A stretch of DNA of 49,503 bases from Candidatus Rokuibacteriota bacterium. Lineage in GTDB: Bacteria > Methylomirabilota > Methylomirabilia > Rokubacteriales > CSP1-6. A program made the translations under genes and the position numbers. The notes under the pieces are model-generated. The model searched no databases. It was given only the letters and a program-made list of their open reading frames with translations, and was not told the origin of the DNA. Below are positions 1-49,503 of this stretch, piece after piece. How positions within the stretch are numbered: the stretch's first letter is position 1; each line of letters starts with the position of its first letter. Where the stretch lies: assembly GCA_016209635.1 (NCBI GenBank), contig JACQWC010000153.1, positions 1 to 49,503 of the forward strand, in the 5' to 3' direction.

Positions 1-1
1 C

Positions 2-343
2 GCGGGCCGGCGCGCCGTCTTCTCGGTGCCCCTCGATCTCGCGGGCGTGCCGGAGTTTCAGCGGAAGGTCCTTCGGGTGGCGGCCCGCGTGGCCTTCGGC
101 GAGGTCGCGTCGTACGCCGCCCTCGCCCGGAGGATCGGGCATCCCGGCGCCGCGCGCGCGGTGGGGAACGCGCTCGGCGCCAACCCGGTGCCGCTCCTCA
201 TCCCGTGCCACCGCATCGTCCGCGGTGATGGGACCTGGGGACCCTACGCCCTCGGGCCGCGCTGGAAGACGCGCCTCCTCGCGTTCGAGCGCTCCAGGCC
301 TGCCGGCCGGACGCGCGCCGGTGGTGCTACGATCGGGGCATGA
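2..343 (+). CDS. Methylated-DNA--protein-cysteine methyltransferase (Ogt/MGMT-like), 5' truncated by the window edge
   Basis: Frame stays open upstream of the listed ATG (AGRRAVFSVPLDLAGVPEFQRKVL...). Contains the active-site motif PCHRIV, preceded by VGNALGANPVPLLI and followed by a PYALG...K..LL..E tail. Confidence 0.9.
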   Translation, partial: AGRRAVFSVPLDLAGVPEFQRKVLRVAARVAFGEVASYAALARRIGHPGAARAVGNALGANPVPLLIPCHRIVRGDGTWGPYALGPRWKTRLLAFERSRPAGRTRAGGATIGA

Positions 344-1161
344 CCACCAGGCGAGCCTTCCTGCTCGTGGCGGTCCTCTGCCTCGCGCCCCCAGGCCACC
401 TCGGCGCCGCGGACCTGCCGATCTTCGACGCCCACATCCACTACAGCCAGCCCGACTGGGACGTGCTGACGCCCGAGCGGGCGCTCGGGATCCTCGCCGG
501 CGCGGGCGTGCGTCGCGCCCTCGTCTCGAGCACGCCCGACGACGGCACGCTCAGGCTCCACGCCAAGGCGCCGACCGTGGTCGTCCCGTTCCTCAGGCCC
601 TACCGGAGCCGGGCGGACATGGGGAGCTGGCACCGCGACCCCGCGGTCCAGGCCTACGTGGAGGAGCGGCTCAAGCGCGGGGTCTACCGGGGCATCGGCG
701 AGTTCCACCTCTCGGCCGCGGACGCGGACGGGCCGGTCGTCAAGCGCATCGCCGAGCTGGCCGCGCAGCGGAACCTGTTCCTCCACGCCCACGTGGGCGA
801 CGCGGCGGTGGAGCGGCTGCTCACCCTCTACCCGGGCGTCCGGATCCTCTGGGCTCACGCCGGGATGTCGGCCTCCGCCGCCACCGTCGGACGACTCCTC
901 GACCGGCACGCCGCCCTCTGGGTCGAGCTCGCCCTCCGGACCGACGTGGCGAGCGGCGGGACCCTCGACCCGGAGTGGCGCGCCGTCTTCCTCCGCCATC
1001 CCGACCGCTTCATGGTCGGGACCGACACGTGGGTCACCTCCCGGTGGGAGTCGCTGGCGGACGGGATGCGCGAGATTCGGCGCTGGCTCTCCGAGCTCCC
1101 GCCCGACGTGGCGGAGCGGATCGCCTACCGGAACGCCGAGCGCCTGTTCCCCCTGCCCTGA
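340..1161 (+). CDS. Amidohydrolase-family protein with N-terminal signal peptide
   Basis: Signal-like MTTRRAFLLVAVLCLAPPGHLGAA; metal-ligand-like FDAHIHY at the barrel start; LHAHVGD, WAHAG and MVGTDTW motifs typical of TIM-barrel hydrolases. Confidence 0.75.
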   Translation: MTTRRAFLLVAVLCLAPPGHLGAADLPIFDAHIHYSQPDWDVLTPERALGILAGAGVRRALVSSTPDDGTLRLHAKAPTVVVPFLRPYRSRADMGSWHRDPAVQAYVEERLKRGVYRGIGEFHLSAADADGPVVKRIAELAAQRNLFLHAHVGDAAVERLLTLYPGVRILWAHAGMSASAATVGRLLDRHAALWVELALRTDVASGGTLDPEWRAVFLRHPDRFMVGTDTWVTSRWESLADGMREIRRWLSELPPDVAERIAYRNAERLFPLP

Positions 1162-1162
1162 G

Positions 1163-1579
1163 TCAGGGCACGGACGCGACCAGGCGCCGATCGGAGTCGT
1201 AGCGGAGCCGGGTCAGCGCCTCGTCCCGGTCGGCCCACCCGACCTCGTCCACCTCGTGGTCGTGGTCGCCGACCTTCTCGAGCGGCCGCATGAGGAACCA
1301 GCGCACCGTCTTCTTGATCCGCCGGCCGTCGCGCTGGAACCAGTAGATGACCGGCCCGAGATCGCGCACGACCTCGCACCGGTAGCCGGTCTCCTCCTGG
1401 ACCTCACGCAGCGCGGCGTCGGCGCTGGTCTCCCCGGGCACCAGCGTCCCCTTGGGCAGGGTCCACACGGGCCGGTTGCGGAGGTCGCGGGCGCGGATCA
1501 GGAGCACCCGCCCGCCCTCGTCCAGGACGAGGCCACCCGCCGAGAACTCGAAGACCGGCCCGGAGTGCCCTTCACCCAT
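1163..1579 (-). CDS. NUDIX hydrolase
   Basis: Nudix box GTLVPGETSADAALREVQEETG (GX5EX7REUXEEXG). Confidence 0.93.
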   Translation of the reverse strand: MGEGHSGPVFEFSAGGLVLDEGGRVLLIRARDLRNRPVWTLPKGTLVPGETSADAALREVQEETGYRCEVVRDLGPVIYWFQRDGRRIKKTVRWFLMRPLEKVGDHDHEVDEVGWADRDEALTRLRYDSDRRLVASVP

Positions 1580-1653
1580 CGCCTGCCCATGATACCCGCG
1601 TGGTAGTATTTCCGTCCGTCGTCCACCACGCGCATCGAAGGGAGATCGACGCG

Positions 1654-3936
1654 ATGGCCGTCCAGCATGTGGGTCGCCCCCTCAAGCGGCTCGAGGATCC
1701 CGGGCTCATCACCGGCAGCGATCCGTACGTCGCCGACGTTCGCCTCGAGAACCCGCTCGCCATGGCCGTCGTCCGCAGCCCGTACGCCCACGCCGAGATC
1801 CGGGCGATCGACGCGCGCGCCGCGACGAAGATCCCGGGCGTCGTCGCCGTCTTCACGGGAAGCGACCTGAACGCGGAGATCGGCGTGCTCCACACCCCGC
1901 TGCCCCCCGAGGCCTTCGACTCCATGAACCGGCAGGGCCACCCGCTGCTCGCCGAGGGGCGCGTCCGGCACGCCGGCGAGCCGGTCGCCGTGGTGCTCGC
2001 CGAGGACCCGCGCATCGCCGCCGACGGCGCCGAGGCGGTGGTCGTGGAGTACGCACCGCTCCCCGCCGTCGTCGACCCCGAGGCGGCGCTCGAGCCGGGG
2101 AGCCCGCTGATCTACCCCGAGTCGGGCTCGAACGTGGCGGTCCGGCTCAAGCGCGAGAAGGGCGACGTCGACGGAGCCTTCGCGCGCGCGGCCGTGGTGC
2201 TCGAGGTGAAGCTCGTCAACCAGCGGGTCATCCCGTTCGCGATGGAGCCGCGCGCGTGCAGCGCCGTCTGGGACGCCCGGGCCGGGAAGCTGACCGTCTG
2301 GGGCGACACGCAGATCCCGCACCGCATGCGGGACCAGATCGCCGGCGCGCTCGGGCTCGAGCCGGCGCGGGTGCACCTCATGACCGCCCGCGTGGGCGGC
2401 GGGTTCGGCGCCAAGGTGCCGGTCTACTCCGAGGATCTCCTCGTTCCGCTGCTCGCGCGGAAGCTCGGCCGGCCGGTGCGCTGGAACGCGACCCGGCGCG
2501 AGGACGTCCTGGCCACGGGCCACGGGCGCGATATGCGCTGCCACGCGCGGGTCGCCGCCGACGCGAACGGACGGATCCTCGGGCTGGACGTCAAGATCAT
2601 CGGCAACGTGGGCTACTGCCTCTACCACGTCGGCGCGATCCTGCCCGTCCTGTGCGGGCAGATGATCACCGGCTGCTACGACGTCCAGACGGCGCGCGTC
2701 GAGGTCGTGGCCGCCTTCACCAACACGATGGGGACCGTGCCGTACCGGGGCGCCGGCCGGCCGGAGGCCGCCTATTTCATCGAGCGGGCCATGAACCTCC
2801 TCGGCGACCGGCTCGGGCTCGACCCCGCGGAGGTGCGCCGCCGGAACTTCATCCCGCCCGACCGCTTTCCTTACACGACGATGATGGGGAACGCCTACGA
2901 CAGCGGCGACTACGCGCGGACGCTTGACCACGCGCTGGCCCGCGCCGGCTACGCCGCGCTCCGGTCCCGGCAGGAGGCGGCCCGGCGGGCCGGCCGGCTT
3001 GTGGGCGTCGGCGTCGCGTGCTACGTGGAGATCTGCGGCTTCGAGGACGACGAGGTCTCCGACGTGGTCGTCGGGGACGACGGCCGCGTCACCGTCCTGA
3101 CGGGCTCCGCCTCGCACGGGCAGGGACACGAGACGGCCTACGCGCAGCTCGTCGCGGACGAGCTCCAGGTCCCGATCGAGATGGTCACCGTCGTCCACGG
3201 CGACACCGAGCGGGTCCGCAACGGCGTCGGGACCTTCGGGAGCCGGTCGATCGCGCGCGGCGGCATGCACGCCCTCGCCAACGCCAAGCAGGTGCGCGAG
3301 CAGGCCAGGCGCACCGCGGCCGGGCTCCTCGAGGCGGCTCCCGAGGACATCGTGCACGAGGACGGCCGGTTCCATGTGCGCGGCGTCCCCGACCGCGCCG
3401 TGACCTGGTGGGAGGTCGCGGCGAAGGCCGGAGGCGGGCTGGTCTCTCGCCAGGACGTGCAGGGCAACGGCACGCTCTTCCCGTTCGGCGCGCACGTCGC
3501 GGTCGTCGAGGTCGACCGGGAGACGGGGCGGGTGCGCCTCGAGCGCTACGTCTCCGTCGACGACAGCGGCTTCCTCGTCAACCCGCTCCTCGCCCAGGGC
3601 CAGGTGCACGGCGGCCTGGCGCAGGGCATCGGGCAGGCGCTGTGGGAGGGGGCCGCCTTCGACGAGACCGGCCAGCTCCTGACCTCGACCCTCATGGACT
3701 ACGCGCTGCCCAAGAGCGACGACCTCCCCTCGTTCGAGAACGACCACACGCGCACGCTCTCGCCGCGCACCGCGCTCGGCGTCAAGGGCATCGGCGAGTC
3801 GGCGACCATCGGCTCGACACCGGCGATCGCCAACGCGGTCCTGGACGCGCTCCGACCGCTCGGGATCACGCATCTCGACCTGCCGCTGACCCCCGCGAAG
3901 ATCTGGGCGGCGATCCGCGAGGCGATCGCGCGGTAG
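1654..3936 (+). CDS. Molybdenum hydroxylase large subunit (xanthine dehydrogenase / CoxL-like, form II-type loop)
   Basis: GRPLKRLEDPGLITGSDPYVADV start, VGGGFGAK, VPYRGAGRPEA, and a C-terminal GVKGIGESATIGSTPAIANAVLDAL. The PYRGAGR loop resembles form II rather than AYXCSFR form I CODH. Confidence 0.9.
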   Translation: MAVQHVGRPLKRLEDPGLITGSDPYVADVRLENPLAMAVVRSPYAHAEIRAIDARAATKIPGVVAVFTGSDLNAEIGVLHTPLPPEAFDSMNRQGHPLLAEGRVRHAGEPVAVVLAEDPRIAADGAEAVVVEYAPLPAVVDPEAALEPGSPLIYPESGSNVAVRLKREKGDVDGAFARAAVVLEVKLVNQRVIPFAMEPRACSAVWDARAGKLTVWGDTQIPHRMRDQIAGALGLEPARVHLMTARVGGGFGAKVPVYSEDLLVPLLARKLGRPVRWNATRREDVLATGHGRDMRCHARVAADANGRILGLDVKIIGNVGYCLYHVGAILPVLCGQMITGCYDVQTARVEVVAAFTNTMGTVPYRGAGRPEAAYFIERAMNLLGDRLGLDPAEVRRRNFIPPDRFPYTTMMGNAYDSGDYARTLDHALARAGYAALRSRQEAARRAGRLVGVGVACYVEICGFEDDEVSDVVVGDDGRVTVLTGSASHGQGHETAYAQLVADELQVPIEMVTVVHGDTERVRNGVGTFGSRSIARGGMHALANAKQVREQARRTAAGLLEAAPEDIVHEDGRFHVRGVPDRAVTWWEVAAKAGGGLVSRQDVQGNGTLFPFGAHVAVVEVDRETGRVRLERYVSVDDSGFLVNPLLAQGQVHGGLAQGIGQALWEGAAFDETGQLLTSTLMDYALPKSDDLPSFENDHTRTLSPRTALGVKGIGESATIGSTPAIANAVLDALRPLGITHLDLPLTPAKIWAAIREAIAR

Positions 3937-3952
3937 GCGCCGCGCGGGAGCC

Positions 3953-5602
3953 GTGGATCTGCTCGCGCACTTCCCGGCGGGCTTGAGACCCCGCCCCGAG
4001 CAGGCGCGGCTCCTCGCCGAGCTGGGCCGCGCCTTCGCCGGCGCCGAGGCGGACCTGGAAGCCCCGCGGGTTTTCTTCGTGGAAGCGCCGCCGGGAGTCG
4101 GCAAGAGCCATGTCGCGGTGACGCTCGCCGCCTGGAGCGGCAGCGCGTACCTCCTGACCTCCCAGAAGCTCTTGCAAGACCAGTACGAGCGGGAGTTCGG
4201 CGGGCAGATCCAGCTCGTCAAGGGCCGCGACAACTACTGGTGCGAGCGCTATCCCGGGGCGCGGGTGACGACCTCGCACGGCATGTGCCGGCGGCCGCGC
4301 GGGCCCTCGTGCCAGTGCCCCTACGCCCGGGCGAAAGCCGCCGCGCTCGCGGGCCCGATTTTCTGCGCCAACACGACGTACTTCCTCACGCTGCGCCTGT
4401 GGCAGCGCGAGCAGCTCGAGCGGCGGCGTCTCCTGATCATCGACGAGGCGCACACCCTCGAGGCCCAGCTCGTCTCCGTCCTCACGGTGGCGTTCTCGCC
4501 GGCCGAGATGCGCGCGTGGTTCGGCGGGCCCCTGCCCCGGCTCGACTCCGCGGATGACTACCGGGGGCTCATGGGCGAGCACCTGGCCCGGCTCGAGGAC
4601 CAGCGCGGGCTGATCGACCGGACCCTCGAGGACCTCCAGCCCCCCGGCGTCGGCCTCGCCGAGCTGCTCGCGCTCCCGCCGTCACGCGAGGAGCAGACGC
4701 TGATCTCCGAGCTGGACCGGCTCGACAGCGCGCTGGCGCGGGTCCGGTTCTTCGTCGACGCCGGCGAGGGCGAATGGGTGGTGCGCTACCCCGATGTCTC
4801 CGACGCCACGCTCGAGCTGGTCCCGCTCAGCGTCGCCCCGATGGCGCGCGACCTCCTCCTGGAAACCGCCGACCTCACGGTGCTGTCCTCGGCGTTCCTC
4901 GGGCGCCGCTCGGTCCTGGCCGAGTACTTCGGCCTCGCGGAGGAGCGCGTGCGCCAGCTCGCGAGCCCCTCCCCGTTCCCTCTCGAGCGGCGGGTGATCG
5001 TGTACCGGCCGGTCGGCGCGCTCTCCCGCGCCACCCTGCCCGACCTCGAGCCCGCCCTCTTCACCGAGGTCGCGGCGATCCTGGCGCGCCACCGGGACGA
5101 GAAGGGGCTCATCCACGCCGCCTCCTACGCCGCCGCGCGCCGCCTCGCCGCGGACCTCGCGGCGCGGGCGCCGGCGGAATCCCGACGCGTCATCTTCGTG
5201 GATGCCTCCGTGGCCAAGGCGCGCGCGCTCGAGCAGCACCGCGCCTCCCCCCTCGCCACGGTGCTCCTCTCGCCCTCGCTGCGGGAAGGCGTGGATCTCC
5301 CCGACGACTTCCTGCGATTCCAGATCCTCACGAAGATGCCGTACCCCGATCTCGGCGATCCCTGGACCGCGGCCCGGCAGGCGCGGGATCCGCGCTGGTA
5401 CGCGCTCGAGACGGCCAAGGCCCTGGTGCAGGCGTACGGGCGCTCGTGCCGCCACGCGGACGACCGCGGCACGACCTACATCCTCGACGCGCAGTTCAAG
5501 CGCTTCGTCACCCGCTATCGCCCGCTCCTGCCCCCGTGGTTCCTCGACGCGGCCGAGGAGGCGCTCCGCGCCCACGCGGCCAGGGCGCCAAGCGCCGGGT
5601 AG
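3953..5602 (+). CDS. ATP-dependent DNA helicase, Rad3/XPD/DinG-like superfamily 2
   Basis: Walker A EAPPGVGKSHVAVT; DEAH box IIDEAHTLE; Cys cluster YWCERYPG..GMCRRPRGPSCQCPY..IFCANTTYF consistent with a 4Fe-4S domain; C-terminal SLREGVDLPDDFLRFQI and QAYGRSCRHADDRG. Confidence 0.88.
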   Translation: MDLLAHFPAGLRPRPEQARLLAELGRAFAGAEADLEAPRVFFVEAPPGVGKSHVAVTLAAWSGSAYLLTSQKLLQDQYEREFGGQIQLVKGRDNYWCERYPGARVTTSHGMCRRPRGPSCQCPYARAKAAALAGPIFCANTTYFLTLRLWQREQLERRRLLIIDEAHTLEAQLVSVLTVAFSPAEMRAWFGGPLPRLDSADDYRGLMGEHLARLEDQRGLIDRTLEDLQPPGVGLAELLALPPSREEQTLISELDRLDSALARVRFFVDAGEGEWVVRYPDVSDATLELVPLSVAPMARDLLLETADLTVLSSAFLGRRSVLAEYFGLAEERVRQLASPSPFPLERRVIVYRPVGALSRATLPDLEPALFTEVAAILARHRDEKGLIHAASYAAARRLAADLAARAPAESRRVIFVDASVAKARALEQHRASPLATVLLSPSLREGVDLPDDFLRFQILTKMPYPDLGDPWTAARQARDPRWYALETAKALVQAYGRSCRHADDRGTTYILDAQFKRFVTRYRPLLPPWFLDAAEEALRAHAARAPSAG

Positions 5603-5617
5603 CGGCGCGGGGCGCCG

Positions 5618-5650
5618 CCGACCAGCTCGCCAGCGGCGAAGAGACCGGGA
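5618..5650 (-). pseudogene. Short remnant of an FAD-dependent oxidoreductase C-terminus (FPGLFAAGELVGG)
   Basis: The 33 nt ccgaccagctcgcc[a/g]gcggcgaagagaccggga matches 13274-13306 inside the intact flavoprotein with one mismatch. On the minus strand it encodes PGLFAAGELVG. No start or body of a gene is present. Confidence 0.6.
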
Positions 5651-5785
5651 AAACGGGGCGCTGGTCCGAGCAGCCGCTTCAGCCCCATTGGTGGGGACTC
5701 AGACCACCGTCGGCCGGCCAGCACTGCGCGATCACCCGCTCGGGGACTCGTGGGGCGCCCCAGTGCGGCACCGGGCCGCCACCGC

Positions 5786-6556
5786 TCATTCCGGGCGCCG
5801 GAAGTCGGGCCCGGTCAGCCGGCCGAGCGCGGTCGTGCCCGCCTGGGCGCCCCATTGCCGCCCCCGCAGCATGATGGCGCCCGCCCGCGCCTCCCGGCCG
5901 GCACCGTCCGGCACGGCGAAGCGCCGCTGCAGCGTGGCGCTCAGCAGCGAGAGCGCATAGCAGCACACGAAGTAGACGATGGCCACGAACCCGTAGATCT
6001 CGTACGACCGGTATACCCGGTTGTTCACGTTATTGGCCGCCCGGAAGAACTCCGTCACACCGATGATGTAGGCCAGCGAGGTTCCCATGAACAGAGCGAT
6101 GAACCGACTGACGAGGGCCGGGCTCATGTTCCGGAGCGCCTGAGGCAGCACCACATGGCGCATGGCCTGGAGGTGGGTGAGCCCGACGGCCCGGGCCGCC
6201 TCCACCTGCCCTTTCGGGATCGACTGGATCCCCGCCCGGATCACCTCCGCCATGTAGCTCGTGTTGAACAGGATGAGGGCGAGGAGGGCCGCGTTGACGG
6301 GCGTCGTGGCCCGGCCGGTGAGCACGGGCATGAGGAAGAACACCCAGAAGATGACCATGATCAGCGGCACCGTGCGGAGAAGGTCGATGTAGAGGATGGC
6401 CGGCCACCGCAACCACCACCACGGGGAAAGCCGTAGCATCGCGAACATCGTGCCGCCTGCGAAGCTGCCAGCCATGCTGACCGCCGCAAGGATGACCGTC
6501 CACCGGAGGCCGGTGAGCATGTAGGGCAGGTTCTCGACGATGACCTGGAGATCCAC
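5786..6556 (-). CDS. Amino acid ABC transporter permease (HisM/GltK family)
   Basis: ABC permease EAA loop (VEAARAVGLTHLQAMRHVVLPQALRNMSPAL), hydrophobic segments, GTG start assumed (VDLQVIVENLPYML). The listed ORF extends upstream in-frame over the neighbouring gene. Confidence 0.88.
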   Translation of the reverse strand: MDLQVIVENLPYMLTGLRWTVILAAVSMAGSFAGGTMFAMLRLSPWWWLRWPAILYIDLLRTVPLIMVIFWVFFLMPVLTGRATTPVNAALLALILFNTSYMAEVIRAGIQSIPKGQVEAARAVGLTHLQAMRHVVLPQALRNMSPALVSRFIALFMGTSLAYIIGVTEFFRAANNVNNRVYRSYEIYGFVAIVYFVCCYALSLLSATLQRRFAVPDGAGREARAGAIMLRGRQWGAQAGTTALGRLTGPDFRRPE

Positions 6557-6561
6557 GCCAA

Positions 6562-7218
6562 TCAGCCCACCCGGAGGTCGAGCCGCACTGCGCGCTCGAT
6601 AGCGGCCATGAGCAGCACGATCGAGAGCGCGAGGAGCACATAGAGGATCGTGATCGCCGTCGCTGCCTCGAAGCCCCGGAAGGTCATGGACTCGATCTGC
6701 TGGGTCTGGAACGTGAGCTCCGTCACGCTGATGGTCATGGCGATGGACGAGTTCTTGATGACATTGATGAACTCGATGCCGAGGGGCGGGATGACCCGAA
6801 TCAGAGCCTGGGGCAGAACCACGTGGCGGATCGCCTGGTACGGCGTCATCCCGAAGGAGCGGGCCGCCTCGATCTGGGTGCGGGGAATCGACTGGAGGCC
6901 CGAGCGCATCACCTCGGCGATGTACGCGCTCGTGTAGACGGTGAGCCCGATCACGGCGGCCGGGAACGACTCGAGCCCGACCGCGAAGTACCAGAAGAAG
7001 AGCTGGACGATCAGCGGGATGTTCCGGAAGAACTCGATGTAAGCGCCGCACAGCCAGCGGAGGGAGACCGCGTCCGCCCGGCGGCCGATACCGATCACCC
7101 CGCCCAGAGCCAAGCTTAGCACCATGCTCGCGGCCGAGATCTCCACGGTCAGGAGGAGACCCTGCCGGAGCAGGTGCCGGTAGACCAGGAGCACGCTCCA
7201 GTCGAACGTGTAGGCCAT
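6562..7218 (-). CDS. Amino acid ABC transporter permease (HisQ/GltJ family)
   Basis: MAYTFDWSVLLVYRHLLRQGLLLTVEIS start; EAA loop IEAARSFGMTPYQAIRHVVLPQALIRVIPPL. Confidence 0.9.
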   Translation of the reverse strand: MAYTFDWSVLLVYRHLLRQGLLLTVEISAASMVLSLALGGVIGIGRRADAVSLRWLCGAYIEFFRNIPLIVQLFFWYFAVGLESFPAAVIGLTVYTSAYIAEVMRSGLQSIPRTQIEAARSFGMTPYQAIRHVVLPQALIRVIPPLGIEFINVIKNSSIAMTISVTELTFQTQQIESMTFRGFEAATAITILYVLLALSIVLLMAAIERAVRLDLRVG

Positions 7219-7305
7219 GGCGCCGCCTCGGCGTGCGCCTAGAAGCGCGGCGGTCTGCGCATCGTGAAAGGATGCCCCGTCGGTTCGACCGAGCCGGCTA
7301 GCGCA

Positions 7306-8112
7306 CTACAGCTTCCAGGGGAAGATCCGCAGCTCGGGATCGGGATCGACGCCGAGGAGCTTGCGGTGGACGGCCTTGTACGTCCCATCCTCCCACATCT
7401 CGATGAGCGCGAAGTTGATGAAGTCCCTCCACTTGGAGTCATTCTCGCGGACGGCGATCCCCATCGGGGCCTTCGACGTCGCTCCGCTCACCACTTCCAG
7501 CTCGGGATGGTCCTTCGCGAAGAGGTAGAGGGGGACGTCATCGTCCACGTAGGCGTCGGCTTTGCCCTGCTTCACCGCCAGCACCGCCTGCGGCTTGTCC
7601 TGGAAGACGAGCGTCTTGGCCCGCGGCTGCTCCTGGAGGACCTTCTTCTCCCACGGGGTGCCCTGGGTGAAGGTCACGGTCTTCCCGGCCAGACTCGCGT
7701 AGCCCCTGATCCCGCTGCCCTTCTTGACGAGGAAGCTGCCGCCGCTCAAGAAGTACGGGATCGTGAAGTCCACCACCTTCTCGCGCTCGATGGTGATCGT
7801 GAAACTCGCCGCCAGCACGTCGACGGTGCCGTTCGACAGCATCGGGATGCGGTTCGCGGAAGTCACCGGACGCAGGTCGAGCTTGACCCCCAGCTTCTTC
7901 GCCAGGTAGTTCATGATCTCGATGTCGAATCCGACGAGCTGCCCGTCCTTGTCCGTGTAGCCGAACGGGGGGTAGTCAGCCTTCACGCCCGCGATCAGCG
8001 TCCCTCGCTTCTTCACGACATCGAGCGTGGACTCCTGAGCCGCCGCCGGGCTCGCCCAGGCCACCGTCAGGACCGCCACCAGCACTGCTGTGAGCACCCG
8101 TGTCACACGCAT
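7306..8112 (-). CDS. Amino acid ABC transporter substrate-binding protein (SBP_bac_3 family)
   Basis: Signal peptide MRVTRVLTAVLVAVLTVAWASPAAAQ; KKRGTLIAGVKADYPPFGYTDKDGQLVGFDIEIMNYLAKKLGVKLDL. Confidence 0.92.
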   Translation of the reverse strand: MRVTRVLTAVLVAVLTVAWASPAAAQESTLDVVKKRGTLIAGVKADYPPFGYTDKDGQLVGFDIEIMNYLAKKLGVKLDLRPVTSANRIPMLSNGTVDVLAASFTITIEREKVVDFTIPYFLSGGSFLVKKGSGIRGYASLAGKTVTFTQGTPWEKKVLQEQPRAKTLVFQDKPQAVLAVKQGKADAYVDDDVPLYLFAKDHPELEVVSGATSKAPMGIAVRENDSKWRDFINFALIEMWEDGTYKAVHRKLLGVDPDPELRIFPWKL

Positions 8113-8155
8113 CGTCGTCCCTCCTCCTCGGGTTCCCTTCCAGGACCGCGCGTCG

Positions 8156-8884
8156 TCAATGGGCCAGGATCTTGCTCAGGAACATTTGTGTGCGGGGGTT
8201 GGCCGGCCGCGCGAAGAAGGCCTCCGGAGGCCCTTCCTCGACGATGCGCCCGTCGTCCATGAACACGACGCGGTCGGCGACCTTCCTCGCAAAGCTCATC
8301 TCGTGCGTGACCACCACCATGGTCATCCCGTCCCGCGCCAGGCCGACCATGACGTCCAACACCTCGTTGATCATCTCCGGATCTAGCGCGGAGGTCGGCT
8401 CGTCGAAGAGCATGATCCGCGGCTGCATGGCGAGCGCCCGGGCGATGGCGACGCGCTGCTGCTGCCCCCCCGAGAGCTGACTCGGGAAGGCGTCGGCCTT
8501 CTCGGGCATGCCCACCCGGGCGAGAAGGTCCCGAGCCGCGCGCTCGGCCTCGGCGCGCGGCTGGCCCCGCACGATGACGGGCGCCAGAGCGATGTTCCGG
8601 AGCGCAGTCATGTGCGGGTACAGGTTGAACGACTGGAACACCACGCCGATCTCCGCTCGGAGCCGGCGCAGGTCGGTGCCGGGGGCGCCCAGCACCCGGC
8701 CGTCTACGATCACCTCGCCCTGCTGGACCGGCCCGAGGCCATTGATGCACCGGAGCAGGGTGCTCTTCCCGGAACCCGAGGGCCCGCAGACCACGAGCAC
8801 CTCGCCGGCGGCGACCTTGAGGTCGACGTCACACAGCACTTGGTGGGAGCCGTACCACTTGCTCACCCGGCGGAACACGATCAT
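8156..8884 (-). CDS. Amino acid ABC transporter ATP-binding protein (GlnQ/HisP family)
   Basis: Walker [19 protein letters not shown]-loop [13 protein letters not shown]; signature [16 protein letters not shown]; Walker [16 protein letters not shown]-loop VVVTHEM. Confidence 0.95.
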
Positions 8885-10248
8885 CGAGCGCGGCTCAGCT
8901 CCTCGACAGCCGCGGTGATCCCACGGTCGAGAATGTCGGCGGCCCGGTCCAGCTCGGCATGGGTCGAGTAGAACGGGGGCACGAACCGAAGGACGCTCCC
9001 GTTCCGGCGCACGCTCAACAGGAGGCCGCCGGTCAGGCAGTGGCGGGAGATGGCCTTGCCCGCCTCGAAGTACGGCGCCCTCGAGTGGCGGTCCCGCACC
9101 AGCTCGATGCCCTGGATCAGTCCCCGGCCGCGGACATCGCCGATCACCTCGTGCTCGACCGCCAGCGTCTCCAGGTGACTCCGCCAGTACTTCCCGACCT
9201 CCCGGGCACGCTCGGGGAGGTTGTCGCCGACAATCACGTCGAGACTCGCGATGGCGGCGTTGCAGGGCAGCGGGTCGTTGGTGTGCGAGTGCCCGACCAC
9301 GAGCCCGCGCTGCGCGACGACTTCCTCGATTTCGGCCGTGGTGATGACCGCGCTGATCTCGATGCCTCCCCCGAAGTGCTTGGCGATGGAGAGCAGGTCC
9401 GGGATGACGCCCTCCTGCTCGCAGGCGAACATGCTGCCGAGCTTGCCGAGCCCGGTCTGCGACTCGTCGAAGATGAGGAGCATGTCCCGCTCCCGGCACG
9501 CCCGCTTGAGCGCTCCCAGCCAGCCGGAAGGGGGCTCGATGACGCCGCCCGCGCTGAACAGAGGCTCGGTGATGACGGCGGCCAGGCTGCCGGTGGACTG
9601 GGCGTCCAGCACCTCCATGCTCCCCTTGAGGCAGGCCAGCTCGCACTTGGGGAAGGTGAGGCCGATCGGACAGCGATAGCAGTAGGGGGCCATGATCGCG
9701 TAGGTGCCGGGGGTCATGGGGCCGTAGCCCTGGTGCCAGCCGGCGAAGGTGAGCGATCGGCTCGCCTCCGACATCCCGTGGAAGCTCACGTGCGGGCTCG
9801 CCACCTCGAAGCCCCCCGTGTACTTCTTGGCGATGGCGACGGCAGCCTCGTTGGAATCGCTCCCCGAGCCGAGGAACATGGATTTCTTGAGGGGAGGCGG
9901 GGCGATCTCGCCAAGCCGGCGGGCCAGCTCGATCTCCTTCACGTTGAAGTAGCTGCTGCTGGCATGGATGAGCGTGTCGCAGCTTTCCTTGATGGCCTCC
10001 ACGATCGTGGGGTTGCTGTGGCCGAGGGCGGAGCACATCTGCCCCGAGTTGTAATCGAGGTACTCCTTGCCGTTGACATCGCGGACGACCGAGCCCCGGC
10101 CTTCACTGAGGACGGGCCCGCTGAAGCTCCCCTTGTCCATGCGGCCGCGGAAGCTGTACTCGCGCGCGATCTCGAGCCACTGCGCCTCGGTGCGCGTCTC
10201 TCCCTGGGGGCCTGCCGCTGTCGTCGTGCCCGTGGGCTTGGTCATCAT
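8881..10248 (-). CDS. Class III PLP-dependent aminotransferase-fold enzyme, 2,2-dialkylglycine decarboxylase-like
   Basis: [17 protein letters not shown] (DGD-like SGQM), [95 protein letters not shown] start at 10248. Confidence 0.82.
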
Positions 10249-10270
10249 GGCGCCTCCTTGTGCTCCTGGC

Positions 10271-10963
10271 TCAGGCGAGCTGGGGGTTCTCTCTGAGAAG
10301 GTCGGCCAGCGCCCGGTAGGCGCGCTCCGCACTCAGTCGCGCCTGGCGACCGGCGGCGGCGGCATCCCCCTGGACGAGCGCGTCCAAGATGCCCCGGTGC
10401 TCCTCGAGCGAGACGGGGAGCCGGCCCGGCAGCGACATGGCGAGGTGCCGGTACCGGAGCGTCTGCTTGCCCAGGCTCTCGAGGAGTTGGATCAGCCGCC
10501 GGTTCGGGCAGGCGTCGCGGATGACCTGGTGGAACTGAAGGTTGAGGTCGTAGTACCGGTGCACGTCGTTCTCCTTCACCGCGCGGCTCATCTCGCCGAA
10601 GATCCGCCGCATGCGCTCCACACCCGAGGGCTTGACGTGGGGGCCGGCCCGACTCGTGTAGAGCTCCTCCAGGTGGGCGAGGATCTCGAACGTGTCGGTG
10701 ACCTCCTGGGAGGTGATGGCCGCCACCTGCACACCCCGCGGCTCGTTGGACACCAGGCCCTCGCGCTCCAGCATGCGGAGGGCCTCGCGGACCGGAGCCC
10801 GGCTGACCCCAAAGGCCTCGGCCAGCGCCAGCTCGATGAGTCGCTCACGAGGCTTCCGATCCCCGGCGATGATTTCGGCCTCCAGCCGGGCCGCAATCTC
10901 GTACGCGCGCGATGAGGCGGGAAGGCGCGCTGTCTTCTTCACGGTCAACCGTCTTGTCGCCAT
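10271..10963 (-). CDS. GntR family transcriptional regulator (FCD/FadR-type)
   Basis: Winged-helix segment RLIELALAEAFGVSRAPVREALRMLEREGLV and an FCD effector domain (ILAHLEELYTSRAG...). An upstream in-frame start at 11014 is also possible. Confidence 0.9.
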   Translation of the reverse strand: MATRRLTVKKTARLPASSRAYEIAARLEAEIIAGDRKPRERLIELALAEAFGVSRAPVREALRMLEREGLVSNEPRGVQVAAITSQEVTDTFEILAHLEELYTSRAGPHVKPSGVERMRRIFGEMSRAVKENDVHRYYDLNLQFHQVIRDACPNRRLIQLLESLGKQTLRYRHLAMSLPGRLPVSLEEHRGILDALVQGDAAAAGRQARLSAERAYRALADLLRENPQLA

Positions 10964-10965
10964 TC

Positions 10966-10975
10966 TTGTCGACAA
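10966..10975. promoter_or_regulatory. Putative GntR/FCD operator palindrome TTGTCGACAA
   Basis: Perfect 10-bp palindrome directly upstream of the regulator's likely ATG; fits the TNGTNNACNA style of FCD-type GntR sites. Confidence 0.45.
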
Positions 10976-11035
10976 TATGGCGCGACGGTAGCAGAAGCGC
11001 CCAGCCCGAGTCAACCGCGCTCTAGGGTGGCCCCT

Positions 11036-12193
11036 TCACGCCTCGCTCAGCCCGTAGAGCCGCGCGCAGTTGTCCCAGAGGATCTTCCGCTTGCTCTCCT
11101 CACCCACCCCCTCGAGCCCGAGGAAGGCGTCGATGGCGTGGGGGTAGGCCGAGTCGTCGTGGGGCCAGTCGCTGGAGATGACGATGTTGTCGTCCCCGAG
11201 CGCGGGGATCGCGTACCGGACGACCGCCTCGTCCGGCTCGACCGCCACCCAGCAGTGACGCCGGAAGTACTCGCTGGGGGGCCGCGACAGGGGGAACCGC
11301 GCGTCGTCGCCGAACTTCTCTACCCGCTCGTCCAGGGTCCAGAGCCACCACGGCACCCAGCTGCAGCTCCCCTCGAGAAACGCCGCCCGGAGTCCGGGGA
11401 ACCGCTCGAACACCCCTCCGGTGAGCAGGCTCCCGACCGCGAGCATCATCTCCACCGGGTGCGCCGCGGCATGCGCCATCGCGAAGTTGTCCATGAAGCG
11501 CCGGCCCAGGTGCTCCTGGTAGGCCATCTGGATCCCGTGGAACGCGACGGGCACCCCGAGCCGTTCGGCCTCCGCCCACAGCGGATCGTAGGCCGGGTCG
11601 TACCACGGCCGGCCGTTGACGGGGTGGTTGGAGAGGACGAGGGCCACCGCCCCCAGTTCGCGCACGCACCGGCGAGCCTCCTCCACCGCGAGGCGCACCT
11701 CGTGGAGCGGCATCACCGCCGCCGCCTTGAGACGCGCCCGGTCCTTCTCGCAGAAGTCGGCCAGCCAGCTGTTGAAGGCCCGACACACGGCGGCCGACAG
11801 CTCGGGGTCCAACCCGTCGATGCCGATGAGGTGGGAGCCGATCGTGCGGAAGACGATGGCCACGTCGATGCCCTCCCGGTCCATCGCCTGCAGCATCGCC
11901 TGGGGGTCGTCTCCGCGGAGGTCCTCGGCCGGGTCGCGGTACCGCCCGCTCGCGACGTGGCGGACGCGGGCCTTCTCGCGCCGCACCCGCGCCAGCCGCC
12001 GTCGCTCGGGCCGATCGAGGAAGGCCGGGAAGACCCGGCCCTCGAACTGCCAGCCCTCCATGTTCGACCCCTCGATCGGCTCGAACCGCGGCGCGCGGTC
12101 CTTGAACCGCGGCTCCAGGTAGCGGAGCCAGAGGTCGTGGGGCTCCACGACGTGGATGTCGCTGTCCATGACCCTGAACCCGCGCTTGGCCAT
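11036..12193 (-). CDS. Amidohydrolase 2 family metal-dependent hydrolase
   Basis: MDSDIHVVEPHDLWLRYLEPRF, PVAFHG, ISSDWPHDDS and a C-terminal KILWDNCARLYGL. Confidence 0.88.
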   Translation of the reverse strand: MAKRGFRVMDSDIHVVEPHDLWLRYLEPRFKDRAPRFEPIEGSNMEGWQFEGRVFPAFLDRPERRRLARVRREKARVRHVASGRYRDPAEDLRGDDPQAMLQAMDREGIDVAIVFRTIGSHLIGIDGLDPELSAAVCRAFNSWLADFCEKDRARLKAAAVMPLHEVRLAVEEARRCVRELGAVALVLSNHPVNGRPWYDPAYDPLWAEAERLGVPVAFHGIQMAYQEHLGRRFMDNFAMAHAAAHPVEMMLAVGSLLTGGVFERFPGLRAAFLEGSCSWVPWWLWTLDERVEKFGDDARFPLSRPPSEYFRRHCWVAVEPDEAVVRYAIPALGDDNIVISSDWPHDDSAYPHAIDAFLGLEGVGEESKRKILWDNCARLYGLSEA

Positions 12194-12249
12194 CCTCCGG
12201 CCCTCCTCGCCCGTCCCGTCGTGAAGCGCCCGGCGTCCCGGCTTCCCGC

Positions 12250-13098
12250 TCAGGCCTGACCGGCGGCCTGCCGCAGCGCGGCCCGCATCTGTCCGAGCGC
12301 CTCCTGCTGCGGCGTCCAGAGCCGCCCGCCGATGAGCCCTCCGTCCACCACGAGATCGTGGCCGGTGACGAACCGCGAGTCGTCGCTCGCGAGCCACACG
12401 GCCGCGTGCGCGATGTCGTCGGGAAGCCCCGGGCCCCGCAGGGGCTGCATCCCGGTAAAGATCTGCTGCATCACCCCGGCCGTCTTCTCCGCCGCGTCGT
12501 CCGGGAGTCCCGCCACCTTGCCGAAGATGCCGGTGACGATGGCGCCAGGGGAGATGCTGTTCACGCGCACGCCGCGCTCGCCCAGCTCCATGGCCACACA
12601 GCGCGTCAGGTGGATCACCGCCGCCTTTGCCGCGCTGTAGATCGTCGAGGACGAGTAGCCCGCCCGGAGGCCAGCCACGCTGCCGTTGTTGATGATGCTC
12701 CCCGAGCCCTGCTTCTTCATGACGGGCGCCGCGTGCTTCATACCGAGCATCACGCTGCGCAGGAGGACGGCAATGGCGGCGTCGAAGCGGTCCACCGGGA
12801 TGGTCTCGATGCCGCCGGCCGGGGCGGGGCCGCCCGCGTTGTTGAAGAGGCAGTCGAGGCGCCCGAACCGGGACACCGCGTGGTCCAACACGGCCTTGAC
12901 ATCGGCCTCCCGGGTGACGTCCGCGCGCACGAAGCTCGCCCGCGGGCCGAGCGCCGCCGCGACGCCCTGCCCCAGATCCTCGCGGCGCGCGGCGATGACG
13001 ACGGACGCCCCCTCCGCGACGAATATCTCCACGGTGCGGCGGCCGATACCGCTCGTGCCACCCGTGACGATCGCGACCTTCCCGTCCAGCTTGCCCAT
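12250..13098 (-). CDS. SDR family NAD(P)-dependent oxidoreductase
   Basis: KVAIVTGGTSGIGRRT nucleotide-binding motif, NNAGG, YSAAKAAV catalytic YxxxK, C-terminal VTGHDLVVDGGLIGG. Confidence 0.93.
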   Translation of the reverse strand: MGKLDGKVAIVTGGTSGIGRRTVEIFVAEGASVVIAARREDLGQGVAAALGPRASFVRADVTREADVKAVLDHAVSRFGRLDCLFNNAGGPAPAGGIETIPVDRFDAAIAVLLRSVMLGMKHAAPVMKKQGSGSIINNGSVAGLRAGYSSSTIYSAAKAAVIHLTRCVAMELGERGVRVNSISPGAIVTGIFGKVAGLPDDAAEKTAGVMQQIFTGMQPLRGPGLPDDIAHAAVWLASDDSRFVTGHDLVVDGGLIGGRLWTPQQEALGQMRAALRQAAGQA

Positions 13099-13155
13099 GG
13101 CGTCTCCCTCGAAGTGGGCAGATCGAGGCCGGCCGGCGCCTCCAACGAGGCAGCG

Positions 13156-14646
13156 CTACGTGTGGCGGGCGGCTGCGGCGGCCGCGCGCGCCGCCGAGCG
13201 ACCCGCGATCCGGCCGAAGACCGCGCCGGCCATCAGCCCCGCGCCGCCGGGATAGTTGTGGTAGAAGAGGCCCCCGACCAGCTCGCCGGCGGCGAAGAGA
13301 CCGGGAATCGGACGCTGCTCGCAGTCGATCACCTGCCCCGACTCGGTGATCCGGAGGCCGCCGAAGGTGAACGTGATGCCGGTGGTGACCGCGTAGCCCA
13401 GGTACGGCGGCGTGTCGAGCGGGAGCGCCCAGTTCGACTTGGGCGGCGTGATGCCGCGCGTGGCCTTGCCGTCCTTGATCGCCGGATTGAAGGCGCCCGG
13501 CTGCACGGCTCCGTTGTACTCGCGCATGGTCCGGAGGAAGCCCTCGACGTCGATCTCGAGCTTCCGCGCCAGCTCCTCGAGGGTCGACGCCTCGGCCTTC
13601 GTGACCTCGCGGATCCGGTACTCCTCGCGGAGCAGGTGAACGACCTTCTGGTCGAAGATCTGGAAGGCGGCACGCTGCGGCTGCTCGATGATCCGGCATC
13701 CGTACTTGACGTAGGTGTAGTTGCGGAAGTCCGCCCCCTCGTCGACGAACCGCTCGCCGCGGAGGTTCACGATGAGCCCGAGCGGATACGAGTGCTTCTG
13801 GAAGCCGTCGCCGACCTTACGATCGCCGTGCCACGGCGCGTTCAGGTCCCAGGCGACGGCGTGGCAACCGCTCCAGTGGCCCCACGGCAGGGCCCCGATG
13901 TCGAGCGCCATCCGGATCGCGTCGCCGGTGTTGTAGGGCGTGCCGCGCACGCGCGCGAGGTCCCAGTTGCGGCCGAGGTAGCGCGTGCGCATCTCGGCGT
14001 TCGCCTCGAAGCCACCGGCCGCGAGGACCACGCCGCCGCCCTCGACCGTTTCCGTGCCGCCGGGCGTCCGGACCTCGACGCCCGTGACCGCGCCCCGGGC
14101 GTCGACGACGAGGCGCCGCGCCTTCGCCTCGAAGCGGACGTCGATTCCCGTCTTGGCCGCCGCCGCGTACTCCATCTCGACGAGGCCGGGACCGCCGCCG
14201 ACCGCTTCGAGGACGAGCCCGCCCCAGAAGCGAAAGCGATCGCCGACCCGGTAGGCCTGGCGGCCGAACATCGGGATCCACCGGACCCCTCTGTCGCGCA
14301 TCCACCGCACCGTCGGCTGCGACTCGCGCACGAGGATCAGGGCGAGGTCCGGGTCCGCGCAGTCCTCGGTGACGCGCATCAGGTCGTCGTAGTAGGTGTC
14401 CTCCGGGTAGGGGTCGACCTCCATCGAGGCGGCTTCCTCGTCCGAGAGGTCGCCCACCAGCTCGCGCAGCTCGTCGAAGCTCTTGAACGCGAAGCGGAAG
14501 CCGCCGGCCGTGAAGAACGAGTTGCCGCCGCGCCACGCCTCGGGCGCCTTCTCGAGCACGAGGACGCGCGCGCCCTCCTCACGGGCGGAGAGGGCCGCGC
14601 ACAGGGCCGCGTTGCCACCCCCGACGACGATGACGTCGTACGCCAC
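13156..14646 (-). CDS. FAD-dependent oxidoreductase (fumarate reductase/tricarballylate dehydrogenase-like flavoprotein)
   Basis: GTG start; VAYDVIVVGGGNAALCAALSAREEGARVLVLEKAP dinucleotide motif; C-terminal RPIPGLFAAGELVGGLFYHNYPGGAGLMAGAVFGRIAG. Confidence 0.88.
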   Translation of the reverse strand: MAYDVIVVGGGNAALCAALSAREEGARVLVLEKAPEAWRGGNSFFTAGGFRFAFKSFDELRELVGDLSDEEAASMEVDPYPEDTYYDDLMRVTEDCADPDLALILVRESQPTVRWMRDRGVRWIPMFGRQAYRVGDRFRFWGGLVLEAVGGGPGLVEMEYAAAAKTGIDVRFEAKARRLVVDARGAVTGVEVRTPGGTETVEGGGVVLAAGGFEANAEMRTRYLGRNWDLARVRGTPYNTGDAIRMALDIGALPWGHWSGCHAVAWDLNAPWHGDRKVGDGFQKHSYPLGLIVNLRGERFVDEGADFRNYTYVKYGCRIIEQPQRAAFQIFDQKVVHLLREEYRIREVTKAEASTLEELARKLEIDVEGFLRTMREYNGAVQPGAFNPAIKDGKATRGITPPKSNWALPLDTPPYLGYAVTTGITFTFGGLRITESGQVIDCEQRPIPGLFAAGELVGGLFYHNYPGGAGLMAGAVFGRIAGRSAARAAAAAARHT

Positions 14647-14660
14647 GGGGCAGCCGGTCC

Positions 14661-14975
14661 CTAGCCGACGACCTCGCTCAGCTGCATCTGGGGCTTGATG
14701 TCCGTATAGTTGGGGACGTCGCCCATGATCTCCTTGCCGTGGACGCCCAGGCCCTTCTGCAGCTCCTCCGCCGATCTCAGGTAGACGTGGACGATGCACA
14801 CGTAGGGCGCCGGCGAGCCCGGAGCGCCGCCGGCCATCCCCCTGGCGATCTCGTAGCGCACGAAGCCGAAGTCCTTCAGCCGCTGGGCCACCATGGGCAT
14901 GTGCTTTTGCTGGAAGTAGGTGAGGTCGAACTTCTTGCCGGACTCGTTCGAATAGAGGACGGACAGGCAGATCAT
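14661..14975 (-). CDS. EthD family protein (dimeric alpha-beta barrel)
   Basis: MICLSVLYSNESGKKFDLTYFQQKHMPMVAQRLKDFGFVRYEIARG; EthD-like spacing and size (104 aa). Confidence 0.8.
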   Translation of the reverse strand: MICLSVLYSNESGKKFDLTYFQQKHMPMVAQRLKDFGFVRYEIARGMAGGAPGSPAPYVCIVHVYLRSAEELQKGLGVHGKEIMGDVPNYTDIKPQMQLSEVVG

Positions 14976-15011
14976 GGGCGCCTCCCGCGGTCTGGAATGA
15001 TGCGTCGTACC

Positions 15012-15812
15012 CTACGCGGGGGGTTCGGACGTGTCAACACCACGTGCCTGGCACAGCATCTCGATCAGGACCTCGCGGGTCGCCGGGGCGCTCGTGACCT
15101 CGCGGGGGAACGGGATGCGGACGCTCCAGCGGCGCCGGCCCTGCCGGAGCCGGAGCTTGAACCCCAGGCGGTCCACCGCGGCCATCGTCGCCTCCTCGGC
15201 CTCGACGCCGGCGAAGCACCGCGCGTACGCGAGCAGCGCGTCGGGGTGGTCGCGGTTCATGTGCTCGAGGACCCCCGCCGCCGCGTCGGCCAGCGGGTCC
15301 GGGCGCGCCGCGCGGTATTCCGCGGCGTCGACCCAGCCCATGGCGGCGAACCCGCCGACGAAGTACACGTCGGCGACGTCCAGCCGCCAGAAGGCGAAGT
15401 CGCCGAAGTCCGCCCAGTACGCGGCCGTCTCGTGGCTGGCGAGATACGTCGCGCGCACGGTCGCGGCCTCGCCGGCCGGGACCGGCCTCGCCTCGCCCAT
15501 CAGCGTGACACGGCCGGCGGCGAGCGGATCCCCCGTGACGCCCGGCTGGGCGACCAGGAGGCTCGCCCGGGGGTCGGCCTGGAGGTTCTGCGTGTGCATC
15601 GCCATCGAGCTGATCAGGAGGAGCGGCCGGCCCTCCCCGTCGAGCCCGTACGGCATGATCGACGCGAACGGGTGGCCGGGGTGCCTGCGCGAGAGCGTGG
15701 CGAGCGCGCCCGTGCGACCGAGGTACATGAGCGTCCGCGCCCGCTCGGCATACGTCGGCTCGGGGATCCGCGGCGCGTCGGATGCGCTCGGCGGGCCCGC
15801 GTGGCGGCTCAC
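15012..15812 (-). CDS. HugZ/pyridoxamine 5'-phosphate oxidase-like FMN-binding protein with DUF2470-type C-terminus
   Basis: LGRTGALATLSRRHPGHPFASIMPYGLDGEGRPLLLISSMAMHTQNLQADPRASLLV; C-terminal LEHMNRDHPDALLAYAR. Confidence 0.85.
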   Translation of the reverse strand: MSRHAGPPSASDAPRIPEPTYAERARTLMYLGRTGALATLSRRHPGHPFASIMPYGLDGEGRPLLLISSMAMHTQNLQADPRASLLVAQPGVTGDPLAAGRVTLMGEARPVPAGEAATVRATYLASHETAAYWADFGDFAFWRLDVADVYFVGGFAAMGWVDAAEYRAARPDPLADAAAGVLEHMNRDHPDALLAYARCFAGVEAEEATMAAVDRLGFKLRLRQGRRRWSVRIPFPREVTSAPATREVLIEMLCQARGVDTSEPPA

Positions 15813-16120
15813 AGCATCTTGCGCAAGGCCGCGATCGCGTCAGCCACCTCGCGCCCCTTGGCCTCGATCAGATCGAGCAGCTCCTCGGGCGTGTCCTCGT
15901 CCTTCTTGGCGCTCACCGCCCGCGCCCGCTCGGCCTCCCGCGCCTCGCGCTCGTGCGGGATGGGAAGGAGGAGGATCCAGGTCAGCTCCGGAACGTACTG
16001 GAGCGCTGCGGCGCAGTTGGAGCGCCGCATGATGTCGCAGATGCTCTTGACGGCAGCGTCGACCGACTGCGGCGTCGCGAGACGCCTGCCGCTTTGAAAG
16101 CCCGATTTCAAAGCGCCGGC
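15809..16120 (-). pseudogene. Internally deleted hsdM (type I restriction-modification N6-adenine methyltransferase) remnant
   Basis: AVKSICDIMRRSNCAAALQYVPELTWILLL..HEREAREAE resembles the HsdM N-terminus. It passes straight into DTPEELLDLIEAKGREVADAIAALRKML, resembling the HsdM C-terminus. The catalytic NPPF/SAM region is absent. Apparent junction near 15905-15912. Confidence 0.7.
16091..16114. repeat. Perfect inverted repeat GCTTTGAAA-GCCCGA-TTTCAAAGC (9-bp stem, 6-nt loop)
   Basis: Read directly from the sequence; spans the 3' end of the DUF2283-like ORF and the start of the hsdM remnant. Confidence 0.6.
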
Positions 16121-16644
16121 TCGGCGAACAGTTCCCGCAGCCCCTTGACTGCTGGCCGCCCTTCCTTCAGGAGCCACCGTGTGAAGAAGAGGACCTCAAG
16201 ATTCTCGATGGCGCCAGTACGCGGGCTCCGTCGCGCGATCACGTTGTATTCGAGCTGTTCCGTCTCCTGGTCGGGGTACGGGGAGACCTTGTTGATGTAG
16301 AGGATGTCGCCCTCCTCGTCGTACTCGAACTTCAAGGCCGTTTCCATTCCACGTCCCCCTTCACCGGCTATCGCGTCGATTCTCCCGAGATCCCGTCTCG
16401 TCTTGAAATCTAGAAGGATGACATCTTCATTCTCAGGCAGGTCGAAAGTGTGATCTCGCGCGTTATAGTGTTTGCGGAAATTCCGGTCAATGGTTCTCAG
16501 TTCTCGAACCACGCACTTTCCATTCGCCGGATTTCTAATCCGGAGGTAGTCTCTCTTTAGAGCTGGTTGCGGCGACACCCACACCCATCCCTCGCCGGTT
16601 TCGTCATGAAGAGCCGCGAAGACACGGAATACCTTGGTGGCCAT
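16108..16644 (-). CDS. Hypothetical protein with C-terminal DUF2283-like region
   Basis: METALKFEYDEEGDILYINKVSPYPDQETEQLEYNVIARRSPRTGAIENLEVLFFTRWL resembles DUF2283. The N-terminal ~85 aa are unassigned. Lower GC than the flanks. Confidence 0.6.
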   Translation of the reverse strand: MATKVFRVFAALHDETGEGWVWVSPQPALKRDYLRIRNPANGKCVVRELRTIDRNFRKHYNARDHTFDLPENEDVILLDFKTRRDLGRIDAIAGEGGRGMETALKFEYDEEGDILYINKVSPYPDQETEQLEYNVIARRSPRTGAIENLEVLFFTRWLLKEGRPAVKGLRELFAEPAL

Positions 16645-16653
16645 TCTCGTCCG

Positions 16654-19581
16654 CTACTCCCGCGTCGCGGTGAACGGACAGATCTGGTTGTAGGCGCAGC
16701 TCCGGCAGGCGCGGTAGGAGGGGGTCGCCTCGAAGCGCCGCGCGCGGATGCCCGCGGCCGCGTCCTTGATCGCCGCGACCGCTTCCTCGGCGTCCTCCTC
16801 GCCGGGCATGTGGCGGCCGACCAGGTTCGATTCGAGGAAGCGAAGCTCGACCCGTTGTGGGAACGCGCCCGTCATCTCACGCCAGGCAAGCGCGTAGATC
16901 TTGAGCTGGAGGCTGTCGGCCGCCCGCCGGTCGGCGACCTTCTGCCCGGCGACCTCGCCCGTCTTGTAGTCGATGATCGTCGCGCCCAGGAGATCCTCGT
17001 CGATGCGGTCGAAACGGCCGCGCACGCGGTCGGGTCCCAGCGTGAAGCCGAAGTCCTTCTCGACCCAGGTCGGTTTCGCCCCGTTCGCCTCCTCCTCGTG
17101 CCAGAAGCGGGCGAGCGCCTCGCGGCCGGCAGCCTTGCGCGCCTCCTCGTGCTCCCACGTGAGAAAGCCCTGGTTGTCCCACTCGCGCTCGTAGCACGCC
17201 AGGAGGTCCTCGAGCGAGGTGTAGTTGCCGGCGGCGCGACGCAGCAGGTAGTACTCGACGACCCTGTGGACCGTCGCGCCATACACGACCGGGTGGTGGC
17301 GCAGGATCGGAACGCGCAGCAGGTGGACGTAGCGGTACTTCAGCGGGCACGTCTGGTAGTCGTCCACCTGCTTGTGGCTGATCAAGAGCTCCTCGTCCGG
17401 CGCCATCGGCGGGAGCGCCCCGCCGTCGGGCTCGGCCGGCGGCGCGAAACACTCGATCTCCTCGATCGCCTTCGCCTTGAAGGGGCGCGCCGCGTCCTTC
17501 GGGAGGTCGAGCGCCTCCAGCACGAACTGGCTCACCTTGCGCTCGCGCGCGCCGCCGTAGTCGCGGGCGCTCGTCAGGTAGAGCTCGCGCTTGGCACGCG
17601 TCATCCCGACGTAGAAGAGGCGCCGCTCCTCCTGCTTGTGATAGTCGCCGGGCGGCAGCGACTCGCGGATCAGCTCGACCGGCACCTCGAGCGCCTCCTT
17701 CCGGCGGCGCAGCGGGAACTTGTCCTGGACGAGGTTGACGAGGAAGACGACGGAGAACTCGAGACCCTTGGCCTTGTGGACGGTCAGCACGTGCACCGCC
17801 GGCGTCTCCACGTCGGCCTCGGCGATGGCCGGGTCTTCGCCGGCGTCGATCAGCGCGTCGAGGTGGGTCACGAACTCGCGCACGTTGTCGTAGCGGAGCG
17901 CCTTCGAGGCGTCCTGGACACGGCGGAAGAACTTCGAGATGTTCTGCACCTCGGCCTCGTCGCGCGCCGTCGCAGCCTTCGACATGCGCGCCAGCCAGCC
18001 GGTGTCCACCAGGAATTGGTAGAGCAGCTCGCCCGTCGGCAGCTCGCGCGCCAGCTCCATGTAGCGCACGAGGTCGGCGACGAGCCGCCGGATCGCCTCG
18101 CGCCCCTCCTCGCTCGTTTCCTCCGACGGCTCGGGCTGCTTCTCGACGCCGCGCAACACGTCGAACAGCCACCGGTGGCGGCGGTCGGCGTGCGTGGCGC
18201 AGCGTGTGAGGTCCACGATCGGCACCTGGTAGAGGTCCGACGAGGCGAGGTAGTGCGTGCTGATCGAGTCGTCCGGGTGCGCGACCGCCCGGAGGAAGGC
18301 GATGAGCAGCCGGATCTCCGGGCGCCCGTAGAGCCCGGCGTTGCCGGAGAAGGTCCACGGAATCCCGCGGAGGTTGAAGGAGCGCAGGAACTGGTCGGCG
18401 TCGTCGTTCGAGCGCACCAGCACGGCGACGTCGTCGTACTTCCACACGCCCGTCTCGACGCGCGCGCGGATGAGCTGCGCGAGCGCGTCGGCCTCCTGCG
18501 TGGCGGTCTCGTAGTGGAGATGCCGGGGCTCGGGGCCGTCGGGCTCGCGCACGGCGGCGAGCTTCTTGGTGATCCGGTACGTCCGGCCCTCCTCGCCCTC
18601 CTCGAGCCGGTCGGGGTTGTTGAGGATGAGCCGGTAAGCCGCGTCGAGGATCCGGTGGTGCGACCGGTAGTTCTCCGTCAGGACGACGACGCGCGTCTGG
18701 GGGAAGTCCCGGAGGAAGCTGCGGAAGTTCGACACCGCCGCCCCGCGCCAACGGTAGATCGCCTGGTCGTCGTCGCCGACAGCCGCCACGTTGGCGTGGC
18801 GCGCGCCGAGGAGCTTCACGATCTCGAACTGCGCCCAGTTGGTGTCCTGGAACTCGTCCACCAGGATGTAGCGGAAGCGCCGCTGGTAGGCGCCGAGCAC
18901 GTGCGGGCGCGCGCGCAGCAGCTTGAGGACGAGGGCGATCTGGTCACCGAAGTCGATCGCGCCACTGGCGCCCATCAGCTCCTGGTACTTCGCGTACGTC
19001 CGGGCCAGCTCGCTCTGCTGCGCCGCGCGCTCGCCCAGCTCCGCGTCGTCGGGCGCCGCCGCGGCGAGCCGCTCGGCGCACGCGGCGTACTCCTCCGGCG
19101 AGATGTCCTCGTCCGTGCAGCGGCTGATGAGCGTGATCAGCGCCTGGATGTGCCGGGTCGGGTCGCCGAGGGGACGATAGCGCTCGAGCGGCAACTCGAA
19201 GAGCCGGTCACGGAAGAAGATCACCTGCTCGGCGCGGTTCAGCACGCGGAAGTCGGGGGTGAGCCCGATCTCGAGCGCGTGCTCGCGCAGCATCCGGTCG
19301 CCAAAGGCGTGGAACGTGGCGATCTCGACGTACGCGTAGCCGTACGGGACGAGCGTGTCGACGCGCTCCTCCATCTCCGCCGCCGCCTTGTCGGTGAACG
19401 TGAGCGCGAGAATCTCCTCGGGGCGCGCCTTCTTCTGGGCGATGAGCCAGGCGATGCGGCGGGTGATGACGGTGGTCTTGCCGGTCCCGGCGCCGGCGAC
19501 GATGAGCAGGGGGCCCGTATCGTGGGTGACGGCCTTCCGCTGCGCATCGTTGAGGCCGTCGAGGATGGGGCCACCCGGCAT
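16654..19581 (-). CDS. UvrD/PcrA-family ATP-dependent helicase with C-terminal PD-(D/E)XK nuclease and Fe-S cysteines
   Basis: Walker A AGAGTGKTTVITRRIAWL; VDEFQDTNWAQFEIV; VLTVHKAKGLEFSVVFLVNL; GMTRAKRELYL; nuclease motif IIDYKTGE; YQTCPLKYRY plus CRSCAYNQICPF. Confidence 0.94.
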   Translation of the reverse strand: MPGGPILDGLNDAQRKAVTHDTGPLLIVAGAGTGKTTVITRRIAWLIAQKKARPEEILALTFTDKAAAEMEERVDTLVPYGYAYVEIATFHAFGDRMLREHALEIGLTPDFRVLNRAEQVIFFRDRLFELPLERYRPLGDPTRHIQALITLISRCTDEDISPEEYAACAERLAAAAPDDAELGERAAQQSELARTYAKYQELMGASGAIDFGDQIALVLKLLRARPHVLGAYQRRFRYILVDEFQDTNWAQFEIVKLLGARHANVAAVGDDDQAIYRWRGAAVSNFRSFLRDFPQTRVVVLTENYRSHHRILDAAYRLILNNPDRLEEGEEGRTYRITKKLAAVREPDGPEPRHLHYETATQEADALAQLIRARVETGVWKYDDVAVLVRSNDDADQFLRSFNLRGIPWTFSGNAGLYGRPEIRLLIAFLRAVAHPDDSISTHYLASSDLYQVPIVDLTRCATHADRRHRWLFDVLRGVEKQPEPSEETSEEGREAIRRLVADLVRYMELARELPTGELLYQFLVDTGWLARMSKAATARDEAEVQNISKFFRRVQDASKALRYDNVREFVTHLDALIDAGEDPAIAEADVETPAVHVLTVHKAKGLEFSVVFLVNLVQDKFPLRRRKEALEVPVELIRESLPPGDYHKQEERRLFYVGMTRAKRELYLTSARDYGGARERKVSQFVLEALDLPKDAARPFKAKAIEEIECFAPPAEPDGGALPPMAPDEELLISHKQVDDYQTCPLKYRYVHLLRVPILRHHPVVYGATVHRVVEYYLLRRAAGNYTSLEDLLACYEREWDNQGFLTWEHEEARKAAGREALARFWHEEEANGAKPTWVEKDFGFTLGPDRVRGRFDRIDEDLLGATIIDYKTGEVAGQKVADRRAADSLQLKIYALAWREMTGAFPQRVELRFLESNLVGRHMPGEEDAEEAVAAIKDAAAGIRARRFEATPSYRACRSCAYNQICPFTATRE

Positions 19582-19612
19582 GCCGCTCCGACTATACCAT
19601 CGGCCCCGCGGG

Positions 19613-20557
19613 TCAGCGGCGAACGGTCGGACCGCCGGCGAGGACCTCCTCGACGTCGCGCGCGCTGACCAGCGCGATGTCGCCCCACGTCGAGCACTTG
19701 AGCGCCGCGACGGCGCTCGCCGCGTCGACCGCCTCCTGGAGCGTGCGCCCCTGGAGGATCGCCCACAGGAACCCGGCGACGTAGGCATCGCCGGCGCCGA
19801 TCGGGTCCACCACCTCCACCGCGAGCTTCCGGCTCGGGCGGACGACCAGACCTCCGTCGAGCGTGAGCGAGCCCTCCGGCCCCTGCAGCAGCGTGACCGT
19901 CGCCTTGGGCGCCAGGCGCGCCAGCGCGCCCAGCAGGTCCTCTCCCGTCCCGTCGAGGTCGAAGATCGTCCGCGCCTCGGCGTCCCCCAGGAACAGGTAG
20001 CGCGCCACCGGGAGGACCTCGCTCATGAACTCGCGCGCGGCGCTCGGTGACCAGAGTGATGCCCGGTAGTTCACGTCGAAGGAGAGCTCGGGCGCCTCGC
20101 GGAGGGCGCGGCGCACAAGCGCGCGGGAGGACTCGCCGAGGGCCGGCGTCACGCCGCTCAGGTGCACGAGGCGGGCGCGCCGGACCGGCTCCCAGTCGAC
20201 CTCGTCCGGCGTGAGGCGCGCGAACGCCGAGTCGCGGCGGTCGTAGAGGATGCGGATCGGCCGCGGCGGGACACCGTACTCCATGAAGTAGACGCCGACG
20301 CGCGCGTCCTCGAGCAGACGCACGTGCGCGCAATCGACACCGTGCGCCGTCAGCTCGCGCCGGATCCGCTCACCCCAGGCGTTCGCCGGCAGGGCCGAGA
20401 TCCAGGCGGTCCGAAGTCCGAGGCGGGCGCACGCGGTGGCGACGTTCGCCTCGGCGCCGCCGATCTGCACGTCGAGCTGGCGCGCCGTCTCGAGGCGCGC
20501 AGGCGAGGGAACCGACAGCCGGACCAGCACCTCGCCGAGCGTGACGAGGTCGTACAT
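19613..20557 (-). CDS. PfkB family sugar kinase (2-keto-3-deoxygluconate kinase-like)
   Basis: YDLVTLGEVLVRLS..., QIGGAEANVATACARLG, and VVDPIGAGDAYVAGFL (PfkB signature 2). Confidence 0.88.
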   Translation of the reverse strand: MYDLVTLGEVLVRLSVPSPARLETARQLDVQIGGAEANVATACARLGLRTAWISALPANAWGERIRRELTAHGVDCAHVRLLEDARVGVYFMEYGVPPRPIRILYDRRDSAFARLTPDEVDWEPVRRARLVHLSGVTPALGESSRALVRRALREAPELSFDVNYRASLWSPSAAREFMSEVLPVARYLFLGDAEARTIFDLDGTGEDLLGALARLAPKATVTLLQGPEGSLTLDGGLVVRPSRKLAVEVVDPIGAGDAYVAGFLWAILQGRTLQEAVDAASAVAALKCSTWGDIALVSARDVEEVLAGGPTVRR

Positions 20558-21352
20558 CTAAGCGTCCAGCCGGATCGTCACGGACGTCCCGAGAATCAAC
20601 GACGACTGGATCAGCTCGGGCCGCCCGGTGAAGCCGAACACGACCCGCGCCGGTCGTCCCTCCATCGCCCAGGACGAGAACCGGCTGAGATCGAAGAGCG
20701 CGGCTGGCTTGCCCGTGCCGGGGTCGCGCGTCGCCTTGAGCACGAGCGGGGCCAGCTCCGCCCGGTAGACGCGCTCGACGTCGTCCGGCCCCTCGTCCTC
20801 CCGCCGCTGGCGGCGCACGACGAGGGTCTGAAGCGTCCCGTCCGCGCGTGGCCGCCATCGTCCGTCCGCGTGGTTCAAGACCGCGCTGATCACGTCATCC
20901 ACGTGCGTCGAGTCCGAGAGGGATAGGGAGTCGTCCGCCGCCCGCAGCCGTCGCAGGAAGAAGGTCTCGCCGCGGAAGTGGTAGTCGATCGTCCGCCGGT
21001 CGTAGTCGTAGGCGACCTCCGACCGCGACTCCCGCCCCCAGACCTGGAACCAGGCGGTCGTCCGAACGGGCGCCCAGCGCGCGCCGCGCAAGACGCCGCT
21101 CGACTCGACGCGGTTGCCGATGCCAACGCCCTCCCCGACGATCCGGACGTCGTACCGGCCCGCCACCCGATCGACAGCCTCGTGGATCGTTCCGGCGAGG
21201 TGGAAGCTGAGCGTCTGGTAGAGGATACCGACCTCGACCGCGTAGGCTGCCCGGCGGGACTGTATCTCGGCGTGGACGCGACCCAGCGGTGCCAGCATGA
21301 ACGCCAAGGGGAGTGTCAGAAACCGTCGACGGGTGGTCACGTGCCTGGACAC
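20558..21352 (-). CDS. DUF3108-like exported protein
   Basis: N-terminal signal-like RRRFLTLPLAFMLAPLG; YAVEVGILYQTLSFHLAGTI; YDYDRRTIDYHFRG; beta-rich organisation. Confidence 0.6.
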   Translation of the reverse strand: MSRHVTTRRRFLTLPLAFMLAPLGRVHAEIQSRRAAYAVEVGILYQTLSFHLAGTIHEAVDRVAGRYDVRIVGEGVGIGNRVESSGVLRGARWAPVRTTAWFQVWGRESRSEVAYDYDRRTIDYHFRGETFFLRRLRAADDSLSLSDSTHVDDVISAVLNHADGRWRPRADGTLQTLVVRRQRREDEGPDDVERVYRAELAPLVLKATRDPGTGKPAALFDLSRFSSWAMEGRPARVVFGFTGRPELIQSSLILGTSVTIRLDA

Positions 21353-21477
21353 GGCTAACCGGTTCGCCTATTCTAGCAGCGTCCAAGCGACAGAACTTGG
21401 TCGTTTGCCGGAACGCCTGCTAACGTAAGCGCGGGGCTACGGTGCGGCGGCACTATTCCTCCGAGAGAGGGCATCGG

Positions 21478-22719
21478 ATGAAGCGAAACGCCGTCATCAC
21501 GGGACTCGGCATCGTCTCGCCGATCGGCGTGGGCGTTGACCAGTTCTGGGAGGCTGCGAAAGCTGGTCGCTCCGGCATCGGGCGCCCCACCCTCTTCGAC
21601 GCCTCCAAGCTCCCTCCGGACTGTCAGATCGTCGGCGAGGTCACCGACTTCGACCCTCGCGACTGGATGCCGGGCCACACGGCGAGAATGGCGGGTCGCT
21701 TCAGTCAGTTCGCAGTGGCGGCCGCGAAGATGGCCCGCGCCGACAGCCGACTCGACACCGCGCAACTTCCATCAGACCAGCTGAAGATCTCGATCGGCAC
21801 CGCAATGAACGGTCAGATTGATCTAGGAGAGTTGACGTTCGAAGCCTTCCTCAGAGGGGAGGATGTATTGCCGTGGACGTGCCTCGAATACCCTGCTCAT
21901 GCGGCAACGAGTCACGTAGCAATGGCAGCAGGTGCTCGAGGACAAACCGCGACGTTCGCGAGCGCGTGTGCAGCAGGTTTGGACGCCATAGGCTGGGCGG
22001 CAGATGAAGTGCGGGTTGGACAGGCTACTGCTGTCTTCGCTGGAGCCACCGAGACCCCATTATCAGAGTACTCCCTCATGCTGTTCCGATCGGTTGGCGT
22101 TCTGTGCAAGTGGCAAGGGCTGCCTCAGGAGGCAAGTCGCCCCTTCGACCGTCTGAGAACTGGATTGGTTCTGGCTGAAGGTGCCGCCATATTGACGGTG
22201 GAGGAGGAGGAGCACGCCAGGGCTCGCGGAGCAGACATCTATGCACGAATCCTTAGTTCAGCAAGCGCTACCGAAGGCACACATCTCCGAAAGGTCGATG
22301 ACACTGGCGAAGCTATTGCTCGGGCCATGACGATGGCGCTTCAGCGCGCACAGCTCTCACCGGGGGAAATCGACTTTATCTGCGCCCACGGGAACTCCAT
22401 GGAAGACTACGATGCGGCGGAGACCGCCGGAATTAAGCGGGTATTCGGACGACACGCTTGGAATGTGCCGGCGTCTTCGCTGAAGTCAATGTGCGGTCAG
22501 GCTTTAGCAGCCAGCAGCGCTATGCAAGTTGTCGCATCTTGTCTTACTCTACGCGACCAAATCGTCCCGCCGACAATTAACTATCAGGTTCCCGATCCGG
22601 CTTGCGATCTAGACTACGTCCCTAACTCTTCACGTGCTGCTCGCGTTCGCACTATCTTGATCCATGCGCACAGCCTGGGTGGATCTCACGTGGCGATGAT
22701 TCTAGCCGCGCCCGATTAA
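21478..22719 (+). CDS. Beta-ketoacyl-ACP synthase (KAS I/II fold), active-site variant
   Basis: MKRNAVITGLGIVSPIGVGVDQFWEAAKAGRSGI; nucleophile FASACAAGLDAIG (Cys164); FICAHGNSMEDYDAAE (first His); KSMCGQALAASSAM where GH is expected. GAGAGAGGG ribosome-binding-like site upstream. Confidence 0.9.
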   Translation: MKRNAVITGLGIVSPIGVGVDQFWEAAKAGRSGIGRPTLFDASKLPPDCQIVGEVTDFDPRDWMPGHTARMAGRFSQFAVAAAKMARADSRLDTAQLPSDQLKISIGTAMNGQIDLGELTFEAFLRGEDVLPWTCLEYPAHAATSHVAMAAGARGQTATFASACAAGLDAIGWAADEVRVGQATAVFAGATETPLSEYSLMLFRSVGVLCKWQGLPQEASRPFDRLRTGLVLAEGAAILTVEEEEHARARGADIYARILSSASATEGTHLRKVDDTGEAIARAMTMALQRAQLSPGEIDFICAHGNSMEDYDAAETAGIKRVFGRHAWNVPASSLKSMCGQALAASSAMQVVASCLTLRDQIVPPTINYQVPDPACDLDYVPNSSRAARVRTILIHAHSLGGSHVAMILAAPD

Positions 22720-22731
22720 GTAAGCTGTCAC

Positions 22732-25206
22732 GTGGCGCAGATCTCCTTCTTCGGCCTCTCCGCGGTTCTTGTGGCACTTGCGCTGTTCGTGTGGCGAGCG
22801 AAACCCGGCAATCAGATTAACCGGTGGTTTGCAGTCCAGACCGTTTTCTTTGCAAGCTGGGTCTTCGGAATCGGGGGACTCCAAGGCGGTATCCATCTTG
22901 ATGTCTGGGGACGCTTTACTTTCGCGAGCGCGAGCCTAATCCCAGCGGCCTTCCTCGCTTTTACGCAATGTTATCCTACTCCTAGCCGCTGGCCACAGCC
23001 TCTTCTTTCTCGGACAATATTCGCGATTGCCGTCGCTTTCGCAGTTCTCTCGCTCACGACTCCGTTGCTTGTCTATGACGTCTCTGTGGGTCCAGAGGGA
23101 CTCGTGCGAAGGACGGGGCCTTTATATCCCGCCTTCTCGGTCTACTTCCTCATCACCTGGCTTGCGGCACTTTGTGTGTTCGTCCGGAAATGGCTCAACT
23201 CACGTGGCCGTGCTCGAGCCCAACTCCAATACCTTGGCACTGGCATTATCATTTCCGGCGCCGGAGGAATTGGAGTAAACCTCTTGCTCCCGCTCATCAC
23301 GGGCCGCTCAACGTACAGCTGGATGGGCCCCTACTTCAGCCTTGTATTTGTCGCGATGGTTGCCCATGCCATCATTCGCCACCGCCTGATGGACCTACGA
23401 CTCGCCATCAACAGGAGTCTCGCGTATGCCGTTGCGATCGTTTGCGTCTCCGCCGTAATTATCACCTTAGGGCGATTCGCCGTCAGGGGATGGACAGCCG
23501 GCACCGTTCCACTGCCTCACGATGTCTTGGTGATCCTCGTTGTCGGACTCCTAATGCTATCCACACCGATCCAGAGTCTATTCGATCGACTTATTGATCC
23601 GTACCTTTACCGAGGCCGCATCGAGTACCCGTCAGCACTGCGTGAAGCAACGCACCGACTCAGCCGCCTCATGCAACCCGCAGAGCTGGCAGCCGAACTC
23701 CGTCAAATTCTTACAGCAGCGTTTGTACCCGATTCTTTCGCGATGCTCGTCAAACCATTCGAAGCTCACGCTCTCGACCATCTTGGCGAAGACACGCCGG
23801 CGGTTGTAGACCTCCTGACCATTGCAATTCTTACAACCGATCGATCCAGCCCCTCTGTCCTAATGGTTAATCCGGGAGACGAGACAGGTCCGAGCAAGAT
23901 CGCTCACGACGCCCTCCGCGCTTCAGGAATTGAAATCGTTGTGACGCTCGGCCGTCGTGGCCAGTTGCTCGGCGCCATCCTGCTGGGTCCCCGGAAGAGC
24001 GGAGACACCTACTTTGCCAAAGATTTGGCGTTCATCGAGTCGCTAGCTGAACTCGCCTCGATTGCTCTCGATAACGCCCTACTTTATCGGCAGCGTATTC
24101 AGATCCTCGAGTACTCCGAGAGACTGCTCGAATCACTCGACTCGGCGGTCGTCGCCGTCGACGTGGTAGGCAAGATCGCGAGCTTCAATCCGGCCGCAAA
24201 GACGTTGCTTGGATTGCGTGACGCCACCCGCGGCGCCCCGCTCGACGCGGTGCCTCCGGAAATCGGCTGGGCTCTTGCCCTCGCGATTCGTGGCTCATCA
24301 GCGCCCCGCGAAGTCGAGGCGAAGATTGACCACGAAGCTCGCGGTCTCCTGCCAGTTATTCTTTCGACCGCCGTCCTCCATGACGATCGCCAGGAAATCA
24401 CAGGAGCTCTCGTCGTCGTGACCGACCTCTCGACCGTCAAGGCTCTGGAACGCAACCAGAGACGCGTCGAGCACCTCGCCCTGATGGCCCGCTTCTACGC
24501 GGGGATTGCACATGAGATTCGTAGCCCACTCACCTCGATCTCAAACTTCATCGCGATGCTCCCCGATCGATTCAACGACCCCGAGTACCGCGACACAGCC
24601 GTGCGTTTACTGCCCATCGAGGTTGCGCGGATCGTGCGTCTAGCGGATCGCCTGCGCCTGATGGCGCCAAGTGAGGGGGGCACACTCACCCGGGTCGCTC
24701 TCGGTCGCCTACTGAGCGACATAGTCGCAATCCACACCAGTGCGGCTGAAGAGCAAGGCGTGAAGATCCTTCTGCATTGTCCTGAGGAGCTACCCAGAAT
24801 TCTTGGCGATACGGGTCAACTTATACAGCTCTTCGTCAATCTTTTGAACAACGCGGCCGAGGCGATGCTCGCTGGAGGACTTGTCCTCATCGAGGTTGTT
24901 CACATCAGCGAGCGTAGCGGCAGCGAGCTTATCAGGGTTCGGGTGATCGACGATGGCGTCGGGATCAGTCCCACGCTCCGCAATAGGATATTTCAGCCCT
25001 TCTTCACCACCAAGCCGGCTGGTACTGGGCTTGGTTTACCAATCTGTCGCGAAATTGCCGACTTCCATCATGCGCGTCTCGAGCTCCTGCCCCAGTCAAG
25101 TGGCCGAGGTACCATTGCCCAGATCGAATTTCCCTGCCTAGCGTTAGAGGCGACGGACCAACACGAGTCATTCGATTCACGCGGTGCTAGAGGCAGTCAC
25201 GCTTGA
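22732..25206 (+). CDS. Membrane sensor histidine kinase (7TM-like N-terminus, GAF/PAS, HisKA, HATPase)
   Basis: GTG start; multiple hydrophobic helices; PAS-like LLESLDSAVVAVDVVGKIASFNPAA; H-box GIAHEIRSPLTSISNF; N-box VNLLNNAAEAM; G1 VIDDGVGIS; G2 GTGLGLPI. Confidence 0.93.
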   Translation: MAQISFFGLSAVLVALALFVWRAKPGNQINRWFAVQTVFFASWVFGIGGLQGGIHLDVWGRFTFASASLIPAAFLAFTQCYPTPSRWPQPLLSRTIFAIAVAFAVLSLTTPLLVYDVSVGPEGLVRRTGPLYPAFSVYFLITWLAALCVFVRKWLNSRGRARAQLQYLGTGIIISGAGGIGVNLLLPLITGRSTYSWMGPYFSLVFVAMVAHAIIRHRLMDLRLAINRSLAYAVAIVCVSAVIITLGRFAVRGWTAGTVPLPHDVLVILVVGLLMLSTPIQSLFDRLIDPYLYRGRIEYPSALREATHRLSRLMQPAELAAELRQILTAAFVPDSFAMLVKPFEAHALDHLGEDTPAVVDLLTIAILTTDRSSPSVLMVNPGDETGPSKIAHDALRASGIEIVVTLGRRGQLLGAILLGPRKSGDTYFAKDLAFIESLAELASIALDNALLYRQRIQILEYSERLLESLDSAVVAVDVVGKIASFNPAAKTLLGLRDATRGAPLDAVPPEIGWALALAIRGSSAPREVEAKIDHEARGLLPVILSTAVLHDDRQEITGALVVVTDLSTVKALERNQRRVEHLALMARFYAGIAHEIRSPLTSISNFIAMLPDRFNDPEYRDTAVRLLPIEVARIVRLADRLRLMAPSEGGTLTRVALGRLLSDIVAIHTSAAEEQGVKILLHCPEELPRILGDTGQLIQLFVNLLNNAAEAMLAGGLVLIEVVHISERSGSELIRVRVIDDGVGISPTLRNRIFQPFFTTKPAGTGLGLPICREIADFHHARLELLPQSSGRGTIAQIEFPCLALEATDQHESFDSRGARGSHA

Positions 25207-25240
25207 GCGAAAGCTGCCTCACTTCCGAGTGACCTAAACG

Positions 25241-27682
25241 ATGGTTCAATTCTCCCTGCTTGCCGTCGCTGCCACCCTCGTGGCTCTCGCAGCGTTTGTC
25301 TGGCGCGCTCGACCGGGGAACGCTATCAACTGTTGGTTCGCTGCGTTTACGATGTTCGTCGGGTGCTGGACTGTCGGCATAGCCGGTCTGCAATCCGGAA
25401 CCTATCTTGAGGTGTGGGGGCGTTTCACGTTCGCGGCGGCAGCCTTCATTCCAGCTGCGTTCCTCGCCTTCACGCGATGCTATCCGACGCTAAGCCGCTG
25501 GCCATCACCTACGGTCATCCGAAGCACTCTCGTCCTTGCAGCTATATTCGCGTTCATGTCCGGATTCACTTCCCTCCTCTTCTATGACGTCTCGATGACC
25601 GAGCAAGGCCTGGCTCGCAAACCCGGTTCGCTCTATGTCCCATTCGCCCTCTATTTTGTAATCACCTTCGGCGGCGCCATCGCCCTCCTCATTTCGAAAT
25701 GGTGGCACGTGCAGGGACTTGCGCGAGCTCAACTTCAGTTCCTGGGGAGCGGGGTCATCATTTCAGGCGCAGGGGCCATCAGCGCGAATCTACTCCTTCC
25801 ACTCGCCACCGGCCGCTCCACATATGCGTGGCTCGGACCCTCCTTTGGTGTCGTACTTGTCGCCCTCGTGGCGCACGCGATCATTCGGCACCGCTTGATG
25901 GACCTGCGGCTGGTGATTCATCACGGGCTGGCGTACGCCCTGGCGATGCTTCTGTCCCTGGCGCCCGTGGCGGTTCTTCTCGCCTTCTTCTGGCCACGAC
26001 TCTCGAGCCACCTGCGCCGCGGTGAACTGCTCATCTTTCTGGCGGCGATCGCGCTGGTCAGCCTGCTCGTCCCACTCACGAAGGATCTCGCCGAGCGAGT
26101 CCTCGATCGATACGTCTACCGGACGCACGCGAACTACCAGCGGATCGTTCGCGAAGCCAGCCAGGTTCTGACCGGCGTCCTGGAGCTCAAGGTGCTGCTG
26201 CCCTTCCTGAGCCGCACCGTCGCTGCCTCGACGGAAGCGGAAGGCGTCGGAATCTACCTGCAAGCCGGGCCGGACTTCGTCAAGGCCAGCGCCGAACGAC
26301 GCCATCCCGAAGGCCGCTTCGAAAGCCCGGAGAGAGCGCCCGCCTCGGTCGCCGAGCTGCTGGTGGAGACGAGACAACCGCTGCTCGCCGAGGAGATCGC
26401 CCGGGAAGGGCCGTCCGATGGAACGCGGCTCGGCTGGCAGGACCTGACGCGGCTCAACTGGTCGCTCGTGCTGCCGCTCTTGTCGAAGAACGCCGTCATC
26501 GGCGCGATCGTCGTGGGGCCCAAGCGCTCGGGGGACCCGTTCTACCCTCAAGACTTGGATCTCCTGATGACGCTGGCCAACCAGGCCGGGATCGCGATCA
26601 AGAACGCCCAGCTCTACGCGCAGGTGGTTCTGGTGAACGAATACATCCAGAACATCGTGGCGACGATCGAGAGCGGGGTCGTGGCCATCGACCCAGCCGG
26701 CCGCATTACCTTGTTCAATCGGGCCGCCGAGCAGCTGACCGGCCACTCATCGGCGGAGATGACGCTCCAGCACGTGTCGGCCCTCCCGGCCTCCCTCAGC
26801 GAGCCGCTGCTCACCACGCTGGACGACGGGCTCGGTCGCACCGAGCCGGACGTCGACCTGCCCGGCGCCGGCGTGACCCGTCCCGTCATCTGCACGACCT
26901 CTCCCCTGCGCGACCCGGCCGGAAGCGTCCTCGGAGCCGTCGCGGTCTTCAGCGATCTGACCCCGCTGAAGGAGCTCGAGATCGAGCGTCGCCGGGCGGA
27001 GCGGCTGGCCTACTTCGAGGTACTGGCCTCGGGGATCGCGCACGAGATCAAGAACCCGCTCGTGGCCGTGAAGACCTTCGCCCAGCTCGTGCCGCGACGG
27101 CAGGGTGACGAGCGGTTCCTCGACAACTTCAGCCGCATCGTCACGCGCGAGATCGCACGGATGGAGCGGCTGGTGGACCGCCTGCGCACGCTCTCGCGAC
27201 TGAGCGAGCGCCCGCGCCACTCGCTCGATCTGCGCACGCCGATCAGCGAGGCGCTCGAATTCCTCCAGGCCGCATTCGACGAGAAGCGGATCGCGGTGAC
27301 GGTCGACCTCGGCGACGCGCCGCGCTTCGTCGCGGGCGACCACGGCGAGCTGGAGCAGCTCTTCCTCAACCTCACGCTGAACGCCCACGAGGCGATGGCG
27401 CCGGGGGGCGCGCTCGAAGTCCGACTCGCCGCCACCGAGAGCGCCGCGATCGTGACGGTCGCGGACACGGGCGCGGGCGTCCCGCCCGAGCTGCTCGAGC
27501 GTATCTTCGATCCGTTCTTCACCACGAAGCAGCGCGGCTCGGGGCTGGGTCTCGCGATCTGCGCCGGCATTGCCGACGCCCATCGGGCCAAGCTCCGGGT
27601 CGCGAACCGCACGGGTGGCGGGGCCATCTTCACCGTCGAGTTTCCGCTCACGGCGCCCGTCACGGCTCCGGTACAAGCATGA
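25241..27682 (+). CDS. Membrane sensor histidine kinase, tandem paralogue of the preceding gene
   Basis: N-terminus closely parallels 22732-25206 (FVWRARPGNAINCWFA..VGIAGLQSGTYLEVWGRFTFAAAAFIPAAFLAFTRCYPT). H-box GIAHEIKNPLVAVKTF; N-box LNLTLNAHEAM; DTGAGV; GSGLGLAI. Confidence 0.94.
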   Translation: MVQFSLLAVAATLVALAAFVWRARPGNAINCWFAAFTMFVGCWTVGIAGLQSGTYLEVWGRFTFAAAAFIPAAFLAFTRCYPTLSRWPSPTVIRSTLVLAAIFAFMSGFTSLLFYDVSMTEQGLARKPGSLYVPFALYFVITFGGAIALLISKWWHVQGLARAQLQFLGSGVIISGAGAISANLLLPLATGRSTYAWLGPSFGVVLVALVAHAIIRHRLMDLRLVIHHGLAYALAMLLSLAPVAVLLAFFWPRLSSHLRRGELLIFLAAIALVSLLVPLTKDLAERVLDRYVYRTHANYQRIVREASQVLTGVLELKVLLPFLSRTVAASTEAEGVGIYLQAGPDFVKASAERRHPEGRFESPERAPASVAELLVETRQPLLAEEIAREGPSDGTRLGWQDLTRLNWSLVLPLLSKNAVIGAIVVGPKRSGDPFYPQDLDLLMTLANQAGIAIKNAQLYAQVVLVNEYIQNIVATIESGVVAIDPAGRITLFNRAAEQLTGHSSAEMTLQHVSALPASLSEPLLTTLDDGLGRTEPDVDLPGAGVTRPVICTTSPLRDPAGSVLGAVAVFSDLTPLKELEIERRRAERLAYFEVLASGIAHEIKNPLVAVKTFAQLVPRRQGDERFLDNFSRIVTREIARMERLVDRLRTLSRLSERPRHSLDLRTPISEALEFLQAAFDEKRIAVTVDLGDAPRFVAGDHGELEQLFLNLTLNAHEAMAPGGALEVRLAATESAAIVTVADTGAGVPPELLERIFDPFFTTKQRGSGLGLAICAGIADAHRAKLRVANRTGGGAIFTVEFPLTAPVTAPVQA

Positions 27683-29628
27683 AGACGGTGCTCCTCGTCA
27701 CGCCCGACGAGCGGCTGCGCGCGCGTCTCGGCCGGGCGCTCGCCGCCTACTCGGTGTTCGTCGCGCAGAACGACGGCGATGCTCTCAAAACGCTCCGGCT
27801 CATCGAGATCGATCTGGTGATCCGCGAGGGCGCCGGACCGGGACACGGGCTCGAGGCGTTCGTGTCGAGACTGAAGGAGGTCGCGCCGGAGGCCCTGACC
27901 ATCGCGATCGAACCGGCACTGGACGAGGTCGACGCCGCCGATTTCGTCGTTCCCGGCGGTTTCGGCCAGCGCGAGCTCGAGGCCGCGCTTCGCCGCGCCG
28001 CCGAGAAGCACCGCCTCGCGCGGGAACTCGCGACCCTCCGTTCGCGGGCCGCATCCCCGCCGCCGGCCCCGTCCGCCGCCGAGGCCCCCTGGGACGGCGC
28101 CACGCTGGCGCGGATCCTGACCGAGTTCACCCGCGTGTTCGCCGCGGGCTTCGATCTCTCGCGGCTCCTCGACATGTTCCTCGACGCGATCGGCAGGCTG
28201 GTCCGACCCGTACGGATGGCGCTGCTGCTCCCCGACCCGAACGGCGAGGACTATCGGATCCGGGCACACCGCGGCTTGCCGCCGCAGCTCGTCGATTCGC
28301 TGCGCCTGTCGGCGACCACCGGGCTCTCGCGCTGGCTCGCCACCCAGGGTCGGCCGGCGCGGGTGCAAGACCTCGCCGACGCGGAGGTCACCCGCGAGCT
28401 GACGCTGCTCCAGGGCGTCGTCGCCATTCCGTTGCTGGCGAACGGCGAGCTGGTCGCGATGCTCGTCATCGGCCAGCCGGTGATGGGCGGACAGTACGAT
28501 CGGCGCGAGACGGAAACCCTGTTCGATCTGGCGGCGCATGTGGCCACCGCGATCCGCAACATCGCGCTCCACGAGCAGCTCCGGCGCGAGATGGAATTCA
28601 ACGAGCGGATCCTCGCGCACATGTCGAGCGGCGTCATCACGATCGGCCGCGACCACCGGGTGGGAACGCTGAACCGGCGCGCCGAGGAGATCCTGGAGCT
28701 CGCCGCGCAGACCGTCCTCGGCCAAGATCTCCGGGTCCTGCCGTCCCCCCTGGGCGATATGCTCTTCGGGACGCTCTCGTCCGGTCACGCGCTGGCCCGG
28801 TCCGAGATCCAGCTGGCGCTCCGCGGGCGATGGCTCGAAGTCTCGACGTACCCGATCTACGGCGATGAGCCCACGCCGCTCGGCGCGGTCCTCGTCTTCG
28901 AGGACCTGACGGCGCAGAAGGAGCTCGCGAACCAGAAGCGCCAGGCCGAGCAGCTCCAGCTCCTCACCCGCGTCGTCGCGCGCATCGCCGACGAGATCAA
29001 GAATCCGCTCGTGTCCATCAACACCTTCATGGAGCTGATCGAAGAGCGCTTCGACGACCCGGATTTCCGCAAGCACTTCTCCGCCGTCGTGGGACGGGAC
29101 GTGCGGCGCCTCGTCCAGGTCTTCGAAAAACTTGCGGGGCTCGTCAGCGAAGGTGAGTTAAACTTCGTGCCGGTGGACGTCCATACGGTCATTGATGAAC
29201 TGGTGGCCGCGATCGAGCTGGGCGACGACACGATCGGCAAGCCCGTCCAGCTCGAGGTCGCCCGCGAGACGACCCCGCAGGTGGTCAAGGTCGACCCGGC
29301 CCAGCTCCGCAAGGCATTTTCCTACCTCGTCCGATACCTCGGCCACAACTCTCCCGTCGAGCCGGCGAAGGTCTCGATCTCGGTCGGACGGCATCCCGAC
29401 GGGGACGGGGATGCGGGCGTCCGGGTCCTCTTCACCTCGCGCACGGCTGCGGTCGCTCCGGACAAGCTCCAGCGCCTGTTCGACCCGGTCCAGATGGTGC
29501 AGGAGAGCCTGATCGACGTCGGTCCGGCCGTGAGCCAGCGCCTGATCGAGGCCTTCGGCGGACGCCTGCGCCTGCGCCAGAGCCGGCACGAGCTGGCCTT
29601 CCTCGTGACGCTCCCCGCGGCCCCATGA
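27679..29628 (+). CDS. Degenerate signalling protein: pseudo-receiver + GAF + PAS + pseudo-histidine-kinase
   Basis: N-terminal receiver-like MKTVLLVTPDERLRARLGRAL..IDLVIREGAGPGHGLEAF (Glu at the phospho-Asp position); GAF and PAS-like middle; RIADEIKNPLVSINTFMELIEERF (Asp instead of His); no recognisable N, G1 or G2 box in the C-terminal domain. Confidence 0.8.
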   Translation: MKTVLLVTPDERLRARLGRALAAYSVFVAQNDGDALKTLRLIEIDLVIREGAGPGHGLEAFVSRLKEVAPEALTIAIEPALDEVDAADFVVPGGFGQRELEAALRRAAEKHRLARELATLRSRAASPPPAPSAAEAPWDGATLARILTEFTRVFAAGFDLSRLLDMFLDAIGRLVRPVRMALLLPDPNGEDYRIRAHRGLPPQLVDSLRLSATTGLSRWLATQGRPARVQDLADAEVTRELTLLQGVVAIPLLANGELVAMLVIGQPVMGGQYDRRETETLFDLAAHVATAIRNIALHEQLRREMEFNERILAHMSSGVITIGRDHRVGTLNRRAEEILELAAQTVLGQDLRVLPSPLGDMLFGTLSSGHALARSEIQLALRGRWLEVSTYPIYGDEPTPLGAVLVFEDLTAQKELANQKRQAEQLQLLTRVVARIADEIKNPLVSINTFMELIEERFDDPDFRKHFSAVVGRDVRRLVQVFEKLAGLVSEGELNFVPVDVHTVIDELVAAIELGDDTIGKPVQLEVARETTPQVVKVDPAQLRKAFSYLVRYLGHNSPVEPAKVSISVGRHPDGDGDAGVRVLFTSRTAAVAPDKLQRLFDPVQMVQESLIDVGPAVSQRLIEAFGGRLRLRQSRHELAFLVTLPAAP

Positions 29629-31937
29629 CCACCGCAGCACCGCCGATCCTCCAGTCGCGCATCCTCGTCGTCGACGACGAGTTGGGGCCGCGCGAGTCGC
29701 TCCGCATGCTGCTCAAGCCGTCCTACCAGGTGCGAACGGCGGAGAGCGGTCGCGTCGCGCTGGACGAGCTGCCGAAGTTCCGGCCCGATCTCGTGATCAT
29801 GGACATCAAGATGCCCGAGATGGACGGGCTGGAGGTCCTGCGGCGCATCAAACGCATCGAGCCGTCCATCGAGGTCGTCATGATCACGGCGTACGCGTCG
29901 CTCGAGACGGTGAAGCTGGCCCTGACGCACGGCGCGTTCGAATACCTCATCAAGCCGTTCTCGCGCCAGGACCTCGAAGACGTCGTGCGCCGCGCGCTGC
30001 TCCGCCGCCAGGCCGACCTCGGCACGCGGGGCCAGGTCACGAAGCTGGTGGAGGAGATGCGGAGCCTGGCCGCGAAGACGCGCCAGCTCGAGGAGACCGC
30101 ACGGCGGGAAGCGGCCGAGCAGTCGTTGCGGGTGACGCAGCTCTCGATCCTGAGGGAGATCTCCGGCACGATCGTCGGCCAGCTCGACCTCCACGAGGTG
30201 ACGACCGCGGTCATGGAGCAGCTTCGCACGGCGCTCGGCTATGACAGCGTGATGGTCACGCTGGAGGCCCCGCCCTCGACCGAAGCCGAGAGCGCCTGCT
30301 TCGTGACCTGCCAAATCCGCGACGCCGAGGGGCTGCTCGGGTACCTCGTCGTCGACAACCGCCCGTCCTGGCGTTCCATCGATCCCCGCGAGCGCGAGCT
30401 CCTGGAGATGCTCTCGGAGTACCTCGCGATCGCCGTGCGGAACTCACGGCTGTATGGCGAGATCGCCGAGACCAAGCGCTCCCTCGAGCAGCTGATCGCG
30501 TCGGCCGGCGACGCCATCATCTCCGTGAACGCGTCGAACTACATCCACGGCTGGAATCCCGCGGCCGAGCGCATCTTCGGGCTCGGCGCGGGCTCGGCGG
30601 TGGGCCGTCCGATCACCGACTTCCTGCCGAGCGCCCACTACGCGGAGGCCCGGCGGCGGCTGGCGGACGGCGCCCCCATGCACGCGTTCGAGACCACGAC
30701 GACGTCCGGACGGACGCGCCCGACCGAGCTCGCCGTGACGCTGTCGGCGCTGCGCGACCGCCAGGGGCAACTCGAAAAGCTGATCGCCATCGTTCGTGAT
30801 GTCACCGCGCAGCGCGCGCTGGAAAACCAGCTGCACCAGTCCGAGAAGTTGACGGCGCTCGGGCAGCTCGCGGGCGGCATCGCGCACGACTTCAACAATC
30901 TCCTGCAGGCGATCCTCGGCTACGCCCAGCTCATGCGGCAGAATCTGGACAACGCCGAGCTCGTGCAGCGGTCGCTGCGGGTGGTCGAGGATGCGGCGCT
31001 CGACGGGTCCGAGACGGTGCGCCGGATCCAGCAGTTCTCTCGCCTCCGTCCGGATGAGGAGTTCATGGCCGTCGACGTCAATCAGATCGTGCAGAACGCC
31101 GTCGCCATCACCCGGCCACGCTGGGATGAGAAGATCGCCCACGAGAATCGCCCCCTCGACCTCCGGCTCGAGCTCCGGGCCGTCCCGCCCATCAACGGCC
31201 GCCCGGCCGCGCTGACCGAGCTGATGACCAACCTGATCCTCAACGCGATGGACGCCATGCCCGAGGGGGGCACGCTCACGATCGGCACGCGCGTGGAGGA
31301 CGGGCGGTCGGTCGTCGTGACGGTCGCCGACACCGGTATCGGGATGCCCGAGGCGGTGCGCCGCCGCGTCTTCGAGCCGTTCTTCTCGACCAAGGGCGAG
31401 CGCGGCTCCGGCCTCGGCCTCTCGATGGCGTACTCCATCGCGAAGCGCCACGGCGGCGAGATCGGCGTCGAGAGCGAGCCCGGCCGCGGGGCGATGTTCA
31501 CGCTCACCTTCCCGGCCGCCGCCGAGGCCTCCGGAAAGGCGACGCCCGCCTCGGCGACCCGGCCCCGCCGGACGGCGCGCATCCTCATCGTGGACGACGA
31601 GCCGAAGGTGCTCGGCACACTCGCGGAGATGCTCAAGAGCGCCGGTCACACCGTGACACCGGCGTCGACGGGCGCCGCGGCGCTGGCGGACTACGCACGG
31701 GGCCGTTTCGACGTGGTCCTCACCAACCTCGGCATGGTCGGCATGAACGGCTGGGAGCTCGCCGAGCGGCTGCGCGTCGTCGATCGGTCGGTGCCAATCC
31801 TCTTCATCACGGGCTGGGCGCTGCGCGACGAGGACCATCCTCGCCTGATGACGCTCAACATCCACCGGTGTCTCTTCAAGCCCGTGCGTCCCGACGAGCT
31901 CGACGCGGCGATTCAGGCCGCGCTCCAGCCCGCCTGA
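29625..31937 (+). CDS. Hybrid sensor kinase: receiver-GAF-PAS-HisKA-HATPase-receiver
   Basis: N-terminal RILVVDDE..LVIMDIKMPEMDGLEVL; PAS ASAGDAIISVNASNYIHGWNPAAERIFGL; GGIAHDFNNLLQAILGYAQLM; NLILNAMDAMPEGG; GERGSGLGLSMAYSIAKRHGG; C-terminal RILIVDDE..FDVVLTNLGMVGMNGWEL..LFKPV. Confidence 0.93.
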   Translation: MTTAAPPILQSRILVVDDELGPRESLRMLLKPSYQVRTAESGRVALDELPKFRPDLVIMDIKMPEMDGLEVLRRIKRIEPSIEVVMITAYASLETVKLALTHGAFEYLIKPFSRQDLEDVVRRALLRRQADLGTRGQVTKLVEEMRSLAAKTRQLEETARREAAEQSLRVTQLSILREISGTIVGQLDLHEVTTAVMEQLRTALGYDSVMVTLEAPPSTEAESACFVTCQIRDAEGLLGYLVVDNRPSWRSIDPRERELLEMLSEYLAIAVRNSRLYGEIAETKRSLEQLIASAGDAIISVNASNYIHGWNPAAERIFGLGAGSAVGRPITDFLPSAHYAEARRRLADGAPMHAFETTTTSGRTRPTELAVTLSALRDRQGQLEKLIAIVRDVTAQRALENQLHQSEKLTALGQLAGGIAHDFNNLLQAILGYAQLMRQNLDNAELVQRSLRVVEDAALDGSETVRRIQQFSRLRPDEEFMAVDVNQIVQNAVAITRPRWDEKIAHENRPLDLRLELRAVPPINGRPAALTELMTNLILNAMDAMPEGGTLTIGTRVEDGRSVVVTVADTGIGMPEAVRRRVFEPFFSTKGERGSGLGLSMAYSIAKRHGGEIGVESEPGRGAMFTLTFPAAAEASGKATPASATRPRRTARILIVDDEPKVLGTLAEMLKSAGHTVTPASTGAAALADYARGRFDVVLTNLGMVGMNGWELAERLRVVDRSVPILFITGWALRDEDHPRLMTLNIHRCLFKPVRPDELDAAIQAALQPA

Positions 31938-31944
31938 GCGTCTC

Positions 31945-31962
31945 GCCAGCTGGTCGGCTGGC
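31945..31962 (+). terminator. Possible weak stem-loop GCCAGC-TGGTCG-GCTGGC after the kinase operon
   Basis: Perfect 6-bp stem with 6-nt loop 8 nt after the last stop codon; no U-tract follows. Confidence 0.25.
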
Positions 31963-32108
31963 ACGCGACTCGTGGATTCGTGTTGCGGACTCCAACCCGC
32001 TCCGCTATGTTCGAGACGCACGAGCAAAAGGGGGCTCGAATTCTTGTCGCTCGGCGTCTTGTTAGCCCTTGGTAAGTAGCGTCGTGGCGCATGGCGCAGG
32101 AGGGTGCG

Positions 32109-32534
32109 ATGGGAAAGATCAACTGGAGTCGGGTGTTTTTGGGCGGGTTAGTCGCGTGGGTCGTAGCGATCCTGCTTGGGGGCGTAGCAATGTTTCTCTA
32201 CGTGCGAACCGAGGTGACTGCGACCTGGAAAGGACTGGGCCTCGAATTCCCACAAGGGCCAGGGCTTGCTGTGTTCTGGCTCGTGTTCGTCTACGTGGCC
32301 GTGGTGATGGCTATCTGGCTATATGCGGCCATCCGGCCGCGCTACGGGCCGGGGGTAAAGACTGCTGTGGGCGCCGGCCTAGCCTTCTGGCTCATCGGAA
32401 AGTTCCTGCACACGATGTTCCTGGGTGCGGTAGGAGTGTATCCCATACGGTTTGTGGTGATAAGCATGGCCACCGACCTGGTGGTGACGGTCGCGGCTAC
32501 GGTCGCGGGCGCCTGGATGTACAAGGAAGAGTAG
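32109..32534 (+). CDS. Hypothetical small membrane protein (about four TM helices)
   Basis: AGGAGGG ribosome-binding-like site just before ATG at 32109; hydrophobic helices VFLGGLVAWVVAILLGGVAMFLYV, GLAVFWLVFVYVAVVMAIWLYAAI, GAGLAFWLIGKFLHTMFLGAV, VVISMATDLVVTVAATVAGAWMY. Confidence 0.7.
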   Translation: MGKINWSRVFLGGLVAWVVAILLGGVAMFLYVRTEVTATWKGLGLEFPQGPGLAVFWLVFVYVAVVMAIWLYAAIRPRYGPGVKTAVGAGLAFWLIGKFLHTMFLGAVGVYPIRFVVISMATDLVVTVAATVAGAWMYKEE

Positions 32535-32579
32535 TCGCGGGCCACTGGAGTGGCAGCGGTGGCCGCGAGGAGAGGCGGT

Positions 32580-32663
32580 TCAGGCCTTCTTCATGGGCCG
32601 GCCGCAGCAGATCTTCTGCGCCATCGCGACCTTCCCGCACTTCGCGCAGCGGAATCCAGCCAT
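32580..32663 (-). CDS. 27-aa desulforedoxin/rubredoxin-like zinc or iron knuckle microprotein
   Basis: ATG...TGA encodes MAGFRCAKCGKVAMAQKICCGRPMKKA (CxxC-x9-CCGxPM). It starts 4 nt after the thiolase stop. Too short for the supplied ORF track. Confidence 0.6.
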   Translation of the reverse strand: MAGFRCAKCGKVAMAQKICCGRPMKKA

Positions 32664-32667
32664 CGTC

Positions 32668-33813
32668 CTACAACCGCTCGATGATGGTGGCGATGCCCTG
32701 ACCGAACCCGATGCACATCGTCTGGAGCCCGTAGCGCGTGCCGGTGCGCTCGAGTTCGTGGAGGAGCGTGGTCATGAGCTTGGCGCCCGTGCAGCCCAGG
32801 GGGTGGCCGAGCGCGATCGCCCCGCCGTTCACGTTCACCTTCGCCATGTCCGGGTGAAGCTCGCGCTCCCAGGCCAGCACGACCGACGCGAAGGCCTCGT
32901 TGATCTCGAAGCGATCGATGTCGTCGAGCCCGAGCCCGGCCTTCTTCAGCACGCGCTGGGTGGCCGGGATCGGCCCCGTCAGCATGATGGTCGGATCCAC
33001 GCCGGCCAGCGCGGTCGCGACCACGCGGGCGCGCGGGCGGAGCCCGAGCGCCTTCGCCTTCTCGGCCGACATGACCATGAGCGCTGCGGCGCCGTCCGAG
33101 ATCTGCGACGAGTTGGCCGCGGTCACGACGCCGTCGGGCTTGAAGGATGGCTGGAGCGCGGCCATCTTCTCCCGGTTCACGGGGACCCGCACCCCCTCGT
33201 CGGTGTCGAACACGGAGCCGTCGGGGAGGTTCACGGGGACGATCTCGCGCTTGAACCGGCCCTCGGCGATCGCGCGGCCCGCCTTCTCGTGGCTCTCGGC
33301 GGAAACCGCGTCCAGCTCCTCGCGCTTGAGCCCCCACGTCTCCGCGATCAGCTCGGCGGAGATGCCCTGCGGGACGATGTTGTATCGCTCCTGGAGCCGG
33401 GGCGACAGTGGTCCCGCGCCGGGCCCCGTCGCGTTCGAGCCCATCGGCACCCGCGTCATGTGCTCGACGCCGCCGGCGATGACCGCCTCATACTGTCCCG
33501 ACATGACGCCCATGGCGGCGAAGTTCGCCGCCTGCTGGCCCGAGCCGCACATCCGGTCGAGCGTCGTCCCGCAGACGTCGAGCGGCAAGCCCGCGATGAG
33601 CGCCGCGTTCCGCGCGATGTTCATGCCTTGCTCGCCGAGCTGGTCGACGCAGCCGAGGATCACGTCCTCCACTTCGGTCGCATCGATCCCGACGCGCTCG
33701 ACCAGCGCCCGCAGCGTAAGCGCGATCAGGTCGTCCGGGCGGATCCCCGAGAGCCTGCCGTTCCGCTTCCCCACCGCCGTCCGCACTGTCCCCACGATCA
33801 TCGCGTCTCGCAT
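32668..33813 (-). CDS. Acetyl-CoA acetyltransferase / thiolase
   Basis: [22 protein letters not shown] nucleophile region; [21 protein letters not shown]-terminal [16 protein letters not shown]. Confidence 0.95.
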
Positions 33814-33914
33814 CGCGTCCTCCCTCGTGCGACTGCACCTCGTCCGACTGAACGCGGATTCATTCTACCGGGGCGCCGGCGGAGCCGCAATGCGGCGCGC
33901 CACTCCCGGATCGC

Positions 33915-34817
33915 CTACGTCGCGCGCTTGACCTGGTCGGCGAGCTTGCAGAAGGCGCAGACCGTGCCGGTCGTCACCTGACCGCAGCGCGCGCACTCGC
34001 GGAGCGGCGGGGCCGGGGCGCCCGCGAAGACCGGGCGCGCCCGCTCGAGGAACCCGAAGAGGAAGTTGTGCTTGGCGCCGGGCGACGCTTCCTCCAGGCG
34101 GTTCAGGATCTCCTTGTGGGCGATCGAGGTCGCGCCCTCGGCGAACGGGCACTCGTCCACGATGTAGTCGATCCGGCGGAGGAAGGCGAACGCGGCCGTC
34201 TCCCGCTCGGAGAGCCGGTAGAGCGGCTTCACCCGGCGCACCAGCTTCGCGTGCGTGGAGGGGAGCGCGGGCGACTGGCGAGGCAGCGCGTCCGTCTGCC
34301 AGTGCATCACCGAGCCGAACAGCGTCGCCGCCTCGTCGTCGAGGTTGTGGCCGGTGGCGACGACCGGGAAGCCGTGCTCGAGCGCGGCGCGGTTCATCAG
34401 GTAGCGCTTGGAGAGCCCGCATCCGGAGCAGGGCGGCCGGCGAGTGACCCGCTTGATGACGGGCACCGGCGCCCCGACCGCCTCGGCGACGCTCGAGACG
34501 ATCAGGGGCACGCCCCGCGCCGAGGCGAACCTTTCACACGTGGCCCGGGATTCGACGGAATAGTCGAAGATGCCCAGGTCGAGATGGAGGCCGCTCGTCT
34601 CGTACCCCTCGTCGATCAGCACGTCCCAGAGGGCGAGGGAGTCCTTGCCGCCCGACACGGCGACGAGCACCCGCTCGTCGCGGGTGAACATGCGGTGCTT
34701 CCGGATGGCCTCGCGGACCTGGTTGCGGAAGAACTCGAGGAAGTCCGGCGCGCAGAACGCCGCGTTGTGCCGGCGCAGCTCGATGCTCGCCTGCTCGCCG
34801 CACTTGCGGCACTTCAC
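33915..34817 (-). CDS. ttuA: TtuA/Ncs6/TtcA-family tRNA 2-thiolation PP-loop ATPase
   Basis: PP-loop VLVAVSGGKDSLALWDVL; Cys pair PPCSGCGLSKRYLMN; N- and C-terminal zinc knuckles (CRKCG..FC and CARCG..CAFC); VVATGHNLDDEAATL. GTG start overlaps the upstream stop. Confidence 0.85.
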   Translation of the reverse strand: MKCRKCGEQASIELRRHNAAFCAPDFLEFFRNQVREAIRKHRMFTRDERVLVAVSGGKDSLALWDVLIDEGYETSGLHLDLGIFDYSVESRATCERFASARGVPLIVSSVAEAVGAPVPVIKRVTRRPPCSGCGLSKRYLMNRAALEHGFPVVATGHNLDDEAATLFGSVMHWQTDALPRQSPALPSTHAKLVRRVKPLYRLSERETAAFAFLRRIDYIVDECPFAEGATSIAHKEILNRLEEASPGAKHNFLFGFLERARPVFAGAPAPPLRECARCGQVTTGTVCAFCKLADQVKRAT

Positions 34818-35023
34818 GGCCGGGTCCCCCCACCGCCCGACATCACCGGACGCAGCTCGATCGTGTCGTGGTCGGCGACCACCTGGTCCGCGGTGATCAG
34901 CGTGTCGCCGCGGATCACCAGGACCGTCTCGGGGATCACGTCGAGCTCCTTCAGGACGTCCTTCACGCGCCGCCCGCCCGCCACCTCGATCTCGCGCCGG
35001 GGGTTTCGGAGGACGACCTTCAT
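34814..35023 (-). CDS. MoaD/ThiS/TtuB-like ubiquitin-fold sulfur carrier
   Basis: MKVVLRNPRREIEVAGGRRVKDVLKELDVIPETVLVIRGDTLITADQVVADHDTIELRPVMSGGGGTRP; overlaps the ttuA-like start by 4 nt. Confidence 0.78.
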   Translation of the reverse strand: MKVVLRNPRREIEVAGGRRVKDVLKELDVIPETVLVIRGDTLITADQVVADHDTIELRPVMSGGGGTRP

Positions 35024-35036
35024 CGGCCGCAGTATA

Positions 35037-35946
35037 CCCCCATCTACTACGGCTCGATGTACGGGGGGTCGACGACGTCGATCCTCGTCAACGTCCCCGG
35101 CGAGGCGGCCTCCGTCGTGACCGCCATCGACGGGTACCAGATGACCAAGCAGGGGCGGGCCGGCGCCGCGCTCGCCGTGGCCGCTGTCGGCTCATTCTTC
35201 GCCGGCTCGATCGGCGTCGTCGGCATCATGCTGTTCGCCGCCTGGTTGGCGGACCTCGCCCTCCACTTCGGCCCCCCCGAGTACTTCGCGATGACCGTGA
35301 CGGGCCTGGCGCTCCTGTCGCGCCTGTCGGGCGGCTCCGTGCTCCACGCGAGGCGGCGAACAACGGCGCCACCGCGGGCGCGATGGTGCCACTGCTCTCC
35401 CTCGGCATCCCCTTCTCGCCGGCCACGGCGATCCTCCTCGGCGCGCTGGTGATCCACGGTATCCAGCCCGGGCCGCTCCTGATCGCGCAGCGGCCCGAGG
35501 TCTTCTGGGGCGTCGTGGCCAGCATGTATATCGGCAACGCGATCCTCCTGGTCTTCAACCTGCCCCTCGTCGGGATGTTCGTCAGCGTGCTGCGCCTGCC
35601 CCAGCACGTGCTCGCCACGCTGGTGCTGCTCCTCTGCCTCGTCGGCGCCTACAGCCTGAACAACAGCCTCCTCGACCTCTGGGTGCTCGTGATCACGGGC
35701 ATCGCCGGCTACGGGCTGCGGAAGCTGGGGATCGATCCGGCGCCGCTCATCGTCGCCCTCGTCCTGGGTCCGTTGATGGAGAAGACCCTCGTCCAGTCGC
35801 TCTTCATGGTGCGGGGCGACTGGACGGAGATCGTCGGGCGTCCCCTGACGTTCGCGATGCTCGCCGCGGGGGCACTCGCGCTGATCGGGCCCCCGCTGGT
35901 CCGTGTGCTCCGCCGCCGGGCGGGGCGCGGATCACCTCCGGCCTGA
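35037..35946 (+). pseudogene. Decayed tripartite tricarboxylate transporter large permease (tctA) remnant
   Basis: Frame 1 fragment IYYGSMYGGSTTSILVNVPGEAASVVTAIDGYQMTKQGRAGAALAVAAVGSFFAGSIG matches the TctA central signature. After ~35345 another frame encodes EAANNGATAGAMVPLLSLGIPFSPATAILLGALVIHGIQPGPLLI...LVLGPLMEKTLVQSL (TctA C-terminal half). The N-terminus and a middle block are missing. Confidence 0.82.
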
Positions 35947-35960
35947 CGGGAGCGTCTGCG

Positions 35961-36749
35961 CTACTTCGAGGCCAGGACGATCGGGCCGGTGGGCGTGTCC
36001 ACGCCGCCGGCGGGCTCGAGCGTCACCGCGAAGACGTCCACCGGCGGCCCGGCCGCCGGCGGCGCGCGGTGACTCCCACGGCCGGAGGCGTCGACCTCGA
36101 AGAGCCCCGCCGCGCGTGGCGTGCCGCCCGCGATCGTCCAGAGCTCGTACGTCTTCCCCGGCGGCGCCGGCGGGAGCTTCTCGACGAAGACGTGGCCGCC
36201 CGCCGTCGCGTGCCAGATCACGCGGCCCGTCGCGTCGGGGCTCGGCCCGGCACCGCGGAGCGCCAGGACGCGGGTCGCCGGGTCGCGCAGGAGGTCGACG
36301 ACGCTCTGGTAGGCAGCGACCTGGGCCCGCAGGGACGCCTCCTCGCGCTGGAGGCTCCGGCGCAGCGCCGCCATCTCTCGGGCCATCGTCCCGAGGCGCG
36401 CCTCGTAGTAGCCGGCGACGTAGGCGCCCGTCAGCGCCGAGCCCACGACCACCGCGGCGGCCGTTCCCACCGCCCACCGGACCCAGCCGCGGCGGGGAGC
36501 CGGTGCCCGGGCAGGCGCAGAGGATTCCACCCGAGCGCGACGGAGGAGCGACTCCCTCACGTCGGGCGGCGGGATCCTCGGCGGCCCGGCGAGCGTCGCC
36601 TTCGCGAGCGTCTCGGTCGACTCCCGCAGCGCCGCCTCGCACCGCGGGCACCCCTGGGCGAGGTGGCGCTCGAACTGCGCCAGCTCGTCGCCGTCGAGGG
36701 CGCCGACCGCGTAGACCTGCGCCAGGGTCTCGAAGACTTCGTGGTTCAT
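35961..36749 (-). CDS. Zinc-finger anti-sigma factor (RskA-like)
   Basis: HLAQGCPRCEAAL (HxxxCxxC ZAS motif); single TM VGTAAAVVVGSALTGAYVAGYY; RskA-like C-terminal PPAPPGKTYELWTIAGG. Overlaps the sigma factor gene. Confidence 0.88.
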   Translation of the reverse strand: MNHEVFETLAQVYAVGALDGDELAQFERHLAQGCPRCEAALRESTETLAKATLAGPPRIPPPDVRESLLRRARVESSAPARAPAPRRGWVRWAVGTAAAVVVGSALTGAYVAGYYEARLGTMAREMAALRRSLQREEASLRAQVAAYQSVVDLLRDPATRVLALRGAGPSPDATGRVIWHATAGGHVFVEKLPPAPPGKTYELWTIAGGTPRAAGLFEVDASGRGSHRAPPAAGPPVDVFAVTLEPAGGVDTPTGPIVLASK

Positions 36750-37297
36750 GCCGGTCGTTCCACGATTTCCCGGAGCCGCTCCAGCCCCAGGCGGATCCGC
36801 GTCTTCACCGTGCCCAGGGGCTGCTTGAGTCGCTCGGCGATCTCCGTTTGCGTCAGCCCGCCGTAGTACGCGAGCTCGAGGACCTCTCGCTGGGTCGGCG
36901 CCAGCCGTTCGAGCGCGGTCCGGATGATCCCGCGGTCCTCGGCCTGCTCCGCCGCGTCACCGCCGGGCTGCTCTGGCGCGGCGGCGACGGCCTCGTCCAC
37001 CGGCGCGACGAACGTCTCGCTTCTTCTACGGATGGACCGCACCCGGTCGATTGCGCGCGTCCGTGCCCGCATGACAATCCACGCCTCGGGGCTGCCGCGC
37101 GCGGCATCGTACGTGCCCGCCGCCTCCCAGGCCCGCCAGAAGACCTCCTGGAGGACGTCGGCGGCATCGGCGTCCGCCCGGACGATCCTCAGGACCAGCG
37201 GGTAGACGAGCGGCGCGTAGCGATCGTAGAAGTGCGCGAAGGCGTCCCGGTCGCCGGCCGCCATCCGGCGGATGAGGTCTTGACCCGAGATCGCCAT
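36746..37297 (-). CDS. ECF RNA polymerase sigma factor (SigK-like)
   Basis: Region 2 DRDAFAHFYDRYAPLVYPLVLRIV..ADVLQEVFWRAWEAAGTYD; region 4 LAPTQREVLELAYYGGLTQTEIAERLKQPLGTVKTRIRLGLERL. Confidence 0.94.
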   Translation of the reverse strand: MAISGQDLIRRMAAGDRDAFAHFYDRYAPLVYPLVLRIVRADADAADVLQEVFWRAWEAAGTYDAARGSPEAWIVMRARTRAIDRVRSIRRRSETFVAPVDEAVAAAPEQPGGDAAEQAEDRGIIRTALERLAPTQREVLELAYYGGLTQTEIAERLKQPLGTVKTRIRLGLERLREIVERPA

Positions 37298-37353
37298 GCG
37301 CGTCCTTGACTATCAGACGCCCCGGGCATTGACAAGCGGGGGGCGGGCCATCC

Positions 37354-38247
37354 TCAGGCGCCGCCCGCCTGATCCACCACCACGCGGAGCGGCGGCGCGG
37401 CCGCGCGCTTCGGCTCGCCCATGTAGATCGTCCGGTGCGGGAACGGGAACTCGATCCCGTGGGCGTCGAACGCCTTCTTCAGGCGGCGGTTGAACTCGCG
37501 AGCCACGCGCCATTGCTTGATGGGTCGCGTCGTGACGCGACACTTGATGATCACCGCCGAGTCGGCGAACTGGTCCACGCCGAGCACCTCGAGCGGCTCG
37601 ATGATGTCGGGACCGAACTCGGGATCCTGGCGCAGCTCCTCGCCGACGTTCGCGATGATGCCCATGACCGCGTCGGGGTCCTCCCGGTAGGCGACGCCGA
37701 TCTCGAAGACGTAGCGGGAGTAGTCCCGCGTCATGTTGGTGACCCGCTCCACGCCCCCGTGGGGGACGATGTGGACGTTCCCCGCGAGGTCGCGCAGCGT
37801 GAGGGTCCGGAGCCCGATGGACTCGACGAGCCCGCCGGTGCCGCCGATGACCACGACGTCGCCCACCCGCACCTGATCCTCCAGCAGGAGGAAGAACCCA
37901 CTGATCACGTCCTTGACCAGGCTCTGCGCGCCGAAGCCGAAGGCGAGCCCGCCGATGCCCGCGGCGGCGAGCAGCGGCCCGAGGTTGATGCCCAGCTCGG
38001 ACACCACGAGCATCACGCCCACGCCCAGGATCACGACCACGATCGTGCGCTGGATCACGTGCGTCAGCGTGGCGACGCGCTTGGCCTCCTCGGTGTCGGG
38101 CTCCGCCTTCACGATGACGCCGCGGAAGCGGTTGACGAGCGGCCGGCTCAGCCTGAGGGCCACCCAGGTGAGCACCAGGATCAGCGCGATCCGGCCGACG
38201 GGTTGCAGGGACTTCAGCCAGTGACTCTCGAGCATGGCGTCCATCAA
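37354..38247 (-). CDS. Small-conductance mechanosensitive channel family protein (MscS)
   Basis: GINLGPLLAAAGIGGLAFGFGAQSLVKDVISGFFLLLEDQVRVGDVVVIGGTGGLVESIGLRTLTLRD. Confidence 0.94.
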   Translation of the reverse strand: MMDAMLESHWLKSLQPVGRIALILVLTWVALRLSRPLVNRFRGVIVKAEPDTEEAKRVATLTHVIQRTIVVVILGVGVMLVVSELGINLGPLLAAAGIGGLAFGFGAQSLVKDVISGFFLLLEDQVRVGDVVVIGGTGGLVESIGLRTLTLRDLAGNVHIVPHGGVERVTNMTRDYSRYVFEIGVAYREDPDAVMGIIANVGEELRQDPEFGPDIIEPLEVLGVDQFADSAVIIKCRVTTRPIKQWRVAREFNRRLKKAFDAHGIEFPFPHRTIYMGEPKRAAAPPLRVVVDQAGGA

Positions 38248-38275
38248 GCACCTCCGGTGGTCGCCGGCCGCGTCC

Positions 38276-39586
38276 TCAGCCTCCGAGGGGTCCCCGGGGC
38301 TCGCGCCGGATGACGCGGCGGGCCTTGAGCTCGTAGCGGGGGAGGCTGCGCGGCGGGACGGGCTCCACCGGGAGCCGGATGCCGAGGCCGACGCGCAGGG
38401 CCTCCTGGATCGGGCGGGCCGTCCCCGCCTCCCCGATCTCGACCAGGACGCGGACCTCGTCGAGCTCCCCCTGACGGAACACCTCGATCTGGAACTCGTC
38501 GACGGCGGGGAAGCGGCGCAGGATCCCCTCGATCGCTGCCGGAAAGACGTTGACCCCGCGCACGATCAGCATGTCGTCGAGCCGCCCGAGGATGCCGCCC
38601 TGGAGCCGCATGAAGGTCCGCCCGCAGGGGCACGGACCGTCCGCCAGCCGGACCCGGTCGCCGGTGCGGTAGCGGATCGCGGGCGATCCGGCGCGACCGA
38701 GATTGGTGAGCACCAGCTCCCCCTCCGGCGCCGGCGCGCCGGTCGCGGGGTCCACGACCTCGGCGATGAACTCGGACTCGTTCACGTGGATGCCCGCCTG
38801 GGCCTCGCACTCGTAGCCGTAGGCGCCCATCTCCGTCATGCCCGCGTGATCGAACGCGCGCGCCCCCCAGCCCTCCTCGATGCGCGCCCGGACCTCGGGG
38901 ATCCCGGCGCCCGGCTCGCCCGCGTGCACGGTCACGCGTACGGGGAGCTTGCGGAGCTCGACCCCGCGCTCGCGCGCGACCTCGACGAGGTGGAGCGCGT
39001 ACGAGGGGGTACAGACGAGGGCGGTCGCGCCGAGCGCCTCCATCCAGGCGAGCCGTGTCGCCGAGTCCTGGCCGCCGCCGGGAATCGCCAGGGCCCCGAG
39101 CGCGCGCGCGCCCTCGAACCCCGACCAGAAGCCGACGAAGAGCCCGAACGAGAACGGGAAGAAGACCCGATCGGCGGGCGTGATCCCGGCGCCGCGGAGG
39201 ACGAAGCCCCAGCACCGGGCCCACCACTCCCACGACGCCTGGGTGTCGAGCCAGCGTAGCGGCGCGCCGCTCGTGCCGGAAGTCTGGTGGACGCGGACGT
39301 ACCGCTCGAGGGAATAGGTGAGGTTCGTCCCGAAGGGCGGATGCGCCGCCTGGTCGTCGACGAGCTCCTGCTTCACCGTGAAGGGCAGCCGCGCGACGTC
39401 GTCCCAGCCGCGGAGGTCGGTGGCCGACCCGAGACCGGCGGCCCGCCACTTGCGGGCCACGAAGGCGTTCGCCGGCCCTCCGTCGCTGGAGGGCGCCAGC
39501 AGGGTCTCCCCGAGCGCCAGGAGGCGGCGCCACTGGAGCGCGCGCAGTCGCTCGGGCGTCAGGGTCTCGAGCGTGGGATCGAACAC
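38276..39586 (-). CDS. Phenylacetate-CoA ligase family protein (PaaK-like)
   Basis: VHQTSGTSGAPLRWLDTQ, GAYGYECEAQAGIHVNESEFIAEVVDP, YRTGDRVRL, GRLDDMLIVRGVNVFPAAIEGIL. GTG start assumed at 39586. Confidence 0.88.
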   Translation of the reverse strand: MFDPTLETLTPERLRALQWRRLLALGETLLAPSSDGGPANAFVARKWRAAGLGSATDLRGWDDVARLPFTVKQELVDDQAAHPPFGTNLTYSLERYVRVHQTSGTSGAPLRWLDTQASWEWWARCWGFVLRGAGITPADRVFFPFSFGLFVGFWSGFEGARALGALAIPGGGQDSATRLAWMEALGATALVCTPSYALHLVEVARERGVELRKLPVRVTVHAGEPGAGIPEVRARIEEGWGARAFDHAGMTEMGAYGYECEAQAGIHVNESEFIAEVVDPATGAPAPEGELVLTNLGRAGSPAIRYRTGDRVRLADGPCPCGRTFMRLQGGILGRLDDMLIVRGVNVFPAAIEGILRRFPAVDEFQIEVFRQGELDEVRVLVEIGEAGTARPIQEALRVGLGIRLPVEPVPPRSLPRYELKARRVIRREPRGPLGG

Positions 39587-39587
39587 G

Positions 39588-40001
39588 TCAGCCGCGCGCG
39601 TCGTCCTTCGCCGCGTCCTGAATGTAGAAGGAGCCGGTCGCGACCGCCACGAGCCGATCGCCGCCGTCGCGGACGGTGGCGTCGAGGACGCCGATGCGGC
39701 GGGTCCGCGCGACCACCCGGGCGTCGGCGGCGAGCGTCCCCTCGGAGACGGGGGCGAGGTAGTTGATCTTGATCTCGAGGGTGGCGCAGCGCTCGCCCGG
39801 TCCGAGCTGCGACACGAGCGCCCCACCCATCGCGGTGTCGACGAGGCTGTAGACCACGCCGCCGTGGACGACCCCGTAGGGGTTCATGTGCTCCGGCCGG
39901 ACCGTGAGATCGAAGCGGCAGGCGCCGTTGCCGGACGACGTGCGTCGAATCCCCAGCAGGCGGACCAGCGGCCCCGGATCGGACGCCCCCTCGTCAGTCA
40001 C
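39588..40001 (-). CDS. PaaI family hotdog-fold thioesterase
   Basis: MNPYGVVHGGVVYSLVDTAMGGALVSQ; ATLEIKINYLAPVSEGTLAADARVV. Confidence 0.88.
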   Translation of the reverse strand: MTDEGASDPGPLVRLLGIRRTSSGNGACRFDLTVRPEHMNPYGVVHGGVVYSLVDTAMGGALVSQLGPGERCATLEIKINYLAPVSEGTLAADARVVARTRRIGVLDATVRDGGDRLVAVATGSFYIQDAAKDDARG

Positions 40002-41544
40002 GCAGCTTGAACCGCTGGATCTTCCCGGTCGCGGTCTTCGGCAGCTCGGCCACGAACTCGATCCACCGGGGGTACTTGTACGGCGCGATCTTGTCCTTCA
40101 CGAAGGCCTTCAGCTCGTCGGCAAGCCCCGGCGCCGCGCTCGCCGGCTCCTTGAGGACTACAAAGGCCTTGGGCTTGACGAGGCTGTCGGTGTCCTCCTT
40201 GCCCACCACCGCGGCTTCCAGGACTGCGGGGTGCCCGACGAGCGTCGCCTCCACTTCGACCGGCGAGACCCAGATCCCGCCGACCTTCAGCATGTCGTCC
40301 GAACGCCCGCAGTACCAGAAGTAACCGTCCTCGTCCTGGTAGTACTTGTCCCCGGTCTGGATCCAGGAACCGAAGAGCGTCTCCTTCGTCTTCTCGTGCT
40401 TGTTCCAGTAGAAGGCCATCGTCGAGTCGCCCTTGACCCGGAGGTTGCCGATCTCCCCCCGTGGCACGGGCAAGCCCGCGTCGTCGACGATGCACGCCGC
40501 GTAGCCGGGCACGGGAAGCCCGGACGAGCCGGGCCGCGCGCTCCCGGGACGGTTCGACAGGAAGATGTGCAGGATCTCCGTCGTCCCGATGCCGTCGACG
40601 ATCTCCACGCCGAACCGGTCCCGCCAGCGCTTGTAGATCTCGGCGGGCAGCGCCTCTCCCGCCGAGACGCAGACACGCAGCGACGAGAGGTCGTAGCGCG
40701 TCTCGGGCTCCTTGGCGGCGAGCATCGCCGCGTAGAGCGTCGGGACGCCGAAGAAGATGGTCGGGCGATGGCGCGAGATGACCTCGAAGACGCCCTCGGG
40801 CGTGGGCCGGTGCGGGTAGAGCACGCTCTGCGCCCCGACCCCCATCGGAAAGTAGCCCGCGTTCCCGAGCCCGTACGCGAAGAAGAGCTTGGCCGCCGAG
40901 TAGACCCGGTCCGTCGCCCGGAGTCCCAGCACCTGCTTCGCGTACGTCTCGGTCGAGACCACCATGTCATGGTGGAGGTGCACCGCGCCCTTGGGGAAGC
41001 CGGTGGATCCGGACGAGTAGAGCCAGAACGCGGCGTCGTCGCGCGAGGTCGACGCGGGGGCGAGGGTCGCCGACGCCTTGGCGACGCGATCCTCCCACGA
41101 GAGATAGGCGCCCGGCGGGCCACCGGCGACGAGCACGTGCCGGAGGTGCGTCGCCTGCGGGAGCATCGGACCCGCCTCCGCCAGGAGCGGCGCCGAGACG
41201 ACGGCGACCCTGGCGCGGCTGTCGTTCAGGAAGTAGAGGTAGTCGGCGCCCCGCATGAGCGTGTTCACCGGAATCGGGACGGCGCCGATCCTGATCGCGC
41301 CCCAGAACGTGCCGAGGAACTCCGGCGCGTCGAGGCAGAGCATCAGCACGCGATCCTCCATCTCCACGCCCAGCTCGAGGAGCGCGTTGCCGGTGCGGTT
41401 CGCCAGGTCCCGGACGTCGCCGTAGGTCAGCGTCCGGTCCTCGTAGAAGAACGCCGGCGCGCTCGCCCGGCCCTCCTCGAGGTTCCGGTCGACGAAGTAC
41501 GTCGCGACGTTGAACTGCGTGGGCAGCGTCTCGGACGCGTTCAC
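39994..41544 (-). CDS. Benzoate-CoA ligase family protein
   Basis: FWLYSSGSTGFPKGAVHLHHDM; AKLFFAYGLGNAGYFPM; GIGTTEILHIFLSNRPG; QTGDKYYQDEDGYFWYCGRSDDMLKVGGIWVSPVEVE; PKTATGKIQRFKLRD. Confidence 0.92.
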   Translation of the reverse strand: MNASETLPTQFNVATYFVDRNLEEGRASAPAFFYEDRTLTYGDVRDLANRTGNALLELGVEMEDRVLMLCLDAPEFLGTFWGAIRIGAVPIPVNTLMRGADYLYFLNDSRARVAVVSAPLLAEAGPMLPQATHLRHVLVAGGPPGAYLSWEDRVAKASATLAPASTSRDDAAFWLYSSGSTGFPKGAVHLHHDMVVSTETYAKQVLGLRATDRVYSAAKLFFAYGLGNAGYFPMGVGAQSVLYPHRPTPEGVFEVISRHRPTIFFGVPTLYAAMLAAKEPETRYDLSSLRVCVSAGEALPAEIYKRWRDRFGVEIVDGIGTTEILHIFLSNRPGSARPGSSGLPVPGYAACIVDDAGLPVPRGEIGNLRVKGDSTMAFYWNKHEKTKETLFGSWIQTGDKYYQDEDGYFWYCGRSDDMLKVGGIWVSPVEVEATLVGHPAVLEAAVVGKEDTDSLVKPKAFVVLKEPASAAPGLADELKAFVKDKIAPYKYPRWIEFVAELPKTATGKIQRFKLRD

Positions 41545-41569
41545 CGTGGCACCTCCCTCCCCGACGGGG

Positions 41570-42031
41570 CTACCGGCGGGCCCGTCTCCGGGTGACCGTC
41601 TTCTTCCGCGCGGCCTTCGGGGCGGGCCGCCCCCGGCGCACGGCCATGGCTTCGATCTCGACGAGCAGCTCGGGGCGGACGAGGCGGCTGACGACGAGCA
41701 GGGTGTTGGGCGGAAAGGTGCCGTCGGGGAAGTAGCCCGGAAACACCTCCGCGCGCGCGCCCATGAAGCCCGGGATGTCCTCGGCGCGCGTCAGGAACGT
41801 CTGGAGACGAACGACATCCCGCATGGCGCAGCCGCCCGCCTCGACGACCGCCCGGACGTTCTCGAGCGCCTGCCTGGTCTGGCTCACGATGTCCTGGCCG
41901 GCGACCCGGCCCCGGGCGTCCATCCCCACCTGACCCGCTACCACGACGATCTCGCCGCCGGGTACCACCATCCCGTGCGAGTACATCCCGAGCGGCGTTC
42001 CGAGCGCCTTCGGCTGAATCACCTTAGCCAT
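41570..42031 (-). CDS. RidA family (YjgF/YER057c/UK114) protein
   Basis: GMYSHGMVVPGGEIVVVAGQVGMDARGRVAGQDIVSQTRQALENVRAVVEAGG; PPNTLLVVSRLVRPELLVEIEAMAV. Confidence 0.88.
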   Translation of the reverse strand: MAKVIQPKALGTPLGMYSHGMVVPGGEIVVVAGQVGMDARGRVAGQDIVSQTRQALENVRAVVEAGGCAMRDVVRLQTFLTRAEDIPGFMGARAEVFPGYFPDGTFPPNTLLVVSRLVRPELLVEIEAMAVRRGRPAPKAARKKTVTRRRARR

Positions 42032-42073
42032 GAACGGCCTCCTCGAAGATGCCCGCGCCGGGTTGCAGCGCGA

Positions 42074-42143
42074 GGTGCGGGGTGGTGGGCAGTCCCCGCG
42101 CGAGTGGGGTTCCGAGCAAAGGGGGCTGCCCCCACCCCGCACC
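42074..42143. repeat. Long imperfect inverted repeat in the boxB-ridA gap
   Basis: Left arm GGTGCGGGGTGGTGGGCAG (42074-42092) pairs with CTGCCCCCACCCCGCACC (42126-42143) with one bulged base. A nested CCCC-GCGCGAGT-GGGG stem lies in the loop. Confidence 0.75.
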
Positions 42144-42151
42144 CCCTGCCG

Positions 42152-43569
<1,418 letters not shown>

Positions 43570-43570
<1 letters not shown>

Positions 43571-45261
43571 CAGACTCTCCTTCGGTCGAACTCGCTCCGC
43601 TGGCCGGTCCCGTAGACGGACAGCGCGCCCTTGGGGCCGACGGCGTTCGGACGCTGGAAGATCCAGTTCTGCCATGCCGAGAGGCGGCCGAAGATCTTCG
43701 TCTCGAGGGTCTCCGGGCCGCCGAACCTCAGCGACGCTTCCATGCCGGTGAGCGCGTCGGGCGAGAAGGCCGCGCGCTCCTCGATCGCGATGCGCACCTC
43801 GTCGTCCCAATCGATGTCGTCGGGTGTGAGCGTGACGAGTCCGGCCTCCGCCGCCGCGGCGGCGTCCAGATCCTGGCCGATGCGGCCCTTCAGGTCGTCG
43901 ACGCGACCCGGGTCGTCCAGGAACCGGCTGGCGAGCCGCCCGAGGCCGTTGGGCATCGGGTAGGCGCCGAAGTTCGTCGCCGTCAGGCGCACCGTCGCCG
44001 GGGGCCGTCCGTCGCCCGCGCGGGCGCCGGCCAGCATGTACGAGCGGTCCGCGCCCAGCGCCAGCTCGAGCAGCGTGCCCGTGAAGGACGAGCCCGGCTC
44101 GATCAGCGCGAACAGGGAGCGGGGCGACACGTCGAGGCGCTTGAACATACGCTTGAGGAAGAGACGGATCTCCCGCACGAGCCAGTCGGCCTGGTGGTCG
44201 ACCAGCGCGCGGTCATGGGCCTCGACCAGGTCGGCGCTCCCGGTCGCCCTGAACACCCAGAGGCCGATCGCCTCCTCGTTGGTGCGCAGGTGGAGGATCA
44301 GGTCGTCCAGCTCGCGCGCTAGCCGGAGCGGCCAGAAGGCGTCGCCGAGGGCGTGGATCCGCTCGACGTCGGCGGGTGGCGGGCCCTCCGGCGCGCTCAC
44401 GGTGATGTCGGCGACGCCGCGCTCGCGGTCGATGGCGCACGCGACGTGGCCGTACCCGATCCGATCGCCCTCGATGGTCCGCTCGAGCGGCGAGAGGACG
44501 ATGCCCCGGGCCCCCGCCGGTCGGTCGGTCCGGGCCGCGAACTCCGCCGCCCGCTGCCGCACGGTCTCCTCGAGCCTCGAGCGCGGCACGACCTCGTCCA
44601 CCAGCCGCCACTCCACCGCGCGCTTCCCCTTGATGCCCTCCTCCAGCGTGCAGAAGACGTCCGCGCGGTCGCGGCGCACGCGGCGCTTGTCCACGAGCCG
44701 GGTCAGCCCGCCGGTGCCCGGCAGGACCGCCAGCAGCGGCACCTCGGGCAGCGCCACCGACGTGTTCCCGTCGTCCGCCATGAGGATGTAGTCCGTCGCC
44801 AGCGCCAGCTCGTAGCCGCCCCCGGCGCAGGGTCCGTTGACGGCGCAGAGGTAGAGCTGGCGCGACTCGGCCGTCGCCTCCTCGATCGCGTTCCGCGTCT
44901 CGTTGGTGAACTTGCAGAAGTTCACCTTCCAGCCGTGCGTCGACTGGCCGAGCATCCGGATGTTGGCGCCCGCGCAGAAGACGCGCTCCTTGGCGGAGGT
45001 GAGGATCACCGCCCCGACCTCCGGGTGCTCGAAGCGCAGGCGCTGGACGGCGTCGTAGAGCTCGATGTCGACGCCAAGATCGTACGAGTTGAGCTTGAGC
45101 TCGTAGCCGGGCCGGAGCCCGCCGTCCTCGCTCACGTCCATGGCGAGCAGGGCGATGCGGCCGTCGAGCGTGAGCCGCCAGTGCCTGTACGCGCCCGGCG
45201 CGGTGCGGAAGTCGACCGGCGCGCGTCCGCCGTCAGTCACGTCGCCGTCCGTCCTCGACAT
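43570..45261 (-). CDS. boxC: 2,3-epoxybenzoyl-CoA dihydrolase (benzoyl-CoA-dihydrodiol lyase) BoxC
   Basis: Crotonase-like ERVFCAGANIRMLGQSTHGWKVNFCKFTNETRNAIEEA; NGPCAGGGYELALATDYILMADDGNTSVALPEVPLLAVLPGTGGLTRL. Adjacent to boxB. Confidence 0.93.
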
Positions 45262-45270
45262 CGCTCGCGC

Positions 45271-45819
45271 TCACCCCAAGATGACCCACAGCGCCCGGGC
45301 CTCCTTCGTGCCGAGGTTCTCCCAGCCGTGCGGCGTGCCCCCGTCCAGGAGGGCGCTGTCGCCCGCGTCCAGCACGTACCGGTCGCCGTTGTAGTGGAGG
45401 CCGACCCGGCCGCCGATCACGTAGAAGAGCTTCATCTGGCCGGGCTTGATCACGACCTTCTCCGTCGTCACCCCGCGCGACTTCGGCGCGAGCGTCGAGA
45501 CCACCCCGCGGATCTTGCCCTCGAAGAGGCCGGCGCCGAGCACGGCCCAGCGCTCCGACGACCCGTCGAACGACACGACCGGGTAGTCCTTCTTCCGGCT
45601 CACCTGGATCCGGCCGGCCGGCTGCCCGTCGAAGAGCGACCCGATCGGCACACCCAGCGAGGCCGCGATCCGGCCGAGCGTGTGGAGCGACGGGGTGAGC
45701 CGGCCGGACTCGATCTGCGAGACCATGCTCGGCGTGAGCTCCGCCTTCTCGGCGAGCTGGCGCTGCTGGAGCTGGCGCTCGAGCCGCAACGCCTTGATCC
45801 GGTCGGCGAGCGCGGTCAC
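45271..45819 (-). CDS. XRE-family transcriptional regulator with C-terminal cupin domain
   Basis: HTH IKALRLERQLQQRQLAEKAELTPSMVSQIESGRLTPSLHTLGRIAASLGVPIGSLF; cupin-like HYNGDRYVLDAGDSALLDGGTPHGWENLG. Confidence 0.92.
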   Translation of the reverse strand: MTALADRIKALRLERQLQQRQLAEKAELTPSMVSQIESGRLTPSLHTLGRIAASLGVPIGSLFDGQPAGRIQVSRKKDYPVVSFDGSSERWAVLGAGLFEGKIRGVVSTLAPKSRGVTTEKVVIKPGQMKLFYVIGGRVGLHYNGDRYVLDAGDSALLDGGTPHGWENLGTKEARALWVILG

Positions 45820-46844
45820 GCCACCTCCTCCTCGCTGCGGAGCGTCTCGGGCAGCCCCGCCAGGCGGCGGAGCGCGCGGGTCACGAACACCCGGGTCATC
45901 CTCTTCCGGTAGGGGTGCGTGAAGTCCGTGTTGTCGAGCGGCTTCGCCGGTCCGGCGGCGAGGTGGGCCACGCGCGCGATCACCTCGCCCGTGAGCCGCT
46001 GGCCCTGGAGCGCGGCCGCCGCGCTCGCGGCCTCGCGCGGCTGCGAGGCGACTGCGCCCAGCACGATCCTCGCCCCGCGGACCGTTCCCCCCGTCCCATC
46101 ACCGTCGAGCCGGACCGCGACGGCGACGCCCAGCACGGGGAAGTCGAAGGAGCCGCGGCGGCGCAGCTTGAGGTAGACGGACCGCCATCCGTCCGGGGGC
46201 GGCAGGGTGAGGTCCGCGAGGATCTCCTCCCGGCGCTTGGCCAGGTACTCGATGCCGTCATCCCGGTAGAGAGTGTCGATCGGGATCGTCCGCTCGCCGG
46301 CGGCGCTCACGAGCCGCGCCCGCGCGCCGAGGCTCCAGAGGACGGGCGCGGTGTCCGACGACGATACCGCCCAGCATCGCGGGCTCCCGGGGGCGACCAG
46401 ACAGATGTCGCCATCCTTCTTCATGCAGAAGCCGACCGCCTTCCGCCACTCGTGAGACTGGTTGTAGTAGTTGCAGCGCGTGTCGACGCAGACGTTGCCG
46501 CCGATCGTCCCCATGTTCCGGAGCTGGGGCGACGAGACGAGCCCGGCGGCGGTGGCGAGGGCCGGATAGTGACGGACGACGTCGAGATCCGCGGCCACCG
46601 CGGAGAGCGTCGTGCCCGCGCCGATCACGAGCCCGCCGTCCGGCCCGCGGCGGATCCCCGCCAGCTCCCGGATGCCCCGGAGCCCGACCAGCGTCGTCGG
46701 CTCGAACTGCCGGCGCTTCATGTTGGGGTAGAGGTCGGTGCCGCCGGCGACGAGCATCGCCTCCTGGCCGTGGTCGGCGATGGCCTTCACCGCGTCCGCC
46801 AGGGTCCGCGGCGCCAGGTAGGTGAAGGGCGGCAGGCGCATCAT
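45816..46844 (-). CDS. Molybdopterin dehydrogenase FAD-binding subunit, 4-hydroxybenzoyl-CoA reductase beta-like
   Basis: FTYLAPRTLADAVKAIADHGQEAMLVAGGTDLYPNMK; MGTIGGNVCVDTRCNYYNQSHEWRKAVGFCMKKDGDICLVAPGSPRCWAVSSSDTAPVL with extra cysteines consistent with the extra 4Fe-4S loop of HcrB. Confidence 0.85.
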   Translation of the reverse strand: MMRLPPFTYLAPRTLADAVKAIADHGQEAMLVAGGTDLYPNMKRRQFEPTTLVGLRGIRELAGIRRGPDGGLVIGAGTTLSAVAADLDVVRHYPALATAAGLVSSPQLRNMGTIGGNVCVDTRCNYYNQSHEWRKAVGFCMKKDGDICLVAPGSPRCWAVSSSDTAPVLWSLGARARLVSAAGERTIPIDTLYRDDGIEYLAKRREEILADLTLPPPDGWRSVYLKLRRRGSFDFPVLGVAVAVRLDGDGTGGTVRGARIVLGAVASQPREAASAAAALQGQRLTGEVIARVAHLAAGPAKPLDNTDFTHPYRKRMTRVFVTRALRRLAGLPETLRSEEEVA

Positions 46845-49303
46845 GCGAAGGGTCTGAGCGCGATCGCCTCGGCGGGCTGGCCGAACGCCGACTCGACGAC
46901 CACGGGCTCCTTGAAGGTGAAGAGCGGGAGCTTCTCGGGTCCCACGCGTGCCGGCTTCCCCTGCCGTCTCAGCTCGAGCCCCTTGACGATCTTGTCCGGC
47001 GTGACCGGCACCTCGTCGATCCGCACCCCCACCGCGTGATACACGGCATTCGCGATCGCCGGGATCACGGGCAGCAGCGGGCCCTGCCCGGCCTCCTTCG
47101 CGCCGAACGGCCCCTCGGGGTCGTCCGTCTCCACCAGCATCGTGTGGATCTCGGGGGTCTCGAGCGTCGTCGGGCTCTTGTACTCGAGCATCGAGGGCGC
47201 CTTGTGCACGAGCTTCCGGAAGACCTGCTCCTCCATCAGCGCCTCGCCGATCCCCATGTAGATCGAGCCCTCGACCTGGCCCTCCACGAGGAGGGGATTG
47301 AGCGCGCGGCCGACGTCGTGCGCGACCCACACGTCGTGCAGCTCGACCTCGCCCGTCTCCTCGTCCACCGTCAGCTCGACGACGCAGGCGGAGTAGGAAT
47401 AGCAGGGCGACGGCCCGACGCCGCCGCCCTTGTACTTCCCCGCGCGCTTGGGCGGCGCGTACGACCCCGCGAACGCGAGCACGCCGTGCAGCGACTCGCC
47501 GAGCTCCACCGCCTGGGCGAAGGGCACGGCCTTCTCCCACTCGTCGGGCACGCCGACCTTCCGGTCGCGGGCCACGAGCGCGGCGGGTGCCACCTCGAGC
47601 TTCTGCGCCACGGCCTTGACGATCACCGCCTTGAGCCGCTCCGCCGCCTGGATGGCGGCCATCCCGCACATGAGCGTGACGCGCGAGGAGTAGGAACCGA
47701 GGTCGACGGGCGTCAGGTCGGTGTCGCCCGGGTGGACGCGGATGTCCTTGGGGTCGACGCCCAGGACCTCGGCGACGAGGTAGGCGAGGATCGAGTCCGA
47801 GCCCTGCCCGACGTCCGTCGCGCCGCAGAGCACGGCGACGCCGCCGCTCCGGTCCGCCCGGACGATGACGCCCGAGTGCGGCATGCTGTTCCAGTAGATG
47901 GCGGTGCCCGCGCCCGTGAGGTAGGCGGAGCAGGCGATCCCGATCCCCCGCCGCCTGGCGTCCCCGGACTCGCCGCGGTGCTCGGCGGTCAGGCCGTACC
48001 GACGGCGCTTCTCTCGCCACGCCGAGGCCTCCACCACCCTGTCGATGCACTCGCCGAGACCGGTCGTCGTGATCGTCAGGTGGTTCGCGGTCTTCGTGAA
48101 GGGCTCGGCGAGGGTGCGGCGGCGCATGTCGGCGGGGTCGAGGCCGAGCTGCTCGGCGGCCTTATCGATCTGGCACTCGAGCGCGAACCGGGGCTGGGGG
48201 GTGCCGTGGCCGCGCTTGGGCCCGCAGGGCGGCTTGTTCGTGAAGATGCGCGCGGCCTCGAACTTGTAGACCGGCATCTTGTAGGTCACGGGGTTGACGA
48301 CGCCCGTGTAGAACACCGACGCCACCCCGTACGAGCCGTAGGCGCCCCCGTCGAGCCAGGTCCGGAGGTGGCACCCGGTGATCTCCCCCTCCCGGGTGAA
48401 GCCCGTCTTGATCCACATCAGCACGGGGTGGCGGCCGCGGTGAACGTAGAAGACCTCCTCCCGCGTCAGCGCGATCTTCACCGGCCGCCCCGAGAGCTGC
48501 GAAAGCTTGCAGGCCGCGATCTCGTGCGCGAAGGGATCGAGCTTGCCACCGAACCCGCCGCCGACCGGCGCGGCGACCACGCGAACGTGGGCGGCCGGCA
48601 CGTCGAGGATCTTCGCGAGGAGGCGATGGACGTAGTGCGGCGTCTGCGTCGACGACCAGAGCGTCAGCTTCCCGTCCGGTCCCCAGTGAGCGACCGCCGC
48701 GTGCTGCTCCATCGGCAGGTGGGTGTTGCCCTCGTAGTGGAAGACGTCCTCGCGCACGAGATCGGCCCGCGCGAACGCCGCCTCCACGTCGCCGAACTGG
48801 AGCGACACGTTCTTGTGGATGTTCGGTCCGTCCCCGTACTCGTGGATGCGGACCTCGGGATGGGCGAGGGACTCCCCGATCGACATGAGGGCGGGCAGCG
48901 GGGCGTACTCCACTTCGATGAGCCGGCACGCCCGCTCGGCCGTCTCCTCGTCGACGGCGGCGACGGCCGCCACCGCGTCACCCACCATCCGCACCTTCTC
49001 GGTGCAGAGCGCCTCCTCGTCCTGCGAGACCGGCAGGGTGCCGACCTTGACGCGCGGGAGGTCCCAGCCCGTGATGACCGCGTACACGCCGGGGAGGGCG
49101 CGGGCGGCGGTGGGATCGATCCGCGTGATGCGCGCGTGCGCGTGGGGGCTTCGGAGGACCCTGCCGTACGCCATCCGGGGCAGGAAGAAGTCGTCCGCGT
49201 ACCGGGTGTCGCCCGTGACCTTCGCCCACGCGTCGATCTTCGGGAGCGGCTGGCCGATCACCGAGAACTCGTGCTTCCGCTCGGAGGGGGGCTCGGCGCT
49301 CAT
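46841..49303 (-). CDS. Molybdopterin-binding subunit, 4-hydroxybenzoyl-CoA reductase alpha-like
   Basis: IGQPLPKIDAWAKVTGDTRYADDFFLPRMAYGRVLRSPHAHARI; VGGGFGGKLDPFAHEIAACKLS; GHGTPQPRFALECQIDKAAEQLG; C-terminal GAKEAGQGPLLPVIPAIANAVYHAVGVRI. Syntenic with beta and gamma subunits. Confidence 0.88.
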   Translation of the reverse strand: MSAEPPSERKHEFSVIGQPLPKIDAWAKVTGDTRYADDFFLPRMAYGRVLRSPHAHARITRIDPTAARALPGVYAVITGWDLPRVKVGTLPVSQDEEALCTEKVRMVGDAVAAVAAVDEETAERACRLIEVEYAPLPALMSIGESLAHPEVRIHEYGDGPNIHKNVSLQFGDVEAAFARADLVREDVFHYEGNTHLPMEQHAAVAHWGPDGKLTLWSSTQTPHYVHRLLAKILDVPAAHVRVVAAPVGGGFGGKLDPFAHEIAACKLSQLSGRPVKIALTREEVFYVHRGRHPVLMWIKTGFTREGEITGCHLRTWLDGGAYGSYGVASVFYTGVVNPVTYKMPVYKFEAARIFTNKPPCGPKRGHGTPQPRFALECQIDKAAEQLGLDPADMRRRTLAEPFTKTANHLTITTTGLGECIDRVVEASAWREKRRRYGLTAEHRGESGDARRRGIGIACSAYLTGAGTAIYWNSMPHSGVIVRADRSGGVAVLCGATDVGQGSDSILAYLVAEVLGVDPKDIRVHPGDTDLTPVDLGSYSSRVTLMCGMAAIQAAERLKAVIVKAVAQKLEVAPAALVARDRKVGVPDEWEKAVPFAQAVELGESLHGVLAFAGSYAPPKRAGKYKGGGVGPSPCYSYSACVVELTVDEETGEVELHDVWVAHDVGRALNPLLVEGQVEGSIYMGIGEALMEEQVFRKLVHKAPSMLEYKSPTTLETPEIHTMLVETDDPEGPFGAKEAGQGPLLPVIPAIANAVYHAVGVRIDEVPVTPDKIVKGLELRRQGKPARVGPEKLPLFTFKEPVVVESAFGQPAEAIALRPFA

Positions 49304-49503
49304 CGTCTATCTCCCACCCGACTGCCGCCCGTCATCCGGAGCGCGGCCATCTCCACCGCGTCGAGGATCTTCGTGTAGCCGGTGCAGCGGCAGAGGTTCC
49401 CGGCGAGGGCCTCCTCGACCTCGCGCCGGGTGGGCGCGGGGTTCCCATCGAGGAGGGCCTTCGCCGTGACTAGGATCCCCGGCGTGCAGTAGCCGCACTG
49501 GGC
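49300..49503 (-). CDS. (2Fe-2S)-binding subunit (4-hydroxybenzoyl-CoA reductase gamma-like), cut by the window edge
   Basis: Minus-strand frame reads AQCGYCTPGILVTAKALLDGNPAPTRREVEEALAGNLCRCTGYTKILDAVEMAALRMTGGSRVGDRR*. CGYCTPG and NLCRCTGY are diagnostic. Confidence 0.93.
   Translation of the reverse strand, partial: AQCGYCTPGILVTAKALLDGNPAPTRREVEEALAGNLCRCTGYTKILDAVEMAALRMTGGSRVGDRR

Follow-up and report, generated by a model that had tools for sequence, protein, structure and literature searches.

PSK, a pseudo-histidine-kinase conserved in Rokubacterial genomes and a probable regulator within its own kinase operon

The window analysed is a stretch of 49,503 nucleotides from a soil bacterium of Candidatus Rokuibacteriota (contig JACQWC010000153.1 of assembly GCA_016209635.1). 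It contains an operon in which a histidine kinase homologue, PSK, is encoded between the kinases HK2 and HYB, with the following features.

21442..22719, + strand: KAS, ketoacyl synthase (FabF-like), at the start of the conserved operon
22732..25206, + strand: HK1, 7TM-GAF-PAS-HisKA-HATPase, motifs intact
25241..27682, + strand: HK2, 7TM-GAF-PAS-HisKA-HATPase, motifs intact
27679..29628, + strand: PSK, 649 aa, pseudo-receiver, GAF, PAS, pseudo-HisKA and pseudo-HATPase
27679..28050, + strand: PSK pseudo-receiver, residues 1-124, fold of alternating beta and alpha elements as in receivers
28114..28578, + strand: PSK GAF domain, residues 146-300, Pfam match
28579..28923, + strand: PSK PAS domain, residues 301-415, Pfam match
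28924..29148, + strand: PSK pseudo-DHp (HisKA), residues 416-490, conserved more than any other part of the protein
28990..28992, + strand: PSK Asp438 (GAC), replacing the phospho-accepting His, invariant
29158..29625, + strand: PSK pseudo-CA domain, residues 494-649, predicted histidine-kinase CA fold
29625..31937, + strand: HYB, REC1-GAF-PAS-HisKA-HATPase-REC2, REC1 canonical, kinase motifs intact
31725..31727, + strand: HYB Asn701, phospho-Asp site of REC2, Asp-to-Asn, conserved in orthologues

As an earlier sequence-only reading had stated, the PSK frame is open over 649 codons (27679-29628) and overlaps each neighbour by 4 nt, with HK2 ending at 27682 and HYB starting at 29625. When the single sequence is searched against Pfam, the GAF and PAS domains give clear matches, HisKA reaches 25.7 bits (cut-off 26.9), HATPase_c merely 16.2 bits (cut-off 26.4) and Response_reg is not matched, while the HisKA stretch scores 29.3 bits in a six-frame search, slightly above the cut-off. 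At this level the DHp is recognisable and the CA and REC domains are detected weakly. A profile of 40 PSK orthologues matches receiver chains (3jte, E=1.7e-5) as well as DHp-CA chains in the PDB, its best match being the PAS-HisKA-HATPase kinase ThkA (3a0r, positions 304-650, E=5e-26) which, unlike PSK, keeps the catalytic His and the ATP boxes. The AF2 model of PSK contains REC-, GAF-, PAS- and CA-like folds.

PSK lacks the canonical phospho-accepting His of the H-box. Codon 438 is GAC and the motif reads RIADEIKNPLVSI compared to GIAHEIKNPLVAV in HK2, which bears out the replacement by Asp that had been read from the sequence. The residue is Asp in 41/41 full-length orthologues as well as in all partial copies and in outgroups of 43-47% identity, and none of 118 loci has at this position the His that orthologues would have kept had its loss been recent. 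Among the 32 HisKA domains of this genome that exceed the cut-off, taken from loci retrieved by genome search, 31 keep the His and PSK is the sole exception; together with the published frequency of 0.9% for HisKA domains lacking the His (PMC12632262), this makes the Asp of PSK more than a chance occurrence. Judged by its sequence, PSK is thus incapable of autophosphorylation or phosphotransfer at the HisKA site. Codon 438 is GAC and the next codon GAG in all 41 orthologues; a constraint acting on the DNA around codon 438 was considered and rejected, since codon bias explains the pattern and synonymous diversity shows no exceptional dip there.

It is conceivable, if distinctly improbable, that Asp438 mimics phospho-His and that PSK permanently holds an unphosphorylated receiver. 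The fixation of Asp in every orthologue goes beyond mere loss of the His, but an acidic side chain is a poor likeness of phospho-His, packing or inherited contacts may keep the residue, and its single codon is in line with the gene's preference for GAC (82%). An Asp438 facing the phospho-Asp of a receiver could nevertheless disfavour binding of the phosphorylated form.

The pseudo-DHp surrounding this residue has a mean pairwise identity of 80%, compared to 64% for the DHp of HK2 and 78% for REC1 of HYB, and 26 of its 75 columns are invariant, including E439, N442 and P443. The HisKA profile matches this sequence in 40/40 members, and the AF2 model has pLDDT values below 50 at 438-448 and 482-491. 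The dN/dS values in ten close pairs range from 0.07 to 0.22, far from the value near 1 that would mean relaxed constraint; omega is mostly lower than in the intact neighbouring genes, is below that of HYB in eight of the ten and is lowest in the DHp (0-0.10). From these comparisons, PSK is under strong purifying selection with the DHp as its most constrained part, and the constraint on this dead protein matches that on the active kinases next to it. Recent decay or an annotation artefact, which the catalytic residues missing from two enzymatic domains might suggest, can be considered highly implausible given the invariant replacement residues, the low omega and, across about 50 genomes, the preservation of the reading frame and of its overlaps. 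Recent decay is thus excluded by invariance, omega and synteny, and the initial argument against simple decay, made from the frame and overlaps, is reinforced by the invariance of Asp438, the low omega and the conserved synteny.

The C-terminal domain lacks the N, G1 and G2 boxes, as was claimed at the outset, and has other conserved residues in their place, namely Y549/Y553, S587-R-T-A and V614-G-P-x-V-S-Q-R621, while F601-D-P is retained. Structure prediction of this domain gave a CA model (pLDDT 87.9) that superimposes on the CA domains of histidine kinases with TM-scores of 0.7-0.8 when this domain by itself was compared with PDB folds, the top matches being RetS structures. Comparison of the whole PSK model gave poor superpositions due to domain flexibility. 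A CA fold is therefore supported at the level of the model.

The N-terminal domain is a pseudo-receiver. The sequence-only reading correctly noted the lack of a KP motif and the Glu at the phospho-Asp site (codon 50, 27826-27828), but the phosphomimetic receiver proposed on this basis does not hold up, since only 5 of 41 orthologues have Glu at position 50, against 27 with Asp, 7 with Gly and 2 with His or Gln, and the acidic Mg2+ pair has been lost. The latter is replaced by T8/P9 in this PSK, and by T, A or S at position 8 and variable residues at position 9 in the orthologues. This is the least conserved domain of PSK (48% mean pairwise identity); just 2/40 members have a Response_reg match, and PSK does not carry the PF00072 active-site set of Asp pair, phospho-Asp, T/S and K. 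PSK also falls outside the REC-controlled histidine kinases of the LvrB type, in which a phosphorylatable N-terminal REC drives an active kinase. LvrB of Leptospira (PMC13269768) has an N-terminal receiver on a soluble kinase that is fed by an upstream kinase, a plan shared by HYB and the dead PSK, but its kinase is active and its receiver can be phosphorylated, unlike those of PSK.

PSK is found in about 50 genomes, all Rokubacterial and from a single order. A scan of the contigs of 84,980 species, with PSK peptides of close relatives as queries, recovered only Rokubacterial loci and one generic kinase, and searches in other families of the class returned generic kinases only, though more distant homologues may exist elsewhere. 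The PSK proteins form one clade nearest to HK1 and HK2, and the branch leading to their kinase core is separate and long (2.56 changes per site). The operon type KAS-HK-HK-PSK-HYB is found at every PSK locus where contigs permit checking, the overlap of PSK with HK2 is kept in 37/39 loci and that with HYB in 36/41. No HYB orthologue without PSK was seen on contigs that continue upstream, and genomes checked that lack a HYB orthologue also lack PSK. Such genomic co-conservation would also arise if the operon was simply passed on vertically; all its genes share one history. A literature search found nothing relevant on Rokubacterial kinases or operons combining ketoacyl synthases and kinases.

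A pseudo-histidine-kinase, as the class is described in PMC12632262, is a histidine kinase homologue that lacks at least one histidine kinase function and is kept by selection, and PSK is such a protein. It is very probably a functional dead-kinase regulator of its operon, for which DivL, RetS, RocA and LvrA-LvrB provide precedents by analogy. The preferred reading, with a probability of roughly 0.6, is that one order has long possessed PSK as a functional pseudo-histidine-kinase, which acts via its DHp on REC1 of HYB or on a neighbouring kinase. HK2, PSK and HYB would be translated in step, and HYB, a soluble kinase under REC control, would be phosphorylated on its canonical REC1 by the 7TM kinases HK1 and HK2. 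PSK has a GAF/PAS input of its own and may use the DHp as a docking bundle to bind REC1 or to pair with a neighbouring kinase, and would thereby set the phosphorylation or availability of HYB REC1, either by sensing the phospho-state in the way of DivL or, like RetS, by a dephosphorylation that depends on E439 and N442. That REC1 is the direct target is a tentative proposal, somewhat short of even odds. Of the original suggestion of a modulator of the neighbouring kinases, the conserved non-kinase protein encoded alongside them stands and the phosphomimetic receiver does not; binding of PSK to HK1, HK2 or HYB, and the kind of effect it would have, we infer.

One close parallel is DivL of Caulobacter, a pseudo-histidine-kinase that senses DivK~P and regulates the hybrid kinase CckA (PMC4211667). 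Like PSK, it has a replaced phospho-His, PAS input, no kinase activity, a conserved receiver-docking surface on the DHp and a network with a hybrid kinase, and the strong conservation of the PSK DHp is consistent with phospho-specific receiver binding of this type. However, DivL has Tyr at the site, whereas PSK has Asp and has lost the ATP motifs outright; PSK further differs in its GAF domain, its pseudo-receiver and its location in one operon with its likely partners, and orthology is not claimed.

RetS of Pseudomonas (PMC5992135) likewise has a degenerate CA domain without G boxes and has kept the DHp phosphatase motif. PSK might have given up kinase activity and, keeping ExxN, serve solely as a transmitter phosphatase, acting on HYB REC1 or on some distant response regulator, but this is rather doubtful. 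The ExxT/N motif following the H position, a feature of transmitter phosphatases of the RetS type, is present, with E439 and N442 invariant in 41/41; RetS itself (HExxT) dephosphorylates the GacS receiver, and HisKA phosphatase activity can do without the His (PMC12632262). On the other hand, RetS retains the His where PSK has Asp; DivL, which also lacks the His, has no phosphatase activity and stabilises DivK~P, and according to a review (PMC12632262) a general phosphatase role is at odds with the way His loss is distributed over the domain families. The retained ExxN does not discriminate between phosphatase and sensor. RetS also has two receivers, one of which accepts phosphate, whereas PSK has no such receiver.

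The protein of its own genome most similar to PSK is HK2, and among 26 kinases compared the H-box helix of HK2 is closest to that of PSK, as expected if both shared one receiver or from common descent; the likeness of the DHp may reflect ancestry alone. The overall similarity to HK2 fits the somewhat unlikely case that PSK pairs through its DHp with HK2 (or HK1), inhibiting or activating autophosphorylation and bringing cytosolic GAF/PAS signals to a membrane kinase, as does the overlap with the upstream HK2. RocA of group A Streptococcus (PMC7028121) modulates its partner kinase CovS by interaction in the manner proposed for PSK, although it has six TM segments, can dispense with the His of its DHp and is built from other domains, and ChrS-HrrS heterodimers were found in a study of the ChrS pseudokinase. 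PSK, however, has no membrane region, and given its long branch the dimer specificity may have diverged.

PSK is a new family, and likely a variant of the known dead-kinase regulators of the DivL/RetS kind. Few natural pseudo-histidine-kinases have been studied so far, and in this family the same replacement of His by Asp has become fixed throughout an order, while other, conserved residues now make up the ATP site. As the compact operon points to the likely partners, a role in receiver sensing, dephosphorylation or kinase pairing is directly testable with a few purified proteins.

A further, improbable proposal is that the pseudo-CA domain, besides losing ATP, acquired a conserved pocket or interface that is new (Y549/Y553, SRTA, FDP, VGPxVSQR). 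PSK would then be a new regulatory module which reuses the histidine kinase core to read a receiver or ligand, in a circuit with a fixed dead receiver (the Asp-to-Asn REC2 of HYB) and, at its start, a ketoacyl synthase whose product may be the signal to which the 7TM kinases respond. KAS keeps Cys176 and His316, and the position of the second catalytic His is occupied by Gln353.

PSK is a pseudo-histidine-kinase whose frame, as the sequence-only reading held, overlaps both the upstream kinase HK2 and the hybrid kinase HYB by 4 nt and carries Asp at codon 438 (GAC, 28990-28992), the phospho-His position, and Glu at codon 50.

27679-29628, forward strand: PSK, 649-aa open frame

On the single sequence Pfam gives clear GAF and PAS matches, a HisKA match at the border of the cut-off, HATPase_c far under the cut-off, and no receiver match. 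A profile built from 40 orthologues matches ThkA (PDB 3a0r) over profile positions 304-650 (E=5e-26), with D438 aligned to the phospho-His of ThkA, and against the PDB its N-terminus recovers receiver chains. AlphaFold2 predicts, at good confidence, an alternating beta-alpha, receiver-like N-terminal domain as well as the GAF, PAS and CA (HATPase) domains, while the dimerisation part (DHp) is poorly modelled around 438-448 and 482-491. Modelled alone, the CA domain reaches a pLDDT of 87.9 and matches histidine-kinase CA domains at TM 0.7-0.8.

The gene occurs in a single order, in about 50 genomes, the named records being Candidatus Rokubacteria/Rokuibacteriota, with identities of 51-71% inside the family and 43-47% for the copies of two further families; in the remaining families of the class the matches to PSK are generic kinases only. 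Asp438 is invariant in 41/41 full-length orthologues, is kept by the outgroup copies (LTDEIKNPLVSI and LADEIKNPLVSI) and stands in all 118 signature-carrying loci, many of which overlap and which comprise 41 distinct sequences; a restored His occurs in none of them. E439, K441, N442, P443, L444, V445 and S446 are likewise invariant. Loss of the His is rare, as it is kept in 31/32 HisKA matches over cut-off in the source genome and missing from 0.9% of HisKA domains in a published survey (PMC12632262). The ATP-binding boxes are indeed missing from the C-terminus, where orthologues have Tyr (549, 553) in place of the N-box asparagines, SRTA where the DxGxG box is expected and VGPxVSQR where GxGLGL is expected, with S587, T589, F601-D602-P603, G615-P616 and V618-S619-Q620-R621 invariant. 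The change in the CA domain is replacement, not erosion; the sequence shows that PSK is unable to act as a HisKA kinase.

In ten close pairs (dS 0.18-0.31) omega (dN/dS) is 0.07-0.22 for the whole gene and 0-0.10 for the DHp, far from the value near 1 of a relaxed gene; distant pairs, in which omega rises because dS saturates, were left out. PSK falls below at least one intact neighbour in 9/10 of these pairs and below HYB in 8/10. Mean pairwise identity of the DHp is 80% in PSK, 78% in HYB and 64% in HK2, and that of the N-terminal receiver of HYB (REC1) is 78%. Selection shows that PSK is functional and, with the invariant replacement residues, speaks against simple decay, as first proposed. 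The N-terminal domain is the least conserved (48%). Among the 41 orthologues its residue 50 is Asp 27 times, Gly 7 times, Glu 5 times and His or Gln once each; the acidic pair is lost (T/A/S at 8, variable at 9) and the Lys of the KP motif, already missed in the single sequence, is mostly absent. A conserved phosphomimetic Glu50 is unsupported; the domain is a pseudo-receiver and probably serves as a structural or interaction element.

PSK lies in an operon of a FabF-like ketoacyl synthase (KAS), HK1, HK2, PSK and HYB.

22498-22500, forward strand: KAS residue 353, a Gln (KSMCGQ) where the second catalytic His is expected
31725-31727, forward strand: HYB residue 701, Asn at the phospho-Asp site of the C-terminal receiver (REC2), the same in the family's orthologues
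35961-36749, reverse strand: anti-sigma factor of RskA type, a few kb further downstream

The order KAS-HK-HK-PSK-HYB is kept at every locus with a sufficiently long contig, some lineages having two HK2-like kinases upstream of PSK and the outgroup G050 two KAS genes and one kinase ahead of it. The 4-nt overlap is kept at 37/39 loci for the upstream kinase and at 36/41 for HYB. In 16 genomes where PSK is missing or partial, or which served as outgroups, HYB orthologues are absent, beside PSK or starting at a contig edge (G019, G040, G046). Neither PSK nor an orthologous HYB is present in the related genome G007, where KAS occurs with an HK1-like kinase and a divergently oriented HK2-like kinase (L189, G007:C7:35000-54000, at 6451-12786); this locus offers a naturally occurring contrast that lacks the dead kinase.

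The H, N, G1, F and G2 boxes of HK1 and HK2 are intact, and both kinases carry seven-TM sensor regions; in HYB, REC1 is canonical and the kinase intact. The REC2 phospho-Asp site is Asn in 63 loci, the three Asp cases being other hybrids; the Asp pair and the Lys are largely retained, and HYB of G050 has no REC2. The circuit therefore contains two fixed dead elements, one a kinase and the other a receiver. KAS has Gln353 in most orthologues and His in a few, Cys and the first His being kept, and its chemistry is possibly altered. With a ketoacyl synthase ahead of two 7TM kinases, the arrangement at 21442-31937 resembles synthase-plus-membrane-receptor signalling pairs. The anti-sigma factor region is conserved in several related loci.

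PSK belongs to the functional class of known pseudo-histidine-kinases and works like them. DivL, which lacks the His, uses the receiver-docking face of its DHp to bind DivK~P and regulates CckA with neither kinase nor phosphatase activity (PMC4211667). RetS, whose CA domain is degenerate, uses HExxT to dephosphorylate the receiver of GacS and blocks GacS autophosphorylation (PMC5992135), RocA modulates CovS (PMC7028121), and LvrB is a kinase switchable by an upstream kinase via its own N-terminal receiver (PMC13269768). RetS tops the fold matches to the predicted CA domain. PSK lies outside the DivL, RetS and RocA families, from which it differs in domain make-up, in the substituting residue and in its rebuilt CA motifs. 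By analogy, HK1 and HK2 would signal to REC1, which would act through the HYB kinase on a putative downstream regulator, and PSK may intervene via its own DHp, acting either on REC1 or on a kinase.

In a tree built from kinase cores the PSK sequences form a single clade (100/100), whose long branch adjoins HK1/HK2, not HYB, a placement that is tentative because the joining branch has support of 83/68. Among the kinases compared, the H-box helix of PSK is most similar to that of HK2.
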